Shown: positions 1-64,000 of the stretch, piece after piece | Numbering within the stretch: position 1 is the first letter of the stretch | Layout of the letters: each line of letters starts with the position of its first letter | NCBI RefSeq assembly: GCF_014204895.1 | Contig: NZ_JACHMF010000001.1 | Location: 4,526,001-4,590,000, forward strand | Direction: 5' to 3' | DNA: 64,000 bases | Origin: Paractinoplanes abujensis | GTDB taxonomy: Bacteria > Actinomycetota > Actinomycetes > Mycobacteriales > Micromonosporaceae | Notes under the pieces: model-generated | Seen by the model: only the letters and a program-made list of their open reading frames with translations | The model's database searches: none | Told to the model about the DNA's origin: nothing | Made by a program: the position numbers and the translations under genes

Positions 1-282
1 CCCCGACGGCAGCAGCGCGTGCACCTGGCTGCCCTGGGGCACGCCCGGGCGCGGGGCCACGGCGCCGGCCGGGTCGGCGGCGATCCGATCGTCGGGGGTG
101 TCGAGCTCGGCCAGGTCGTCACGCTCGATGATCAGCACCTGGTCGGCGTGGTCGCTGAGGACCCGGGCCGCCATCAGGCCCGCGATGCTGCCGCCGAGCA
201 CGACGGCCCGCTCGAACAGCACGCGCGGCCCGGCCGGTGGCTCGGACGTCGACAACAGGGCGAAACGATCCGCAGCAGACAC
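1..282 (-). CDS. FAD-dependent monooxygenase, N-terminal part (cut by window edge)
   Basis: Only the first 94 codons are visible; the rest lies left of the window. From a GTG at 282 the reading frame gives a dinucleotide-binding motif GGSIAG (residues 30-35) followed by ARVLSDHADQVLIIERD, whose acidic E53 fits the ribose-binding end of an FAD Rossmann fold, and then PQGSQVHALLPSG, a segment typical of aromatic hydroxylase-like flavoproteins. No in-frame start lies upstream before a stop-poor but non-coding-looking stretch, so GTG 282 is preferred; the nearby ATG at 295 is in another frame. It follows the reductase by 70 bases in the same direction and could be the last gene of a three-gene operon (VOC, reductase, monooxygenase) acting on a small aromatic or polyketide substrate. 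The substrate cannot be inferred. Confidence 0.75.
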   Translation of the reverse strand, partial: MSAADRFALLSTSEPPAGPRVLFERAVVLGGSIAGLMAARVLSDHADQVLIIERDDLAELDTPDDRIAADPAGAVAPRPGVPQGSQVHALLPSG

Positions 283-352
283 CCGAGGCCCCCATGAATG
301 TGAAAGTTTCTTTCCTCGCCGCCGAAGATACCTCAGGCATCGAGAAATATCG

Positions 353-1099
353 TTACCGCAGGTAGGACGCCCCGTTCAGATCGAGCACGGCCCCCGACGA
401 CCAGAGCGCCTCGGGCGAGCTCAGGTGCAGCACGGCCGCCGCCACCTCCTCGGGCGCGCCGACCCGGCCGAACGGGCTCTGCCCCCGTACGTGGTCGTCG
501 ATGTTGTCTTGTTGCCGCTCGGTGCCGACGAAGCCGGGCGCCACCGAGGTCACGGCGATCCCGTACGGCGCCAGCGCGACCGCCATCGACTGCCCGAACG
601 CGTGCAGGGCGGCCTTCGCGGCCCCGTACGCCGGGAACTCGGGTTCACCGCGAAACGCCCCGCGCGAGCCCACGTTCACGATGCTGCCCCCGGCCTGCCG
701 CTCGATCAGCCGCCGGGCCACCAGGTACGTCACGTTGGCCGCGCCGAGCAGGTCGACGTCGAGCATCGTGCGCCAGGTGCGCTGCCAATCCTCGTACGGG
801 ATGGAACTGATCTCATGGCGGTTGGCGGCGCTCGGCGCGATGGCCGCATTGTTGACGAGCACATCGACGGCGCCCAGCTCAGCCGCGGCGGTGTCGACGA
901 CCGTGCGCGCCACCTCGGGATCGGCCAGGTCACCGCCGACCAGGGTGTGCCCGTCCCCTTCCAGCGTACGCAGGGTGCTCTCCGCCTCCGCACGGTCGCG
1001 CCCGTAGTGCACCGCCACCCGGTCACCGTTCTTGGCGAACGCGACCGCGATGGCCCGCCCGATCCCGCGCGAAGCCCCCGTCACCAGCACATTTCTCAC
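353..1099 (-). CDS. short-chain dehydrogenase/reductase (FabG-like)
   Basis: 248-residue classical SDR. The NAD(P)-binding TGASRGIG lies at residues 7-14, DVLVNNAA supplies the central strand motif, and the active-site pattern is Ser in NVGSRG with Tyr and Lys in YGAAKAA. The C-terminal half ([18 protein letters not shown]) matches 3-oxoacyl-ACP reductase-type members. The Ser is within NVGSRG rather than the commoner ISS, which is tolerated in the family. The ATG at 1099 overlaps the stop of the upstream VOC gene by four bases, so the two are probably translationally coupled. It is expected to be a soluble cytoplasmic oxidoreductase reducing a carbonyl or oxidising an alcohol; the neighbouring flavin monooxygenase suggests a small degradation or tailoring pathway. 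Substrate unknown. Confidence 0.85.
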
Positions 1100-1518
1100 T
1101 TCGCAAACACCTGACTCTCATCGCGGAACGCCTTGAACTCCAGCGCGTTGCCGGCCGGATCGCGGAAGAACATCGTCCACTGCTCGCCCGGCCGGCCGGG
1201 GAACCGCAGGTAGGGCTCGATCAGGAACGTCGTGCCGGCCGCGCGCAACCGCTCGGCCAGCGCGTGGAACTCGTCGGTGGTGAGCAGCAGCCCGTAATGC
1301 GGGATCGGGACGTCGTGGCCGTCCACTTCGTTGTCACCCACGGGTGTCACCGGCCGGGCCACGACGTGCGTCACGAGCTGGTGCCCGTGCAGATTCCAGT
1401 CGATCCAGTGGTCGCTGGACCGGCCCTCGGCGAGCCCGAGCACGCCGCCGTAGAACGAGCGGGCCGCCTCCAGGTCGTCCACCGGGATCGCCAAGTGCAC
1501 CGCCGGTCTGCCGCCCAT
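1096..1518 (-). CDS. VOC (glyoxalase/bleomycin-resistance superfamily) protein
   Basis: 140 residues if started at the ATG at 1518, which has a strong purine-rich ribosome site (AGGGGAG) eight bases upstream; an upstream in-frame start at 1581 would add 21 unconserved residues. The N-terminal beta-alpha-beta unit ([20 protein letters not shown]) and the C-terminal [14 protein letters not shown] are classic vicinal-oxygen-chelate repeats, with H8 and the Glu of ALEF as probable metal ligands. Members bind Fe, Mn or Zn and act as dioxygenases, isomerases, or drug-sequestering proteins. Here it heads a leftward unit with a reductase and a flavin monooxygenase, so a metabolic role on a small oxidised compound is more likely than resistance, but that is inference. 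Confidence 0.85.
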
Positions 1519-1639
1519 GTGCCGCTCCCCTTGATCGTGTCGCTTGTTGATCGCATGTTCCCCACCGCCACCCCCGACCACCCAGGGGCAAAGGAAGACG
1601 CGAGGCCGACCCTACGCGGCGCGTGACACTGCCGACGAG

Positions 1640-1665
1640 TTATCCACAATGCCGTGTTATCCACA
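1640..1665 (+). promoter_or_regulatory. two perfect DnaA boxes
   Basis: TTATCCACA occurs at 1640-1648 and again at 1657-1665, same orientation, 17 bases start to start. Both match the strict DnaA-box consensus TTATNCACA. They sit just upstream of the promoter of the leader ORF and tRNA array. The bases 1519-1639 before them show no gene or clear signal. Confidence 0.7.
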
Positions 1666-1711
1666 GGGCCGGTTGACAGAGAACTATTTTCGAGGTGGCC
1701 CGTAAATAGCG

Positions 1712-1741
1712 TTGCCAAGGCACTGCGGATGCGGCTACCTT
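1712..1741 (+). promoter_or_regulatory. predicted promoter of leader ORF
   Basis: TTGCCA (1712-1717), an 18-base spacer and TACCTT (1736-1741) form a good sigma-70 type promoter (family HrdB consensus TTGACA/TANNNT). Transcription would start near 1748, about 40 bases before the leader start codon. A TTGACA at 1673-1678 has no matching -10. Confidence 0.6.
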
Positions 1742-1786
1742 TGTTTTCACCACCGGGAAGCAAGACCCGCAGGAGAGGAGATGGCG

Positions 1787-1891
1787 ATGTCGCAGCACGC
1801 TCACCAGCTAGCACCGTACGGCTCCGCCGTCGCCCTGACCTGTTCTTTTACGTCTCTTGGCAAGCCCTATGGGGCCCGGTGGCATAGCTAG
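1787..1891 (+). CDS. 34-residue leader-like peptide
   Basis: Small ORF that begins at ATG 1787, six bases after a purine-rich ribosome site (AGGAGAGGAG, 1771-1780); the ATG at 1781 is too close to that site. It ends at TAG 1889 and encodes a peptide running MSQHAHQLAPYG... to ...GKPYGARWHS, with no transmembrane segment, signal peptide or amino-acid run. A well-formed intrinsic terminator starts 17 bases after the stop and the tRNA array follows, so position and size fit a leader peptide that couples translation to transcription read-through. Codon use is mixed (CTA, TGT, TCT, TTT appear), unlike neighbouring high-GC genes, as expected for a slow-translated leader or a young ORF. I do not recognise the sequence; peptide function is inference. 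Confidence 0.5.
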   Translation: MSQHAHQLAPYGSAVALTCSFTSLGKPYGARWHS

Positions 1892-1908
1892 CGCACGCTG
1901 GCTCGACG

Positions 1909-1941
1909 CCGCCGACCCCACCCGGGACCGGCGGTTTTTTT
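1909..1941 (+). terminator. intrinsic terminator after leader ORF
   Basis: CCGCCG (1909-1914) pairs with CGGCGG (1929-1934), followed by seven T. This is a textbook hairpin plus U-tract, rare in this GC-rich window, placed between the leader ORF and the first tRNA. It may act as an attenuator. Confidence 0.75.
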
Positions 1942-1997
1942 GTTTTCTCATTCGGCGCCGTGAGGCAATTCGCGCTGCCCCTATTCAATTTTGTTAA

Positions 1998-2025
1998 TTG
2001 ACAACTCCACAGCGGATGGCACATT
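1998..2025 (+). promoter_or_regulatory. possible promoter of tRNA array
   Basis: TTGACA at 1998-2003 with a 16-base spacer and CACATT at 2020-2025, just before the first tRNA at 2030. The -35 is perfect but the -10 is poor, and initiation would fall almost on the tRNA 5' end. The AT-rich stretch 1935-2029 otherwise holds no gene. Confidence 0.35.
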
Positions 2026-2029
2026 TTTT

Positions 2030-2101
2030 CCGGAGCGAGGGAGACGGCAACCCGCGCACCTTGGGAGTGTGAGACACCCCGTTCGACTCGGGGGCTCCGG
2101 A
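2030..2101 (+). tRNA. tRNA-Pro (TGG)
   Basis: Perfect 7-bp acceptor CCGGAGC/GCTCCGG, anticodon arm CGCAC/GTGTG with loop CTTGGGA, T arm CCCCG/CGGGG with TTCGACT loop, discriminator A. The D arm is only three pairs (GGG/CCC) and the normal T8 is replaced by G. No encoded CCA. First tRNA of the array. Confidence 0.75.
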
Positions 2102-2115
2102 CGGATTTCACAGAT

Positions 2116-2188
2116 GGGCTTGTGGCGCAGCGGGTAGCGCACCGGTTCGGCAGACCGGGGGTCGGCGGTTCGAGTCCGCCCAGGTCCA
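2116..2188 (+). tRNA. tRNA-Ala (GGC), C33
   Basis: Acceptor GGGCTTG/CAGGTCC contains the G3:U70 pair that specifies alanine, agreeing with anticodon GGC. The anticodon loop is TCGGCAG, so position 33 is C instead of the near-universal U. T arm GGCGG/CCGCC with TTCGAGT. No CCA. Confidence 0.8.
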
Positions 2189-2191
2189 CAT

Positions 2192-2266
2192 GCGGTTGTA
2201 GCTCAGTCAGGCCAGAGCGCCACCCCGCCACGGTGGAGGCCACCGGTTCGAATCCGGTCTGCCGCT
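2192..2266 (+). tRNA. tRNA-Gly (GCC), C33
   Basis: Anticodon stem CCACC/GGTGG with loop CCGCCAC gives anticodon GCC and again C33. The acceptor GCGGTTG/CTGCCGC has one U:U mismatch (6:67) and a G:U. T arm ACCGG/CCGGT with TTCGAAT. Only three bases separate it from the preceding tRNA. Confidence 0.75.
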
Positions 2267-2270
2267 CATC

Positions 2271-2343
2271 GCCCTCGTAGCCCAAAGGCAGAGGCACGAC
2301 GTTGAGGACGTCGCCAGTGCGCGTTCGACTCGCGCCGAGGGCA
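2271..2343 (+). tRNA. tRNA-Leu (GAG), short variable loop
   Basis: Perfect acceptor GCCCTCG/CGAGGGC; anticodon loop TTGAGGA (GAG, leucine); T arm GCGCG/CGCGC with TTCGACT. The variable region is only CCAGT (5 nt), whereas bacterial leucine tRNAs normally carry a long class II arm. Identity is therefore by anticodon only. Confidence 0.75.
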
Positions 2344-2364
2344 CGCACCACCAGCACCATCAGG

Positions 2365-2437
2365 GCCGGTGCAGCACGACTGGTCGTGCAGCCGTTTCGT
2401 AATCGGCAGGTAGCGGGTTCGAGTCCCGCCGCCGGCT
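2365..2437 (+). tRNA. tRNA-Thr (CGT)
   Basis: Acceptor GCCGGTG/CGCCGGC, D arm GCAC/GTGC, anticodon loop TTCGTAA (CGT), T arm GCGGG/CCCGC with TTCGAGT. The innermost anticodon-stem pair (31:39) is a U:U mismatch. No CCA. Confidence 0.8.
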
Positions 2438-2440
2438 CAC

Positions 2441-2513
2441 GCTCGGGTAGCCCAATGGCAGAGGCACGCCGCTCAGAACGGCGCCAGTGCGCGTTCGAAT
2501 CGCGCTCCGAGTA
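2441..2513 (+). tRNA. tRNA-Leu (CAG), short variable loop
   Basis: Acceptor GCTCGGG/TCCGAGT, anticodon loop CTCAGAA (CAG), variable loop CCAGT, T arm GCGCG/CGCGC. Very similar to the Leu(GAG) gene at 2271, including the same short variable loop and T stem, so the two are paralogues of a class I scaffold carrying leucine anticodons. Confidence 0.75.
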
Positions 2514-2521
2514 CGCAGCAA

Positions 2522-2572
2522 AGCAGCACGCAGCAGAAGCCGCACGCACGACGAGCAGCACGCAGCAGAAGC
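2522..2572 (+). repeat. 19-bp direct repeat in tRNA spacer
   Basis: AGCAGCACGCAGCAGAAGC occurs at 2522-2540 and 2554-2572 within the longest spacer of the array (2514-2597), where no tRNA can be folded. Partial further copies of GCAGCA follow. Confidence 0.85.
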
Positions 2573-2597
2573 AGCACATGACACAGCAGTACGGCAA

Positions 2598-2670
2598 GGG
2601 CTCGTAGCTCATCAGGTAGAGCGCCGCTCTCGCACAGCGGAGGTGGCCGGTTCGACCCCGGCCGGGTCCA
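2598..2670 (+). tRNA. tRNA-Ala (CGC)
   Basis: Acceptor GGGCTCG/CGGGTCC with the alanine G3:U70 pair; anticodon loop CTCGCAC (CGC) with normal U33; T arm GCCGG/CCGGC with TTCGACC. Second alanine isoacceptor in the array. Confidence 0.85.
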
Positions 2671-2680
2671 CGCACCACAT

Positions 2681-2754
2681 GTCGTCGTAGCTCAGCCGGT
2701 ACGAGCGCCGCCCTGAAAAGGCGGAGGCCGGTGGTTCGACCCCACCCGGCGACA
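2681..2754 (+). tRNA. tRNA-Phe (GAA)
   Basis: Acceptor GTCGTCG/CGGCGAC, anticodon stem CCGCC/GGCGG with loop CTGAAAA (GAA), T arm GGTGG/CCACC with TTCGACC, discriminator A. Confidence 0.85.
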
Positions 2755-2765
2755 CGGCACCGAAG

Positions 2766-2852
2766 GGAGACGCCAGCCGATGGGCGCCGGCCGCCGCCTC
2801 GAAAGCGGTTGGGGGGTGAAACCCCGTGGGCGTTCGACTCGCCCCGTCTCCG
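2766..2852 (+). tRNA. tRNA-Ser (CGA)
   Basis: Acceptor GGAGACG/CGTCTCC, anticodon loop CTCGAAA (CGA), proper class II variable arm GGGGTGAAACCCC, T arm with TTCGACT, discriminator G as usual for serine. A canonical serine tRNA, in contrast to the two leucine ones. Confidence 0.85.
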
Positions 2853-2867
2853 CGTCAACAAAGTCAA

Positions 2868-2940
2868 GCGCCGCTAGCTCAACTGGCAGAGCAACGGACT
2901 CTTAATCCGTACGTTCGGGGTTCGAGTCCCCGGCGGCGCA
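2868..2940 (+). tRNA. tRNA-Lys (CTT)
   Basis: Perfect acceptor GCGCCGC/GCGGCGC, anticodon stem ACGGA/TCCGT with loop CTCTTAA (CTT), T arm CGGGG/CCCCG with TTCGAGT. Fully canonical. Confidence 0.9.
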
Positions 2941-2942
2941 CT

Positions 2943-3018
2943 CGCAGGGTGGAGGAGCCAGGTCGTCCTCGCCGGTCTCATAAGCCGGAAGCCGCGGGTT
3001 CGAATCCCGCCCCTGCTC
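2943..3018 (+). tRNA. initiator-like tRNA-Met (CAT)
   Basis: CGCAGGG/CCCTGCT leaves the first acceptor pair (1:72) unpaired, the D stem carries A11:U24, and the anticodon loop is CTCATAA; all three are initiator tRNA features. It lacks the three consecutive G:C pairs at the base of the anticodon stem (third is U:G). A CCA follows at 3019-3021, the only encoded CCA in the array, sharing its A with the next tRNA. Confidence 0.75.
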
Positions 3019-3020
3019 CC

Positions 3021-3092
3021 ATCCCGGTAGCTCAGTGGCAGAGCGCCGCCGTGACAGGGCGGAGGCCGTTGGTTCGACCCCAGCCCGGGATA
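3021..3092 (+). tRNA. tRNA-Val (GAC)
   Basis: Perfect acceptor ATCCCGG/CCGGGAT, anticodon stem CCGCC/GGCGG with loop GTGACAG (GAC), T arm GTTGG/CCAGC with TTCGACC. Its first base is also the last A of the CCA of the preceding tRNA, so processing of one must define the other. Confidence 0.8.
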
Positions 3093-3096
3093 CGTG

Positions 3097-3168
3097 GTCC
3101 GTATGGCTCAGCGGAAGAGCGTCCCCTTCACACGGGGAAGGTCCCAGGTTCAATTCCTGGTACGGGCA
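3097..3168 (+). tRNA. tRNA-Val (CAC)
   Basis: Acceptor GTCCGTA/TACGGGC, anticodon stem TCCCC/GGGGA with loop TTCACAC (CAC), T arm CCAGG/CCTGG with TTCAATT, discriminator A. Confidence 0.85.
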
Positions 3169-3170
3169 CT

Positions 3171-3243
3171 GTGGCTGAAGCTCAGTTGGCCGAGCGCCGG
3201 GTCGTGGCCCCGGAGGTCGCCGGTTCGAATCCGGTCAGTCACC
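3171..3243 (+). tRNA. tRNA-His (GTG), C33
   Basis: Acceptor GTGGCTG/CAGTCAC, anticodon loop TCGTGGC (GTG, with C33), T arm GCCGG/CCGGT with TTCGAAT, discriminator C73 as in histidine tRNAs. The extra G-1 normally encoded in bacteria is T here, and position 8 is A instead of U. May be a weak or non-functional copy. Confidence 0.7.
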
Positions 3244-3273
3244 CGGGAAAATTCGGTCAGTCACCCGCGAAAA
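3232..3273 (+). repeat. tandem duplication of tRNA-His 3' end
   Basis: Two 20-bp copies, 3232-3251 and 3254-3273, differ at one base (CGGTCAGTCACCCG then G or C then GAAAA). The first copy covers the last 12 bases of tRNA-His. A duplicated tRNA 3' end is the usual footprint of an integrated or excised element, but at a 22-bp period a slippage event is equally possible. Confidence 0.7.
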
Positions 3274-3277
3274 GCAA

Positions 3278-3358
3278 GCGCGTCGTGGACGGCGGCACGT
3301 CCAGCGGTCCGTAAAACCGTCGCCTTAGGCAGACCTGGGTCGGCACCAGGGACGCGCA
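3278..3358 (+). tRNA. tRNA-Tyr (GTA), divergent T loop, C33
   Basis: Perfect acceptor GCGCGTC/GACGCGC, D arm GGAC/GTCC, anticodon loop CCGTAAA (GTA with C33), class II variable arm built on GCC/GGC, T stem CCTGG/CCAGG. The T loop is GTCGGCA instead of TTCRANY, so general tRNA finders may score it poorly. The complete set of stems argues for a real gene or recent relic. Confidence 0.6.
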
Positions 3359-3386
3359 CGTCAGTAAGTAACCACGATACGAGCAC

Positions 3387-3457
3387 GGTCGCATGCCCGA
3401 GTGGCCAGGGAGCCGCCTGCAAAGCGGCGTACGCCGGTTCGAGTCCGGCTGCGGCTT
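3387..3457 (+). tRNA. tRNA-Cys (GCA)
   Basis: Acceptor GGTCGCA/TGCGGCT (first pair G:U), anticodon stem GCCGC/GCGGC with loop CTGCAAA (GCA), T arm GCCGG/CCGGC with TTCGAGT, discriminator U as in cysteine tRNAs. Last tRNA of the array; no terminator is obvious behind it. Confidence 0.85.
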
Positions 3458-3511
3458 CGAGAGGTGCCATCCGCTGCGGCGTTGGATCACAAACGTGGCA
3501 AGGTCGAGTGC

Positions 3512-3706
3512 ATGGGTATGAAGAACCATGTGCTCGGCCTCGTCGTGCATCCGCGCAACGACGTCAGCGACTCGGTGGCGACGGTGCTCGGGCTGGCCCG
3601 CGAGCACGGCGTCCGCGTGGTGGCCAAACCTTCCGATGCCGTACGGCTGGAGGGTGTCGAACCGATGGCCGACGAGGAACTCGCCACAACTACGCCCGGG
3701 CTATGA
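3512..3706 (+). pseudogene. NAD-kinase-like N-terminal fragment
   Basis: 64-residue ORF starting at ATG 3512 (a second ATG is at 3518). The stretch VLGLVVHPRNDVSDSVATVL followed by an alpha-helical AREHGVRVVAKP resembles the first beta-alpha unit of bacterial NAD kinase, but the ORF stops before the diagnostic GGDGT motif and everything after it. The last residues (ATTTPGL) look like random read-out. I see no continuation in the other frames. It is therefore most likely a truncated gene end stranded beside the tRNA array, compatible with an insertion or deletion at the array. The resemblance rests on a short stretch and is moderate. Confidence 0.45.
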
Positions 3707-4075
3707 CCGCAGAGCCCTGATCAGCTCGTCCTTCGTCATGGTCGAACGGCCCCGGATGTTCTGCTTACGGGCCTCGGCATAGAGCTCCTGGCGCGAGGCC
3801 TGGGGGCGCGGCTTGTCCGAGGATCGGCGGGCGGCGTCGGGTTTGCCCAGCTCGTGCCAGCTTTTCTCGGTCAGCTCGACGCCGTACCGGCTCGCCGCCT
3901 TTTTGATCCGCCGGAACGCCTCGTCGCGTTCTTTGTCGCTCACGTCGCGCACCTGGTCGAACCGGGCGATGGCGTTACGCACGTGCTTGGCGTCGTTCAG
4001 CGGTTCCTTCCGTACGCGGGGGAACGCGAACGTGCTGTCCGGCATGGCGTTTCGGGTCTCAGTCTTGATAGCCAT
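3701..4075 (-). CDS. small basic protein with DUF6582-like and SAP/Rho-N-like parts
   Basis: 124 residues from ATG 4075; upstream in-frame starts at 4108 and 4141 fall in the 33-bp hairpin repeats and are unlikely. The middle (KHVRNAIARFDQVRDVSD, then a helix ending YGVELTEKSWHELG) matches a conserved actinobacterial family I recall as DUF6582. The C-terminus, ELYAEARKQNIRGRSTMTKD then ELIRALRS, resembles the helix-extended-loop-helix of SAP or Rho N-terminal domains, which bind nucleic acid. The protein is rich in Lys and Arg and has no signal or membrane segment, so a DNA-associated role is a reasonable guess. Its stop overlaps the end of the NAD-kinase-like fragment on the other strand. 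Function unknown. Confidence 0.75.
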   Translation of the reverse strand: MAIKTETRNAMPDSTFAFPRVRKEPLNDAKHVRNAIARFDQVRDVSDKERDEAFRRIKKAASRYGVELTEKSWHELGKPDAARRSSDKPRPQASRQELYAEARKQNIRGRSTMTKDELIRALRS

Positions 4076-4105
4076 GCCGAAGCCGTACCCGCGTCCCGGC
4101 GCGAA

Positions 4106-4204
4106 CATGCCTGCGGGGCGGCGGCGACTCCCCGCCGACATGCCTGCGGGACGGCCGCGACTCCCCGCCGACAGGCCTACGGGGCGGCGGCGACTCCCCG
4201 CAGA
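4106..4204. repeat. three tandem 33-bp hairpin repeats
   Basis: Units at 4106-4138, 4139-4171 and 4172-4204 differ at only a few bases. Units 1 and 3 contain GCGGGG...CCCCGC that can fold into a stem; unit 2 has a substitution weakening it. The third unit is the last part of the TetR coding region plus its stop context. The array separates the TetR gene from the small basic protein gene and may serve as a transcription barrier or be a simple slippage repeat. Confidence 0.85.
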
Positions 4205-4716
4205 TACGCCGAGATGACCTCGCCCGGGTGGTCGACCGCCGACCCGGCCACCCGGTCGAACAGCAGGCCGTCGACCAGCGCGATCAGGCCGGGGGCGTGC
4301 CGGGCGGGGTCGGCCGCGCCCGCGGCGGCCAGGGTCGACTCGGCGGCGGCCAGGAACGCCGCGCGCGCCGGGGACGCGGTCGTGAGCAGCGGATGCAGCG
4401 CGGGGTCGCCGGCCAGGTCGACCATCAGCGCGAAGCGGACCCGGTGGTCGGCCGCCCGCTCGGCCAGCCGGTCGAGCAGCTCGCCCGGCCCGCTCACCGG
4501 CCCCATGTCGGTCAGGGTGCGGCCGGCCAGCCGCTGCACCATGAGCTCGATCAGCTGCCGCCGGGTGCGCGCGTAGTACGACGTCGAGCCGGCGGGCAGC
4601 TCCAGAGCGCGGTCGATCGCCCGGTGGGTCAGAGCTCGCAGCCCCTGCTCGGCCACCAGCGCGACGGCGGCGTCGCCGATGGCCGCCCGTCGATCTGTGT
4701 TCGGAACCACCTTCAC
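4177..4716 (-). CDS. TetR-family transcriptional repressor
   Basis: 179 residues. Helix-turn-helix region at about residues 10-55 (AAVALVAEQGLRALTHRAID then ALELPAGSTSYYARTRRQLI), with the YYxxxxxL pattern of TetR domains. The C-terminal ligand domain is the loosely conserved all-helical type. It starts with GTG at 4716, six bases behind a TAGAGT -10 on its own strand, so its transcript is probably leaderless. It is divergent from the FAD monooxygenase gene, and two palindromes (CTCTAC-N4-GTAGAG) lie between the two starts; autoregulation plus repression of the monooxygenase is the expected circuit, with the monooxygenase substrate as likely inducer. The 3' end lies inside the 33-bp repeats. 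Confidence 0.88.
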   Translation of the reverse strand: MKVVPNTDRRAAIGDAAVALVAEQGLRALTHRAIDRALELPAGSTSYYARTRRQLIELMVQRLAGRTLTDMGPVSGPGELLDRLAERAADHRVRFALMVDLAGDPALHPLLTTASPARAAFLAAAESTLAAAGAADPARHAPGLIALVDGLLFDRVAGSAVDHPGEVISAYLRGVAAAP

Positions 4717-4757
4717 AGGATCACTCTACATCAGTAGAGTCCTCTACATGCGTAGAG
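4712..4757 (+). promoter_or_regulatory. promoter with two tandem TetR-type operators
   Basis: TTCACA (4712-4717), 17 bases, TAGAGT (4735-4740), then seven bases to the ATG at 4748: a leaderless promoter. Two 16-bp palindromes CTCTAC-N4-GTAGAG lie at 4724-4739 and 4742-4757; the first covers the -10, the second covers the start codon. They are 18 bp apart, about 1.7 helical turns. The divergent TetR gene has its own TAGAGT in the first palindrome. Confidence 0.75.
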
Positions 4758-5893
4758 TTGCGATAGTCGGGGCCGGCATCGGCGGCCTCACCACTGCCAT
4801 CGGCCTTCAGCACGCCGGCTGGGACGTCACGGTCTTCGAACGCTCAGGCGCGAACACGCAGGCCGGCGCGGGGTTGTCACTGTTCGGCAACGCCTGGCGA
4901 GCGCTCGACTCCCTGGGGGTGGGCGATGCCGTACGGGAAATCGCCGGCCGCGAGCAGCACACGCGGGCCGGTCAGCGACGCCGGGACGGCCGGTGGCTCG
5001 CCGTCACGCCGCCCCACGCGCTGCGCGAACTGCGAGTAGTGCACCGAGCCGACCTGCACCGCGCGTTCACGGCGGAGCTGCGGCCGGGCACCGTCACGTA
5101 CGGGAAAGGGATCGACCGCACCCCGGAGGGCTTCGACCTGGTGGTGGCGGCGGACGGGCTCCGATCGCGGACGCGGGCGAGCTGGCCCGGCGATCCCGGC
5201 CTGCGCTACAGCGGCTACACGAGCTGGCGCGCCGTCACGACACGCCCGGTGGATCTGCGCGACGAGGCCGGCGAGTCGCTCGGCCGAGGCGAACGGGTCG
5301 GCCTGGCCCCACTGCCCGACGGCCGGGTCTACTGGTTCGGGGTGGCGTCGATGCCCGCCGGCACCCGCTTCGACGACGAGTACGCCGAGGTTCGCCGCCG
5401 CTTCGACGGGTGGCACTCCCCCGTCGCCGAGGTGCTCGACGCCATCGATCCGGCCGCTCTCGTGCGCACCGACATCTTCGACCTGGCCCGCCCGCTCGCC
5501 ACGTTCGCCCGGGGCACCACCGTGCTGCTCGGGGACGCCGCCCACGCCATGACCCCCGACCTCGGTCAGGGCGCCGCCATGGCCATCGAGGACGCCGCAA
5601 CCCTGACCCACCTGCTCGGCTCTTCGCCCGTCGACGAGGCCCTTCGCGCGTACGATGTGGTCCGCCGCCGCCGCACCCAGGCCGTCGCCCGCCGGGCCCG
5701 CGCCATGGGTCGTCTGCTGCAGAGCCGCGGCCCCCTGCGCGACCTGGTGCTGCGCCTGACCCCACCCGCCGCGGTGGCCCGGCAACTCGCGGCGCTGCAG
5801 GCCTGGCGGGCCCCCGGAGATCGTTCTGACCTGGCAGAATTGCAGCTTCCCGGATCAGGAATCGAGAAGCCGGAGGCGGGCCGTCCCGTCTAG
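4748..5893 (+). CDS. FAD-dependent monooxygenase (PHBH/TetX-like)
   Basis: 381 residues. FAD-binding GAGIGG at 8-13, second flavin motif VVAADGLRSRTR, and GDAAHAMTPDLGQG towards the C-terminus, the three fingerprints of class A flavoprotein hydroxylases. No signal peptide. The start is ATG 4748: only this start leaves the promoter and operators outside the gene and agrees with a leaderless mRNA. Such enzymes use NAD(P)H and O2 to hydroxylate aromatic compounds; relatives such as TetX and Rox inactivate antibiotics. The neighbourhood (TetR repressor, UvrA-like ABC protein, phosphotransferase) makes a drug-modifying role plausible, but the substrate is not shown by the sequence. Confidence 0.88.
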   Translation: MRRVAIVGAGIGGLTTAIGLQHAGWDVTVFERSGANTQAGAGLSLFGNAWRALDSLGVGDAVREIAGREQHTRAGQRRRDGRWLAVTPPHALRELRVVHRADLHRAFTAELRPGTVTYGKGIDRTPEGFDLVVAADGLRSRTRASWPGDPGLRYSGYTSWRAVTTRPVDLRDEAGESLGRGERVGLAPLPDGRVYWFGVASMPAGTRFDDEYAEVRRRFDGWHSPVAEVLDAIDPAALVRTDIFDLARPLATFARGTTVLLGDAAHAMTPDLGQGAAMAIEDAATLTHLLGSSPVDEALRAYDVVRRRRTQAVARRARAMGRLLQSRGPLRDLVLRLTPPAAVARQLAALQAWRAPGDRSDLAELQLPGSGIEKPEAGRPV

Positions 5894-5932
5894 GGTTCCC
5901 GGGAACCACGCCGACTACCAGGGGAGCCGGGA

Positions 5933-8284
<2,352 letters not shown>

Positions 8285-8290
8285 GCCACC

Positions 8291-9259
8291 ATGGAGAGCA
8301 TCACCAAGAACCGGCAGTCGCTCGACACGCTCCGGGCCATGGTGGCGCGCGCCTACGGCGACGATCACGTTCCTTCCCGTACGGGTAGATGGGTGCACGA
8401 ACTGCGTCACGGCTGGTTCAACGTGGCGTACCGGATCCGCCTGCGCGACGGCCGCCACGTCGTGCTCAAGATCGCCCCTGCGCGCGACGTCGACGTGATG
8501 ACGTACGAGCGCGGGGCGATGGCGACCGAGCTGGCCGCGATCGAGCTGATCCGCGCGCGCACAACCGTGCCCGTGCCGGACGTCGACTTCGTGGACGCCT
8601 CGGGTGAGCTGGGCGGGGCCGGCTGGTTCTTCATGCCTTACGTGGACGCCGAGAACTACGGCGTCATCCGTTCCGCCCTGTCCGCCTGCGAGCAGGACCG
8701 GCTGGACGGCGCGCTGGGCCGGGCCACCCGCGAGCTCAACACGATCACCGGGGAGGCGTTCGGCCCGCTGGCCGGCCCGGGCGTCGCCGGCTGGCGGGCC
8801 TGCTTCCTGTCCATGGTCGAGGCTGTCCTGGCCGACGGTTCACGCCGTGGTGTCGACCTCGACTACGCCCGTCTGCGGGCCCTGTTCGCCGCGCACGCGG
8901 ACTGCCTGGACGAGGTGACCGAGCCCCGCTTCGTCGAGTGGGACCTGTGGGACAGCAACGTGCTGACCCGCGACGGCGAGATCGTGTGCATCATCGACCA
9001 CGAACGCGCCTTCTGGGGCGACCCGCTGATCGAGGCCGGTTTCGTCGCCACCCGGCTCCCGTCGTTCGGCAACCCGGCCGCGTTCCTGCGCGGCTACGGC
9101 AAACCCGCGCTGACCCCCGGCGAGCACGACCGCCGCCGCCTCTACAACCTGCACCTGACGCTGGTCATGCTCATCGAGACCGCGTACCGCGGCGTGACGG
9201 GCCCGCGCCACCTGTCCTGGGTGCGGGCCCGGCTGGCCGAGGCGTTGGCCCTGTTCTAG
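8291..9259 (+). CDS. aminoglycoside-phosphotransferase-family kinase
   Basis: 322 residues of the APH/choline kinase fold. N-lobe GWFNVAYRIRLRDGRHVVLK contains the ATP-contacting Lys; the catalytic loop is VEWDLWDSNVL, where the usual His of HGDxxxxN is Glu-Trp but the catalytic Asp and the Asn remain; the metal loop is CIIDHERAFWGDP. It starts six bases after the UvrA-like gene. Family members phosphorylate aminoglycosides, macrolides, or small metabolites such as homoserine; with a UvrA-like protein and a flavin monooxygenase alongside, antibiotic modification is a fair guess but not proven. Its stop overlaps the end of the convergent CBM2 gene by four bases. Confidence 0.82.
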   Translation: MESITKNRQSLDTLRAMVARAYGDDHVPSRTGRWVHELRHGWFNVAYRIRLRDGRHVVLKIAPARDVDVMTYERGAMATELAAIELIRARTTVPVPDVDFVDASGELGGAGWFFMPYVDAENYGVIRSALSACEQDRLDGALGRATRELNTITGEAFGPLAGPGVAGWRACFLSMVEAVLADGSRRGVDLDYARLRALFAAHADCLDEVTEPRFVEWDLWDSNVLTRDGEIVCIIDHERAFWGDPLIEAGFVATRLPSFGNPAAFLRGYGKPALTPGEHDRRRLYNLHLTLVMLIETAYRGVTGPRHLSWVRARLAEALALF

Positions 9260-10440
9260 CAGCCGTTGCGCTGCGAGCTCACGGCCACGTCGTCGTACCA
9301 GAGGGTGTCGGCGCCCTCACCGTAACTCTCCCAGCCCAGCCGCAGATCGGTCAGGGCGGGCCGCCACGTGCGGTTGAGCCACTGCCCGTCGATGTCGTGG
9401 GTGGGGACGCCGTCGTTGAGCAGCCCCGGCACCGACGTGTTGTCGAGCCAGGTCTCGATCGTGCCGTTGCTGCCGTCGACCTTGAACTCGACACAGTTCC
9501 ACGTGCCCGTGGGCAGCGGCCGGGACTGGGCCACCCCGGCCGGGCTCTGCTCGGGCAGCGTGGCGTCGTCGGAGGCCCGGTTGAACTGCAGCGCTCCGTT
9601 CTGCCCACCGAACCGCAGGTCACGGTTACCGTCGGCCGAGTCGCGCAGGGCCACCGTGGTGATGTGCGACGCGGGCAGCGCCGTCGTGTGCCGCACCCAG
9701 TATCGGACGTACCAGACCGGCCCGGCCGTGCCGAGGATCTGCGTGTTGCCCGCGAAGACGTGGTTGCAGTATCCGGCGGCCCCGTCGATGCGCAGCGAGG
9801 TGGACCCGGTGTGCGCGACCGTACGGTCGATGACCGCCTTACCCGCCCCCGAACAGTCCGGCGTGGAGACCGCCCAGTTGCCGCCCGGGGTGGTCCCGGC
9901 CTGGTTCTCGAAGCCGTCGCAGATCGCCGTCGGCACACATCCCTGCCCCGGGTTGGGCGTCGTGGGCGTCGGAGTCGGTGTCGTCGGCGTAGGTGTGGGT
10001 GTCGTCGGTGCAGATGTCGTCGGCGTGGGAGTAGGCGTCGATCCGCTGCACGAGACCCCGTTGAAGGTGAACTCGCCCGGCTTCGCGTTGGTCCCCGAAT
10101 ACGTCCCCTGGAACCCGAACCGCGCCGAGGCCCCGGTGGCCAGCGATCCGTTCCATCCCACGCTGGCCGCCGTCACGGCGTTCCCGGTCTGCGTCACGGT
10201 GGCGTTCCAGGCGTTGGTGACCCGCTGATCCCCCGCGAACGTCCACCCCAGAGTCCACGACGTGACGGCCGCTCCCCCGTTGGTCACCTGCACCTCGGCG
10301 GTGAAGCCGTTCGACCACTGGTTGGCCGTCCAGGCCACGGTGCACGCGGCCGCAGCCGATGCGGGCGGCGCCACGGCCACCGCCAAACCGGCCGCGACCA
10401 GCGCCGCAGCCCCCGCCACCGGATAGATCCCACGCCGCAC
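9256..10440 (-). CDS. secreted cellulose-binding (CBM2) protein with lectin-like C-domain
   Basis: 394 residues. Signal peptide (residues 1-30, ending PPASAAA), then a family 2 carbohydrate-binding module at about 32-132 with conserved Cys pair and Trp residues (NQWSNGF, SWTLGW, GWNGSLATG), a Thr-Pro linker (about 133-167), then a beta-sandwich-like domain (about 170-394) ending WYDDVAVSSQRNGC, of the kind seen in polysaccharide lyase or concanavalin-like proteins. No catalytic motif is recognised, so enzyme or pure binder is open. Start is GTG 10440 with an AGGAGG ribosome site. A perfect CebR-type operator lies 19 bases upstream, tying expression to cello-oligosaccharides. Confidence 0.85.
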   Translation of the reverse strand: MRRGIYPVAGAAALVAAGLAVAVAPPASAAAACTVAWTANQWSNGFTAEVQVTNGGAAVTSWTLGWTFAGDQRVTNAWNATVTQTGNAVTAASVGWNGSLATGASARFGFQGTYSGTNAKPGEFTFNGVSCSGSTPTPTPTTSAPTTPTPTPTTPTPTPTTPNPGQGCVPTAICDGFENQAGTTPGGNWAVSTPDCSGAGKAVIDRTVAHTGSTSLRIDGAAGYCNHVFAGNTQILGTAGPVWYVRYWVRHTTALPASHITTVALRDSADGNRDLRFGGQNGALQFNRASDDATLPEQSPAGVAQSRPLPTGTWNCVEFKVDGSNGTIETWLDNTSVPGLLNDGVPTHDIDGQWLNRTWRPALTDLRLGWESYGEGADTLWYDDVAVSSQRNGC

Positions 10441-10458
10441 GGCTGCCTCCTACCGCCT

Positions 10459-10472
10459 TGGGAGCGCTCCCA
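10459..10472. promoter_or_regulatory. CebR-type (LacI family) operator
   Basis: TGGGAGCGCTCCCA, a perfect 14-bp palindrome identical to the CebR box known from Streptomyces cellulose and cellobiose regulons. It sits just upstream of the ribosome site of the CBM2 gene, where a repressor would block transcription. Confidence 0.85.
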
Positions 10473-10594
10473 TATATTGACGACTGTAGATAAGCAGGCG
10501 AAGAAAGAGAAGAGGCAATCGCAGGAGACGGCCGGTGAGGTGGCCGAGGCGGGTTTGCCGGTGCGGCCGCTGGTGCCGGTGGCGGGTCCGCGCC

Positions 10595-11206
10595 TCAGAC
10601 AGGGCATTCCTCGTCGCAGCCGCCGATCGGGATGATCAGGTCGCCGCTGTCCCGCTCGGGCGGCCAAAACGCGTCGAAGCTGACCGCGACCCAGCGTCCT
10701 TCCGGCACCCGGGTCCAGTTCAACCGGTATTCACCGTAGTAGCGGACGGCCCTCTCGGTGCTCTTCTCACCCTCGGGAATCGGATTCCAGTAGCCGATCG
10801 ACAGCAGGTAGAGACCACGGTCCGGGCCGGGGAACGCCATCGGCACCGGCTCGTCGCAACGCGCCACCGTCAGCCACTCGTCCAGCACGATCGTCTCGGG
10901 CGCGGCGACATCGAGCGACGGATTGCCGGCCTGGTGCTGCACGGCGGCCAACCGGTCGGCCCCGAAGACCACGTCCGGCTGAAACTGCTCGTTCGCCAGG
11001 GTCATCCCGGCATACCACGGCTCACCGTCCCGCAGCGGCGGCGGGGACGCGGCCTGAATCCGCCGGAACAGAGCAGGTGGCTCACCCGCACCGTCCGCCA
11101 GTGACGGAGCGTACGGATACTCGAGCGGAGCACCCAACGCGAACCGGAGCGAGTGGACACATGCACCCTTGAGTTCAAAGGCGGCGTCACTGACGGACTG
11201 ACCCAT
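10595..11206 (-). CDS. uncharacterised protein
   Basis: 203 residues from ATG 11206, which has a GGGGA ribosome site; a longer form from 11281 would run into the divergent cyclase gene. Sequence features: Trp-rich and Pro-rich, with a stretch SIGYWNPIPEGE and a C-terminal DAFWPPERDSGDLIIPIGGC; two closing Cys residues (CDEEC). No signal peptide or membrane helix. Not recognised. It is divergent from the large cyclase/ATPase gene with 67 bases between starts, so they could share control. Hypothetical protein, possibly soluble and cytoplasmic. Confidence 0.65.
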   Translation of the reverse strand: MGQSVSDAAFELKGACVHSLRFALGAPLEYPYAPSLADGAGEPPALFRRIQAASPPPLRDGEPWYAGMTLANEQFQPDVVFGADRLAAVQHQAGNPSLDVAAPETIVLDEWLTVARCDEPVPMAFPGPDRGLYLLSIGYWNPIPEGEKSTERAVRYYGEYRLNWTRVPEGRWVAVSFDAFWPPERDSGDLIIPIGGCDEECPV

Positions 11207-11273
11207 AGCGAATCCCCATTGGCGACAGACGTGCCGAGAGTGATGATTGATCCCCGACACTAGGATTTGAAGG

Positions 11274-14200
11274 GTGGCCACACAAGGCGTGACAAATCAG
11301 CGCCCGGTTACCTCTCCCTCACAGATCGTGCCTGAACTGGCCGCGACCTGGCGTTCCTATCTGCCCGAACACGTATTGCGCATCCTGCTGACAACCGACA
11401 ATGTCAGCATTCCGCCAGTTACGCAGCGTGCCGAAGCAGTAATCCTGTACGCGGATGTCGTCGGTTTCACCGCGATGGCCGAAAGCTTCAGCGGCTCGGG
11501 CAGTTATGGCACGGAGCAACTGACACGCATCATCAACCGCTGGTTCGAGGTGACCGCCGACGCCATTGCCGCGTCCGGGGGCAGCGTGGTCGACTTCGCC
11601 GGTGACGCCCTCGTCGGCATGTTCGAGTACACGCCCGCGACCGCCGCCGCAGTCGCCCGGCGCGCCATCCACTGCGCCGAGCTCATTCGGGAGGCCACCG
11701 CCTCCGTCGTCCCGATCTCCACGCGGGACGGCTCACGGTCGCTGACGATCAGGGTAGGCATGGCTGCCGGCTCGGTGCTGGCCATGCTTCTGGGCGATCC
11801 GGCTACCCGGCTGCAGCACGTCATCGCCGGACCGGCGCTCGACGCCGCGATCGACGCGTTGCACCGCGCCGAGCGAGGCGAGATCGTCATCGATTCCGCC
11901 CTGCAGAAGGCCGCCGAGCCGGGGGAGTCGATCGACCCGCCCTACGCGCCGCCGGCACCACCGGCCGGGGAGTTGGAGCGGTTGGTGAAACCGTTCCTCC
12001 ATCCCGCGATTCGCACCAGGCTCAGTTCCGGCCGGCACGAGCTGGTCAACGAGCATCGCAAGGTCACGACGGCTTTCGTCCGCCTGCCGGATGTCTCGAT
12101 GGACAAGCCGGAAACGGTCCAGGCCCTGCAGCGCTACCTGGACGCAGGCGTCCGGATCATCGATCGATTCGGCGGTCACCTGCGCCACCTCATGGCCGAC
12201 GACAAGGGAACGGTGCTGGTTGCCGTGTTCGGCACGCCGGTAAGCCATGAGGACGACGAGGAGCGCGCCTTGCGCTGCTGCCTCGAGCTTCTCGCGCTGC
12301 CCGGCGGGGCCGATCGGGGAGGCCTGACGACAGGCCCCGTGTTCTGCGGCGAAGTGGGCTCGGACATCCGCCGGGAGTACGCCGTCGTGGGCGACGCCGT
12401 CAACCTGGCCGCACGGCTCATGCAGGCCGCTCCACCCGGTCATCTCCTCATCGACCAGTCCACCTTCGAGCACGTCCGGGAGGTCGTCGTCGCCGACGGC
12501 CCGGTCCTGGTCACCGCCAAAGGCAAGTCCCGGCCGGTTCCTTCGTGGGTCGTCCGCTCCGTGCAGGAGGCCGACCTGCCGAGTGAACTGCCTTCACCCG
12601 CACCGGGCGCGCTGGTCGGGCGGGCCACCGAGATGGCCCGGCTCGAGCAGGTCGTCCGTGAGGTGCGCTCGGGACGGGGACGCGTCGTCTGGCTGCACGG
12701 GGAGGCGGGCATCGGGAAGTCACGCCTGGCCGCCGAGACCTGCCGGATCACCGGGACCCTGGGGTTCACGGGATACGGCGGCAGCTGCCGCTCGCACGGG
12801 ACAAGCGCGAGCTATCTGGTGTGGCGCTCGATCTGGCGCGAACTCCTGGAGATCGACTCGTCGCTCCCCCTGGACGAGCAGCGATCCATGTTGACCGAGC
12901 GCGTCACCCGATACGACGGATCGGGGCAACGCGCACCTCTGCTGGCGGCGCTGATCGACCTGCCGATGCCGGACACCGACCTCACCGCCCAGCTCGACCA
13001 GAGCGGCCGCGACGAGCTGCTGCGATCCACCCTGCTGGCCTGTCTGCGGGAGCGGGCGGCCACCGGTCCGCTCGTGCTGCTGCTCGAGGACTGCCATTGG
13101 ATCGACCCGGCGTCGCTCGGTCTGCTCGACCTCCTGGCCGGGCATCTCGACGACCTTCCCGTGCTGCTGCTGGCGACCTCACGCGAGCTCACGCCGGGCA
13201 CGCTGTCCGGCGCGGACCACGTGATCGAGGTTCCGCTGACGCAGATGACCGAGCGGGACGCCCGGCGGCTGGCCACGCTGCGACTGCGGGAAAGGTACGG
13301 CCAGGGCACCGAAGTCGCCGGGAAGCTGGTCGAACAGATCATCGGACAGACCGGCGGGAACGCGTTCTACATCGAGGAACTGATCGCCTACCTGCACGGC
13401 AACAGATTCGACCCGGCCGACTCGGCCGGTCTGGCCGCCCTGCACCTTCCGGACAGCCTCCAGCGGCTCGTCATGGCGCGCATCGACCAGCTCACCGACG
13501 ACGAGAAGGCGGCCATCAAGGTCGCGAGCGTCATCGGCCGCCGCTTCCAGCCACCGTGGATCGCGTCCGTCTATCCGAAGGCCGGCTCCGCTCAGCAGGT
13601 CGCGGTCCACCTGGCTCACCTCGACGCCCTCGACCTCACGCCGCGGGTCGCGGACGAACCGGAGCCGGAGTACGAGTTCAAGCACCCCATCACCCAGGAG
13701 ACCGCGTACCAGAGCATCACCTACGACACGCGCTCCTCCCTGCACGAGCGGGCCGCCCTTTTCATCGAGGACGAGTTCGCCGACCGGCTCACCCAGTACG
13801 TCGACGTGCTCGCTCACCACTACGCCCGCACAGAACGTCACGACAAGCAACGGGTCTGGTTCCGCGCCGCAGGTGATCGCGCCAAGTCGATTTTCGCCAA
13901 TGAGGCCGCGAATCACTATTACGGACGGCTGTTGCCCCTGCTGCCCGAGGCCGATCAGGCCGCGCTGCACATCGAGATCGGCACTGTGCACCACCACACG
14001 GGGCAGTGGGCCGAGGCCGATCGGCATTACCGTCTGGCCATGCGCGCGGCCGAGGCGACCGGCCGGCTCGACATCGTCGCCGCAGGCCAGCGGCAGCTCG
14101 GCGACCTGCTCATGTACAGGTCCCACGCCGATGCGGTGAGCTGGCTGAAACGTGCTCTCGTGGGTTTCCAGGGCCTCGGCGACGCCGCCGGTCTGTCCCG

Positions 14201-15296
14201 CACGATGGAGCGGATGACGTACGTCCTGTTCCGGCAGGGTGAATACGCTGAAGCGCTGGCGATGGCACACCAGCATCTCGCGATGGCCACCGAGGCCGGC
14301 GACCTCTCGGCGATGAGCGGCGCGCTCAACCACATCGGGCTCTGCCACCTGAACACCGGCCGGTCGGAGGAGGCGCTCGACCACCTGACCCGTGCGTTCG
14401 AGACAGCCGAGCAGGCGCGCGACCGGCACTGGATGTTGTTCGGCGCGAACAATCTCGGCTGGGCGTTCCAACGCAACGCCGACCACGTTCAGGCGATCGC
14501 GACGTACCAGCGCGCCCTCGACGTCGCCCAGGACATCGGCGCCCGGCACACCGCCGGCATCACTGTGGGCAACATGGGTGAGATCTATCGCGAGGAGGGC
14601 GACTTCGGCCGCGCCCGGGCCTGCGCGATGCACTCCTTGCGGCTTGCGGTCGAGCTGAGGGACTGGACCACCATCGTCGACCAGTTGACCGGTCTCGGGG
14701 GAATCGCCGCGGCCGAGGGGCGCCTCGACGAGGCCGAGCAGCTGCTGGAACGGGCGATCCCTCCCGCTCGCGAGCTCGACTCCCCCTACTTCCTTTGTGA
14801 GGCCTTGCACCGGCTCGCGCGTCTGCATCTGAGCGCCGGCCGCCCGGCCCTGGCGGAGACGTTGAACTCCGAGGCTCTGGCGGTCGCCGAAGAACACGAC
14901 GAGCGGGACACCCAGGTGAACGCCTACACGTTGGCGGTGCGTCTGCAAGTCGCCCGGGGCGAGGTCGGCCCCGCGGACGCGGCACGGTCACTGCGCGAGG
15001 CGGCCGGACGCTGGTCCGAGCCGCATGAAGTCGCCGCGCTGATGGACGCCGCATGGCAAGCGAACTCCAGCGACGACGACGCCCGCCGGACGGCCGCCGG
15101 CATCTACGAGAAGCTCTACCTGCGAGCTCCCCGCCTGGAATATCGCCATGCCTACCGCCGGCTCACCGGCGTCCGCCTGCCCCCGGGCCCGCCCCTGCCG
15201 GCCCTCCCCCGGTGGATCGTGACGGAGAACGGCCCCGGCCTGGACGTCCTTCTGGAACGCATCGAACGCGCCCCGCGGCACAACCGAGCGGCCTGA
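11274..15296 (+). CDS. soluble adenylyl cyclase-like protein: two cyclase domains, AAA/NB-ARC ATPase, TPR
   Basis: 1340 residues. Cyclase domain 1 (about 52-205) has both metal-binding Asp residues (D61 in YADVVGFT, D111 in FAGDALVGMF) but its C-terminal part lacks the Asn-Arg pair. Cyclase domain 2 (about 262-405) has lost the first Asp (FVRLPDVS) but keeps REYAVVGDAVNLAARL with N377 and R381. The two would thus form one composite active site within a single chain. A Walker A loop HGEAGIGKSR (475-484) and LLLEDCHW mark a STAND-type ATPase; from about residue 860 to the end come repeated TPR-like helical pairs. Domain order equals that of animal soluble adenylyl cyclase. Cytoplasmic. GTG 11274 is the start; TAGGAT at 11261 may be a leaderless-type -10. 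Product cAMP is likely but not certain. Confidence 0.85.
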   Translation: MATQGVTNQRPVTSPSQIVPELAATWRSYLPEHVLRILLTTDNVSIPPVTQRAEAVILYADVVGFTAMAESFSGSGSYGTEQLTRIINRWFEVTADAIAASGGSVVDFAGDALVGMFEYTPATAAAVARRAIHCAELIREATASVVPISTRDGSRSLTIRVGMAAGSVLAMLLGDPATRLQHVIAGPALDAAIDALHRAERGEIVIDSALQKAAEPGESIDPPYAPPAPPAGELERLVKPFLHPAIRTRLSSGRHELVNEHRKVTTAFVRLPDVSMDKPETVQALQRYLDAGVRIIDRFGGHLRHLMADDKGTVLVAVFGTPVSHEDDEERALRCCLELLALPGGADRGGLTTGPVFCGEVGSDIRREYAVVGDAVNLAARLMQAAPPGHLLIDQSTFEHVREVVVADGPVLVTAKGKSRPVPSWVVRSVQEADLPSELPSPAPGALVGRATEMARLEQVVREVRSGRGRVVWLHGEAGIGKSRLAAETCRITGTLGFTGYGGSCRSHGTSASYLVWRSIWRELLEIDSSLPLDEQRSMLTERVTRYDGSGQRAPLLAALIDLPMPDTDLTAQLDQSGRDELLRSTLLACLRERAATGPLVLLLEDCHWIDPASLGLLDLLAGHLDDLPVLLLATSRELTPGTLSGADHVIEVPLTQMTERDARRLATLRLRERYGQGTEVAGKLVEQIIGQTGGNAFYIEELIAYLHGNRFDPADSAGLAALHLPDSLQRLVMARIDQLTDDEKAAIKVASVIGRRFQPPWIASVYPKAGSAQQVAVHLAHLDALDLTPRVADEPEPEYEFKHPITQETAYQSITYDTRSSLHERAALFIEDEFADRLTQYVDVLAHHYARTERHDKQRVWFRAAGDRAKSIFANEAANHYYGRLLPLLPEADQAALHIEIGTVHHHTGQWAEADRHYRLAMRAAEATGRLDIVAAGQRQLGDLLMYRSHADAVSWLKRALVGFQGLGDAAGLSRTMERMTYVLFRQGEYAEALAMAHQHLAMATEAGDLSAMSGALNHIGLCHLNTGRSEEALDHLTRAFETAEQARDRHWMLFGANNLGWAFQRNADHVQAIATYQRALDVAQDIGARHTAGITVGNMGEIYREEGDFGRARACAMHSLRLAVELRDWTTIVDQLTGLGGIAAAEGRLDEAEQLLERAIPPARELDSPYFLCEALHRLARLHLSAGRPALAETLNSEALAVAEEHDERDTQVNAYTLAVRLQVARGEVGPADAARSLREAAGRWSEPHEVAALMDAAWQANSSDDDARRTAAGIYEKLYLRAPRLEYRHAYRRLTGVRLPPGPPLPALPRWIVTENGPGLDVLLERIERAPRHNRAA

Positions 15297-15308
15297 ACCC
15301 CTCGGTCG

Positions 15309-16757
15309 CTACGCGTCCAGGACCTCGTCGCCGGCCAGCTGGCGCAGCGCGGACAGCGTCGGGGCGAAGGCGTAAACCGCACCCGTCGTGGTGACGAAGC
15401 CCCCGAACGCGGAAGGCTTGATCTTGTCCACCACGGCGGCCGGAAGGCGCTTCTCCGCGGTCTGCCGGTCGTCGCCGATCACCGGGTCCAGGCCGTCGAC
15501 CCGAGGCGGCTCGGCCTCGACCCGGCCGTACTTGGCCAGCGCGGACGAGGGGAAGCCGGGGTCGTTGGCCCAGCGGCGCTGCACGAACTCGAACTGGTCC
15601 TCGATGCTGGCCACGTAGGCGTTGAAGACGACTCCCCGTTCCACGCCCGCGTTCTCGTCCGGGCGGTCGCGGTGGTAGCGCGGGCCGAACGTGATGCCGC
15701 GGCGCAACATTTTGTGGCCCCGGTCGCGGAAGACCATGTCGTCGCGCGGGTTCACCTTGCGGATGTGCGCGAACAGCGGTGTCTGTTCGCCGTCGCGGTC
15801 ATCGTCGTAGGTGAACACGTTCTCCTTCTCTCCGGACGCGCCCGGCTCGGCCAGCGGCTTACCGTCACGATGGCGGCCGAAGGCGTGGGATGCCGCCGTG
15901 TCGGCGTCGGTGCCGGAGAGGCGGCCCAGTTCAGCCATCCGCGCCCAGAAGCGATCCGGATGTTGCACGAGGCGGCGGTAGACCTGGAAGGAGCCGCCGC
16001 GCATCCAGCGGGCGGGAACCGGCCGGGGCGCCCACGACTGAGGCCGGCGCTCGCCCACCTGTCCGAGGATGAACTCGCCGGCCGCGATGACCGGTGCCCC
16101 CGGGCGGGTCACGGCGTCGGGGAAACCTTTGACCGCCGGCTGGGAGATGCCGTCGGCGAAGCCGAAGTGCTCGATGCGACGGCCGGTCTCGCCCTCCTCG
16201 CGCAGCACCTCGCAGAACTGCACGTGCAGGATCTCGAGACCGTCGGCCGCGGTTTCCTCGTGCAGCACCGCGGCTTTGATGGAAGCCTCGTCGGCGGCTG
16301 CGATCGTGAGCAGCGCATCGACCGGCGTGCCGCGGCGCCGGCGCTCGTCGTTCCTCGGCCCGCCGACCACCCAGGCGGACGGGTCGCCGGCACCGACGTC
16401 GCCCAGCAGGACGGGCGCGGTGGTGAGCCGGTCGGCGTCGTCGACGCGGGTGCCCAGCGGGCCCTGCCAATAGGCGGTGTGGACGGCCAGGTGACCGGCG
16501 GCCTCGGGGTGCAGGAGCACGACACCGCTCGCGGTGAGACCGACGTTCAGCAGCGACCGGCCCTGGGCTATGCGGTCGGAGCCCCGGGGCGGCACGGCGT
16601 CGTGACCGGTCACCCGGGAGGCCACCCCGGCCAGCCAGCGGCGGGCCCGGACCCGGTCGTTGCGGAACGACAGCGCCACGAAGGCCTGGTGCGCGCCGCC
16701 GAACGGGCGGAGGATGTTGCCCTGGATCTGCTGCGCATCGACGAGCGGTGAAGGCAT
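15309..16757 (-). CDS. DyP-type haem peroxidase
   Basis: 482 residues. The diagnostic GFADGISQP (GxxDG, with catalytic Asp) is near residue 205 and the proximal haem ligand is probably the His of FAHIRKVNPR; a distal Arg lies in FGPRYHRDRP. There is no Tat or Sec signal, so it is likely cytoplasmic or encapsulated; no encapsulin targeting tail is obvious at the end (...LAGDEVLDA). DyP enzymes oxidise dyes and phenols with H2O2. It is monocistronic, converging on the cyclase gene with 12 bases between stops and followed by the end of the asparagine synthetase gene on its upstream side. Confidence 0.88.
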   Translation of the reverse strand: MPSPLVDAQQIQGNILRPFGGAHQAFVALSFRNDRVRARRWLAGVASRVTGHDAVPPRGSDRIAQGRSLLNVGLTASGVVLLHPEAAGHLAVHTAYWQGPLGTRVDDADRLTTAPVLLGDVGAGDPSAWVVGGPRNDERRRRGTPVDALLTIAAADEASIKAAVLHEETAADGLEILHVQFCEVLREEGETGRRIEHFGFADGISQPAVKGFPDAVTRPGAPVIAAGEFILGQVGERRPQSWAPRPVPARWMRGGSFQVYRRLVQHPDRFWARMAELGRLSGTDADTAASHAFGRHRDGKPLAEPGASGEKENVFTYDDDRDGEQTPLFAHIRKVNPRDDMVFRDRGHKMLRRGITFGPRYHRDRPDENAGVERGVVFNAYVASIEDQFEFVQRRWANDPGFPSSALAKYGRVEAEPPRVDGLDPVIGDDRQTAEKRLPAAVVDKIKPSAFGGFVTTTGAVYAFAPTLSALRQLAGDEVLDA

Positions 16758-16779
16758 GGCTGGATGGTAGCCACGGAGA

Positions 16780-18723
16780 TTACTGGCCAGTCAGAACTGT
16801 CGCCCATCGGTCGTTCGGGGCCGGGGCGGGCACGGGGACGTGGGCGGGCTCGGGGCGGATCGTGCCGTCCACGTTGATGGCCCACCACAGGCAGAACATG
16901 GCGACCGCCCAGACCTTGCGGGAGTGGTCGGCGGTGCCGGCGCGGTGTTCGGTGAGCAGGCGCAGGGCGTAGTCGACGTCGATCAGGTGGCGGGGGCCGG
17001 AGCCGGCGATCAGGCCGCCCACCCAGTCGCCGATGCCGCCCTTGAGCCACAGCCGGGTCGGGGTGGGGAAGCCCAGCTTGCGGCGTTCGCGCACGGATTC
17101 GGGGACGATGCCGCGCATGGCCTCGCGCAGGGCGTGCTTGGTCGTGTGTTTGTTGTTCGAGGGCAGCTTGAGCTCGGTCGGCAGGCCCGCCGCGGCCGCG
17201 TACACGGCCTGGTCGAGGAACGGGACGCGCAGTTCCAGGGAGTGGGCCATCGACATGCGGTCGGCCTTGGCCAGGATGTCGCCGGGCAGCCAGGTGTGCA
17301 GGTCGACGTACTGCATGGACGTGGCGTCGTCGACGTCGGCGGTTTCGGCGTACAGGCGGGACGTGATCGCCGTGTGCGGTTCGGCGGTGAAGCGGAGCAG
17401 TTCGGCCTTCTCCTCGGGGGCGAAGATGCGGGCGTTGCCGTAGTAGCGCTCCTCGATGGGCGTGGTGCCGCGTTCCAGGAAGCTGCGGCCGCGCACGCCC
17501 TCGGGGATGGCGTGGGCCAGGCCGCGCAGTCCGCGCTTCATTCCGGCGGGGAGGCGTTCGAGGCCGGCCAGCGACGCGGGCTCGCGGTAGATCGTGTACC
17601 CGCCGAACAGCTCGTCGGAGCCCTCACCGGAGAGGACCACGGTGACGTAGCGCGACGCGGTCTGGGCCAGGAAGTACAGCGGGATCAGCGACGGGTCGGC
17701 GACCGGGTCGTCGAGCAGGTGCACGATCCGGGGCAGCTCGCGGATGACGTCGTCCTCGGTGACCACGGTCGGGGTTATCCGTACGCCGAGCTGCTGCGCG
17801 GTGTCCTGGGCGATCTCGATCTCGGAGTAGCCGTCGTGGGCGAACCCGGCCGTGAAGACGTGCAGGTCCGGCTTGTACTCACGGGCCAGCGCGACGATGG
17901 CCGACGAGTCGACGCCGCTGGACAGGAACGCCCCGACCGGAACCTCGGCGTGCAGGTGAGCGCGCACGCTGTCGCGCAACGCATTCTGGATTCCGGCATA
18001 AGCGGCATCCGGCTTCAAGGACAGCGGCCGCAACGATGGCCGGAAGTAGCGGTCCAACCGCAAACCGCCGGCGGCGGACCAGGTCAGGCGGTGGCCCGGG
18101 GGCAGCCGGCGGATCTGCCGGTGCAGGGTCTGCGGGTCGGGCACGAACTGGAACGTGAAGTAGTGGGCCAGCGCGTCGGTGTCGAGCTGCGCGGCCGCGT
18201 CGCCGCTGAACGGCAGCAGGGCCTTGCGCTCACTGGCCAGGAACAACCCGTCCACGGTCTCCAGGATGTAGAGCGGCTTGATGCCGAACTGGTCGCGCGC
18301 GGCGTGCAGGGTGCCGGTCCAGTGGTCGTACGCGGCGAAGGCGAACATGCCGCGCAGCCGGGGCAGGGCGGCCGGGCCCCAGAAGTGGAAGGCCGCCGCC
18401 AGCACCTCGCTGTCACCCTCGGTAGCGAACGTGGCGCCGTGGTCGCGGATCAGCTCGGCCCGCAGCTCCCGGTAGTTGTAGATCTCGCCGTTGAACACGA
18501 CCGTCCAGCGGTCCCGGTAGTGCACGGGCTGCGCGGCCTCGGAGCGGTCGATGATCGCGAGCCGTTTGAAGCCGAACGCGGCGCCGTCGGCGAACTCGAC
18601 GCGGGTGTCGTCGGGGCCGCGGTGGTGCATGGTCTCGAGCGCGGCGGCGAAGGCGGCCTGGGACGCCGGGTCCGGCGCTCCGGCGGCCGGTCGGCTGCTC
18701 ACGAAGACGTTCAATCCACACAT
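16780..18723 (-). CDS. asnB: asparagine synthetase (glutamine-hydrolysing)
   Basis: 647 residues from ATG 18723, preceded by AGGAGG; this start places the catalytic Cys at position 2 (MCGLN) as required for an N-terminal nucleophile glutamine amidotransferase. Amidotransferase domain about 2-220, with VVFNGEIYNYRELRAEL and GDSEVLAAAF; synthetase domain from about 240 with the ATP-pyrophosphatase loop LSSGVDSSAIVAL and SGEGSDELFGGY. Makes asparagine from aspartate, glutamine and ATP in the cytoplasm. Actinomycete paralogues of this length sometimes serve amide transfer in secondary metabolism or cell wall chemistry; nothing nearby supports that here. It is divergent from the two-component regulator with 144 bases between starts. 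Confidence 0.92.
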   Translation of the reverse strand: MCGLNVFVSSRPAAGAPDPASQAAFAAALETMHHRGPDDTRVEFADGAAFGFKRLAIIDRSEAAQPVHYRDRWTVVFNGEIYNYRELRAELIRDHGATFATEGDSEVLAAAFHFWGPAALPRLRGMFAFAAYDHWTGTLHAARDQFGIKPLYILETVDGLFLASERKALLPFSGDAAAQLDTDALAHYFTFQFVPDPQTLHRQIRRLPPGHRLTWSAAGGLRLDRYFRPSLRPLSLKPDAAYAGIQNALRDSVRAHLHAEVPVGAFLSSGVDSSAIVALAREYKPDLHVFTAGFAHDGYSEIEIAQDTAQQLGVRITPTVVTEDDVIRELPRIVHLLDDPVADPSLIPLYFLAQTASRYVTVVLSGEGSDELFGGYTIYREPASLAGLERLPAGMKRGLRGLAHAIPEGVRGRSFLERGTTPIEERYYGNARIFAPEEKAELLRFTAEPHTAITSRLYAETADVDDATSMQYVDLHTWLPGDILAKADRMSMAHSLELRVPFLDQAVYAAAAGLPTELKLPSNNKHTTKHALREAMRGIVPESVRERRKLGFPTPTRLWLKGGIGDWVGGLIAGSGPRHLIDVDYALRLLTEHRAGTADHSRKVWAVAMFCLWWAINVDGTIRPEPAHVPVPAPAPNDRWATVLTGQ

Positions 18724-18867
18724 GGCGTTCCTCCTGACGGCGGTGACGGGAGGAAGCGTGCGGGCAGAGCTGTGAAGAACTTGTGCGGCCATCGCAATCG
18801 CGAGGGAACTTCACAGGAATCGCACATTTCTTGGCCGGGGCGGCGCGAAGAGGTCAGAATCGCGAGC

Positions 18868-19551
18868 GTGACCGCACGCATCCTGGTGGCCGACGACGAC
18901 CCGAAGCACGCCCAGCTCATCCGCCTCTACCTGGAGCGCGAGGGACATCAGGTCATCACTGTGGGTGACGGCCGGTCGGCGCTGGACGTGGCCCGGGCCC
19001 GTAAGCCCGACCTGATCGTGCTCGATGTGATGATGCCGCTGGTCGACGGGCTGGACGTGTGCCGGATCCTGCGGGCCGAGTCGAACGTGGCCATCCTGAT
19101 GGTCACCGCCCGCTCGTCGGAGAACGACATGCTGCTGGGCCTGGACATCGGGGCCGACGACTACATGCCCAAGCCGGTGAGCCCGCGCGAGCTCACCGCC
19201 CGGGTCCGCGCGCTTCTGCGCCGTACGGGAAACGCCGAAGGCGCCTCGCCGGTGCTGCGGGTGGGTGAGCTGGAGGTGGACGCGGGCCGGTTCGAGGTCC
19301 GCGTACGCGGGGTGGCCGTCACGCTGACCGCCAAGGAGTTCGGCATCCTGGAGCTGCTGGCCCGCGAGCCGGGGCGGGTGTTCACGCGGGGCCAGATCAT
19401 CGACAAGACGTTCGGCTTCGAGCACGACGTCTCCAACCGGACGGTCGACGCGCACATCGTGAACCTGCGCCGCAAGATCGAGGAGAACCCGGCCGAGCCC
19501 CGGTACGTGCAGACCGTGTACGGCCGCGGGTACCGGATGGGCGAGTCTTGA
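18868..19551 (+). CDS. OmpR-family response regulator
   Basis: 227 residues from GTG 18868. Receiver domain with acidic pair D9-D11, phosphoacceptor D53 (LIVLDVMMP) and the Lys of YMPKPVSPREL; winged-helix output domain from about 130 with LTAKEFGILELL and RTVDAHIVNLRRKIE then YGRGYRM. It overlaps the histidine kinase start by four bases and the two form a cognate pair. No Shine-Dalgarno close to the GTG is strong. DNA-binding transcription regulator; targets unknown, though the secreted sugar dehydrogenase gene that follows the kinase is a candidate. Confidence 0.93.
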   Translation: MTARILVADDDPKHAQLIRLYLEREGHQVITVGDGRSALDVARARKPDLIVLDVMMPLVDGLDVCRILRAESNVAILMVTARSSENDMLLGLDIGADDYMPKPVSPRELTARVRALLRRTGNAEGASPVLRVGELEVDAGRFEVRVRGVAVTLTAKEFGILELLAREPGRVFTRGQIIDKTFGFEHDVSNRTVDAHIVNLRRKIEENPAEPRYVQTVYGRGYRMGES

Positions 19552-21347
19552 GCTTCCGCATCCGCATCTTCGCCCTGGTGATGCTGGTGGCGGTGACCGC
19601 GATCGGCGCCACCGCGTTCCTCACCCTGCAGCTGACCCAGCGCCAGGTGTCCCGGGCGGTCGAGTCGCAGAACCGCTACCGGGCCGAGATCGTCGAGGAG
19701 ATCCAGAGGTACGGGCTCGCGCACGGCCGCTGGCCGGGCCTGGACCGCCTGGTCACCGACCTGTCCGACCGCACCGGCCTGCACATCCGGGTGCAGACCG
19801 CCGACGAGGGCATCGTGCTGGTCGACTCGGACATCCAGGCCAAGCGGGCGTCCGGCCCGGTGCAGGCCATCGCTTACCATATCGACGCGCTCCCGCCGAT
19901 CACGGTCCCGCTGCTCCTGACGGAGGCGGAGGCGCGGCGGCAGATCAGCCCCGCGACGTACCGGAAGATGAGCCTGGTGCCGAGCAACGTCTTCGGCGCG
20001 ACACCCACCGACCCGCTCTTCGGCACCACGGCGGCGCTGGTGCTGCGGCAGGCCGCCCAGTTCCGCACCGGTCTGGTGCTCGTGCGCTGCCTCAACGAGA
20101 CGCTCGGCGACGAGCCCGCACTGGGCCTGCCGACCGCGCCGTACGTCACCCCGGAGCAGCTGAAACGTTCGCCCGAGTGCACGCGCCGCGCGCTGACCAA
20201 GGTGCTGAGCGACGAGGCCTGGTTCTACAGCTACTGGGACTACTACCTGCAGTGCGCCGGCGTGCAGAAGGGCGACCCCGAGTTCCTGCCGGAGCGGGTG
20301 CGTCCGGGCGCCGAGACCCGCCCCGGCGCCAAGCAGATCGCCACCTGCGTCAGCCAGGCCTACGCCGACACCGTGGTGACCAGCGCGGCCGTCCCGCTCG
20401 AGCTCTATCTGGGCGGCCGCGACGGGGTCGACCTGGCCGAGTTCGGCCGGCCCGGCATCGCGGGTGCGGCCGGGCTGATCGTGGTCGCACTGATCGGCAC
20501 GTTCCTCATCGCCCGCCAGGTCAGCAGCCCGGTCCGGCGGCTCACCGGCGCCTCCCAGATGCTCGCGGCCGGGCAGCTCGACGCCCGGGTACGGATCAAG
20601 GGGCGGGGTGAGCTGGCCCGGCTGGGCACCTCGTTCAACACGATGGCCCAGGCCGTGCAGCAGAGCGAGGAGCAGCAGCGCCGGCTCATCGCGGACGTCG
20701 CGCACGAGATGCGTACACCGTTGTCGAACTTGCGGGGGTATCTCGAGGGCCTGTCGGACGGGGTGATCGAGCCGAGCCGGGAGCTTTTCGTCTCGCTGCA
20801 CGAGGAGACCATGCTGCAGGGCCGCATCCTCGACGATCTGCAGGTGCTGGCGCTGGCCGAGGCGGGCGACCTGGGCTACACGCGGCAGCCGATCGACCTG
20901 GCCGACCTGGCTTCGGGCAGCGTGACCGCGCACCGGGCGGTGGCCGCGGAGGCGCAGGTGGCGCTGACGGTGGATGCCTCGGCCCCGGTGTGGGTCTCGG
21001 CCGACCAGGACCGGATCCGTCAGGTGCTGGGCAACCTGCTCACCAATGCGATCCGCTACACCGACAGGACCGGCCAGGTGCTCGTACGGGTCCGGGCCGA
21101 GCACGGCGAGGGCGTGCTCACGGTGCAGGACACCGGCGTCGGCATCGCGGCGGGCGACCTGCCGCACGTGTTCGACCGGTTCTGGCGGGCCGATCCCGCC
21201 CGGCAGCGCGCGACCGGGGGCACCGGCCTGGGCCTGACGATCGCCCACCGCATCGTCACCGACCACGGCGGACGGATCCAGGTGGAGAGCCGGCAGCACG
21301 TGGGCACCACGTTCACGGTGCGGCTGCCGCTCACCGAACCGGCTTGA
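19548..21347 (+). CDS. sensor histidine kinase with large extracytoplasmic domain
   Basis: 599 residues, TTG start at 19548 within the stop of the regulator gene. TM1 about 7-28, TM2 about 300-322, so some 270 residues lie outside the cell, much longer than a PAS-type sensor, with four Cys residues (RCLNE, PECTRR, LQCAGV, ATCVSQ) that may form two disulfides. Then HAMP (about 323-375), H386 in DVAHEMRTPLSNLRGYL, N box GNLLTNAIRYTD, and G boxes DTGVGI and GGTGLGLTI. Intact autokinase and phosphotransferase. Signal unknown; the outer domain resembles nothing I can name. Pairs with the upstream OmpR regulator. Confidence 0.92.
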   Translation: MSFRIRIFALVMLVAVTAIGATAFLTLQLTQRQVSRAVESQNRYRAEIVEEIQRYGLAHGRWPGLDRLVTDLSDRTGLHIRVQTADEGIVLVDSDIQAKRASGPVQAIAYHIDALPPITVPLLLTEAEARRQISPATYRKMSLVPSNVFGATPTDPLFGTTAALVLRQAAQFRTGLVLVRCLNETLGDEPALGLPTAPYVTPEQLKRSPECTRRALTKVLSDEAWFYSYWDYYLQCAGVQKGDPEFLPERVRPGAETRPGAKQIATCVSQAYADTVVTSAAVPLELYLGGRDGVDLAEFGRPGIAGAAGLIVVALIGTFLIARQVSSPVRRLTGASQMLAAGQLDARVRIKGRGELARLGTSFNTMAQAVQQSEEQQRRLIADVAHEMRTPLSNLRGYLEGLSDGVIEPSRELFVSLHEETMLQGRILDDLQVLALAEAGDLGYTRQPIDLADLASGSVTAHRAVAAEAQVALTVDASAPVWVSADQDRIRQVLGNLLTNAIRYTDRTGQVLVRVRAEHGEGVLTVQDTGVGIAAGDLPHVFDRFWRADPARQRATGGTGLGLTIAHRIVTDHGGRIQVESRQHVGTTFTVRLPLTEPA

Positions 21348-21540
21348 TTCAAGCGGTGAAGCCCTGCGCGCTGCTTTCGACTGATACTGCAAAAGTTATG
21401 TAGATCGATCCGAAAGTCTGGACAGGACCGTCGCGAAGTTCATAACGTGAGCCCCACTACGGGAATGTTTCCGGCGCGTATCAGATCCCCGCTGATGCCG
21501 GTGACACCCGCCTGGCCATCCCCAGTCAGGAAGGGACCAC

Positions 21541-24375
21541 GTGAACATCCGGACTCGAAGACATCGATTAGTGACAATCGGTACGGCCTCCCTGCTCCTC
21601 TCCACAGTGCTCACCGTCGCCGCCGCACCGGCTTCCGCGGTCATCAACCCGGCCGATTTCCAGCAGGTCACCCTGGCCAAGGGCGTCGCCGAAACGGGCG
21701 AGCCGATGAGCCTGGCGGTGCTCCCCGACCGGTCGGTGCTGCACACGGCGCGTAACGGCACACTGCGGCGGACCGACGCCAACGGCACCACGGCCGTGAT
21801 CGCCACCATTCCCGTCTACACCCACGACGAGGAGGGCCTGCAGGGTGTGGCGGTCGACCCCGGCTTCGCCACCAACCGGCACATCTACCTCTTCTACGCC
21901 CCGCCGCTCAACACGCCCGCGGGCGACGCCCCGGCCACCGGCACCGCCGCCACCTGGGCCACCTGGGCCGGCGTCAACCGGTTGTCCCGGTTCACGCTCA
22001 ACGCCGACTTCACGGTGAACACGGCCAGCCAGGTCAACGTGCTCGACGTGCCGACCGACCGGGGCATGTGCTGCCACGTCGGCGGCGACATGGACTGGGA
22101 CGCGGCGGGCAACCTCTACATCTCGACCGGCGACGACTCCAACCCGTTCGACTCGGCCGGCTACTCCCCGATCGACGAGCGCACCAACCGCAACCCGGTC
22201 TACGACGCCCAGCGCAGCGCGGGCAACACCAACGACCTGCGCGGCAAGATCCTGCGGATCAAGCCCAACGCCAACGGGACGTACTCGATCCCCGCGGGCA
22301 ACCTGTTCGCGCCCGGCACCGCGAACACCAAGCCCGAGATCTACGCGATGGGCTTCCGCAACCCGTTCCGGATCAGCGTCGACAAGGCCACCGGCGCGGT
22401 CTACGTGGGCGACTACGGCCCCGACGCGGGCACCTCGTCGGCCACCCGCGGGCCGTCCGGACAGGTCGAGTTCAATCGGGTCACCGCGCCCGGCAACTAC
22501 GGCTGGCCCTACTGCACCGGCACCAACACCAGCGCCGAGACGTACAACGAATGGGACTTCGCGGCCGGCACCGGCGGCGCCAAGTACAACTGCGCCGGCG
22601 GCCCGGCCAACAACTCGTTCCGCAACACCGGCCTCGGCACGCTGCCCGCGGCCAAGCCGGCCTGGATCCGGTACGCCGGTGACGCGGGCTCGCCGCCGGA
22701 GTTCGGCGGGGGCTCGGAGTCGCCGATGGGCGGCCCGGTCTACCGCTACAGCGCGAGCAACACCTCCACCACGAAGTTCCCGCAGACGTTCGACGGGCAG
22801 TTCTTCGCCGGCGAATTCGGCCGGGGCTGGATCAAGCCGACAGTGGTCAACGCCAACGGCACGTACGGCGCGATCGACACGTTCCCGTGGAACGGCAAGC
22901 AGGTCATGGACATGGCGTTCGGCCCCGACGGCGCGCTCTACGTCCTCGACTACGGCACCGGCTACTTCAACGGCGACGCCAACTCGGCCCTCTACCGCTA
23001 CGACTACGTGGCCGGCGGCAACCGCGCGCCGACCGCCGTGGCCAGTGGCACTCCGACCTCCGGGGCGGCGCCGCTGACGGTCACGTTCTCCTCGGCGGGC
23101 AGCAGCGATCCCGAGGGCGGGGCGCTCACCTACTCGTGGGCGTTCGGCGACGGCACCACGTCGACGGCGGCCAACCCGACCAAGACGTACGCCACCAACG
23201 GCACCTACACGGCCACCCTGACCGTACGGGACCCGCAGGGGGCGACCGGCACGTCGAGCGTGAGCATCAGCGTCGGCAACACCGCGCCCACCGTGACCAT
23301 CAACAGCCCGGCCGCGGGTCAGCTGGTGTCGTTCGGCGACAGCATCCCGTGGAGCGTCACCGTCACCGACCCCGAGGACGGCACGATCGACTGCACGAAG
23401 GTGACGATGGCCTACGTGCTCGGGCACGACCAGCACGCCCACCAGATCACGTCGCAGACCGGCTGCTCGGGCACCATCACGATCCCGACCGACGGCGAGC
23501 ACGACGACGCGGCGAACATCTTCCCGATCTTCGACGCGTCGTACACGGACAAGGGCGGCCTGACCACCCACGCGCAGAACATCCTGGCGCCCCGCAAGCG
23601 GCAGGCCGAGCACTACAAGACGTCGCAGGGCGTGGCCAAGATGTCCAAGACCACGGCCGAGGGCGGGCAGACCGTCGGTGACATCACCAACGGCGACTGG
23701 ATCCAGTTCGACCCGTACAAGCTGAACAACGCCACGTCGTTCACGGCCCGGGTCTCCTCGGCCGGCATCGGCGGCACCCTGCAGGTCCGTACGGGCTCCC
23801 CGACCGGCACGATCATCGGCTCGGCCACGGTGGCGCCGACCGGCTCGTGGGACACGTTCGTCAACGTCACCGGCGCGATCAGCGGGGCCCCGGCCGGCCC
23901 GACGTCGCTCTACCTGACGTTCGCGGGCGGCACCACGGGCGCGCTGTTCGACGTGGACAGCTTCACGTTCGCCACCGGCACCGCGGCGAGCCTGTTGTCG
24001 CTGAACAAGCCGGCCACCGCGTCCAGCGCCGAGTCCGCCACCTACCCGGCCTCGGCCGCGGTGGACGCCTCGGCCACGACCCGGTGGTCGAGCGCGTTCA
24101 GCGATCCGCAGTGGATCCAGGTCGACCTCGGCTCCGTGAGAACCGTTTCCCGCGTACGGCTTCAGTGGGAGGCCGCCTACGGGTCGGCGTACCAGATCCA
24201 GACCTCGACCGACGGCAGCACCTGGGCCACCGCGCGCTCGGTGACCGGGGGCAACGGCGGCGAGGACGACAACATCGGGCTGAGCGCACAGGCGAGATAC
24301 GTGCGGATCAACGGCACCACCCGGGCCACGGCCTGGGGCTACAGCCTCTTCAACTTCGAGGTGTACGGCAGCTGA
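21541..24375 (+). CDS. secreted PQQ-type sugar dehydrogenase-like protein with PKD, CBM6 and F5/8C modules
   Basis: 944 residues from GTG 21541 (ribosome site AGGGA). Signal peptide 1-33 (ending APASA). Residues about 40-490 form the glucose/sorbosone dehydrogenase beta-propeller, with LQGVAVDPGFATNRHIYLFY, LYISTGDDSNPF, YAMGFRNPFRISVD and MDMAFGPDGALYVLDYG. Then a PKD domain (about 494-575), an Ig-like/hydrogen-bond rich stretch with a HDQHAH motif, a CBM6-like module (about 688-815) and an F5/8C discoidin module (about 819-944). Likely oxidises or binds sugars at the cell surface or on polysaccharide. Whether PQQ is bound cannot be told. It precedes a ThuA-type protein and the ebo-like operon on the same strand, but a strong hairpin separates it from them. 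Confidence 0.88.
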   Translation: MNIRTRRHRLVTIGTASLLLSTVLTVAAAPASAVINPADFQQVTLAKGVAETGEPMSLAVLPDRSVLHTARNGTLRRTDANGTTAVIATIPVYTHDEEGLQGVAVDPGFATNRHIYLFYAPPLNTPAGDAPATGTAATWATWAGVNRLSRFTLNADFTVNTASQVNVLDVPTDRGMCCHVGGDMDWDAAGNLYISTGDDSNPFDSAGYSPIDERTNRNPVYDAQRSAGNTNDLRGKILRIKPNANGTYSIPAGNLFAPGTANTKPEIYAMGFRNPFRISVDKATGAVYVGDYGPDAGTSSATRGPSGQVEFNRVTAPGNYGWPYCTGTNTSAETYNEWDFAAGTGGAKYNCAGGPANNSFRNTGLGTLPAAKPAWIRYAGDAGSPPEFGGGSESPMGGPVYRYSASNTSTTKFPQTFDGQFFAGEFGRGWIKPTVVNANGTYGAIDTFPWNGKQVMDMAFGPDGALYVLDYGTGYFNGDANSALYRYDYVAGGNRAPTAVASGTPTSGAAPLTVTFSSAGSSDPEGGALTYSWAFGDGTTSTAANPTKTYATNGTYTATLTVRDPQGATGTSSVSISVGNTAPTVTINSPAAGQLVSFGDSIPWSVTVTDPEDGTIDCTKVTMAYVLGHDQHAHQITSQTGCSGTITIPTDGEHDDAANIFPIFDASYTDKGGLTTHAQNILAPRKRQAEHYKTSQGVAKMSKTTAEGGQTVGDITNGDWIQFDPYKLNNATSFTARVSSAGIGGTLQVRTGSPTGTIIGSATVAPTGSWDTFVNVTGAISGAPAGPTSLYLTFAGGTTGALFDVDSFTFATGTAASLLSLNKPATASSAESATYPASAAVDASATTRWSSAFSDPQWIQVDLGSVRTVSRVRLQWEAAYGSAYQIQTSTDGSTWATARSVTGGNGGEDDNIGLSAQARYVRINGTTRATAWGYSLFNFEVYGS

Positions 24376-24391
24376 TCCTTCCCCGTCGAGT

Positions 24392-24423
24392 GTGGGCGCC
24401 CGTCCCCCCAAGCGGGCGCCCAC
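24392..24423 (+). terminator. 11-bp hairpin after sugar dehydrogenase gene
   Basis: GTGGGCGCCCG (24392-24402) pairs perfectly with CGGGCGCCCAC (24413-24423), 10-base loop, no T tract. Typical actinomycete terminator; it lies in front of the ribosome site of the next gene, so read-through may be partial. Confidence 0.7.
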
Positions 24424-24446
24424 CTCCCCCGCTCCCGGAGGTTTCA

Positions 24447-26153
24447 TTGCGTAAGCTCATAGCCGGTACGGCGACACTGGTCGCCCTGGCCGCGTGCACG
24501 TTCACGGCGTCGTCCCCCGCCCTGGCGGCCGACGCCCCGTACGACGTCCTGGTCTTCTCCAAGACCGCCGGGTTCCGGCACGACGCCATCCCGGTCGGCA
24601 TCCAGACCATCCGTGACCTGGGCGCGGCCAACAACTTCACGGTCACCGCGACCGAGGACGCGGCCGCCTTCACGACGGGCAACCTGGCCCAGTACGAGGC
24701 GGTCGTCTTCCTGAACACGACCGGCGACGTCCTCAACGACACCCAGCAGACCGCTTTCGAGTCGTACGTCCGGGGTGGCGGCGGCTACGTCGGCGTGCAC
24801 GCGGCGGCCGACACCGAATACAGCTGGCCCTTCTACGGTCAGCTGGTCGGCGCGTACTTCCACTCGCACCCGGCGATCCAGTCGGTGACCGCTCGGGTCG
24901 AGGACCGGGGACACCCGAGCAGCGCCCACCTGCCGCAGGCCTGGACCCGCACGGACGAGCTCTACAACTACCAGAGCAACCCCCGCAGCAGCGCCCACGT
25001 GCTGGCCACGCTGGACGAGTCGACGTACTCGGGCGGCAACATGGGCGCCGACCACCCGATCGCCTGGTGCAAGACCGTGGACAGCGGCCGCTCCTGGTAC
25101 ACCGGCTTCGGGCACACCCAGGCCTCGTACGCCGAAGCGAACTTCCGCACCCACCTGCTGGGCGGCCTGCGCTACGCGTCGAACCGGGCCAAAGCCGACT
25201 GCCGCCCCGAGACCGGTTACACCGCGCTCTACAACGGCAGCACCACCGGCTGGTCGCAGGCCGGGCCGGGCAGCTTCACCAACAGCGACGCCACGCTGAG
25301 CTCGGTCGGCGGCATGGGCCTGTACTGGTATTCGGCCAAGCAGTTCACGTCGTACTCGCTCAAGGCCGACTGGCGGCTGACCGGGGACAGCAACTCGGGC
25401 ATCTTCGTCGGCTTCCCCAACCCCGGCAACGACCCGTGGGTGGCCGTCAACCAGGGCTACGAGGTGCAGATCGACGCGACCGACGCGACCGACCGCACCA
25501 CCGGCGCCATCTACACCTTCAAGTCGGCCGACCTGGCCGCCCGCGACGCCGCGCTCAACCCGGCCGGCGAATGGAACACGTACGAGCTGCTCGTCGAGGG
25601 CCAGCGCATCCGCGTCTACCTCAACGGCCGGCTGATCAACGACTTCACCAACACCGACCCGGCCCGCAACCTGGACGGCTACATCGGCATCCAGAACCAC
25701 GGCGCCGGCGACCAGGCCGCGTTCCGCAACATCCGGGTCAAGGAACTGACCGGGCAGCCGCCCGCGACGAACCTGTCACTGAACAAGCCGGCCACCGCGT
25801 CCAGCGTGGAGAACGCTTCGTACCCGGCCGCCAACGCGGTCGACGCCTCCACCACGACCCGCTGGTCGAGCGCCTTCAGCGACCCGCAGTGGATCCGGGT
25901 CGACCTGGGCTCGGTGCGCACGGTCAACCGGGTGCGGCTGCAGTGGGAGGCCGCGTACGGGTCGGCCTACCAGATCCAGACCTCGCTCGACGGCACCACC
26001 TGGACGACCGCGCGGTCGGTCACGGGCGCCAACGGCGGCGAGGACGACCACACGGGCCTGAACGCGCAGGCGCGATACGTCCGCATCAACGGAACGCAAC
26101 GCGGCACGGCCTGGGGTTACTCGCTTTACAACTTCGAGGTCTACGGCAACTAA
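24447..26153 (+). CDS. secreted ThuA-like / DUF1080 / F5/8C protein
   Basis: 568 residues from TTG 24447, with GGAGG seven bases upstream. Lipoprotein-like or Sec signal (LVALAACTFTASSPALA; a lipobox Cys may be C17, cut could be either). Residues about 30-245 match the ThuA glutamine-amidotransferase-like fold (VLVFSKTAGFRHDAIP, GGGGYVGVHAAADTEY, WYTGFGHTQASY). About 250-435 is DUF1080 (3-keto-disaccharide hydrolase family), with NSGIFVGFP and WNTYELLVEGQRIRVYLNG. About 443-568 is an F5/8C module nearly identical to that of the preceding gene (19 differences in about 126 residues). Together with the sugar dehydrogenase this suggests extracellular 3-keto-sugar chemistry. Only 21 bases separate it from the inositol-phosphate synthase gene. 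Confidence 0.85.
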   Translation: MRKLIAGTATLVALAACTFTASSPALAADAPYDVLVFSKTAGFRHDAIPVGIQTIRDLGAANNFTVTATEDAAAFTTGNLAQYEAVVFLNTTGDVLNDTQQTAFESYVRGGGGYVGVHAAADTEYSWPFYGQLVGAYFHSHPAIQSVTARVEDRGHPSSAHLPQAWTRTDELYNYQSNPRSSAHVLATLDESTYSGGNMGADHPIAWCKTVDSGRSWYTGFGHTQASYAEANFRTHLLGGLRYASNRAKADCRPETGYTALYNGSTTGWSQAGPGSFTNSDATLSSVGGMGLYWYSAKQFTSYSLKADWRLTGDSNSGIFVGFPNPGNDPWVAVNQGYEVQIDATDATDRTTGAIYTFKSADLAARDAALNPAGEWNTYELLVEGQRIRVYLNGRLINDFTNTDPARNLDGYIGIQNHGAGDQAAFRNIRVKELTGQPPATNLSLNKPATASSVENASYPAANAVDASTTTRWSSAFSDPQWIRVDLGSVRTVNRVRLQWEAAYGSAYQIQTSLDGTTWTTARSVTGANGGEDDHTGLNAQARYVRINGTQRGTAWGYSLYNFEVYGN

Positions 26154-26174
26154 GCAGTTCGGAAAGGGGTCAGT

Positions 26175-27311
26175 ATGACGACCGGCGTGTGGTTGATCGG
26201 AGCACGAGGATCTGTGGCGGTGACCAGCATGGTCGGGGCCACCGCACTACGCGCCGGGCTCGCCGAGCCCCTGGGGTGCGTCACCGAGCTGCCGGAACTG
26301 GCCTCACCCGCCCTGCCCGGGCTGGGTGAGCTGGTCTTCGGCGGCCACGACATCAGCGACATCACCCTGGAGAAGAAGGTCGAGAACCTGGTCGCCGCCG
26401 GCGTGCTGCCCGCACGCCCGGCGGCGGCCGTGGCCGACAAGCTGGACGAGCTGCAACGCGAGCTGCGGCCCGTGCCGACGGCGGCCACCCAGCTGGAGAC
26501 GGCGCGGCTGATCGCGCAGGACATCGACGACTTCCGGCGCCGCCGCGGCCTGGAACGGGTCGTGGTCGTCAACGTCTCGTCGACCGAGCCGGCTCCTGTT
26601 CCCCATCCGGCTTTCTCCTCGCTTGATCATTTGCGCTCCGCCATGGCCTCGTCCGCGGTCCTGCCCCCGAGTTCCCTGTACGCGTACGCCGCGTTCAGCG
26701 CGGGCTGCCCGTTCGTGGACTTCACCCCGTCGACCGGGGCCCGGCTGCCCGCGCTGATCGCCTTGGCGGCCGAGGCCGGACTGCCCTACGCGGGACACGA
26801 CGGCAAGACCGGCGAGACGCTCGTGAAGTCGGTGCTGGCCCCCATGTTCGCGCTGCGCCACCTGCGCGTACGCACCTGGGCCGGCACCAACCTGCTGGGC
26901 GGCGGCGACGGGGCCAACCTGGCCGACCCGGCCGCCCGCGCCGCCAAATCGGGCAGCAAACAGCGGGTGCTCAAGGAGACGCTGGGCTACCAGCCGCAGG
27001 GCAGCAGCCACATCGAATACGTCGACGACATCGGCGACTTCAAGACGGCCTGGGATCTGATCACGTTCAGCGGCTTCCTCGGCACCCAGATGCGCATGGA
27101 ATTCACCTGGCACGGCTGCGACTCGGCCCTGGCCGCCCCGCTCATCCTCGACCTGGCCCGTCTCACCGCGGCGGCCCACGCCGCCGGCCGCACCGGGCCG
27201 CTGACCGAGCTGGCGTTCTTCTTCAAGGACCCGCTGGGCGACGTCCCCCACGGCTTGGCCGACCAGTGGGCGCGGCTGGCCGCCTTCGTGCGGGGCCTGT
27301 CGGATGTCTGA
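26175..27311 (+). CDS. myo-inositol-1-phosphate synthase
   Basis: 378 residues with the NAD-binding GARGSVAVTSMVG at 9-21 and the conserved GHDGKTGETLVKSVLAPMF and LGYQPQGSSHIEYVDD of the Ino1 family. Catalyses NAD-dependent cyclisation of glucose 6-phosphate to inositol 3-phosphate in the cytoplasm. A good ribosome site (GGAAAGGGG) precedes ATG 26175. It opens a continuous run of eight genes and overlaps the next (UbiA) gene by eight bases. In ebo clusters of other bacteria the sugar-phosphate cyclase position is taken by EboD, a dehydroquinate synthase relative; here this unrelated cyclase may supply the cyclitol (inference). Actinomycetes normally have another Ino1 for mycothiol and inositol lipids. 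Confidence 0.9.
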   Translation: MTTGVWLIGARGSVAVTSMVGATALRAGLAEPLGCVTELPELASPALPGLGELVFGGHDISDITLEKKVENLVAAGVLPARPAAAVADKLDELQRELRPVPTAATQLETARLIAQDIDDFRRRRGLERVVVVNVSSTEPAPVPHPAFSSLDHLRSAMASSAVLPPSSLYAYAAFSAGCPFVDFTPSTGARLPALIALAAEAGLPYAGHDGKTGETLVKSVLAPMFALRHLRVRTWAGTNLLGGGDGANLADPAARAAKSGSKQRVLKETLGYQPQGSSHIEYVDDIGDFKTAWDLITFSGFLGTQMRMEFTWHGCDSALAAPLILDLARLTAAAHAAGRTGPLTELAFFFKDPLGDVPHGLADQWARLAAFVRGLSDV

Positions 27312-28230
27312 GACTGTCGTTCGTCCCGCAGTCGCGGCCCGCGCCGCGCGCAGCCGGGGGCCGAGGTGGCGGGATCTGGCTGAGCTCGTCCGGGCGCCGG
27401 CTGCGCTTTCCGTACCCGGGGATGTCATCGCCGGGGCGGCGGCGGCCGGCGGGGTGCGGCCGGCCACGCCCGCCCTGGCTGCGGCGTCCGTCTGCCTCTA
27501 CTGGGGTGGGATGGCGGCCAACGACTGGGCCGACCGCGAGGTCGACGCTCTCGAACGGCCACAGCGGCCGATCCCGTCGGGGCGGGTACAGCCGGGACAC
27601 GCGGCGCTCGTCGCGGCCGGGCTGACCGCGGCGGGCGTCGGGCTGGCCGCGCTGACCGGAGGGCGGCGGGCGGCGGCGGTCGCGGTGCCGCTGGCCGGGG
27701 CGGTGTGGGCCTACGACGTGTGGGCCAAGAACACCGCGGCCGGGCCGGCGTTCATGGCGGCCTGTCGCGGGCTCGACGTGCTGCTGGGTGCGAGCGGCGG
27801 CCGGATGCGGGACGCCGTGCCGGCCGCGTTGACCGTGGCCGCGCACACCTACACCGTCACCGAACTTTCCCGCCGCGAGGTGGAGGGCGCGACGGCCGCC
27901 TTGCCGCTGAGCACTCTCGCCGGAACCGCAGTGGTGGCGGCCGCGGCGGCCGGGTGGCGAGCGCGGCCACCGGGACCCGCACGGCTGCGGCAGGCTGCGG
28001 CCGGGCTGCTGGCCGCCTGGTACGCCGCCGGATACGGGAGCGCGCAGGTCAGGGCGGCGGCTGAGCCCACCGCGGGGCGGATTCGGGCGGCGGTCGGAGC
28101 CGGGATCACGGATCTGCCCACGCTGCAGGGCGCGCTGACCGCCAAAGCCGGCTCCCCCGCGTACGGGATCGGGCTTGCCTTGATGGCGCCGCTGGCGCGG
28201 CGCCTGGCCAGGAAGGTGTCGCCGACATGA
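27304..28230 (+). CDS. UbiA-family membrane prenyltransferase (EboC-like)
   Basis: 308 residues, hydrophobic, about eight to nine predicted membrane helices. First Asp-rich motif NDWADREVDALERPQRPIPS (N73, D74, D77, D81) is the prenyl-diphosphate/Mg site; a second YDVWAKN follows near 137. Transfers a polyprenyl group to an acceptor in the membrane. Belongs to the group found beside eboA/B/E and called SCO3242-like or EboC. ATG 27304 lies in the end of the inositol-phosphate synthase gene, so coupled. The polyprenyl synthase at the operon end would supply its donor. The acceptor could be a cyclitol phosphate or its product (inference). Confidence 0.85.
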   Translation: MSETVVRPAVAARAARSRGPRWRDLAELVRAPAALSVPGDVIAGAAAAGGVRPATPALAAASVCLYWGGMAANDWADREVDALERPQRPIPSGRVQPGHAALVAAGLTAAGVGLAALTGGRRAAAVAVPLAGAVWAYDVWAKNTAAGPAFMAACRGLDVLLGASGGRMRDAVPAALTVAAHTYTVTELSRREVEGATAALPLSTLAGTAVVAAAAAGWRARPPGPARLRQAAAGLLAAWYAAGYGSAQVRAAAEPTAGRIRAAVGAGITDLPTLQGALTAKAGSPAYGIGLALMAPLARRLARKVSPT

Positions 28231-28327
28231 GGTCCGGACCGGATCGGCCGGACACCTGGCACTCCAGCGTTGGCGTGGCACAGACGAAGCCGACCGGGCC
28301 GGGCCCGGGACAGGAGGCGGTGCTCGG

Positions 28328-29152
28328 ATGAAGTTCGGTTACGGGACCAACGGGTTCGGCAATCATCGGCTGCCGGAGGCGCTGCGGGTCATCGCCGAGC
28401 TCGGGTACGACGGGGTGGCGCTCACGCTCGACACCTATCATCTCGACCCGTTCGCGGCGGATCTGGCCGGGCGGACCAAGGCCGTCGGCGCCGAGTTGCA
28501 GCGGCTCGGGCTGTCGGTGGTCATCGAGACCGGGGCGCGCTATCTGCTCGACCCCTGGCGCAAGCATTCCCCCACGCTGATGGACGACGACCCGGCGTTG
28601 CGTCTCGAATACCTGCGCCAGGCGGTACGGGTGGGGGCCGGCCTGGGCGCGCAAGCCGTGTCGTTCTGGGCCGGGATCGGGAGCGCCGACCGCTGGAATC
28701 GGCTGGTTGACGGCACGGGTCAGATCGTGGAGTTCGCGGCCGGGCACGGGGTGACCCTGGGGTTCGAGCCGGAGCCGGGGATGCTCGTCAACGACATCGC
28801 GGACTGGCGGCGGCTGCACGAGGAGCTGGGGCGGCCCGCCAACTTCGGCATCACGCTCGACATCGGGCACTGCCGGTGCCTGGAACCGTGGCCGGTGGCC
28901 GAATGTGTGACCGCCGTGGCCGAGCATCTCGTCAACGTGCAGATCGACGACATGCGGCGCGGCACGCACGAACACCTCGAGTTCGGCACCGGTGAGATCG
29001 AGTTCCCGCCGGTGCTGGCGGCGCTCGAGGCCGCGTACGACGGGCTGGTCTCGGTCGAGTTGCCGCGACATTCGCATGCGGCGCCGACCGTCGCCGCGCA
29101 ATCACTGGACTTCCTGCGCAACGCGCTCAAAGAGGCAGGAGACCACGGGTGA
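28328..29152 (+). CDS. sugar phosphate isomerase/epimerase-type TIM barrel
   Basis: 274 residues with the AP-endonuclease-2/xylose-isomerase-like barrel pattern: GYDGVALTLDTYHLDP, VVIETGARYLLDPW, LGFEPEPGMLVNDI, GITLDIGHCRCLEPW, and VNVQIDDMRRGTHEHLEFG; the Glu, Asp and His residues could hold a divalent metal. RBS GGAGG just before ATG 28328; 97 bases from the UbiA gene hold no ORF. Overlaps the EboA gene by four bases. In this operon it probably epimerises or isomerises the cyclitol or keto-sugar intermediate. Specificity unknown. Confidence 0.82.
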   Translation: MKFGYGTNGFGNHRLPEALRVIAELGYDGVALTLDTYHLDPFAADLAGRTKAVGAELQRLGLSVVIETGARYLLDPWRKHSPTLMDDDPALRLEYLRQAVRVGAGLGAQAVSFWAGIGSADRWNRLVDGTGQIVEFAAGHGVTLGFEPEPGMLVNDIADWRRLHEELGRPANFGITLDIGHCRCLEPWPVAECVTAVAEHLVNVQIDDMRRGTHEHLEFGTGEIEFPPVLAALEAAYDGLVSVELPRHSHAAPTVAAQSLDFLRNALKEAGDHG

Positions 29153-29721
29153 CCACACTGGACGAACTGCGGAACGAACTGGCCGGCCACGAACGGCTGA
29201 CCGAGGACCTGCGCCAGGTGGCCGACCGGCCCGAAGCCGTGGCGGGGCTGTTTCCCGCCGCGGGGCGGCGTTACGGGCGGGAACCGCTGACCGGCGGCTG
29301 GACGACCGACGAGGCGGCGCGGGCCCTGCTGCTGTCCGTCGCCCCGGCCGATCAGGTGCTGGAGACGTACCGCTACGGCGACACGGCGGAGAAACTGGCC
29401 GTGCTCAAGGCGTTGCCGCTGCTGCCGATCGGTGACAGCGCCGTCCCGCTGCTCGAGGACGCGTTGCGCACCAACGACACCCGGCTCGTGACGGCGGCCC
29501 TCGGCCCGTACGCGGATCGTCTCGCTCAGACGGCGTGGCGCCAGGCCGTCCTCAAGTGTGTGTTCATGGGCGTACCGCTCAAGGAGGTGCACCGGCTGCA
29601 CGAGCGCGCCGACGCCGAGCTCGGGGCGATGCTGCGCGCCTTCGCCGATGAGCGCGCGGCCGCCGGCCGGGACATGCCGCCCGACGCGCTTGCCCTGCTC
29701 GACCAGATCAAGGAGGCCTGA
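29149..29721 (+). CDS. eboA: EboA-like protein
   Basis: 190 residues, GTG start at 29149. All-helical; the C-terminal part (ALGPYADRLAQTAWRQAVLK then CVFMGVPLKEVHRLHERADA) is the conserved EboA signature, with the WRQxVLK block. No signal peptide or membrane segment. EboA has no known catalytic activity and is one of the genes that define ebo clusters, where in cyanobacteria the cluster is needed to move scytonemin precursor to the periplasm. Assignment rests on this block plus the immediate neighbours EboB and EboE. Stop overlaps ATG of EboB (TGATG). Confidence 0.78.
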   Translation: MTTLDELRNELAGHERLTEDLRQVADRPEAVAGLFPAAGRRYGREPLTGGWTTDEAARALLLSVAPADQVLETYRYGDTAEKLAVLKALPLLPIGDSAVPLLEDALRTNDTRLVTAALGPYADRLAQTAWRQAVLKCVFMGVPLKEVHRLHERADAELGAMLRAFADERAAAGRDMPPDALALLDQIKEA

Positions 29722-30569
29722 TGCGCATCTTCGACCCGCACATCCACATGACGTCGCGCACCACCGACGACTACGCGCGCATGGCCGAGGCGGGGGTGCT
29801 GGCCGTGGTCGAGCCCGCGTTCTGGCTCGGCCAGCCGCGCACCGGACCGGGCTCGTTCACGGACTACTTCGACTCGATCATCGGGTGGGAGCCGTTCCGG
29901 GCGAGCCAGTTCGGGATCCGGCACCACGCCACGATCGCGCTCAACCCCAAGGAGGCCAACGATCCGCGCTGCCGGCCGGTGCTCGACCTGCTGCCGCGCT
30001 ACCTGGCCAAGGACGGCGTCGTGGCGGTGGGTGAGATCGGCTATGACTCGATGACGCCGGCCGAGGACGAGGCGTTCGCGGCCCAGCTGGCCCTGGCCCT
30101 CGACCACGACCTGCCCGCGCTCGTGCACACGCCGCACCGGGACAAGGCCCGCGGCACCCGGCGCAGCATCGACGTGATCAAGGAGTCCGGCATCGATCCC
30201 GGCCGGGTCGTGCTCGACCACCTCAACGAGGTGACGGTCGCGGCGGCCAAGGACGCCGGGGTGTGGGCCGGGTTCTCGATCTATCCGGACACGAAGATGT
30301 CACCGGACCGGATGGTGGCCATCCTGCAGGAGTACGGACCCGAGCGGGTGCTCGTCAACTCGGCCGCCGACTGGGGCAAGTCGGATCCGCTGCTGACGCT
30401 TCGCACCGGCGAGGCCATGCTCAAGGCGGGCTTCTCCGACGAGGAGGTCGACCGGGTGCTGTGGCAGAACCCCGTCGAGTTCTACTCCCAGTCAGGCCGG
30501 CTCGATCTGTCCGAGACATCGCAAGAAGCCACCTTCGCGGGCAACTCGATCCTGCGCGGAGGCAGCTGA
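29721..30569 (+). CDS. eboB: TatD-family metal-dependent hydrolase (EboB-like)
   Basis: 282 residues of the amidohydrolase-type barrel. Metal ligands can be seen: H7 and H9 in DPHIHM, Glu in VAVGEIGYD, His in LVHTPHRDK and in VLDHLNEVT, and Asp in NSAADWGKSD. TatD proteins are DNases or other hydrolases; those in ebo clusters lie between EboA and EboC/EboE and form their own clade. Substrate unknown. Translationally coupled to genes on both sides (single-base overlaps). Cytoplasmic. Confidence 0.82.
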   Translation: MRIFDPHIHMTSRTTDDYARMAEAGVLAVVEPAFWLGQPRTGPGSFTDYFDSIIGWEPFRASQFGIRHHATIALNPKEANDPRCRPVLDLLPRYLAKDGVVAVGEIGYDSMTPAEDEAFAAQLALALDHDLPALVHTPHRDKARGTRRSIDVIKESGIDPGRVVLDHLNEVTVAAAKDAGVWAGFSIYPDTKMSPDRMVAILQEYGPERVLVNSAADWGKSDPLLTLRTGEAMLKAGFSDEEVDRVLWQNPVEFYSQSGRLDLSETSQEATFAGNSILRGGS

Positions 30570-31672
30570 TGCACCTGAGCTACTGCACCAACGTGCACCC
30601 GGCGGAGGACCTGGCCGGCATCATCGAGCAACTCGACACGTACGCCCGGCCGATCCGGCAACGCCTCGGCACCGACAAGCTGGGCCTGGGCCTGTGGCTG
30701 GCGGCCCCCGCGGCGGCCGGGCTCGCGGCCAGTCCCGAGGAGCGGCGACGGCTGCGACGTGAGCTCGACGCGCGCGGCCTCGAGGTGGTCACCCTCAACG
30801 GCTTCCCGTACGAGGCGTTCCAGGCGCCGGTCGTCAAGCTCGGCGTCTACTACCCCGACTGGACCTCCCGCGAGCGGCTCGACTACACGCTCCAGCTGGC
30901 CCGCATCCTGGTCGACCTGATGCCGGACGAGACCCCGTACGGGTCGGTCTCGTCCTTGCCGATCGCCTGGCGCACACCCTGGGACGGCTCACGCGCGGCC
31001 GCCGCCTTCGCCCACCTGGACGAGCTGGCCCGCGGGCTGGCCCGGATCGAGGCGGAGACCGGCCGTACGGTGAAGGTGGGTTTCGAGCCCGAACCGGGGT
31101 GCCTGATCGAGAACACGACGCAGGCGGCCGCACTGCTGGCCGGAGTCGACACGCAGCGCCTGGGCGTGTGCCTCGACCTGGCCCACCTCGCGTGCGCGTG
31201 GGAGGAGCCGGCCGAGGCCCTGCAACGATTGCGCGCGGCCGGGGTGCCGGTCGTGAAGGTGCAGGTGTCGGCGGCGCTGCAGGCGGACACTCCGCGGGAG
31301 TCGGCGGACGTGCTGCGGGCGTACGTCGAACCGCGGTTCCTGCATCAGACGCGCGCCCGCAGCGGCGAGGCGACGGACGACCTGGACGCGGCCCTCGACC
31401 AGGACCTGCCGGGGCCGTGGCGGATCCACTACCACGTGCCGTTGCACGCGGAGCCCGTGGCGCCGCTGACGTCGACCGTTCCGGTGCTGCGGGCGGCCGT
31501 ACGGGAACTGCTGGCGTCGTCCGACTGCGCGCACTACGACGTGGAGACGTACACCTGGGGGGTGCTGCCTCCCGGTCAGCGCCCCCGTGACGCGGCCGGA
31601 CTGGCCGACGGCATCGCGGCGGAACTGGCCTTTGCCTCCGATCTCCTGACGATGGAAGAGGTGACCCGATGA
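30569..31672 (+). CDS. eboE: EboE-like metabolite-traffic TIM-barrel protein
   Basis: 367 residues from ATG 30569 (TGATG junction with EboB). Begins LSYCTNVHPAEDLAGIIEQL, the characteristic start of EboE, then LNGFPYEAF, a xylose isomerase-like barrel with VGFEPEPGCLIENTTQAA, GVCLDLAHLACAWEEP and WRIHYHVPLHAEPV, and a C-terminal YDVETYTWGVLPPGQR. Metal-binding Glu/Asp/His residues are intact. EboE family proteins are named metabolite-traffic proteins from the cyanobacterial phenotype; the chemistry is unproven. Coupled to the phosphatase gene by a 4-base overlap. Confidence 0.85.
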   Translation: MHLSYCTNVHPAEDLAGIIEQLDTYARPIRQRLGTDKLGLGLWLAAPAAAGLAASPEERRRLRRELDARGLEVVTLNGFPYEAFQAPVVKLGVYYPDWTSRERLDYTLQLARILVDLMPDETPYGSVSSLPIAWRTPWDGSRAAAAFAHLDELARGLARIEAETGRTVKVGFEPEPGCLIENTTQAAALLAGVDTQRLGVCLDLAHLACAWEEPAEALQRLRAAGVPVVKVQVSAALQADTPRESADVLRAYVEPRFLHQTRARSGEATDDLDAALDQDLPGPWRIHYHVPLHAEPVAPLTSTVPVLRAAVRELLASSDCAHYDVETYTWGVLPPGQRPRDAAGLADGIAAELAFASDLLTMEEVTR

Positions 31673-33027
31673 CCAAGCTGGTCGTGCTCGACGTGGTCGG
31701 GCTGACGCCGCGGCTGCTGGCCCACATGCCGAAGCTGCGGGCCGTGGCCGACCGCGGGTTCCAGGCACCGCTGGGCACCGTGCTGCCCGCGGTGACCTGT
31801 TCCGTGCAGTCCACGTTCCTCACCGGCGAGATGCCGTCGGGGCACGGCGTGGTCGGCAACGGCTGGTACTTCCGGGAACTGGGCGAAGTCTTCCTGTGGC
31901 GGCAGCACAACGCGCTCGTCGGCGGCGAGAAGATCTGGGACGCGGCCCGCAAGCAACGCCCCGAGTTCACGGTGGCCAACGTCTGCTGGTGGTACGCGAT
32001 GGGCGCCCGGGTCGACTGGACCATCACGCCGCGGCCCATCTATCGGGCCGACGGACGCAAGGAACCGGACTGCTACACCTATCCGCCCGAACTGCACGAC
32101 GAGCTGCCGCCGTTCCCGCTGTTCACGTATTGGGGGCCGGGGGCGGGCATGCCGTCCACGCAGTGGATCGTCAACGCGGCGCTGCATCTGCGCAAGACCC
32201 GCGACCCCGACCTGACGCTCGTCTACATCCCGCACCTCGACTACGACCTGCAACGGTTCGGGCCGTCGTCACCGCAGGCGGCGAAGGCCGCGGCCGCGCT
32301 GGACGACGTGCTGGCGCCGCTGCTGGCGTTGCCGGACACGACCGTGGTGGCGCTTTCCGAGTACGGGATCACCGACGTGAGCCGGCCCGTCGACATCAAC
32401 CGGATGCTGCGCGCCGAGGGGTTGCTCGAGGTCTACACGCAGGACGGGATGGAGTATCTCGATCCCTGGGTGTCGCGGGCCTTCGCCGTGGCCGATCATC
32501 AGGTGGCGCACGTTTATGTGCGCGATGCGGCAGACGTCGCTGCGGTCGCGAAAATCTGCGCATCCTTGGACGGCGTCGCGGAGGTCCTGGACGATTCGGA
32601 CAAATCGCGATTCGGGCTGGCACATGAACGCGCCGGTGACCTGGTGCTCGTGGCGGACCCCGATGCCTGGTTCACGTACTACTACTGGCTGGACGACGCG
32701 CGGGCGCCCGACTTCGCGCGGTCCGTCGAGATCCACCGCAAACCCGGCTACGACCCGGCCGAACTGTTCTTCGACCCGGCGAACCCCGGGGCGGCGAAAC
32801 GGCGGGCGATCACGGCCGTCGCGCGCAAGAAGCTGGGCCTGCGGTACGTGATGAACCCGGTCGGGCTCGACGCGGGCGCGCGGGCGGTCCGCGGGTCGCA
32901 CGGCCGGTTGCCTGCGTCGCCCGACGACGCGCCGGTGCTGCTGTGTTCGGACCCCTCCGCCGTACGGGAAAAGGTGTCCGCGACCGACGTGAAAGGGCTG
33001 CTGCTGGGCCTGGCGGGGCTGTCATGA
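31669..33027 (+). CDS. alkaline-phosphatase superfamily nucleotide pyrophosphatase-like (EboF-like)
   Basis: 452 residues. Nucleophile site TVLPAVTCSVQSTFLTGEMP, preceded by metal Asp in LDVVGLTP; YIPHLDYDLQRFG corresponds to DxxGH and SEYGIT to the SDHG loop, with HQVAHVYV and a late H in GSHG. No signal peptide, so cytoplasmic. In ebo clusters a member of this family closes the set (EboF) and may dephosphorylate or cleave a nucleotide-linked intermediate. Start ATG 31669 overlaps the EboE stop. Function beyond hydrolysis of a phosphoester is inference. Confidence 0.8.
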   Translation: MTKLVVLDVVGLTPRLLAHMPKLRAVADRGFQAPLGTVLPAVTCSVQSTFLTGEMPSGHGVVGNGWYFRELGEVFLWRQHNALVGGEKIWDAARKQRPEFTVANVCWWYAMGARVDWTITPRPIYRADGRKEPDCYTYPPELHDELPPFPLFTYWGPGAGMPSTQWIVNAALHLRKTRDPDLTLVYIPHLDYDLQRFGPSSPQAAKAAAALDDVLAPLLALPDTTVVALSEYGITDVSRPVDINRMLRAEGLLEVYTQDGMEYLDPWVSRAFAVADHQVAHVYVRDAADVAAVAKICASLDGVAEVLDDSDKSRFGLAHERAGDLVLVADPDAWFTYYYWLDDARAPDFARSVEIHRKPGYDPAELFFDPANPGAAKRRAITAVARKKLGLRYVMNPVGLDAGARAVRGSHGRLPASPDDAPVLLCSDPSAVREKVSATDVKGLLLGLAGLS

Positions 33028-34094
33028 CGCTCGAGGCGACACGCGCGCCGGCCGGCGCCGAACTGCGGCAACGCTTCGACACGGCGCTCGCGGCCTTCAT
33101 CGACCGGCAGGACCCGTCGTGGCCGGACGGCGCCCCGCGCGGCGCCCTGGACTCGTTGCGGCGCTTCATCCTGGCCGGGGGCAAACGGATCCGGCCCACG
33201 TTCTGCTACTGGGGGTGGCGCGGCGGCGGGGGCGACGACTGCGACGAGGTGGTCAACGCGGCCGCCGCGCTGGAACTGTTCCACGCGTTCGCGCTGATCC
33301 ACGACGACATCATCGACGGCAGCGACCGCCGCCGCGGCCAGCCGTCGATGCACCGCTTCTTCGCCACCGTGCACGACCGGCACTCGTGGCGCGGCGACTC
33401 GCTGGCCTTCGGCCGCAACACGGCCCTGCTCTGCGGCGACCTGTGCGCCGCGTGGGCCGAGCAGATGTTCCACGAGTGCGGGCTGCCGCCGAAACAGATC
33501 CACCAGGGGTACGCGGCGTTCGCGCTGATGCGCACCGAGGTGATCGCCGGCCAGTACCTCGACCTCGTGTCGGGCGTGGGCGACGGGTCGGTGGCCAGCG
33601 CGCTGACCGTGATCCGGATGAAGGCGGCCCGCTACACGGTCACCCGTCCCCTGCAGATCGGGGCGTGGCTGGCCGGGGCGCCACGGGCCCTCTACTCGGC
33701 GTTCGTCGACTTCGGCGACCCGCTGGGCGACGCCTTCCAGCTGCGCGACGACGTGCTGGGCGTCTTCGGCGACCCGACCGTGACCGGCAAGTCCACGCTG
33801 GACGACCTGCGCGAGGGCAAGCCGACGGTGATGATGGCCCTGGCCCGCGACGCCGCCACCCGCCCCCAGGCGGCCCGCCTGGCCGTGCTCTTCGGCAACC
33901 CCGACCTGGACGCCGAGGGGGCCGAGGACCTGCGCACGATCATCGTGGAGACCGGAGCGCTGGAGCAGATCGAGCAGATGATCCGGGTCCGGGCCGAGGC
34001 CGCGCTGACGGCCCTGGCCGCGGCCCCGCTGCCGTCGTTCGTCCGCGAAGCCCTGCAGGACCAGGCCGGCGCGGCGGTGAACCGGGCCACCTGA
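33024..34094 (+). CDS. polyprenyl (geranylgeranyl-type) diphosphate synthase
   Basis: 356 residues from ATG 33024. First Asp-rich motif in LIHDDIIDGSDRRRG (D94, D95, D98) and second in FQLRDDVLGVFGDP, both intact; GGKRIRP at 52-58. The two residues before the first motif are small or aliphatic (LI), which in this family permits C20 or longer chains. Makes the polyprenyl diphosphate probably used by the UbiA-type enzyme of the same operon. Four-base overlap with the phosphatase gene; the operon ends here, and the next gene is convergent. Confidence 0.9.
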   Translation: MTLEATRAPAGAELRQRFDTALAAFIDRQDPSWPDGAPRGALDSLRRFILAGGKRIRPTFCYWGWRGGGGDDCDEVVNAAAALELFHAFALIHDDIIDGSDRRRGQPSMHRFFATVHDRHSWRGDSLAFGRNTALLCGDLCAAWAEQMFHECGLPPKQIHQGYAAFALMRTEVIAGQYLDLVSGVGDGSVASALTVIRMKAARYTVTRPLQIGAWLAGAPRALYSAFVDFGDPLGDAFQLRDDVLGVFGDPTVTGKSTLDDLREGKPTVMMALARDAATRPQAARLAVLFGNPDLDAEGAEDLRTIIVETGALEQIEQMIRVRAEAALTALAAAPLPSFVREALQDQAGAAVNRAT

Positions 34095-34136
34095 CTCAGA
34101 CGCGCGGCGGCTGGTGGGCTACCTGCGCCGACGGGC

Positions 34137-35615
34137 TCAGCTCGGGTCGAGGGTGAACTCGGCCCGGTGCACCGTGCCGTCGACCTGGAACTCGAGGAAC
34201 GCGCGGTAGCGGCCGGGGCCGGGCAGGGAGACGTTGAAACGGATCGCGCCGCCGGTCAGTTCGGGGTCGGGGTGGACGTGGACGTAGCCCAGGTCGCCCT
34301 CGCGCAGGACGACCAGGTGCCCGTACGACCCGAGGTAGCGCTCCAGCGTGACCGGGCCGGGGGACGAGCGCGCGACCCGGAACAGGACCGGGGTCGTGGC
34401 GCCCGGCTTGGCCGTGCCCTCCATCGACACCAGGAACGGCTTGGCCTCGACGATCGTCTGCGGCTCGGGCAGCTCGACCGCGCGGGTCTCGCCGGGCACA
34501 TGGTGGTCGACGCCGAGTACGACGGGCACGGTCGCGCCGCCCGTGGTGGCCACCGTGAAGTCGGCGAAGATGCGGTAGGCGCCCGCCTCGGGCAGGGTCA
34601 GCGGCACCGACCACAGGCCGTCGGGCGCCATCGTGGGGTGCAGGTGCTGGAAGTCCCGTAGGCCGCGGCCCACGACGACCAGGTGCAGCGGCTTGTCGTG
34701 CACGACCGCGTAGCGGGTGGCCGGCTGCTGGTCGGCGCCGACGATCCGGAAGGCGTAGTCCACCGTGCTGCCCTTGACCTGCGACCGCCGTACGGGCTGG
34801 ATCGTGTAACCCTGGTCGCTGACCGCGGTGCCCAGCGCCGCCACGCTGGCCGCGCTGCCGTCGTGCTGGTGCCCGGAGCCGGTCATGGCCACGGGCGCGG
34901 GGGCGGCGGCCGGCTCGGACGACGAGGACGTCCGGCCGAGCGCGTAACCCCCGATCAGCGCGACGACCACGCCACCCACGGCCAGCGGCGCGACGGGAAC
35001 GCGGGTCAGGCGGGGCAGCGGCGATCCGCGCCGGCGCCACACGATCACTGCGCCCGCGACGAGGGCCAGCCCGGCCGCCCCGCCCAGCCACGCGAACCAG
35101 TTGACACCGCCGTCGCCGTCGCCGCCCGGCACCGGTGCGGCCGCGCTGCCGGGCGGCGCGGATGTCGTCGGTCCGGTGTACTTGAACGTGACCGTCCCGT
35201 GCACGAGGTCGCCGTCCGACGCCGTGGACCGGTAGTCCACCTTGTACTCCCCCGTGGCCGGCAAGTGCGAGATGCGCACCCGGGCCGGGAAGCCGGTCTT
35301 GTACTCGCGCGGCTCGAACTGACCGTTCTCCATGAAGTACTCGGTCACCGGCTTGTCCAGCGGCCGTGGCGAGGCGTGCTCCCACCCGTCGTCGACCCGG
35401 CCGCCATCGGGCGCGGTGACGGCGAAGGACGCATCATCGCGCACCTTCTCGGTGAAGTAGAGCTCGACGCTGCCCAGCGGCGCGGTGACCGTCGCCCCGT
35501 TCACCGGGTTGGACATCGCCAGCGTGCCGTGGGCCGAGGCGGGCGCCGCGGGAAGCCCGAACACGAGAGCCAGCAGGACACCGAGCGCGAGCAGACCGCG
35601 TACGAGGGAACGCAT
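34137..35615 (-). CDS. CopC-domain copper-resistance-like membrane protein
   Basis: 492 residues. Sec signal (1-28, cut before AHGTL, leaving the N-terminal His expected of CopC copper ligands), CopC domain about 29-147, TM about 174-192, a short cytoplasmic stretch, TM about 209-227, then a second extracytoplasmic part with three beta-sandwich-like repeats rich in His (FQHLHPTMAPDG, YGHLVVL, YVHVHPDPELTGG). A periplasmic-type copper binder or copper delivery protein; CopD is not adjacent. The duplicated membrane anchoring with His-rich outer domains is unusual for CopC. Convergent with the polyprenyl synthase gene. Confidence 0.85.
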   Translation of the reverse strand: MRSLVRGLLALGVLLALVFGLPAAPASAHGTLAMSNPVNGATVTAPLGSVELYFTEKVRDDASFAVTAPDGGRVDDGWEHASPRPLDKPVTEYFMENGQFEPREYKTGFPARVRISHLPATGEYKVDYRSTASDGDLVHGTVTFKYTGPTTSAPPGSAAAPVPGGDGDGGVNWFAWLGGAAGLALVAGAVIVWRRRGSPLPRLTRVPVAPLAVGGVVVALIGGYALGRTSSSSEPAAAPAPVAMTGSGHQHDGSAASVAALGTAVSDQGYTIQPVRRSQVKGSTVDYAFRIVGADQQPATRYAVVHDKPLHLVVVGRGLRDFQHLHPTMAPDGLWSVPLTLPEAGAYRIFADFTVATTGGATVPVVLGVDHHVPGETRAVELPEPQTIVEAKPFLVSMEGTAKPGATTPVLFRVARSSPGPVTLERYLGSYGHLVVLREGDLGYVHVHPDPELTGGAIRFNVSLPGPGRYRAFLEFQVDGTVHRAEFTLDPS

Positions 35616-35702
35616 CCCTCCATCCTCGAAGAACCGTCACTTTAGTCAATACATTCAAATCTTTTTATTCGCGAGCGGAAAGGAAAAGATCGATCCACGT
35701 TA

Positions 35703-35731
35703 ATGACACGGCCACCCGGCGGGGCTACCTT
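35703..35731 (+). promoter_or_regulatory. predicted leaderless promoter of phospholipase gene
   Basis: ATGACA (35703-35708), 17 bases, TACCTT (35726-35731), then eight bases to the ATG at 35740, with no ribosome site. AT-rich DNA (about 35640-35700) lies upstream, possibly an UP-like or phosphate-control region. Confidence 0.6.
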
Positions 35732-35739
35732 CGGGCCCC

Positions 35740-37752
35740 ATGGCTGAGTTCGATCGCCGCACGTTCCTGCAGATGCTCGGTGTCCCGGCGGTCGCCTCGG
35801 CGACGCCCGCGAGCCTCGACAAGGCCCTCGCCATCCCGGCGGCCCACCGCACCGGGAGCATCGAGGACGTCGAACACGTGATCATCCTGATGCAGGAGAA
35901 CCGTTCGTTCGACCACTACTTCGGCGCCCTGCGGGGTGTCCGTGGCTTCGCCGACCCCCATCCCGTACGGCTCCCGTCCGGGCGCAGCGTCTGGCACCAG
36001 CCGCACGGCACAGGGGAACTGCTGCCGTTCCGCCCAGAGGTGCCGGACGTCGGCGACATGTTCCTGCCCGACCCGCCGCACGGCTGGAACGACACGCACG
36101 ACGCCTTCAACGGTGGCCGTTACGACCGGTGGGTGCCCAACAAGGGCGTGCAGACCATGACCCACCACGTCCGGGCCGACCTGCCGTACGCGTACGCCCT
36201 GGCCGACGCGTTCACGATCTGCGACAACTACTTCTGCTCACTGCTCGGCTCGACCGACCCCAACCGCTACCACATGTGGACGGGCTGGGCCGGCAACGAC
36301 GGCCGGGGCGGCGGCCCGGTGGTCGACAACGCCGAGGCCGGCTACGACTGGTCGACCTACCCCGAGAAGCTCGAGCAGGCCGGCGTCTCGTGGCGCATCT
36401 ACCAGGACATCGGTGTGGGGCTGACCGCGGCCGGGTCGTGGGGCTGGACCAACGACCCGTTCATCGGCAACTACGGCGACAACTCGCTGCTCTACTTCCA
36501 CCAGTACCAAAATGCGCAGCCCGGGACCCCGCTCGCGGACAGGGCCAAGACCGGCACCGAGATCAACAAGCTCGGCCGCGACCCGGAGCAGCTGCTCACC
36601 GACTTCCGGGCCGACGTCGAGAACGACCGGCTGCCCGCGGTCAGCTGGATCGTGGCACCCGAGGCCTACACCGAGCACCCGAACTGGGGCCCGCACTACG
36701 GCGAGTGGTACGTCTCGCGCGTCATCGACATCCTGGCCGGCAACCCGCGGGTGTGGGGCAAGATGGCGCTGTTCCTCACGTACGACGAGGAGGGCGGCTT
36801 CTTCGACCACCTCGTGCCGCCCACCCCCGACCCGGCCCGTTCGACGGTGCCGACCACCAACGAGATCTTCCCCGGCAGCAGCAACCACCCCAGCGGCCCG
36901 TACGGCTTCGGGGTGCGCGTGCCGATGATCGTGGTGTCGCCGTGGACGCGGGGCGGCTGGGTCAACTCGCAACTGTTCGACCACACGTCACTGATCCGCT
37001 TCCTGGAACGCCGGTTCGGTCCTGAAGAAACGAACATCACGCCGTGGCGCCGGGCCGTCGCAGGCGACCTGACCAGCGCGTTCGATTTCAGGACGCCGAA
37101 CCGGCGCCGCGTCGGACTGCCCACTACCGCCGCCTTCAAACCGGCTGCGCTGACCCGGCAGCCCGACGAGGTGCCGGTGCCCCCGGCCGGCCCGGCGCTG
37201 CCGGAACAGGAACGGGGCGTACGGCCGGCCCGGGCCCTCCCGTACGACCTGCACGCCGACGGCAAGGCGTCAGCCACCGGGTTCACCGTCGACTTCCGCA
37301 ACACCGGGCGCGCCGCCGCGGTCTTCCAGGTGCACTCGGCGGACGCGGCGCACGAACCCCGCACGTACACGGTCGAACCGGGCAAGCATCTCACCGGCAT
37401 GTGGCCCACCACGGCCTCGTACGACCTGGAGGTGCGCGGCCCCAACGGCTTCTACCGCCACTTCGCGGGCAAGGCCGGGCGGCCCTCGGTGGAGGTGCGT
37501 GGCGCGGGCACCGGCCTCGACATCGTCAACCACGGCGGGGCGCGGGCGCTGGTCAAGGTGACCAACCGTTACACGCGTAAGGAGACGACCGTGTCGGTGC
37601 GACCGGGCGCGACCCACCAGCACCGGACCCCGACGGTGCACGGCTGGTACGACCTGACCGTCAGCTGCACGGGCCTCGAGCGCCGCTACGCGGGGCACCT
37701 GGAGAACGGCCAGGAAAGCATCAGCGACCCGGCGATGGGAGGTCTGGCCTGA
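35740..37752 (+). CDS. Tat-exported phospholipase C (non-haemolytic type)
   Basis: 670 residues. Twin-arginine start (DRRTFLQMLG, residues 5-14). The phosphoesterase domain (about 45-455) opens with VEHVIILMQENRSFDHYFGA and carries SLLGSTDPNRYHMWTGWAG, LTYDEEGGFFDHLVPP and FDHTSLIRFLERRFG. The C-terminus (about 520-665) has two beta-sandwich repeats typical of these phospholipases. Hydrolyses phospholipid head groups outside the cell, usually for phosphate scavenging. Its 3' end overlaps the convergent regulator gene by 32 bases. Confidence 0.9.
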   Translation: MAEFDRRTFLQMLGVPAVASATPASLDKALAIPAAHRTGSIEDVEHVIILMQENRSFDHYFGALRGVRGFADPHPVRLPSGRSVWHQPHGTGELLPFRPEVPDVGDMFLPDPPHGWNDTHDAFNGGRYDRWVPNKGVQTMTHHVRADLPYAYALADAFTICDNYFCSLLGSTDPNRYHMWTGWAGNDGRGGGPVVDNAEAGYDWSTYPEKLEQAGVSWRIYQDIGVGLTAAGSWGWTNDPFIGNYGDNSLLYFHQYQNAQPGTPLADRAKTGTEINKLGRDPEQLLTDFRADVENDRLPAVSWIVAPEAYTEHPNWGPHYGEWYVSRVIDILAGNPRVWGKMALFLTYDEEGGFFDHLVPPTPDPARSTVPTTNEIFPGSSNHPSGPYGFGVRVPMIVVSPWTRGGWVNSQLFDHTSLIRFLERRFGPEETNITPWRRAVAGDLTSAFDFRTPNRRRVGLPTTAAFKPAALTRQPDEVPVPPAGPALPEQERGVRPARALPYDLHADGKASATGFTVDFRNTGRAAAVFQVHSADAAHEPRTYTVEPGKHLTGMWPTTASYDLEVRGPNGFYRHFAGKAGRPSVEVRGAGTGLDIVNHGGARALVKVTNRYTRKETTVSVRPGATHQHRTPTVHGWYDLTVSCTGLERRYAGHLENGQESISDPAMGGLA

Positions 37753-38512
37753 TCAGGGCCAGCTTGTCACCGTCGGGGGTGCCCGGTTCGGCCGAGTGGA
37801 TCAGCAGCCGCTGCCCGCTCGCGTCGCCCACCTCGAGCACCTCGTAGTCGAGCGTCAGCCGGCCCACGTCCGGGTGGTGCAGGACCTTGCTCCCCGTACG
37901 GCAGTAGGACACCTCGGCCCGGGCCCAGAGCTCACGGAACTCCTGACTGTGCACGGACAGCTCGCCCACCAGTTGTTGCAGCTCGGCGTCGTCGGGATAG
38001 ACCCCGGCCGCCGAGCGCAAGGCGGCGACGCTCTCGGCCCGCACCGCGGCCGGGGCCGGTTTGCGGAAGACGTCACGGACGAGGTTGCGCCCCGCCCGCA
38101 GATCCGGGTCGAGCAGCACCGCGAGCTCGTTGGCGCGCAGCACGGTCAGCGTGCGGTCGAGCAGCACGACCGGCCACGGCGACCGGTCGACCAGCCGCGC
38201 CACCGAGGGCCGGATCTCGGGCACTCCCGTGGCGGCCGGGACGGCCACGGCGGCCAGCCGCTGCAGATGCGCGGTGGCGTCACCGTCCAGCTGCAGCGCC
38301 CGCGCCAGCGCGGCCACCACCTCGGGTGACGGGTTGCGGTCGCGGCCCTGCTCGAGGCGCACGTAGTAGTCGACGCTGATGCCCGCGAGCAGGGCCAGCT
38401 CCTCCCGCCGCAGCCCGCGCACGTGCCGCCGGCCGCCCGCCACCAGCCCGGCCGCGGCCGGGCCGATCAGCGCCCGCCGCGCCCGCAGGAACTCCCCCAG
38501 GTCACCAGCCAT
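37721..38512 (-). CDS. MmyB-like helix-turn-helix regulator
   Basis: 263 residues. Xre-type HTH at about 5-75 (GLRREELALLAGISVDYYVR and LEQGRDRNPSPEVVAALARAL), followed by the MmyB ligand-binding domain (about 100-255) with LLDRTLTVLRANELA and FRELWARAEVSYCRTGSK, H residues and DYEVLEVGDASGQRLLIHSA. This family binds fatty-acid-like ligands in a PAS-like fold. It is divergent from the SDR gene (about 100 bases apart), the common arrangement in which it represses the neighbour. Convergent overlap with the phospholipase gene. Confidence 0.9.
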   Translation of the reverse strand: MAGDLGEFLRARRALIGPAAAGLVAGGRRHVRGLRREELALLAGISVDYYVRLEQGRDRNPSPEVVAALARALQLDGDATAHLQRLAAVAVPAATGVPEIRPSVARLVDRSPWPVVLLDRTLTVLRANELAVLLDPDLRAGRNLVRDVFRKPAPAAVRAESVAALRSAAGVYPDDAELQQLVGELSVHSQEFRELWARAEVSYCRTGSKVLHHPDVGRLTLDYEVLEVGDASGQRLLIHSAEPGTPDGDKLALIRPDLPSPGR

Positions 38513-38613
38513 CCCCCCACCGTAGGCCGGAACCCGTACGAAAAACTGGCCCGGTGACCCCCAGGATTGCCCGGGCCTGGGGAAAGGCGCCCGGCGGGCC
38601 CAGCCTGAAGGGC

Positions 38614-39321
38614 ATGGAACTGAAGAACCGACACGCCCTGGTCACGGGCGCCTCCTCCGGAATCGGCGCCGCCACCGTGCTGGCCCTGCACGAAGCGGGA
38701 GCCGTGGTCGCGGCCGGGGCCCGCCGCACCGACCGGCTCGGCGGCGACCTGAATCTGACGCTCGACGTCACCGACGAGTCCTCGATCCGGGCCGCCGTGG
38801 CCGCCGCCGTCGCCGAGTTCGGCCGGCTCGACCTGCTCGTCAACGCGGCCGGCATCATGCCGCTGGGCCCGGTGCTGGGCGCCGACGTCACCACCTGGCG
38901 GCAGTGCCTCGACACCAACCTGCTGGGGATGATGCTGGTGACCCACGCCGCCCTCCCCCACCTGGTCGAGGCGGGTGCGGCCGACATCGTCACCGTCTCG
39001 TCGATCGGCGGCCGCGAGACCTACCCGGGCGCGGCCGCCTACCACGCGAGCAAATTCGGCCTGTACGGCTTCTCGGAATCGCTGCGCAAGGAACTGACCG
39101 GCGACGGCGTGCGGGTCAGCGTGGTCGAGCCCGGCTACACCGAGACCGAGCTGTTCGGCAGCATCGGCGACGCCGGTCTGCAGGCCGGCATCGAGGGCGT
39201 GCTGGCCGGCCAGCGCAACCTCGACCCCGCCGACGTGGCGGCGGCCGTGCTGCACATCGTCAGCCGGCCGCCGCACGTCGTCGTCAACAACCTCCAGATC
39301 AGGCCGTCGGTGCAGGCCTGA
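38614..39321 (+). CDS. short-chain dehydrogenase
   Basis: 235 residues from ATG 38614 (AAGGGC ribosome-like site). TGASSGIG at 10-17, NAAGIM, active-site Ser in VTVSSIGG, Tyr and Lys in YHASKFGLYG. Ends with a VVVNNLQIRPSVQA tail typical of the group near 3-oxoacyl reductases of the YdfG type. Divergent from the MmyB-like regulator and probably controlled by it. Its last 23 bases overlap the convergent S15 peptidase gene. Substrate unknown. Confidence 0.9.
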   Translation: MELKNRHALVTGASSGIGAATVLALHEAGAVVAAGARRTDRLGGDLNLTLDVTDESSIRAAVAAAVAEFGRLDLLVNAAGIMPLGPVLGADVTTWRQCLDTNLLGMMLVTHAALPHLVEAGAADIVTVSSIGGRETYPGAAAYHASKFGLYGFSESLRKELTGDGVRVSVVEPGYTETELFGSIGDAGLQAGIEGVLAGQRNLDPADVAAAVLHIVSRPPHVVVNNLQIRPSVQA

Positions 39322-41245
39322 CCTCGCCCGGCAGCAGCGGCTGGAACCGCGGCGGCGCCACCCGCTTCGGGCTCGCATCACCCGCGGGCACCGCCGGCGC
39401 CGTCGCACCCGGCACGGGCAGCTTGCCCACCAGCGGCAACGACAGCGAACTGCCGCGCAGGTCGAGGCGCACGGTCGCGCCCGTCGACTGCGGGGTCGAA
39501 TACTCGTTGTCGCCGGCCTGCAGGATCAGGCCGAGCACGTGCCCGGCGGCGATCCGCTGATCGGTCGGCTGCAACGGCACGGTCACGGAATACCAGCGGC
39601 CGGGCTGCAACGGCGTCACGAACCGCAGCGACACGCGGTGCGCGGCGTCTTGCCAGCCCCGCGTGATCACGGCGTGGTCGCTGGTCACCACGTCCTCGGC
39701 GGTGTCGCGGTAACAGGCGTCGTCGAAGGGCGCCGACGCACCCCAGCACGACTCCGTGGCCAGCGTCGTGATGCCCTCACCGCGGCCCTCGTAGTTGACC
39801 CGGGTCGCGGTGCCGTAGTCGACGAGCCGGGCCGTCAGCTCGGTCGTCGGCTTGTCCACCTGCACCTTGAGGGTCACCGTGGGCGTGCCCGAGATCCGTA
39901 CGGGCTGGGTCAGCGGCGCCGAGAGGAACGCCACCCGGCCCGGCACGGCGGCGTTCGGGCTCGCCACGGCGGCCGCCTCGCTCAGCTCCGGGTTGTCGGT
40001 CCACGTACGGGAACCGCCGTTGACCTTGCCGCCGAGCGTGCCGGTGACGCCGTCGCCGTTGCCCAGGGCCACCTTCGCCGGCTTGGCGGCGGGGGCGGGC
40101 CAGCTCCGCTCGTTCACCCAGGTGCCCGGCGCGGTCTCGATCGTCACCGCCGGCTCGCGGTCGATGCCGTTGCGCAGCCCCTGCAACCAGCGGTCGAACC
40201 ACCGGTGCAACGTGTCCACCCATTCCGCGCGGCGGATGTCGAACGGGTCGACGTGCCCCTGCTGGGCCAGCCACATCTTCTTGGGCCCGTTCAGCCGCTC
40301 CCACCACCGCGCGAACTGGGTGGTGGTCACGTTGGTGTCGTTGAGGCCGTGCGCGATGAGCACGCTCGCGTGCACCCTGCGGGCGTCGGGCCGGAAATCC
40401 CGCTCGGCCCAGTACGCGTTGTAGTTGCCCGTCGCGTCGTCGCTGCCCTCGTCGAGCTCCTTGACCACGGTGTCGCAGACCCCCGCGGGCCGCCCGTTCA
40501 CCACCCGGTGCAGATACTCCGGGTAGTCCTCCACCCGCAGCACACCGTTGTAGCGCTGGTAGTCGTACCAGCTGGAGATGGCCGAGATCGGCACGATCGT
40601 CTCCAGCCCCTCGACGCCCGTCGCGGCCACCCCGTTGGCCACCGAGCCGTCCCACGACTTGCCGATCATGCCCGTCCTGCCGTTGGTCCACCGCGTCGCC
40701 ACCGCCGGCGAGCCATCGGCGTACGTGGCCTTGGCCCTGCCGTTGAGCCAATCCACCACGGCTTTGGCGCTGAGCACTTCCTCCCGGCCACCCACATCCA
40801 TGCACCCGGTCGACCGGTTGGTGCCGGCGATGTCGGCCGCCACGAACGCGTACCCGCGCGGCACGAAGAAGTTGTCGTAGAACAGCGGCTGCTTGGTGAT
40901 CACGCCGTTGGCGTCGTACTGCTTGAGCTCACTCTCGTTGCCGCGCCCACAACACGAGTAGTACGGCGAGGCCTCCAGAATGACCGGCACCTTGACCGCA
41001 GCCCGCGGCCGCGTGATGTCGACGGCCACCTTGTCAGGCACACCGTCCCGATCGTTGTCGAGAGTGGTCTGCACCCACACACTCTCCCGGACAGCATCCT
41101 CGTAGGAGTAGACGGGCACAGTCTCCCCGCCCCGGACATGCGCTGGAGTCCCGCTCGCCGCGGCCGGCATCGCGGCGACGGCCAAGCCGGCCCCGACCCC
41201 CGCGACCACGGCTGTGGCCAGCCATCGCTTTCGTAGCCCTGACAT
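39299..41245 (-). CDS. secreted X-Pro dipeptidyl-peptidase-like S15 protein
   Basis: 648 residues. Sec signal about 1-31. Alpha/beta hydrolase domain with catalytic triad S197 (GKSWDG), D303 (GLNDTNV) and H331 (QQGHVDP), followed by the X-Pro dipeptidyl-peptidase C-terminal jelly roll from about 380. Streptomyces relatives cleave X-Pro dipeptides and similar tripeptides from exported peptides. An inverted repeat ATCGACG/CGTCGAT spans its start and a TACGAT -10 lies six bases before the ATG at 41245, so it is probably leaderless. Substrate inference only. Confidence 0.9.
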   Translation of the reverse strand: MSGLRKRWLATAVVAGVGAGLAVAAMPAAASGTPAHVRGGETVPVYSYEDAVRESVWVQTTLDNDRDGVPDKVAVDITRPRAAVKVPVILEASPYYSCCGRGNESELKQYDANGVITKQPLFYDNFFVPRGYAFVAADIAGTNRSTGCMDVGGREEVLSAKAVVDWLNGRAKATYADGSPAVATRWTNGRTGMIGKSWDGSVANGVAATGVEGLETIVPISAISSWYDYQRYNGVLRVEDYPEYLHRVVNGRPAGVCDTVVKELDEGSDDATGNYNAYWAERDFRPDARRVHASVLIAHGLNDTNVTTTQFARWWERLNGPKKMWLAQQGHVDPFDIRRAEWVDTLHRWFDRWLQGLRNGIDREPAVTIETAPGTWVNERSWPAPAAKPAKVALGNGDGVTGTLGGKVNGGSRTWTDNPELSEAAAVASPNAAVPGRVAFLSAPLTQPVRISGTPTVTLKVQVDKPTTELTARLVDYGTATRVNYEGRGEGITTLATESCWGASAPFDDACYRDTAEDVVTSDHAVITRGWQDAAHRVSLRFVTPLQPGRWYSVTVPLQPTDQRIAAGHVLGLILQAGDNEYSTPQSTGATVRLDLRGSSLSLPLVGKLPVPGATAPAVPAGDASPKRVAPPRFQPLLPGEVRPAPTA

Positions 41246-41267
41246 CGACGCATCGTATTACGTCGAT
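41244..41267. promoter_or_regulatory. inverted repeat over S15 peptidase start
   Basis: ATCGACG (41244-41250) and CGTCGAT (41261-41267), 10-base spacer, covering the leaderless start and the -10 (TACGAT on the minus strand). Probable operator; regulator unknown. Confidence 0.55.
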
Positions 41268-41313
41268 GCCCCTGGGGTCAGGGCTCCGCCGGGGCCGGCT
41301 TCCGGATGCCGGT

Positions 41314-42588
41314 TCAGTCCATGCCGGCACCGGTCTCGACATCAACCTCGACCGCGGACGTGGGGCTGCCGCCGATCATGGCCGTAGCCGCGGCTACGTC
41401 CAGGTCCGGAGCCGGTCCGGGAACTCCCCCGGTGACGAGCACCCCGGTTCGGGTCCCGTCCGGCAGCACGATCCACGTGCCGTCAACCTTGGCGTTACGG
41501 ACCCGGCCGGAGGCGCGGAAGAGCCCCGAAGGTTTCCGCACCACCGGGATCTTGAAGCTGGTGGACCGGCTCTTGAAAGTAACCTTGCCGGTCGCCGAGG
41601 TCGCGCTGAAATCACCGGTCATCACGTTGCCGTTGCGCCCGGCAAGATTCAGGCGACCGTTCGATGCGGTGCCGTGGTACCAGGCTTCGACCTTCTTGCC
41701 GTCGCAGAAGTACGCCATCGCCTTGCCGTCGCGCATCGCCAGGTAGAGCGTGCCGGCGCCGCCCGGAAGGTGAGCGGCCATCGTGGCTCGCAGAGCACGC
41801 GCGGTGGTGGCGGTGGGCCCCGGGCTGGGGATGACGCTCGGGCCCGGAGCGGATGACAGCGACGTCGCGCGTTGAGCGCCGGACCCGGCCTCGGCTCTGC
41901 TGCGGTCCTTGCCGCGGGCTGCTGTCAACCCACCGACGACCAGAACGCTCAGCAGGATCGCCATCGCGATGACCGGCTTCACGACAGCAGAACGGCGCGT
42001 CTCCGAAGGCGGTGGTGCGCTCAGTTCCGCGTCACGTTCAACAGTCGAGGGCACGGCGGCCCGCTCGACAACCAGCGGCTGCTCCGCAATCGGCTTCTCC
42101 CGCGGCAGCCCCACGGCCGGCTTCTCCCGCGGCAGCCCCACGGCCGGCTTCTCCCGCGGCGGCCCCGCGGCTGCCTTCTCCCATGGCGGCACGCTCAGCC
42201 GGGACGCAATCTCCGTGGCCGTCGGGCGCGCGGCCGGGTCCACCGCCCAGCAGTCCCACAACTCGGTTTCGAGATGCGGAAAAAGCTCAGCAAGGACGGT
42301 GCCGAGGCTGTAGACATCGGCGGCCGAGGTCGCCGGCGTCTCGCCTCCGACCTCGGGTGCCGAATAGGCGGTGCGCTCCTCACCCGACGTCCCGAAGCCG
42401 GTCAGTCGCACCACCGGCGGGTCGCTGTCGCGAACGACCACGATGGTGTCGGGAGTCAGAGCGAGGTGCGTCACGCCCGCCTCGTGGGCCGCCGCCAGCG
42501 CCGCCGCGGCCTGAGCGCCGGCGAGGCGGGCCTGAGCGGCCGACCAGCCGGTCGCGCACGTGCGTAGAGAGTCGTCCGACATCATCAC
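41314..42588 (-). CDS. membrane pseudokinase without N-lobe
   Basis: 424 residues, GTG start 42588 overlapping the EccC stop by four bases. Residues about 15-135 are only the C-lobe of a Ser/Thr kinase: VTHLALTPDTIVV in place of HRDLxxxN, LTGFGTSG in place of DFG, but a good APE (TAYSAPEV), DVYSLG and DPAARP. No glycine loop or VAIK lysine exists, so it cannot bind ATP normally. A Pro-Lys-Glu repeat (PREKPAVGL, three copies) links it to a membrane helix near 206-226 and an extracellular domain (about 290-424) rich in beta strands. It is the last gene of the type VII operon and could be a scaffold partner of the active kinase at 51143. Confidence 0.8.
   Translation of the reverse strand: MMMSDDSLRTCATGWSAAQARLAGAQAAAALAAAHEAGVTHLALTPDTIVVVRDSDPPVVRLTGFGTSGEERTAYSAPEVGGETPATSAADVYSLGTVLAELFPHLETELWDCWAVDPAARPTATEIASRLSVPPWEKAAAGPPREKPAVGLPREKPAVGLPREKPIAEQPLVVERAAVPSTVERDAELSAPPPSETRRSAVVKPVIAMAILLSVLVVGGLTAARGKDRSRAEAGSGAQRATSLSSAPGPSVIPSPGPTATTARALRATMAAHLPGGAGTLYLAMRDGKAMAYFCDGKKVEAWYHGTASNGRLNLAGRNGNVMTGDFSATSATGKVTFKSRSTSFKIPVVRKPSGLFRASGRVRNAKVDGTWIVLPDGTRTGVLVTGGVPGPAPDLDVAAATAMIGGSPTSAVEVDVETGAGMD
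42091..42171. repeat. 27-bp tandem repeat, three copies
   Basis: In-frame units at 42091-42117, 42118-42144 and 42145-42171 encode the nine-residue PREKPAVGL linker repeat of the pseudokinase gene; an imperfect fourth unit adjoins. Length can vary without frameshift. Confidence 0.9.
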
Positions 42589-45500
42589 TCCGGTTGCCGC
42601 GGCGCGGCGGGGCTCAAGGTCCGGATCAGGGCCTCCGGCCGACCGGACCGGATCAACTGCGCCACGCCGGGCGCCAACGGCCGCCCGCGCAGGTTGCCGG
42701 GCAACATCTCGGTGCGAGCGGCGATCGAGAAGTGCATTCGCCAGGGGGCCGATTCGAGCGTTCGTTTGACCAGCAGATCACCGGCTCGAATGGCGGCATT
42801 GGTGGCGATCTGGTTGAGCACGAAACTCGCTGCCACTCGTTCCGAGACCAAGGCGTACGCCGAGAGGTCGAGCAAAGTGCCGGGCCGGCCCATCGGGCTC
42901 AGGGCCTGCACGAGCTCGAAGTCGTCCACGACCACGAGCACAGGCCGGTCACCGGCGGCCGGTCCGGCGGTCATCCGTCCATCGAAAAGCTCTTTGACCT
43001 CGCCGACCATCGCCTCGAGCTCACCCAGGGAGGTCGCCGACCCCCGGACCTCGACGTCCAGGTTCCTGAGCAGGCCGCCCCGGAAATCGACGACATACGT
43101 GTCGACGCCGGTCCGGGCGGCACCAGCGATCATCCGGGACAGGGTCGACGTCCGGCCCGACTCGACGTCGCCGAAGATCATCAGGTGGCCGTCGCGGCCG
43201 GGCGCGAACGGCACCGGCCGGAACCCGGACTCGTTGAGCCCGAGCAGGATGTCGCCGTCGCCGGTCACCGCCCGCTCGGCCTGCCGGAACTCGTCCGCCG
43301 ACAGGTCGTCGAGGAGCAGCAGACGCCGCGCCTTGGGAGCACCGGAGCCGGCGGCGACACCGGCCACCACGTCGCCGAGCGCGCCCGGCACCGACGAAGT
43401 CGAACCGGCGTAAGGCGCAGCGATCTGCATCTGCATGCCGCCGGGGCCGAGCGCCCGGCCAGGCCCTGCGCCGCTGAGCAGGCCCCCCTTGGCCCGGCCG
43501 AACTGAGAGTCACTGGCCTCGTTGAGACGCAGCTCGAACCGGGCAGCGATCTGCTCGAGCTTGCGGGCGTTGACGTCGGTCCACCGGGCCGTGCTCAGAT
43601 GCAGGTGGAGCCCGAAGTTCGCGCCCTCGATCAACAGCCGCTCGATGACCGGCTCGAACTCGGCATACCTCTCCTTGAACGCCGCGTAGTTGTCGATCAC
43701 GAGGACGGTGTGGGCCTGGGTTTCCTCGTCGCCGACCCGCTCGGCCAGCCGCCGCTGCTCCGTCATGCTGCTCACCCGGTCGCGGCGGAACTGAACGGCC
43801 CGCTCGTCGAGCAGGGTGACCATCTCGGCCAGGATGCGGGCCACTCGATGCGGCTCCTGCGGGGTGGCATAGCTTCCGACATTGGGCAGGTTCGCCGTCG
43901 CGGCCAGCAGCCCGCCGCCGAAGTCGAGAACGTGGAACCGCAGCAGGTACGCCGGATAGCGCCGAGCCGCCTGCAGCAACTCGGTGGCCATGGCCGAGCT
44001 CTTACCCGACTGGGGCGCCCCGACGATCGCGAGGTGACCACCGAGCCGGGCCACGTCCACCAGCACCGGGTTCTGCCGGCGACGCAACGGGTCGTCGAGC
44101 AGTCCGACCGGAAACGGCAAACCCTCCTCCACCGGAACTGCTCCTGGCTCCAGACGTGGATCCTCGAGCGCAAGGAACTCCATCCGCGCCGAGTTCGGCA
44201 GCGGCGCCAGCCACAGCGGGGGCGCCTGCGGCACGGTCCGGAGCCGCTCGACCACCAGGGCCAGGTCGGTCTGTGGCCCCTCCGCGGTGACCGAGATCTG
44301 CGAGCCCTTGAAACGTTGGAGAGTGGCCGCGGCCCGGAAGAAACCATGCCCGGGCAGTGGCGGCAACTCCGCCGCGGCCTTGGATCCGATCGCCGCGCTG
44401 CTCTCCTCCGCGGTGAAGGTGCGCAGCGCGATCCGGTAGCTCAGGTAGCTTTCAAGGCCGCGGATCCGGCCCGCTTCGAGTCGCTGGCTGGCCAGCAACA
44501 GGTGCACGCCCAGGCTGCGGCCCTGACGTCCGATCGAGAGCAGCAGGTCGAGGAACTTCGGCTCCGCCTCGAGCAGCTCGGCGAACTCGTCGATGACCAG
44601 CAGCAGGTAGGGCAGGCGGGGCAGGTCCGGATTCTGCTCGCGCAGCGCCCAGTAGTCGCGGATGCCCTGCAGGTCCTGACCGGCACCGGCCAGCAGCCGT
44701 TGCCGGGCGAGCAGCTCGCCGGTGAGCGAGCTGCGCATCCGATCGATGAGCGTGAGGTCGTCGAGGATATTGGTGATCAGGCCGGTGCAGTGGGGCAACT
44801 CGGCCAGCAGCTCGAACGCGGCGCCGCCTTTGAAGTCGACGAACGACATCTGCAGTTCGTCCGGGCTGTGCGTCAGGGCCAGCGACGTGATCATCGAGCG
44901 CAGCAGTTCGCTCTTGCCGGAGCCGGTCGCACCCACGAGCAGGCCGTGCGGCCCGTGCCCGTTGGCCGCGCCCTCCTTGAGGTCGAGCGTGAACGGCCGC
45001 CCGTCGGCCTGCACCCCGAACGTGGCGGTGAGGAAACCGGACGGATCACGGTGGTCCCAGCGCGGCCGGAGCGGTCGCTGATCCAGCAGGTCGAGCAGCA
45101 GATCCCCCGACGAGTCACCGACGAACGACAGGTCACTGACCAGCTGCCGCCGCCCGATCACGGAAGCCACCCGTTGCGCCTCGGCCACCGCGGACCCGAT
45201 CGCGGCGAACCGCACCGGAAGGTCGGAACTACGTACGGGCTGCAAAACACCGTGACCGCGGCCGTCGACCACAAGCACGGTGGACGCCTCGGCCGGGCTG
45301 TCCCGCGGGGTCTCCGAGACGGTGAGGACGGTGATACCGAGCTGCCGGGCCCGGGCCAGCGCGTCCTGCAGAAGTGGAATTTCCTGCAGCTCGGACAGCG
45401 GGTGATACGCGTCGAGCACAATGATCAGATGGGCCAGGCCGGCCTTCGCGGTCGACCAGTCGGTCTCGTCGAGCAGTTGCGCCCGCGGCTCGACCACCCT

Positions 45501-46361
45501 CGCGAGGGCGGTCGCCAGAGCCTTGGCGTCGGTGGCTATGGCCGGTGCAGCCTCAGCCCCGCGCGCCATGTGCGGGATGCCGGTGGCCCACGCCCACTCA
45601 TGAGCGAGATCGGGCGGGGCGGCGACGAGCAGCGAGAGTTCGTCCGGACCGCAACAGACCACGGCCTCAAGCAGCATCGACCGGGCGAGTCCGGCGGCGG
45701 CCGCGCGCGGCCCTTCGACACCGATGACCGCGTGCTCCTGGAGAGAAACGGTGAAAGGTGCATCCCGTACGGTCGCCGCCGCCGCTTTGACCGCCTCGGC
45801 GCGGTCCTGCAGGTCGATCATCGGATCGGCTTCGAGCGCGGCCGTCTTGCCGATCTCGACCGTGAGTCCCGACGGCACATCGGCCACCCCGACAGCTACA
45901 TCGAGGAAGTCCTCGTCGGTCAGCCGTCGCTCCCACAGCCGCCCACCGGCAATCCAATCGGAGAGCTGAGTGGGCGCCGGGTGGCTGAGCTCGAGCGCCG
46001 CCCGGATCTGCTTCTTCGCTGCGGTCACACCCGTCTCGACCGCGTCGACCATGACGGTGTAACGCTCGGCCCGTTTGATGTTCCGTTTGTCGGCGGCCTT
46101 CCGATTACCCCGATACATGATCAGAGGGGTAGCCATGGCCGCAAACGTGACCAGTCCCCCCAGCACGATCATCTGAACGGACCCCGACGTGATCCCGAAA
46201 ATCAAAATCGTGCCGGTAGTCAGCACCGGCAGAAAAACCATAGCCGCCTGCGGCGGCTGAGGCTTCTCCACAGTCGGCACCGCCGGCACGTCGAATTCAG
46301 TCACCGCGGGCCGCGCCCCCAGCCACCGCCCCCGCCGATGAACCGGCTCCAACTCACTCAT
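42585..46361 (-). CDS. EccC-type type VII secretion ATPase
   Basis: 1258 residues from ATG 46361; a TTG further up would add 28 poorly conserved residues. Two membrane helices at about 39-85, then three FtsK/SpoIIIE ATPase modules. Module 1 Walker A GATGSGKSEL (about 475) and Walker B LLLVIDEFAEL are intact; module 2 has GAPQSGKSS (about 779); module 3 has GDVESGRTST (about 1063), Lys replaced by Arg. This is the motor that recognises Esx substrates and drives them across the membrane. It follows the substrate genes 88 bases after the pentapeptide gene. No EccB, EccD, EccE or MycP gene accompanies it, so it must borrow a channel or work alone. Confidence 0.9.
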   Translation of the reverse strand: MSELEPVHRRGRWLGARPAVTEFDVPAVPTVEKPQPPQAAMVFLPVLTTGTILIFGITSGSVQMIVLGGLVTFAAMATPLIMYRGNRKAADKRNIKRAERYTVMVDAVETGVTAAKKQIRAALELSHPAPTQLSDWIAGGRLWERRLTDEDFLDVAVGVADVPSGLTVEIGKTAALEADPMIDLQDRAEAVKAAAATVRDAPFTVSLQEHAVIGVEGPRAAAAGLARSMLLEAVVCCGPDELSLLVAAPPDLAHEWAWATGIPHMARGAEAAPAIATDAKALATALARVVEPRAQLLDETDWSTAKAGLAHLIIVLDAYHPLSELQEIPLLQDALARARQLGITVLTVSETPRDSPAEASTVLVVDGRGHGVLQPVRSSDLPVRFAAIGSAVAEAQRVASVIGRRQLVSDLSFVGDSSGDLLLDLLDQRPLRPRWDHRDPSGFLTATFGVQADGRPFTLDLKEGAANGHGPHGLLVGATGSGKSELLRSMITSLALTHSPDELQMSFVDFKGGAAFELLAELPHCTGLITNILDDLTLIDRMRSSLTGELLARQRLLAGAGQDLQGIRDYWALREQNPDLPRLPYLLLVIDEFAELLEAEPKFLDLLLSIGRQGRSLGVHLLLASQRLEAGRIRGLESYLSYRIALRTFTAEESSAAIGSKAAAELPPLPGHGFFRAAATLQRFKGSQISVTAEGPQTDLALVVERLRTVPQAPPLWLAPLPNSARMEFLALEDPRLEPGAVPVEEGLPFPVGLLDDPLRRRQNPVLVDVARLGGHLAIVGAPQSGKSSAMATELLQAARRYPAYLLRFHVLDFGGGLLAATANLPNVGSYATPQEPHRVARILAEMVTLLDERAVQFRRDRVSSMTEQRRLAERVGDEETQAHTVLVIDNYAAFKERYAEFEPVIERLLIEGANFGLHLHLSTARWTDVNARKLEQIAARFELRLNEASDSQFGRAKGGLLSGAGPGRALGPGGMQMQIAAPYAGSTSSVPGALGDVVAGVAAGSGAPKARRLLLLDDLSADEFRQAERAVTGDGDILLGLNESGFRPVPFAPGRDGHLMIFGDVESGRTSTLSRMIAGAARTGVDTYVVDFRGGLLRNLDVEVRGSATSLGELEAMVGEVKELFDGRMTAGPAAGDRPVLVVVDDFELVQALSPMGRPGTLLDLSAYALVSERVAASFVLNQIATNAAIRAGDLLVKRTLESAPWRMHFSIAARTEMLPGNLRGRPLAPGVAQLIRSGRPEALIRTLSPAAPRQPE

Positions 46362-46449
46362 GACGGGGCCCAAATCCTGGTGCTCAACGGCATTTCCCTC
46401 AATGGAGTAATTGATATCTCGCGACCGTATGCCGGCTCGGGTCAAGAAG

Positions 46450-47094
46450 CTACGGCTGGGAGCCCGGTATCAGCACCTCGACGTGTGCTCCACGCGCGGC
46501 GAACCAATCCGCTAGTGCCGGTCCGACAAGCTCTCGTTCCCCGTCATCTTCTACAACCGTGACCGGACCGTAGAGCGAGCCGGTCAGGCCTCGCACCACA
46601 GAGGATTCGTCTACGCGAGCCACGAAGAAGGTCCCACTGAAGACTGCATCGGAAAGATCCGCGCCGCGGAAATCGGCGTCCGACACTGATCCGCCCAGAA
46701 GTTGCGCCCGCCGGAAGCTGGCGGATCTGGCATCCACAGCGATCAGCGAGGCACTTGTCAGGTCGGCATCGTCGAACTTAGCGCGATGCAAAGTCGCCCG
46801 GTCCAACGATGCCTTAGTCAGGTTCGCCCCGGTAAGGTCGGCATCCGTCATCTCAGCGGACTCCAGATGCGCCCGATGCAATTCGGCTTCACGGAGTACG
46901 ACAGAGGTCAGCACCGCGTTGGACATCCATGCTTCAGTGAAGTCAGCATTGGTCAGGTCGGCTCCCCTCAGATCCATACTTGCCGCATTGAACACGTCAC
47001 CGGAGGACCGGGTCCATTCCTGAAGATATTCCGCCGCTTCCGCGCTGAGGGGCGCGCGGACTGGACGCCACGGCCTATGGGTACCAGATGACAT
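46450..47094 (-). CDS. pentapeptide-repeat protein, probable immunity protein
   Basis: 214 residues from ATG 47094, with GGGGCGG upstream; the start lies inside the end of the toxin gene (20-base overlap), so translation is coupled. About residues 40-150 are A(D/N)LxX pentapeptide repeats (LRGADLTNADFTEAWMSNAV, MTDADLTGANLTKASLDRAT) expected to fold as a right-handed quadrilateral beta-helix. A C-terminal alpha-beta part (about 155-214) follows. Position directly after a nuclease toxin suggests it binds and blocks it, or mimics DNA like other pentapeptide proteins. Inference from context. Confidence 0.7.
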   Translation of the reverse strand: MSSGTHRPWRPVRAPLSAEAAEYLQEWTRSSGDVFNAASMDLRGADLTNADFTEAWMSNAVLTSVVLREAELHRAHLESAEMTDADLTGANLTKASLDRATLHRAKFDDADLTSASLIAVDARSASFRRAQLLGGSVSDADFRGADLSDAVFSGTFFVARVDESSVVRGLTGSLYGPVTVVEDDGERELVGPALADWFAARGAHVEVLIPGSQP

Positions 47095-48520
47095 TGCCGC
47101 CCCAACCTTTCTGATCCGCAACACCTTTGATGAAGTCGATCGCCTCTATGTTGGCGTTTCGGGTGTCGATGATCACCTTTCGACCCCTACCGGTGATCTC
47201 GCTCTCCAGGTTCTTCACGAAATCTTCCGCGACACGCGGGTTCCGAACCGGATCGACTGCTTGCGGGAACAGCTGATCAGGATCTTTCGGAGTGGATCCC
47301 GGCGGCCAATCCGAATGCAGGCCCTTGACGTCATAGTATTCACCGGTGCTCGGGGAGAAAAAGTCTCCCTTTCCACGCTCAGTCGGCCGCTGCAAGTCTT
47401 CCGGTAGGCGCTTCTGTTCCCGCAGGTCGAGCCCGATACGGGCCTCATCCTGCGAGCTGGAGGAAATCCGGCCGCCGCCGTCCGGGTCGCGAGACAATCG
47501 GTCGAACTCGTCAGGGTAGCGCTGCTCGATCTCGCGGAGACGCTTATTGACGGCATCACGTTCCGCCGGCGAAAGCGCGCGACCCTGCCCAGAAGCGCTC
47601 AGCTTTGCCTCGGGCAGCCGGGTGTCCGGCTCATTCTTCGGCGTTTTACCGGCGCCGGTAATGTTGGCGTGGGTGTTGCCCTTCAAGACTTTGGAGATCT
47701 GAGAACCGACGACCGGGCTGATACCGCCGAGGGCTCCGGCGAAGACCAGGTGCCCCGGGTCCAGCTTGCGGTCTCGGTAGAGCTCGATCACCGCCTCTGC
47801 CGTCACGTTGTTCGCGGCGCCGCGGAAGAAGAGCTTTCCCTTGCCGTGGAAGGGCATCAACAGGCTGACCGCGGACGTGATGGTGACGTCCTTGGGGCTG
47901 ATGTCGCGGAACGGGTTGCTGCGCCAGTCCTCGACGAGGTTGCCACCCACCTGCGGGGCGACCTCGAAGCCGGCGTTCACGACGAACCTGGCGGCGATTC
48001 CCTTGAGGCTTGTGCCCACTGTGCGCAGGACAAGCCGAACCGCCAGTGCGCGGACTGCGATCAGGATGAGACGGATGGAGTTGACGACCTGGGCGGCGCG
48101 GGCCGCGGTGACGAAGGTTCCGAGGCCGGCCGTGACGAATCCGACGGCTACGCCGATGACCAGTGTCGCGCCGATTTGCTCCAGCAGGCTCTTGACCTTC
48201 TCGCGCTGCTCCTCGAGGTCGTCGGCGAGTTGGCGGACGTCGGCGGCGGCGCTGTCCAGTTCGGCGCAGAGCTCGTGCACCCCGCCGGCCATGGTGGTCC
48301 ACTCGGCGACGAACGCCGCCTGAGCGCTGCCCGTCCACGCGTCGCCGACGCCGAGGATCTGCGCCTGGGTGGCTTCCACCATGGAGCGCAGTCCGTTGGC
48401 GACATTCGTCCAGACAGCCGCGGCCGCGCGCAGCTGGCCCGCGTCGAAATGCGGGAATCCCGGATAATCGAAAGTTTGCGGGGGCTCGGCGTCGGCGGGA
48501 TTGACCGGTACGTCAGTCAT
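47075..48520 (-). CDS. WXG100-headed polymorphic toxin with REase-like C-terminus
   Basis: 481 residues. N-terminal about 25-120 is a WXG helical hairpin (W62, G64 in DAWTGSAQ), followed by hydrophobic helices (LVIGVAVGFVTAGLGTFVTA, about 120-140), and a middle with RLVLRTVGTSLKGIAARFV. The last 131 residues look like a CdiA-type PD-(D/E)XK nuclease: E359, D386 and D397-V-K399 (YYDVKG), with F and W-rich tail GWGGNVIWYP. Secreted by the type VII machine, it probably cuts nucleic acid in rival cells. Its gene precedes an overlapping pentapeptide-repeat gene. Toxin class is inferred from motif spacing. Confidence 0.75.
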   Translation of the reverse strand: MTDVPVNPADAEPPQTFDYPGFPHFDAGQLRAAAAVWTNVANGLRSMVEATQAQILGVGDAWTGSAQAAFVAEWTTMAGGVHELCAELDSAAADVRQLADDLEEQREKVKSLLEQIGATLVIGVAVGFVTAGLGTFVTAARAAQVVNSIRLILIAVRALAVRLVLRTVGTSLKGIAARFVVNAGFEVAPQVGGNLVEDWRSNPFRDISPKDVTITSAVSLLMPFHGKGKLFFRGAANNVTAEAVIELYRDRKLDPGHLVFAGALGGISPVVGSQISKVLKGNTHANITGAGKTPKNEPDTRLPEAKLSASGQGRALSPAERDAVNKRLREIEQRYPDEFDRLSRDPDGGGRISSSSQDEARIGLDLREQKRLPEDLQRPTERGKGDFFSPSTGEYYDVKGLHSDWPPGSTPKDPDQLFPQAVDPVRNPRVAEDFVKNLESEITGRGRKVIIDTRNANIEAIDFIKGVADQKGWGGNVIWYP

Positions 48521-48525
48521 GTGTC

Positions 48526-48825
48526 CTACGGTTCTTGCTCGACCGTGTTCGCGGTCTCCGTGTCGGCGTAGAGACGGCCCGCCATGAACAGGCGCGTCGC
48601 CATTCCTTCGAGTGCGGCCCCGAGCTGCCCCAAAGCGTGCACGGCCGAGTCCAGCGCCTCGCTGTAGTCCGCCGCGGACTGGTCACTGCCGCTGACGTAT
48701 TCCGACTCCGGCGACCGTGCGCCGTTCGACAGCATGGTCCGGAAATTGGCCACGTCGGAACCGGCCGCGGAAACCACACTGGACAGTCTTTGCACGGCCG
48801 CCGGGTCGACGGAGAAATCGGTCAC
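48526..48825 (-). CDS. EspC-like small type VII substrate
   Basis: 99 residues from GTG 48825, which overlaps the stop of the WXG100 gene (GTGA). No WXG motif; two helices, then FMAGRLYADTETANTVEQEP with a YxxxE secretion signal (YADTE), as in EspC/DUF2580-type partners. Likely forms a heterodimer with the WXG100 protein upstream or with the toxin head. Five bases separate it from the toxin gene. Confidence 0.75.
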   Translation of the reverse strand: MTDFSVDPAAVQRLSSVVSAAGSDVANFRTMLSNGARSPESEYVSGSDQSAADYSEALDSAVHALGQLGAALEGMATRLFMAGRLYADTETANTVEQEP

Positions 48826-49109
48826 GAGAAGCTGCCGCGGACCGCGGACTCGGTGCTCTCGTAGTTGGTGGCGGCGGTCTGCATGGTCTGGCCGATCTGG
48901 GTCAGCGTGTCGTGCAGCGCCCGCACGTCGGCGTCCCATTTGGTGTAGAGCGCCTGCAACGCCGCGGACGCCGAGCCCTGCCAGCTGTCACCGAGGCCCT
49001 GGATCTGCGCGAGCAGGGTGGCCCGCTGCGCGTCGATTTCCGAGGCGCCCGCCGAAACCTGGGCGGCGACGCCCCGGATCGCTTCGGGGGAAACTGAGTA
49101 GTCAGACAT
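48822..49109 (-). CDS. WXG100 family protein (EsxA/EsxB-like)
   Basis: 95 residues. Helical hairpin with W43-Q-G45 turn (DSWQGSAS) and a C-terminal YxxxE signal (Y83 to E87). Classic length for Esx substrates. First gene of the leftward unit; a GAAAGG ribosome site precedes ATG 49109, with 136 bases of divergent promoter region to the VWA gene. Secreted as a dimer, probably with the EspC-like protein. Confidence 0.85.
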   Translation of the reverse strand: MSDYSVSPEAIRGVAAQVSAGASEIDAQRATLLAQIQGLGDSWQGSASAALQALYTKWDADVRALHDTLTQIGQTMQTAATNYESTESAVRGSFS

Positions 49110-49245
49110 GAAGAGCCTTTCGGTGGCGTATGCGGTTGTCCCTGAAGTCGGACGCTAGCATTTCGATTCAGGTTGCTGCAGACTTTCTTTTTGCCACGCC
49201 GAGCGCCATAGTTTCCGAGTCCGAAGACAAACATGAGAAGGTAGT

Positions 49246-50220
49246 ATGTCGCAGGTTCATGTTCTACTGCTCGGCCCGGAAGGCGCCTTTGCCTCGGTGG
49301 CGCTGAGCGATGATATTTCGTTTTCTGCGCAACGGGAGACGATCGCCCGGGCATTGAACCTGCCGGATGGTCGCGACTTGACCATCCGAAAGGACGATGG
49401 CTCCCCCCTCGACCAGGGTCGCCCTTTAGCGAATATGGGGGTCCGTTCCGACGATCGGATTTTGATCGAGGTACGCAACAATTCGCGATCCGGATTCCTG
49501 GGCAGATTCGGACGGCGCGGGGAGGAACCGGACACCCCTGTCGTCCCTTCGGCCTACCGGGTGCTGCCCTGCTACCTGGCCGTGGACACCTCGGCGTCGA
49601 TGGCGGGCGACCCCATCATCCGGGTCAATCAGGAGTTGCCGCGGCTGCGCGCCAAGATGCTCCGGGAGCCGGAGCTGGCCGAGGTCTGTCAGCTGTCCGT
49701 GGTCGCGTTCGAGGAGACGGCGGTAGTGCACGCCCCGCTCACCGACGTCGCCCAGATGGAGCTGCCCGGGTTGACCGCCGACGGTACCGGCACCAATTAC
49801 GCCCATGTGTTCTCGTTGCTGCGGTCTACCATCGCGAGGGATCTTTACGAGTTGTACCGCAGCGGCCGCCGGCCGTACCGTCCGGTCGTGTTCTTCCTCA
49901 GCGACGGCCAGCACAACCGGCCGGACGACTGGCGGGAGACCCTCGGCCGGCTGACCGACCGTTCGGAGTTCTACGGCGCACCGGCCATCGTCGCGTTCGG
50001 GTTCGGTGAGGCGGATCCCGAAACCATCCGGGAGGTCGGCCTCAAGGCGTCCTACATGCCGGACGACGGCACACCGTCGGCGAAGCTCGACACCTTCATG
50101 ACCTTCCTGCTCAGCTCGCTGACCAACTCGATGGCCGGGGGCAGCCGCGACCGCGACGACGTGTTCGTGGTCCCGCCGTCCGCGCCTGCGGGATGGCGAG
50201 CCATCAAGATCCAGCGATGA
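49246..50220 (+). CDS. ubiquitin-like (YukD/EsaB-type) plus VWA fusion protein
   Basis: 324 residues. Residues 1-77 (VHVLLLGPEGAFASVALSDD, DGRDLTIRKDDGSPLDQGRP, DRILIEV) form a beta-grasp-like unit of the size and pattern of YukD/EsaB, the ubiquitin-like type VII proteins. From about 105 a von Willebrand A domain with intact MIDAS D114-x-S-x-S118 and FFLSDGQHN. VWA of this kind is the TerY component of TerY-P phosphatase-kinase triads, here followed by exactly those two partners. ATG 49246 with AAGG upstream. It may couple type VII regulation to phosphorylation. The fusion is inferred from fold patterns. Confidence 0.75.
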   Translation: MSQVHVLLLGPEGAFASVALSDDISFSAQRETIARALNLPDGRDLTIRKDDGSPLDQGRPLANMGVRSDDRILIEVRNNSRSGFLGRFGRRGEEPDTPVVPSAYRVLPCYLAVDTSASMAGDPIIRVNQELPRLRAKMLREPELAEVCQLSVVAFEETAVVHAPLTDVAQMELPGLTADGTGTNYAHVFSLLRSTIARDLYELYRSGRRPYRPVVFFLSDGQHNRPDDWRETLGRLTDRSEFYGAPAIVAFGFGEADPETIREVGLKASYMPDDGTPSAKLDTFMTFLLSSLTNSMAGGSRDRDDVFVVPPSAPAGWRAIKIQR

Positions 50221-51143
50221 CGGCGTCACCGCCCTCCGGACCTGGGGCGATCCGGCGCGTTCTGGGCTATCTGCTGCCACCGGTGGGCGGCCGTGGCGAG
50301 CCCACAGCCCGGACTGTCGGCCGGCCGATGACCGTGGGCGAGCCGATCGTGCAGTCACCCGAGGACGATGCTCTGACTGTCACGTCGTGGGTCACCCAGC
50401 CGAGGATGAGTGCCGACGGCGGAACACTCGGAACCTTGACCGTCCGGGCCGCCTCAGTGAGCGGACGTCGCCACGCGCGGCAGGGCGGAAGCCGCGAGGA
50501 TGCGTACGCCATCAGCCCGGCCACCGATGGTGTGGTCGTGGCCGTCGCCGACGGCGTGGGTGACCCTTCCGCACGCTTCTCGGCGGTCGGCGCACAGCTG
50601 GCCGCCGTCGAAGCCTGCCGGTTGATAGCGAACTGCCTCGATCGCCCCCAAACGATCGACGCGGACGAGGTATGCCGGGTGATCAGTACGTCCATGACGC
50701 AGCAGGCCGGCCGATTCGTGCCCGACGAGTACGACGCCCGCTCGCTCGCCACGACTTTGACCGTCGTGTGGATCTCGACCGGTGGCGAGTACGCGGGCTT
50801 CCGGGTCGGCGACGGCGAGATGTTCGAGATCGGCCAGGGCGGCCTGGTGTCGGCAGGTCCACCCGCCGGCGGCTCCTTCACCGAGACCGCGGCCCTGCCC
50901 GGCTCGTGGACGACGGTCGAGACGTTCGAGGGCCGGCTGCAACCGCGGACCGCCTTGGTGGTGGTGACCGACGGGTTGTCGGTGCCGATGCGTTCGCCTG
51001 ACGTCGCGACCCACCTCACCCGCCGCTGGCACGAGGTGCCGACCATCGTGGAGTTTTTGGACGACATCTCCTTCGAACGACGGGGCGAATCAGACGACCG
51101 TACGGCGGTCTGCGTCTGGTTCCTCCCCGAGGCAGGTGCCTGA
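50217..51143 (+). CDS. PP2C-family protein phosphatase
   Basis: 308 residues from ATG 50217, four-base overlap with the VWA gene. A 70-residue variable head, then PP2C motifs: GGSREDAYAI, VVVAVADGVGDPS (metal Asp), LVVVTDGLSVPM and ESDDRTAVCVWF. Removes phosphate from Ser/Thr of substrates made by the kinase that follows. No membrane segment, so soluble. Completes, with the VWA and kinase genes, a TerY-P-like triad. One-base overlap with the next gene. Confidence 0.85.
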   Translation: MTASPPSGPGAIRRVLGYLLPPVGGRGEPTARTVGRPMTVGEPIVQSPEDDALTVTSWVTQPRMSADGGTLGTLTVRAASVSGRRHARQGGSREDAYAISPATDGVVVAVADGVGDPSARFSAVGAQLAAVEACRLIANCLDRPQTIDADEVCRVISTSMTQQAGRFVPDEYDARSLATTLTVVWISTGGEYAGFRVGDGEMFEIGQGGLVSAGPPAGGSFTETAALPGSWTTVETFEGRLQPRTALVVVTDGLSVPMRSPDVATHLTRRWHEVPTIVEFLDDISFERRGESDDRTAVCVWFLPEAGA

Positions 51144-52786
51144 TGACTGACTGGACCGGGCCCGCCGAGCCTCTGGACCGTGCACTGCTTTCGCTCACCG
51201 GGGAGTCCGTCGGCCATCCGGGAGCGAAAGGCGCCGTCCACGTCGTTGATGAGTCGACTTACTACAAGGAGTATCTCGAGCCGATCGACGACCCCGGCCA
51301 TCTCGACGAGCTGATCGGCTGGCGCCGCTCGCTGCCACCCGAAGACCGCGCCTTTCTCGATGCGCACTGTGCTTGGCCGCTGCGCCGGGTGGCGGACGAG
51401 GGCCTCACCACCGGTTTCCTCATGGCGCCGGCGCCGGACGAGTTCTGGGCCGACATGCTCGGCGAGCGGCACACCATGGAGCTGCAGCACCTGATTCACG
51501 CCGCGCGAGCCAAGCAGCTCGGGATCACCGTTCCCGACCGGCCGCAACGGCTGCTTCTGGCTCAAGACCTCGCCGAGCTCCTCGCGCTGTTCGACAGGCA
51601 CGACATGGTTTACGGCGACATCAGCGAGAAGAACGTCCTGTGGACCCTGCGGGGCGAGCCGCGGACGTACTTCATCGACTGTGACAACGCCCGCCGCGTC
51701 CACAGTGCGCACCGCCAATCGGCCATGGCCCGCAACGACGGATGGCGTGACCCTCTGCTCGGCCCGGACGACCTGCCCGACGTCGACAGCGACCGGTTCG
51801 CGCTCGCGGTCTTCTTCTACCGCGTCTTCTACGGCGTCACCGTCTCGGTCGACCAGCAGGACGGCAAGGTTCTCCTGCCCGACGACGCCCCGGAACTGCC
51901 ACGGCTGGAGGCTCTGCTGGGCGCCGGGCTGGGCCTGATCCGTCCACGTCCGACCGCCGACGAGTGGGCCGGCGCGCTGCGGAACGCGGACAGCGATCGC
52001 CCGGTGCCCCCGCCGCCCAAAACGGCCCCACCTCGCGTCCGGGAGGGCCGGAAGAAGACTTTCGCGGCCGTCGCGATCGGTGTGGTCGCAGCGTCAGCGT
52101 TGGCTGTGCCACTGATCGTGCGCGGAACCAGCCATGCTGAACACCGGGCGGAACCGCAGCCGGACGTGGCCACCACGACAGCCACGCCTGCCGCGCCACC
52201 GGCCCCGGAGCTGCTGACCCGCGACGAGGCGCTGACCGAGTGGGCGGCCGGCCCGGTGGGGATCCAGATCAATCGCTACTACTCGTGGTACGTCTGGGAC
52301 GAGAACAAGGCCGACGCGTTCTCCCTGGTGTACCTGAGGCCGTCCATAACCAACGACACGCCGGCATCGCTCGACCTGTCGCTGGCCTACGACAACTTGG
52401 TGCTCGTCACTGACACCAAGCCCAAGCCGATCGGCAGCGACGTCCCGGTGTACGAGCTACCCGGCATGAGCGAGGGCAACGAGCTGTACGGCTTGGGTTC
52501 CGCCTACGACTGGACTTTCCCTTATGACGGAACCGATCATAAGATCAGCTGGTCAGCTCAGACACTCGCCCCGGGCGCGACGTTCACGTCAAAACGCGTT
52601 CAGGGAGGCTCGATGGGCTACCAGTTCCCCCCGGTCGCGACGAAGGCCGACGACTCCTTCAGCCTTGCCCCCGCCAAGCTGCACGTCCTCGGCGTCGGCT
52701 GGTTCGAGAACGAGCAGATGATGGGTTTCGCCCCCGTCTCCGCCTGGAAGAACCCCAACACGCCCGAGTCGTTCCTGACCGAATGA
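51143..52786 (+). CDS. membrane Ser/Thr kinase-like protein of TerY-P type
   Basis: 547 residues. Kinase fold about 20-280: YKEYLEPI has the presumed ATP Lys, catalytic loop YGDISEKNVLW keeps Asp and Asn (HxD His is Tyr), and metal loop FIDCDNARRV replaces DFG. Helix about 305-327 (TFAAVAIGVVAASALAVPLI) spans the membrane, then an extracellular beta-rich part (about 360-547). The kinase head is of the type found next to VWA and PP2C proteins in TerY-P systems rather than the PknB type. Likely active, but the missing His may slow it. Possible targets are the type VII components. Confidence 0.8.
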   Translation: MTDWTGPAEPLDRALLSLTGESVGHPGAKGAVHVVDESTYYKEYLEPIDDPGHLDELIGWRRSLPPEDRAFLDAHCAWPLRRVADEGLTTGFLMAPAPDEFWADMLGERHTMELQHLIHAARAKQLGITVPDRPQRLLLAQDLAELLALFDRHDMVYGDISEKNVLWTLRGEPRTYFIDCDNARRVHSAHRQSAMARNDGWRDPLLGPDDLPDVDSDRFALAVFFYRVFYGVTVSVDQQDGKVLLPDDAPELPRLEALLGAGLGLIRPRPTADEWAGALRNADSDRPVPPPPKTAPPRVREGRKKTFAAVAIGVVAASALAVPLIVRGTSHAEHRAEPQPDVATTTATPAAPPAPELLTRDEALTEWAAGPVGIQINRYYSWYVWDENKADAFSLVYLRPSITNDTPASLDLSLAYDNLVLVTDTKPKPIGSDVPVYELPGMSEGNELYGLGSAYDWTFPYDGTDHKISWSAQTLAPGATFTSKRVQGGSMGYQFPPVATKADDSFSLAPAKLHVLGVGWFENEQMMGFAPVSAWKNPNTPESFLTE

Positions 52787-52803
52787 CCTCGGCGCGTGCT
52801 TCG

Positions 52804-55101
52804 CTAAGCGGCGATGCGGTTCCCGGCCGGGGCCGGGCGGTAGGTGGCGACCGCCGAGGCGGGCATCGGGTGGCCGTAGTGGAAGCCCTGCGCGTAGCGG
52901 TAGCCCAGGCGCTGCAGTTCGGCGGCCTGTTCGGCGGTTTCGACGCCCTCGGCCACGGCTCGCAGGCCCATGCCCTCGCAGATGCCGATCAGCGCGGCCA
53001 CCACCACGGCCTGCTGCCCGCCGGACGTGACGTCGTCGACGAAGGACTTGTCGACCTTCAGCACGTCGGCCGGGCAGGTGCGGAGCAGGCCCAGCGAGGA
53101 GTGGCCGGTCCCGAAGTCGTCCAGGGCGATCTTCACGCCCAGGGCGGAGATGGCCCGCACCTCGGCCAGGGCGCTGCCGCCGTCGAAGACGGCCGTCTCG
53201 GTGACCTCGATCGTCAGTGTCGACGGCGGAAGTCCGGTGCGTTGCAGCACGGCGGCGACGTCGGAAGCGAAGCCGGCCTCGCGGAGCTGCCGTGCCGAGA
53301 CGTTGACGGTGACCGTGCGCGGCGCCGCGTCCCCCAGTGACGTTCGCCAAGCCATGGCCTGGCGGCACGCCTCTTCGAGGATCCAGGCGCCCAACGGCAC
53401 GATCAGCCCGGTGCGTTCGGCGGCCGGAATGAAGACGTCGGGACCGATCGGGCCGCGTGCGGGGTGGTTCCACCGGATCAGGGCCTCGACCCCGTAGAGC
53501 TCACCGCCCGGCATGTGGACGATCGGCTGGTAGAGCAGGGTCAGCTGGTCGGCGTCCAAGGCCACGCGCAGGTCGGCGGCCAGGCGGGACTGTTCGGCGG
53601 TGCGCTGGTCCATCTCGGCGGCGTACGTGACCTGGCGGCCTTTGCCTTTCCCTTTGGCTTCGTACATGGCGACGTCGGCCCGCCGGAGCAGTTCGTCGGC
53701 GGTGTCGCCGTCGCGGGCGGGGGCCAGGCCGATGCTGCTCTCCACCACCAGTTCGTGGCCGCCGGCGTGGACCGACAGGCGGAGCTGGGACGTGATGGCG
53801 GCCAGGGTCCTCGCGGCGTCGCCGCGCAGCAGGAGGGCGTATTCGTCGCCGCCCTGGCGGGCCACGAGGCTGCCGGGCGGCAGTTGGGCGGTGATGGTTT
53901 CGGCCACGGCCACCAGCAGGGCGTCGCCGACGGCGTGGCCGAGGTCGTCGTTGATGGCTTTGAAGTCGTCGAGGTCGATCAGGGCGACGCTCACGTCGGA
54001 CGGGTCGTCGGCCAGCGCCTCGGTGATCTCGCGGGCCAGCACGGTGCGGTTGGCCAGGCCGGTCAGCCCGTCGTGGCCGGCCTGGTAGGCCAGTTCGCGC
54101 TGGCGGGCGTCGAGGTCCTCGAGCAGCCGGGCGTTGTCGCGCAGGGCGACCAGCTGGCGGGTGGCCACCAGCAGGGTGACGGTGACCGAGCCGATCGCGA
54201 CGGCGAGCAGGTCCGGGGTGTGGGCGACGGCGCTGGTCAGCAGCAGCACGGCGGTGGCCAGCACGGCCGCGTACGGCATCAGGCTGAGCCGTTTCATCGC
54301 GGGGCGGGGCAGGGGACGGCCGAGGTGGCTGGCCCGGATCTGCCGGTCGGCGGCCAGGCTCAGGCACAGCGAGGTGGCCGGCAGCAGGATGTGCGCGGTG
54401 TTCAGGTACGGCTTGTCGGCCAGCAGCGGGGCCAGTGAACCGCCGCCGGCGCCGACCGCGCCGGTCAGGGCGAGCAGGTGCAGGGCGCGCCGGTCGATGG
54501 GGCCGGTGCCGGTGAAGGCTACCTTGACGAAGGCGAAGACGCAGATGAAGCCGGCCACGAGCACGATGAACACGGAGAACGAGTCGGCGATGGTGCCGCC
54601 CAGCCAGCTCTCCCACCGCCGGTACGCGAAGTGCCAGGTGAACGTGAGCACGGTGACGATGACCGTGGCGATGTCGAGACCGAAGCGGGCCCATTCGATG
54701 CCGCTGCGCCGGGCGCCGGGGATGCGCAGCAGGCCGGCCACGAACGCGACCAGGCCCAGCACGTAGACGGCGGCGGTGAGCCCGCTGATGTGCTGCCCGT
54801 GCTGGGCGCCGCTGAAGTAGTCCCAGCCGTTGGAGATGGCGCCCAGGCCGATCAGGATGATGCCGACCGACGCGTACCGCCAGTAGGTGCGGCCGCCGGC
54901 CGAGGCCCGCCACGACACGACGGCGGCCACCGGCACCGAGATCAGCACGGCGAACCAGCCCAGTGACGTGGGGGTCTCGTGCACCAGGCCGAAACCGAAC
55001 CACAGGCAGGCCAGGGCGAGGGTGCACGCGGAGAGGGCCAGGGCGCGCGTCATCCGGAACGCGGGCACCCGCACCCCGCCGGCGGCTCTGGTCCTCTCCA
55101 C
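52804..55101 (-). CDS. membrane GGDEF-EAL protein (c-di-GMP turnover)
   Basis: 765 residues; GTG 55101 or the ATG at 55053 could be the start. About nine to ten membrane helices (about 20-325), then a diguanylate cyclase domain with GHDGLTGLANRT and RQGGDEYALLL (GGDEY, an active variant) and an EAL phosphodiesterase domain with GVEALIRWNHP, EVTETAVF, LDDFGTGHSS, LKVDKSFV and AEGVETAEQA, all intact. Both activities are possible; net effect unknown. The membrane part lacks a recognised sensor module. Monocistronic; on its upstream side lies the 367-base spacer, and its 3' end faces the kinase gene. Confidence 0.9.
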   Translation of the reverse strand: MERTRAAGGVRVPAFRMTRALALSACTLALACLWFGFGLVHETPTSLGWFAVLISVPVAAVVSWRASAGGRTYWRYASVGIILIGLGAISNGWDYFSGAQHGQHISGLTAAVYVLGLVAFVAGLLRIPGARRSGIEWARFGLDIATVIVTVLTFTWHFAYRRWESWLGGTIADSFSVFIVLVAGFICVFAFVKVAFTGTGPIDRRALHLLALTGAVGAGGGSLAPLLADKPYLNTAHILLPATSLCLSLAADRQIRASHLGRPLPRPAMKRLSLMPYAAVLATAVLLLTSAVAHTPDLLAVAIGSVTVTLLVATRQLVALRDNARLLEDLDARQRELAYQAGHDGLTGLANRTVLAREITEALADDPSDVSVALIDLDDFKAINDDLGHAVGDALLVAVAETITAQLPPGSLVARQGGDEYALLLRGDAARTLAAITSQLRLSVHAGGHELVVESSIGLAPARDGDTADELLRRADVAMYEAKGKGKGRQVTYAAEMDQRTAEQSRLAADLRVALDADQLTLLYQPIVHMPGGELYGVEALIRWNHPARGPIGPDVFIPAAERTGLIVPLGAWILEEACRQAMAWRTSLGDAAPRTVTVNVSARQLREAGFASDVAAVLQRTGLPPSTLTIEVTETAVFDGGSALAEVRAISALGVKIALDDFGTGHSSLGLLRTCPADVLKVDKSFVDDVTSGGQQAVVVAALIGICEGMGLRAVAEGVETAEQAAELQRLGYRYAQGFHYGHPMPASAVATYRPAPAGNRIAA

Positions 55102-55468
55102 AGCGATCCCATCGGCTCGGCACCGCCGCGGGCTGAGAAGATCGCGGGGCGGTTCGCGCCACAGGGTACCGCCGGGACCGGGCTTGGCAAGGGTTCGGTC
55201 CGGTGCGGAATTGCCGTGACGGTGGTGGCGTGAGACGGGCCATGGCCGCGCCGGCCGTCGCGTCGTTCCTGACGTTGCTCGTCGATGTCGTCAGAGGGGC
55301 GCAACCGGGTGGCGCGCGACTTCCACGACGGGTCCGGAGGTACGCCGGTCGGTGGGCGCGCTGCGTGAGGAGCGAGCACCCGTGCCGCTGCCGGAGGTGT
55401 TGCGCGAGCCCGCCGAGGTGGAGGTGCGCGGCGCGCCGTTGCGCCATCGGCACGGTAGCGTGCACTGA
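55102..55468. other. intergenic stretch without a confident gene
   Basis: Holds the divergent promoters of the GGDEF-EAL gene and the Xre-cupin gene. The rightmost 150 bases have coding-like GC-skewed third positions in a start-less frame ending at TGA 55466-55468, which might be the tail of a decayed gene. No RNA gene, repeat or operator seen. Confidence 0.5.
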
Positions 55469-56032
55469 ATGCAAGAGATCTCGGACGTCGTCCGGCAGCG
55501 CATCCGCGGGCTGCGGCAGGCGCGGGGCTGGAGTCTCGACGCGCTGGCCGCCCGCTGCCACCTCAGCCCGTCCACGCTGAGCCGCATCGAGACCGGCCAC
55601 CGGCGCATCGACCTCGATCAGCTGGTGGCCCTGGCCCGGGCGCTCGACACCACGATCGACCACCTGGTCGAGCCGGTCGACGACGCCGACGTGATCATCC
55701 GGCCGTTGCAGCATCAGGAGCCGGGCCTGACGACGTGGGTGCTGTCGCGCGAGCCGGCCCGGCCCGGCGGCAGCCTCGTGGCCAAGATGCGGATCACGCC
55801 GGAGCGCCGTCCCAGCCCGGAGCGGCTGGCCGTCCATCCCGGCCGTGAGTGGTTCACGGTGATCAGCGGGACGGCGCTGCTGCACCTCGCCGAGCGGCAG
55901 ATCCCGGTCGCGACGGGGAACGCGGCCGAGTTCTCGACGATGATCCCGCACTTCATCGGCGCGGTGGACGGGCCGGTGGAGATCCTCACGATCTTCGACC
56001 AGGAGGGTGAGCGCGCCCACGCGTCAGCCTGA
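55469..56032 (+). CDS. Xre-family regulator with cupin domain
   Basis: 187 residues. HTH at about 8-63 (RIRGLRQARGWSLDALAARC and LSPSTLSRIETGHRRIDLDQ), cupin from about 105 (GREWFTVISGTALLHLAERQ, EFSTMIPHF). Such proteins sense a small molecule and often repress a linked exporter; the MFS transporter gene starts 60 bases downstream on the same strand. Ligand unknown. Confidence 0.9.
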   Translation: MQEISDVVRQRIRGLRQARGWSLDALAARCHLSPSTLSRIETGHRRIDLDQLVALARALDTTIDHLVEPVDDADVIIRPLQHQEPGLTTWVLSREPARPGGSLVAKMRITPERRPSPERLAVHPGREWFTVISGTALLHLAERQIPVATGNAAEFSTMIPHFIGAVDGPVEILTIFDQEGERAHASA

Positions 56033-56092
56033 CTCTTGCCATTCCTGCAAGGCCTGATGCCGTACGGGCAAATCGGCTCTACCTTTGCCGGC

Positions 56093-57577
56093 ATGCTCAA
56101 TGTCCCTGTTCTCACGATCGACGACCCCCGCCGGCGCCGCGCGATCCTGATCGCCGTCTGCGTCGCGCTGATGGCCGTCATCGCTTCGGTCTCCGGCCTC
56201 AACGTGGCCCAGCAGCAGATCGCCGTGGCCTTCGGCGCGTCGCAGAGCACCGTCCTGTGGATCATCAACGTCTACGCGCTCACGCTGGCCGCGCTGCTGC
56301 TGCCGCTGGGCGCGGCCGGCGACCGCTGGGGCCGCAAGCCCGTGCTGCTGGCCGGTCTGCTCGTGTTCGGGCTGGCCAACGTGGCCGCCGGACTCGCCCC
56401 CAGCACCGAAATCATGATCGCCGCGCGGCTGTTCAGCGGCATCGGCGCGGCGATGATCATGCCGGTGACCCTGGCCGTGATCACCTCGACGTTCCCGGAC
56501 GAGGAGCGCTCCCGCGCGATCGGTGTCTGGACCGGCGTCGCGGGCGGTGGCGGCCTGCTCGGCATGTACCTGTCGGCGATCCTGGTCGACGTCGCGACCT
56601 GGCGCTGGCTGTTCGTGCTGCCGGTGACCCTGGTACTGGTGGCCGCCGTCCTGACCCTGCGCTCGGTGCCGGACTCGCGCGAAGGAAAGGGCTTCGACGT
56701 CGTCGGCTCGTTGACGTCGTCGACCGCCGTGGCCGCGCTCATCTTCGTCCTGCACGAGGGCCCCGTACGGGGTTGGGCCGACGCTCCGGCCGTCACCGCG
56801 CTGGCCGTCGGGCTGGCCGCCACCGCCGGGTTCATCGGGTGGGAGCTGCGCCACCCCGCCCCGCTGCTCGACGTCCGCCTGTTCCGGTCGCGCGGGCTCG
56901 CGAGCGGCTCGGTGTCCCTGCTGACCGTCTTCGGCGTGCAGGCCGGCATCTTCGTGGTGCTGTTCCCCTACTTCCAGGCCGTGCTGGGCTGGTCGGGCCT
57001 GCGCTCGACGGTCGCGATGCTGCCGATGGCGCTGCTCATGATGGCCGCCTCCGGTCTCGCCCCCCGCCTGGCGGCCCGGGCAGGCGGCCGCGCCACGACG
57101 GCCACCGGCATCGCGCTGGCCGCGGCGGGCCTGGCCCTCATGGCGGCGCTGGTCTCGGTCGACGGCGGCTACCTGTCGGTGCTGCCCGGCATGCTGGCGA
57201 TGGGCCTGGGCATGGGTCTGTCGATGACCCCGTCGACCGAGGCCATCACGTCCTCGCTGCCGCGCGACCGGCAGGGCGTGGCGTCCGCGCTCAACGACGT
57301 GACCCGCGAGTTCGGCACCGCGCTGGGGGTGGCCCTGCTGGGCGCGATCCTGTCGGCCGGTTACCGCGCCGCGATCGACTCCCGCCTGCCCGGCGCGCCC
57401 GAACCCGTCCGCGAGAACATCGCCAACGCCGGCCCCGGCGTGCTGCGGGCCGCACAGGAATCCTTCGTGGACGGCTGGCAGCAGGCCATGTGGGCCGGCG
57501 TGGCCGTGCTGACCCTGCTTCTCGCGTACGTGCTGGTGCGCGGTCAGCCGAACAGGGCGGCCGGGATGTCGGCGTAG
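56093..57577 (+). CDS. MFS drug exporter (DHA2, 14 TM)
   Basis: 494 residues from ATG 56093; a longer ORF start at 56036 is rejected because TACCTT (56080-56085) lies seven bases before this ATG as a leaderless -10. Contains the MFS motif A GAAGDRWGRKPVLLAG, motif C region near FSGIGAAMIMPVTLAV, and a long series of hydrophobic helices. Likely proton-driven export of toxic compounds. Follows the Xre-cupin regulator. The 3' end overlaps the convergent SDR gene by 34 bases. Confidence 0.88.
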   Translation: MLNVPVLTIDDPRRRRAILIAVCVALMAVIASVSGLNVAQQQIAVAFGASQSTVLWIINVYALTLAALLLPLGAAGDRWGRKPVLLAGLLVFGLANVAAGLAPSTEIMIAARLFSGIGAAMIMPVTLAVITSTFPDEERSRAIGVWTGVAGGGGLLGMYLSAILVDVATWRWLFVLPVTLVLVAAVLTLRSVPDSREGKGFDVVGSLTSSTAVAALIFVLHEGPVRGWADAPAVTALAVGLAATAGFIGWELRHPAPLLDVRLFRSRGLASGSVSLLTVFGVQAGIFVVLFPYFQAVLGWSGLRSTVAMLPMALLMMAASGLAPRLAARAGGRATTATGIALAAAGLALMAALVSVDGGYLSVLPGMLAMGLGMGLSMTPSTEAITSSLPRDRQGVASALNDVTREFGTALGVALLGAILSAGYRAAIDSRLPGAPEPVRENIANAGPGVLRAAQESFVDGWQQAMWAGVAVLTLLLAYVLVRGQPNRAAGMSA

Positions 57578-58254
57578 AACAGGGCCGGGTCGCGCGACAG
57601 GGACGCTTTGACGTTGGCGGTGGGCTTGTCGGCGATCACTTCGAGCGCGCCCGCCTCCAGGCCGTCCAGGGCCTGGGCGACCACCTCGTGCGGCGGCAGC
57701 TTCGGAATGTCGTAGCCGGCCATCATGTCGGTGTCCGCGATGGCCAGGGCGAGCGCGGTGACCTGGGTCTTCTGCTCGGCCAGCTCGAGCCGTACGCCGT
57801 TGGTCAGCGACCACATCGCGGCCTTGGAGGCGGCGTAGCCGTTGCTCGACGGGGCGAAGGCATACCAGCTCAGCGCGGAGATGACGTTGAGGATGGCGCC
57901 GCCGGCCAGCTGGGGCGCGAAGGCCCGGGTGACGTCGAGGGTGCCCCAGAAGTTGGTCTCGAACTCCCGGCGGATGTTGTCGGTGGACGGGCCCAGCAGG
58001 GGCGCGTCGGTCGAGATGCCGGCGTTGTTGACCAGGATGCCGAGCTCGCCCACCTCGGCCGCCGCGGCCGCGATGGTCGCAGGGTCGGTGACGTCGAGCC
58101 GCAGGGGCACGACGCCCGGGATGTCGATGCTCTCCGGGCGGCGGGCGGTGGCGTAGACGGTGGTGGCGCCGCGGGCCAGGAGGGCCTCGGCGAAGGCCTT
58201 GCCGAGACCGCGGTTGGCGCCGGTTACGAGGGCTTTTGTGCCGTTGATCTGCAT
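57544..58254 (-). CDS. short-chain dehydrogenase
   Basis: 236 residues. TGANRGLG at 11-18, NNAGIS, catalytic Ser in VISALSWYAF, Tyr and Lys in YAASKAA. Classical SDR of unknown substrate. Convergent with the exporter gene, whose end it overlaps. Own promoter region is the 252-base spacer shared with the beta-helix gene. Confidence 0.88.
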   Translation of the reverse strand: MQINGTKALVTGANRGLGKAFAEALLARGATTVYATARRPESIDIPGVVPLRLDVTDPATIAAAAAEVGELGILVNNAGISTDAPLLGPSTDNIRREFETNFWGTLDVTRAFAPQLAGGAILNVISALSWYAFAPSSNGYAASKAAMWSLTNGVRLELAEQKTQVTALALAIADTDMMAGYDIPKLPPHEVVAQALDGLEAGALEVIADKPTANVKASLSRDPALFYADIPAALFG

Positions 58255-58328
58255 GCCGCCACGCTAGAACCTCACGTTGACGTCAGGGGCAAGTCTTGCG
58301 ACCCGCATCACCCCATAACGATTTTTTC

Positions 58329-58342
58329 GGGAAGCGCTTCCC
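58329..58342. promoter_or_regulatory. LacI-type operator 1
   Basis: GGGAAGCGCTTCCC, perfect 14-bp palindrome with the central CG step typical of LacI/GalR boxes, between the SDR start and the secreted beta-helix gene. Confidence 0.7.
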
Positions 58343-58414
58343 CGACTTTAGGGCAGCCCCCACAGCCCTTTGTTGCCGGGATATTGACGGTTCGAAACAC
58401 GACGGTAAAGATCC

Positions 58415-58430
58415 CAGAAAGCGCTTTCTG
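58415..58430. promoter_or_regulatory. LacI-type operator 2
   Basis: CAGAAAGCGCTTTCTG, perfect 16-bp palindrome, 86 bases from operator 1, just downstream of a TTGACG (58384-58389). Core AAGCGCTT is shared with operator 1, so one repressor probably binds both, possibly looping the DNA. Confidence 0.75.
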
Positions 58431-58506
58431 TCGGCGCCGCACGGTCATCTCCCCTTCGCCGCACGCCCGTCCCCACTGGCGAACGGCCCCCCGAGAAGGC
58501 AGGCTC

Positions 58507-60750
58507 ATGACACTCATATCTCCACCACCGGCCCGCAGACGCCGCGGCCTGGTCACCCTGAGCGCGGTCCTCGCCGGAGCTCTCGGCGCCACCGTGATCA
58601 CCTTTGCCACGCAGGCTGACGCCGCCGAGGTTCCGCTGTCGCAGGGCAAGCCGGCCACCGCCTCGACCACCGAGAGCGCGGCCTTCCCCGCCTCCGCCGC
58701 GGTCGACGGCAACGCCGGCACCCGGTGGTCCAGCACGTTCGCCGACCCGCAGTGGTTGCAGGTCGACCTGGGCAGCACCCAGACGATCAGCCGCGTCGTG
58801 CTGAACTGGGAGGCGGCGTACGCCTCCGCCTTCACCATCCAGACCTCGGCCAACGGCACCACCTGGACGAACGTCTCCCCGACGACCACCGGCCGGGCCG
58901 GCGAGCAGACCCTGACCGTCTCCGGCAGCGGCCGCTACGTGCGGATGAACGGCACCACCCGCGCCACCCCGTACGGCTACTCGCTCTGGGAGTTCCAGGT
59001 CTTCGGCACCAGCAGCACCCCGACGACACCCACGCCGACCCCGAGCGGCCCCAACCTGCCCACCTCCGACACGCCTGACCTCGGCGCGAACGTACGGATC
59101 TTCGACCCGTCCACGCCCGCGTCGACCATCCAGTCGGCGGTGGACCAGGCCTTCAACGCCCAGCTGCGCAGCTCGACCGCGCAGTTCGGCACCCAGCGCC
59201 ACGTGTTCCTGTTCAAGCCCGGCACGTACGGGCGGGTCTGGGCCAACGTCGGCTTCTACACCACTGTCGCCGGCCTCGGCCTCAACCCCGACGACGTGAC
59301 GATCAACGGTGCGGTCAACGTCGACTCCGGCTGGAACTACGGCGACGAGAGCAACGCCACCCAGAACTTCTGGCGCAGCATGGAGAACCTGTCGATCGTG
59401 CCCGAGGGCGGCACCAACCGGTGGGCCGTCTCCCAGGCCGCCCCGATGCGCCGCGTGCACATCAAGGGCAACCTGACCCTGGCCCCGTCCAACCAGGACA
59501 ACGGGCAGGGCTACTCCAGCGGCGGCTACCTGGCCGACTCCGTGGTCGACGGCGTCGTGTCGTCGGGCTCGCAGCAGCAGTGGTACACCCGGGACAGCCG
59601 GATCGCGCGCTGGGACGGCGGCGTCTGGAACATGGTCTTCTCCGGCGTGCAGGGCGCTCCGGGCAACGCGTTCCCGAACCCGCCGCACACCACGCTGGCG
59701 ACCACCCCGGTCACCCGCGAGAAGCCTTACCTATACGTGGACAGCGCGGGCCTCTACCGCGTGTTCGTGCCCGCCCTGCGCCGCAACTCGGCCGGCGCCA
59801 GCTGGCCCAACACGGCCGGCTCGTCGATCCCGATGCGCGAGTTCTACGTGGCCAAGCCCGGTGACAGCGCGGCCCGGATCAACCAGGCACTGGCCCAGGG
59901 CCTCAACCTGTTCTTCACGCCGGGCACGTACCAGCTCAACGACACCATCCGGGTCACCCGGGCCAACACCGTCGTGACCGGCATCGGCTACCCGACGCTG
60001 ATCCCGACCAACGGCAACGAGGCGCTGAACATCGCCGACGTCGACGGCGTCAAAGTCAGCGGCATCACGTTCGACGCGGGCACGGTCAACAGCCCGACCC
60101 TGATGACGGTCGGCCGGGCCGGTGTCCACACCGACCACGCGGCCAACCCGATCAGCCTGCAGGACGTCTTCTTCCGCATCGGCAGCAGCGTCCAGGGCAA
60201 GGCCACGACCACCCTGGCCGTGCACAGCGACGACACGATCATCGACCACATCTGGGCCTGGCGGGCCGACCACGGCGGCGCACCCACCGGCTGGACCGTC
60301 AACACCGGCGACACCGGCCTCATCGTGAACGGCGACGACGTGCTCGCCACCGGCCTGTTCGTCGAGCACTACCAGAAGTACGAGGTGATCTGGAACGGCA
60401 ACCGCGGCAAGACGATCTTCTTCCAGAACGAGAAGCCGTACGACGTGCCCAACCAGGCCGCCTGGATCGGGCCCCGGGGCAACGGCTACGCCGCCTACAA
60501 GGTCGCCGACAACGTCACCGACCACCAGCTCTGGGGTGGCGGCTCCTACGCCTACTTCAACGTCAACCCGAGCGTCCGAGTGGACCGGGCCTTCGAGGTG
60601 CCCAACCGCTCCGGCGTCCAGCTCCGCAGCGTCCTGACCGTCTCGCTGGGTGACGTCGGCACGATCGCCAACGTCGTCAACGACACCGGCGGCTCAGTCC
60701 CCAACCCGGCCGGCAACACCACCCCGCGCAACGTGGTGGCCTATCCCTGA
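58507..60750 (+). CDS. secreted F5/8C plus beta-helix carbohydrate-active protein
   Basis: 747 residues from ATG 58507. Signal peptide (1-40, ending FATQADA), F5/8C module about 41-167 similar to those of the two proteins at 21541 and 24447, a Thr-Pro linker, then about 195-747 a right-handed beta-helix of the pectate-lyase/GH55-like kind (FLFKPGTYGRVWANVGFYTT, GYPTLIPTNGNEALNIADVD, HSDDTIIDHIWAWRADHGG, VEHYQKYEVIWNGN). Databases sometimes label such proteins adenylyl cyclase without basis. Likely acts on a polysaccharide; catalytic residues cannot be named. Two LacI-type operators upstream suggest sugar control. Confidence 0.8.
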   Translation: MTLISPPPARRRRGLVTLSAVLAGALGATVITFATQADAAEVPLSQGKPATASTTESAAFPASAAVDGNAGTRWSSTFADPQWLQVDLGSTQTISRVVLNWEAAYASAFTIQTSANGTTWTNVSPTTTGRAGEQTLTVSGSGRYVRMNGTTRATPYGYSLWEFQVFGTSSTPTTPTPTPSGPNLPTSDTPDLGANVRIFDPSTPASTIQSAVDQAFNAQLRSSTAQFGTQRHVFLFKPGTYGRVWANVGFYTTVAGLGLNPDDVTINGAVNVDSGWNYGDESNATQNFWRSMENLSIVPEGGTNRWAVSQAAPMRRVHIKGNLTLAPSNQDNGQGYSSGGYLADSVVDGVVSSGSQQQWYTRDSRIARWDGGVWNMVFSGVQGAPGNAFPNPPHTTLATTPVTREKPYLYVDSAGLYRVFVPALRRNSAGASWPNTAGSSIPMREFYVAKPGDSAARINQALAQGLNLFFTPGTYQLNDTIRVTRANTVVTGIGYPTLIPTNGNEALNIADVDGVKVSGITFDAGTVNSPTLMTVGRAGVHTDHAANPISLQDVFFRIGSSVQGKATTTLAVHSDDTIIDHIWAWRADHGGAPTGWTVNTGDTGLIVNGDDVLATGLFVEHYQKYEVIWNGNRGKTIFFQNEKPYDVPNQAAWIGPRGNGYAAYKVADNVTDHQLWGGGSYAYFNVNPSVRVDRAFEVPNRSGVQLRSVLTVSLGDVGTIANVVNDTGGSVPNPAGNTTPRNVVAYP

Positions 60751-60772
60751 CCCCGACGGAACACCAGCATGA

Positions 60773-60811
60773 CCGGCGGCCATCGGTGCGACACGCACCG
60801 GTGGCCGCCGG
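60773..60811 (+). terminator. 17-bp hairpin after beta-helix gene
   Basis: 60773-60789 pairs with 60795-60811 (one G:T pair), loop GACAC, 22 bases after the stop. No T-tract; a very stable actinomycete-type terminator. Confidence 0.8.
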
Positions 60812-60977
60812 CGCGTCCAGGCCTCGAAAGGGGGAAGTGCGCGGTATCAGGTGGGTTAGCCCGCTCGGGCCGTTTGTTCTGACGCTGCGGAGTATGTGGT
60901 GCGCGGGTCCCGCTGGACATCCTTGACATCGGTCTATCGGGACCGGGAAACGTCCGCGTACTGTCCGGAGTTGATCG

Positions 60978-61616
60978 ATGTCTGCGGAGCTCGTCCGTCA
61001 TGACGGCCAGGAGCTTTCCTTCACCGGGACGGTGTTCGAGTTCGCCGTCGCTCTCCGGCCCCTGCTCGCGCTGTCGGGGCTGGTGGCGAAGGTGGTGGCG
61101 TCCCGGGTCGAGGTGCAGCGCCTCCAGGTGGCCGGGGCCCGAGCGGATCCGGTCCGCGCGGCGAGACGACGGCCGGGGCGCCGGCCGGCTCCCCCGGCGG
61201 CCGGCCTGGGCGGGCTCGAGCAGCGGTTCGATGCCGCTCTCCGGGCGATCAAACTGGAGGGCGCCCATCGGCGGGCCGAGGCCGATCGGCGGTTCGCGGC
61301 CGAGATGGCGCGGATCGACGGGGCCTTCCAGGCGGAGCTGGCTCGCCAGGCCGCCCAGCAGAGGCAGAACCGGCAGTCGTTCGCCGCGGCCCGCGAGCAC
61401 CTGCGCCGGCGGGAGGCGGACCGGCGCGACCTGGGCAACGCGATGACCGAAGCCACCCGGCTGATGACCGGACGGTCGGGGCTGGCCGAGATGGCGGCGC
61501 TCACCGTACCCGTGCTGTCCCGCGCGATGACCTCGGTCGCGACCGGGCAGGACGGCGCGGCCGCGGTGCTTGAGGCGCTGAGCCTGCGGGCCTTGCCGAG
61601 TGGTGGAAAGGCATGA
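60978..61616 (+). CDS. uncharacterised coiled-coil protein
   Basis: 212 residues from ATG 60978, GGAG eight bases upstream. N-terminal hydrophobic-flavoured stretch (FEFAVALRPLLALSGLVAKV), a Pro-Arg rich middle (about 55-75), then a long charged helix (about 80-160, coiled-coil heptads, many Arg and Glu) and a hydrophobic C-terminal helix. Not recognised. It overlaps the next gene by four bases; the two form an operon in front of the EACC1-caspase genes, so a role in the same conflict system is possible. Confidence 0.7.
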   Translation: MSAELVRHDGQELSFTGTVFEFAVALRPLLALSGLVAKVVASRVEVQRLQVAGARADPVRAARRRPGRRPAPPAAGLGGLEQRFDAALRAIKLEGAHRRAEADRRFAAEMARIDGAFQAELARQAAQQRQNRQSFAAAREHLRRREADRRDLGNAMTEATRLMTGRSGLAEMAALTVPVLSRAMTSVATGQDGAAAVLEALSLRALPSGGKA

Positions 61617-62296
61617 CAGTCCTCTGCCTTCTGCTCGTGGTCTGCGTCGGCGTGATCGTGGTGCTGGTCACCCGGTCCGGCACCACGAAGCGCCCACGAA
61701 GCGGCCGGCAGGTGGTCCATTACGCACAGCCGGCCCGGCCGGCCCGGAGAAGGAAGAAGAAGCCCGCCCCCGCCCCCGGCGGTGGCCAGACGCTCTACAC
61801 CGAGGCGCAGGTCCGCGCGATCCTCGAGAAGGCGCTCGGCGCGGTGTGGGAGGCCGAGCAGAAGCGCGTCCACGCCCAGGTCAAGGACCAGGAACGCAAG
61901 GTCGCCGCGCGGCTGCGGCAGCAGCAGCGCGAACTCGACTTCGCCGAACTGCGGGGACTGCACGAGAAATCCCGGCAGACCGCCGACCTGGCGTACACCA
62001 TGCTCGGCGACGCCCGCAGCGCGGAGAACAAGGTCAGGGAGAACATCCGCGCGATCGAGGCTGCCACACCCCGGGGCGGTGGCAACGCCGGGACGCGGCA
62101 CGCGCTCGAAGCGTTACGCGTCGACCGTGACGTGCTGCGGGTTCACCGCGAGCGCTACGAACAGGACGTACAGCGTCTGAACAGGGAGACCGCCCGGCTG
62201 CGGGACGCGATCGGCGCGAACTGCGGAACCCCGGGCCGCAAGTGGCATTCGGCGCTGATGGAACGCACCCGGCGGCGCAAGGAGCAGCGGGGATGA
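61613..62296 (+). CDS. uncharacterised membrane-anchored coiled-coil protein
   Basis: 227 residues. N-terminal membrane helix (1-21, MTVLCLLLVVCVGVIVVLVT), basic Pro-rich linker (RRRKKKPAPAPGGG), then long charged helices from about 65 to 210 predicted as coiled coil. The start overlaps the stop of the preceding gene. No known domain recognised. The membrane anchor and coiled coil suggest a structural or sensor partner of the preceding protein. Followed by a 94-base gap to the EACC1 gene. Confidence 0.7.
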   Translation: MTVLCLLLVVCVGVIVVLVTRSGTTKRPRSGRQVVHYAQPARPARRRKKKPAPAPGGGQTLYTEAQVRAILEKALGAVWEAEQKRVHAQVKDQERKVAARLRQQQRELDFAELRGLHEKSRQTADLAYTMLGDARSAENKVRENIRAIEAATPRGGGNAGTRHALEALRVDRDVLRVHRERYEQDVQRLNRETARLRDAIGANCGTPGRKWHSALMERTRRRKEQRG

Positions 62297-62390
62297 GACC
62301 GGCCCTCCGCCGACCGCGTCCGGTGGACAACGTGACCCGGGAGGGTGAACGACCCGGGCCCGGGCCCCGCCCGTGGCTAGTCTGCCCCGC

Positions 62391-62732
62391 ATGGATCTGA
62401 GACTTGAGGTGCAGGGCGACGACCGGGACGCGATGGCGCTGAGCCGCTGGCTGCGTGACGAGCGCGAGCTGCGCGGATGCGTACGGCAGCAGCCCGGGCC
62501 GATGGACCCGGAGGCGATGGGCACGATGACCGACATCGTGGTGCCGCTCGCCACCGCCGTCGTGTCCGGCGCGCTGACCCCGCTGGCCGAGTCGCTGGTC
62601 ACGTTCGTGAGGCAGCGCAAAAGCAAGGTGACGATCGAGGTCGGCAGCGAATGCCGGATCACCGTCACCGGCGGCGACAACCCGGCCGCGCTCGCCGAGA
62701 AGCTGGCCCGGATCGCTATCGACGAAAGGTGA
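62391..62732 (+). CDS. EACC1-type effector-associated protein
   Basis: 113 residues from ATG 62391, leaderless: TAGTCT (62378-62383) is seven bases upstream and there is no ribosome site. Pattern fits the EACC1 family: an N-terminal beta strand, LSRWLRDERELRGCV, a hydrophobic helix DIVVPLATAVVSGALTPLAE, and a beta pair VTIEVGSECRITVTGGDNPA. In published analyses EACC1 is a constant companion of caspase-like and trypsin-like effectors in bacterial conflict systems. It is followed four bases later by a caspase gene. Function of the family is unknown. Confidence 0.75.
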   Translation: MDLRLEVQGDDRDAMALSRWLRDERELRGCVRQQPGPMDPEAMGTMTDIVVPLATAVVSGALTPLAESLVTFVRQRKSKVTIEVGSECRITVTGGDNPAALAEKLARIAIDER

Positions 62733-62736
62733 GCAC

Positions 62737-64000
62737 GTGCGCGTCCCGCAGCGGGATCGGTCCAATCTGGTCATCGTCGGCTCGAGCCGCTACGACGACG
62801 ACGAGCTGTGTGAGCTCCCCGGTGTCCGGAACAATGTCCGGGATCTCGGCCTTCTGCTGACCGACCGCTCGTACGGGATCGTCGCGGACAACCGCTACGA
62901 GGTCGTTCCCGAGGCCACCGAGCCACGCGCCGTTTTCCAGGTGCTGCGCGAGCATGCCGAGGCCGCCCGCGACACACTCGTGGTGTACTTCGCCGGGCAC
63001 GGACTGCGCACCGACGACGACCGCCTCTACCTGGCGATGCGCGGCACAATGACATCGGATCTGCTGTTGAGCGGGCTCGCCTTCGACCAGTTCCACGAGG
63101 CGGTGTACCGCAACCGCGCGCAGAACACGGTTGTCATCCTGGACTGTTGCTACAGCGGGCTCGCGGTCAACGGCAGCGTGGACGGCGACAGCTACCTGCT
63201 CACCGCCACCCCGTCGAACCGCATGGCGGCGGCCCCGGCCGGCCGGACGCACACCGCGTTCAGCGGTGAACTGATCAAGCTGCTGCGCGACGGGGTTCGC
63301 CAGGGCCCGGAGCTGCTTTCGGCGCAGTTCCTCTTCGAACGCCTGCGGTCGACGATGCAGGCGGGCGGCTTCCCCGCCCCGGCCAACCGGATCACCGGTA
63401 CGGGCGTCGGCATCGTGCTGTCCCGCAACCGGTGGACGGGCCCGGCGCGAGGATCAGCCACCGGCCAGCCGGGTGCTGCCGTCGTACGAGAGCCGCAACC
63501 CGGCCCGCAACCGAAGGCGGGTCCGTCCGGGCCACGCCGCACGGCACCGAAACCCGCCGCCGTGCCTGCCGTCATCGCCCCGGCCGCGAACAAGCCGGCC
63601 CGCGTGACCACCCCGGCCGCGAACAAGCCGGCCCGCGTGACCACCCCGGCCGCGAACAAGCCGGCCGGCGTGACCGCCCCGGCCGGGAACAAGCCGGTCC
63701 GCGTGACCACCCCGGCCGCGAACAAGCCGGTCCGCGTGACCACCTCGCTCGCGGCCCGAACGGCCGATGCCAGACCCGCCGTGGCCGCTGCGCCCGCTCG
63801 TGGTCCCGCCACCCCGAAAGCGGCGACGAAGTACGTGCCGCTGCCCCGGCCGATCTTCTGCCCGGACGGCGCCACGCTGGTCGTCGCCGGACGCAACGGC
63901 CGCATCGAGGTCTGGGACGTCGCGACACGCCGGTTGCGCCACACCATCTCCGAGGGCGTGGGGCACTACGTGATCGGTGTGGGCGGTAAGACGCTGGCCA
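62737..64000 (+). CDS. caspase-like protease with repeat linker and beta-propeller (3' end cut)
   Basis: 421 codons visible from GTG 62737, which has AAGGTGAG five bases upstream; the gene runs off the window. Residues about 8-225 are a C14 caspase fold with H88 (VYFAGHG) and C138 (LDCCYSG), both intact. Then a Pro-Ala linker with five 11-residue repeats (PAANKPARVTT type, about 282-336) and the first WD40 blade (FCPDGATLVVAGRNGRIEVW). Typical of bacterial caspase-propeller effectors that act on self proteins when triggered. Paired with EACC1. Probable cell suicide or defence role by family knowledge. Confidence 0.85.
   Translation, partial: MRVPQRDRSNLVIVGSSRYDDDELCELPGVRNNVRDLGLLLTDRSYGIVADNRYEVVPEATEPRAVFQVLREHAEAARDTLVVYFAGHGLRTDDDRLYLAMRGTMTSDLLLSGLAFDQFHEAVYRNRAQNTVVILDCCYSGLAVNGSVDGDSYLLTATPSNRMAAAPAGRTHTAFSGELIKLLRDGVRQGPELLSAQFLFERLRSTMQAGGFPAPANRITGTGVGIVLSRNRWTGPARGSATGQPGAAVVREPQPGPQPKAGPSGPRRTAPKPAAVPAVIAPAANKPARVTTPAANKPARVTTPAANKPAGVTAPAGNKPVRVTTPAANKPVRVTTSLAARTADARPAVAAAPARGPATPKAATKYVPLPRPIFCPDGATLVVAGRNGRIEVWDVATRRLRHTISEGVGHYVIGVGGKTLA
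63580..63744 (+). repeat. 33-bp tandem repeat, five copies
   Basis: Five in-frame units of 33 bp encode the PAANKPARVTT-type linker of the caspase-like protein; units differ slightly (PAG, PVR). Likely length-variable between strains. Confidence 0.9.

Follow-up and report, generated by a model that had tools for sequence, protein, structure and literature searches.

Can a type VII secretion ATPase that stands apart from every other membrane component of its pathway still serve an export system of its own? A block of 11.5 kb in the one-contig, 9.33-Mb genome of Paractinoplanes abujensis raises this question. It lies within the window (the whole stretch of DNA analysed, 64,000 nucleotides) and carries nine genes in two divergent arms (Table 1). 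All nine, as listed in an earlier note made from the letters alone, were recovered from open reading frames and Pfam and NCBIfam models, the ubiquitin-like (Ub-like) end of one of them through its relatives. The leftward arm runs from the WXG100 gene through the EspC-like, WXG-headed toxin, pentapeptide and EccC genes to a pseudokinase, tightly packed or overlapping, and the rightward arm (Ub-VWA, PP2C, kinase) has overlaps of 1 to 28 bases. Reading frames are open in 9/9 genes. Two starts were corrected by eye: the EspC-like gene is probably the shorter form given in Table 1, and EccC probably starts at the ATG at 46361, yielding 1258 residues, equal to its relative P0072. Both arms may be jointly controlled through the intergenic region that they share, which is locally similar, with gaps, to the same region of a locus in P. 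ovalisporus (L009).

Table 1. Features of the block, whose nine genes span window positions 41314-52786.
Feature	Window position	Strand	Evidence
Whole inserted block	41269..52807		Empty site in P. ovalisporus; GC3 contrast with flanks
Truncated membrane pseudokinase, C-lobe only, accessory	41314..42588	-	PF00069, 32 bits (cut-off 31.7), kinase-like C-lobe; full-length relatives in the genus
Divergent EccC ATPase	42585..46445	-	TIGR03924, 539.6 bits (cut-off 509.15); TIGR03925, 406 bits (cut-off 346.55); own tree clade; Walker motifs
Pentapeptide-repeat protein, candidate immunity	46450..47124	-	PF00805, 100.1 bits; GC3 0.66
Predicted WXG-headed polymorphic toxin, tip about residues 310-481	47075..48520	-	PF06013, 41.8 bits; PF25547, 40.2 bits; head/tip recombination; GC3 shift
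EspC-like small partner with YADTE (YxxxE)	48526..48825	-	PF10824, 24.7 bits (cut-off 23.5) on the longer ORF 48526-48939
WXG100 protein with WQG and YESTE (YxxxE)	48822..49109	-	PF06013, 69 bits; motifs
Intergenic region common to both arms	49110..49245		Gapped local similarity to L009 counterpart
YukD-like (ubiquitin fold)/VWA fusion	49246..50220	+	PF13519, 30 bits (cut-off 27); Ub fold via family profile and P0008
PP2C phosphatase	50193..51143	+	PF13672, 92.3 bits
TerY-P-like kinase, TM near residue 308, presumed outer C-terminal portion of about 220 residues	51143..52786	+	GDISEKN and DCD core; topology from hydropathy only

Consistent with the earlier note, Pfam and NCBIfam models recognised no EccB, EccD, EccE or mycosin among the nine genes, and no T7SS part was among ten further window proteins that were scanned, of which eight surround the block and two lie at the end of the window. 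Nor was a channel-forming part or an EspG-like protein recognised in the block, and the host does have EccB, EccD and mycosin; both observations we count against a self-contained reading. We also count against it that EccC alone does not, to our knowledge, form a pore. Two EccC genes exceed the cut-off when the genome is searched: the window copy scores 520.3 bits, and a canonical gene at C1:7134924, which adjoins EccD and mycosin, scores 886.6 bits. EccB and EccD have one match each (C1:1684184 and C1:7137180). The possibility that EccB or EccD lies just outside the block, hidden by misassembly, is excluded by the single contig, the single copies elsewhere, the ordinary flanks and the empty site described below. 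With these three components present in the host, we infer, rather than observe, the block's independence from its ESX parts.

We placed the motor in trees of 52 sequences and 629 columns, in which L128 and L158 represent a single gene. There the window EccC groups with 12 relatives in a clade supported at 1.000 by FastTree and at 100 by UFBoot, and the stem leading to it measures about 1 substitution per site. The clade branches off between canonical EccC, taken together with L126-L129, on one side and more divergent actinobacterial ATPases on the other, a placement less certain than the clade itself (support of the deciding branch 0.896 and 95). Walker A is intact in D1 of 13/13 clade rows and in D2 of 12/13 (P0079 has R for K), and D3 carries R for K in all 13. 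The six clade proteins scored all pass the EccC model TIGR03924 (516-551 bits) and all fall below the EssC model TIGR03928 (382-430 of the 778.4 bits needed; 418.7 for the window copy). The N-terminal segment is hydrophobic, and the EccC models match over nearly the whole length. No FHA domain that could point to the phosphorylated target was found in this EccC by Pfam or NCBIfam, which we count against a self-contained reading. As far as sequence comparison reaches, the block's EccC belongs to a lineage separate from canonical EccC.

The strongest rival explanation is that this is an auxiliary EccC with its substrates, using the host's EccB, EccD and mycosin, with the motor swapped for one toxin and the triad acting as a local regulator. 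The host's single EccB and EccD, its mycosin and its one further EccC would suit such an arrangement, as would P. ovalisporus, likewise with one EccB and one EccD. In ESX systems, the N-terminal/TM/stalk part of EccC is where it meets EccB and EccD. It is precisely this part that is least alike, at 17% identity to the host's canonical EccC, as against 55% in D1; the canonical-clade mean is 18%, whereas canonical EccC proteins average 33% among themselves (65% in D1). Moreover, the block carries a Ub-like domain of its own, and further ATPase-only T7SS sets are described in the parts of PMC11217815 consulted. We consider the auxiliary arrangement unlikely.

The secreted side of the block appears to be built for exchange. 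The toxin tip is 62% identical, over the aligned part, to the tip of a protein with a different head (P0086); the toxin head occurs without this tip in P. ovalisporus (L009); and a distant head (27%) in locus L180 of genome G064 has a WHH nuclease for its tip, with a SUKH gene coming next. These three cases display a shared export head with an exchangeable C-terminal tip, as in polymorphic toxins, and comparing them indicates that the toxin is modular, its head and tip recombining. GC3 is 0.86 in toxin residues 1-300, 0.70 in residues 301-481 and 0.66 in the pentapeptide gene. We read this pattern as a putative polymorphic toxin whose tip and immunity gene were swapped recently; the pentapeptide protein is a candidate for immunity because its gene is positioned after that of the toxin, and it is likely the toxin's own.

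The rightward arm holds a TerY-like VWA, a PP2C and a kinase side by side, the arrangement of a TerY-P triad. In the window protein, the Ub-like end stays below every Pfam cut-off; its confirmation comes from P0008, which matches YukD PF08817 (31 bits against 27), and from a profile of 26 Ub-VWA relatives that retrieved ubiquitin folds from the PDB, the best being a redesigned ubiquitin (E 4.4e-6). Four VWA residues (D114, S116, T183, D220) do not vary across the same 26 rows, and S118 hardly does; we take these residues to be the MIDAS site. The VWA matches TerY-type plasmid proteins at 30-40%. Active-site residues of the PP2C were judged by eye. The third protein passed no Pfam cut-off (best RIO1, E 0.059) and has the GD-x-S-x-x-N/DxD core common to kinases of VWA-PP2C triads, with K42, D159, N164 and D181 invariant in three aligned proteins.

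The triad gives rise to a further alternative, in which the block is a defence or conflict module rather than a secretion system, its TerY-P and EssC-like parts acting inside the cell against phage or invaders and its toxin killing its own cell. The excerpts of PMC11090510 consulted ascribe an antiphage role to TerY-P-like modules, deal with TerY-P triads and describe CoCoNuT III-A loci in which an EssC-like ATPase accompanies two WXG100 proteins. The window EccC itself matches the PADLOC model mad8 at 154 bits. Unlike the TM-less EssC-like homologues of CoCoNuT (PMC11090510, same excerpts), however, it has a hydrophobic N-terminus and a near full-length EccC match; the WXG head of the toxin and the YxxxE motifs point to export; and Pfam and NCBIfam recognise neither nucleases nor helicases nor McrBC genes among the nine. 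Intracellular defence is, in our estimate, improbable.

The pseudokinase stands somewhat apart. It lacks the N-lobe, has HLALTPDT and GFG loops and a TM segment near residue 206. Of 67 genomes of the genus, 40 (own included) have a match at E<=1e-8, in some cases confined to the C-terminal part. At 14 related loci that we read, the proteins have 530-666 residues and an N-lobe, with HLDLKPEN in 12, HLDLTPEN in L175 and HLNLTPAT in L177; inspection by eye showed no T7SS genes within 1.5 kb of these loci. It is absent in P. ovalisporus and is best seen as a recruited accessory.

To ask where the block came from, we compared it with its surroundings. GC3 ranges from 0.66 to 0.91 in its nine genes, as against 0.92-0.95 in nine surrounding genes. 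In P. ovalisporus (L185), the GGDEF-EAL and S15 peptidase genes that flank the block are direct neighbours, the contig running from window position 52808 to 41268 with 8 bases between; this was the only genome with both flank genes together when 29 relatives' loci were compared using 1.5-kb flanks, and its own copy of the core is located on another contig. This empty site indicates that the block was gained horizontally, a conclusion drawn from the comparison of sequences. Pfam and NCBIfam recognised no integrase among the nine genes.

The earlier note had predicted a conserved neighbourhood in other genomes, and P. ovalisporus LDG1-06 (L009) provides one. The same core is found there in the same divergent order, with identities over the best pieces of 71% (EccC), 79% (WXG100), 55% (EspC-like), 43% (WXG-headed protein), 59% (Ub-VWA), 53% (PP2C) and 53% (kinase). 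This supports the note's picture of a reduced exporter of Esx proteins and toxin that is coupled to a TerY-P-like triad. L009 has no pentapeptide gene, pseudokinase or toxin tip, all three of which look accessory; lacking the tip, the L009 block would export something else or nothing. The reduced core shared with P. ovalisporus also speaks against decay from a larger T7SS, which the few parts, the truncated pseudokinase and the rarity among sequenced genomes might suggest but which the open frames and the conserved kinase core and D1 and D2 Walker A motifs make very improbable.

Beyond this pair, a search with the Ub-VWA protein yielded 71 proteins at E<=1e-3, and in 26 of these at least 92% of the query was covered. 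Most come from metagenome contigs; named sources are Actinoplanes, such as strains CA-252034 and NPDC026619, and Dactylosporangium, such as strain McL0621. Among the best 80 of 184 loci in a scan of genome contigs, 76 contained VWA, PP2C and kinase, one (L009) had the Ub domain by profile, and two had an EccC-like ATPase: L009 and L067 (243 bits, at the locus edge). The expected proximity of EccC to such triads thus holds in P. ovalisporus and fails for triads generally; that 78 of these 80 loci have no EccC nearby we count against the self-contained reading. With EccC residues 1-450 as the query, 13 proteins, the window's own among them, reached E<=1e-60; this search scored the 7,989 candidates with the most words in common, and that for the toxin 7,998. 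For ten of the 13, own genome included, the listed contig size equals that of a contig with a Ub-VWA protein, our stand-in for linkage, on which the association rests beyond P. ovalisporus; the other three, on contigs of 12,623, 6,612 and 14,215 bases, have no Ub-VWA partner. The block is uncommon among sequenced isolates: counting the own genome, full-length matches occur in 2/67 genomes of the genus sample, and strict matches in 2/300 of the family, 1/397 of the order and 1/396 of the phylum samples. Among 20 divergent-ATPase loci that we selected from lower-scoring rows, a triad appeared in one, L155, a row of FHA-bearing ATPase, WXG100, WXG-like protein (below cut-off), VWA, kinase and PP2C from a genome that shares only the phylum with P. 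abujensis. Our profiles also placed a PP2C in L142 and L157, the latter with a Pkinase-family kinase and an FHA-bearing ATPase.

We think it rather probable that the block is a self-contained, horizontally gained and phosphorylation-gated T7SS variant of Actinomycetota, similar to T7SSc, that exports an antibacterial toxin. The divergent EccC would be the membrane motor, exporting the WXG100/EspC-like pair together with a WXG-headed toxin aimed at competing bacteria, and the pentapeptide protein would confer immunity. By analogy with ESX-5, where the Ub-like domain of EccD docks on EccC (PMC11217815, in part), the Ub-like end of Ub-VWA may dock on the motor, and the VWA may recruit the PP2C and the membrane kinase. 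The outer part of the kinase would sense a cue, and the phosphorylation state would switch export on or off. More tentatively, as a possibility short of being probable, we propose an unnamed actinomycete T7SS subtype in which YukD-VWA replaces the Ub-like end of EccD and plugs the TerY-P switch into EccC, making a complete, portable toxin exporter that needs no EccB, EccD, EccE or mycosin. If this is true, kinase- and phosphatase-linked variants of the T7SSc kind extend beyond Bacillota, and the Ub-VWA fusion would be a direct physical path from switch to motor; in L155, the triad instead sits behind an FHA-bearing motor. At about 11.5 kb and in a soil genus, the block is small enough to probe the minimal T7SS channel and the switching of export, and it cautions that EccC genes distant from EccB, EccD and EccE are not necessarily orphans.

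How does the block compare with known systems? With T7SSa (ESX) it shares EccC and a WXG100/EspC-like pair with YxxxE, but it has EccB and EccD neither in the locus nor as copies of its own, and its EccC lies outside the canonical group. With T7SSb (EssB, YukD/EsaB) it shares a YukD-like fold and, in the window copy, a membrane pseudokinase, although the latter is kin to ordinary Actinoplanes kinases, is at most a candidate EssB and is absent in P. ovalisporus; the FHA-bearing EssC of T7SSb is not found, the motor having no FHA and an EssC score well below that required.

The earlier note knew of no described system with this set, a claim that did not survive comparison with two published ones. 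TerY-P triads have the same three signalling genes, in some Gram-negative loci with WXG100 and FtsK/EssC-type ATPase genes nearby, according to the excerpts of PMC11090510 and PMC4978471 consulted. The latter describes a Helicobacter island with TerY-P, WxG and FtsK together and also credits Anantharaman et al. 2012, who, according to PMC11090510, regard the WXG100/FtsK operon as probably mobile and able to act alone as a secretion system. In contrast to such loci, the block has no DNA-processing genes, its EccC has a membrane segment and its VWA a Ub-like domain. Its kinase gave no Pfam match to a zinc ribbon or OB-fold, having a TM segment and an outer part instead (the kinase model was too poor for fold comparison).

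The second and closer system is T7SSc (TscA-TscG; Garrett, Higginson and Palmer 2024, PMC11217815), which, in the parts of that account consulted, is reported from Bacillota only and matches the block in six kinds of part: WXG100, Ub-like domain, FHA-less ATPase nearer EccC, membrane kinase, vWA and PPM/PP2C phosphatase, with no EccB, EccD or EccE. The WXG100 protein corresponds to TscA, the EccC to TscC (TIGR03924 539.6 against TIGR03928 418.7 bits, no FHA, tree position), the kinase with its TM segment and conserved active site to TscD, and the PP2C to TscF. TscB, however, is a small separate Ub-like protein, whereas the block's Ub domain is fused to the VWA, and TscE has its vWA as the N-terminal domain, whereas here it sits behind the Ub domain. 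The block adds an EspC-like partner and a pseudokinase, and its lack of a recognised EspG is to be read knowing that the EspG-likeness of TscG was itself seen by fold only (PMC11217815, same parts). The resemblance is by kind of part, sequence kinship being left aside, and with no separate TscB we do not file the block as T7SSc. The T7SSc survey, started from a Brevibacillus EssC (PMC11217815, same parts), may have missed sets like this one, and the open-licence PMC literature gave nothing nearer on T7SSc in Actinomycetota, YukD/von Willebrand, TerY-T7SS or EccC with VWA/PP2C. Besides having no recognised EspG, the block differs from the described systems in its host phylum, its separate EccC lineage and the fusion of a Ub-like domain to the VWA.

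Immediately bordering the nine-gene block, which resembles a type VII secretion system, lies an inverted repeat (CATCGACG-10-CGTCGATG), also present in P. ovalisporus at the empty site, where the genes flanking the block adjoin without the block; the repeat may be an operator or an insertion target.

Features and their coordinates.
Feature	Sequence	Position	Strand
tRNA array	window	2030-3458	+
Inverted repeat	window	41243-41268	
EACC1 protein and caspase-fold peptidase	window	62373-64000	+
FtsK/EccC-like ATPase	contig C1	1162305	
FtsK/EccC-like ATPase	contig C1	7150368	
FtsK/EccC-like ATPase	contig C1	7868534	
FtsK/EccC-like ATPase	contig C1	8175760	
Six-gene divergent-ATPase cluster	L155	7975-15848	

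Elsewhere, the window carries an unusually dense array of tRNA genes: ARAGORN predicted 15 within 1.4 kb, 13 of which also reach Rfam's threshold. At the window's end, a gene encoding an EACC1 protein (63.5 bits) is followed by one for a caspase-fold peptidase (39.9 bits), whose frame is truncated by the window end. This pair is likely a conflict or defence module. The genome also encodes four additional FtsK/EccC-like ATPases (79-106 bits; frames of 857-968 aa).

Among relatives of the YukD-like/VWA fusion protein, two pairs come from contigs of equal listed size (P0014/P0019, 69,537 bases; P0018/P0024, 211,557 bases), and each may represent tandem copies of the system. Another protein, P0065, combines a VWA domain and pentapeptide repeats in a single protein, thereby uniting two domain types that neighbouring genes encode in the block.

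VWA-PP2C-kinase triads were also found without a nearby EccC, for example at loci L056, L062, L063, L072, L084, L086, and L088. These triads are membrane-bound, judging by a strong hydrophobic segment of their kinase at approximately residues 324-362. Locus L155, from an actinomycetotal host of a different class than the window genome, encodes consecutively an FHA-ATPase, a WXG100 protein, a WXG-like protein, a VWA protein, a kinase, and a PP2C phosphatase. This is probably a second triad-linked type VII secretion system, of a different build from the window block.
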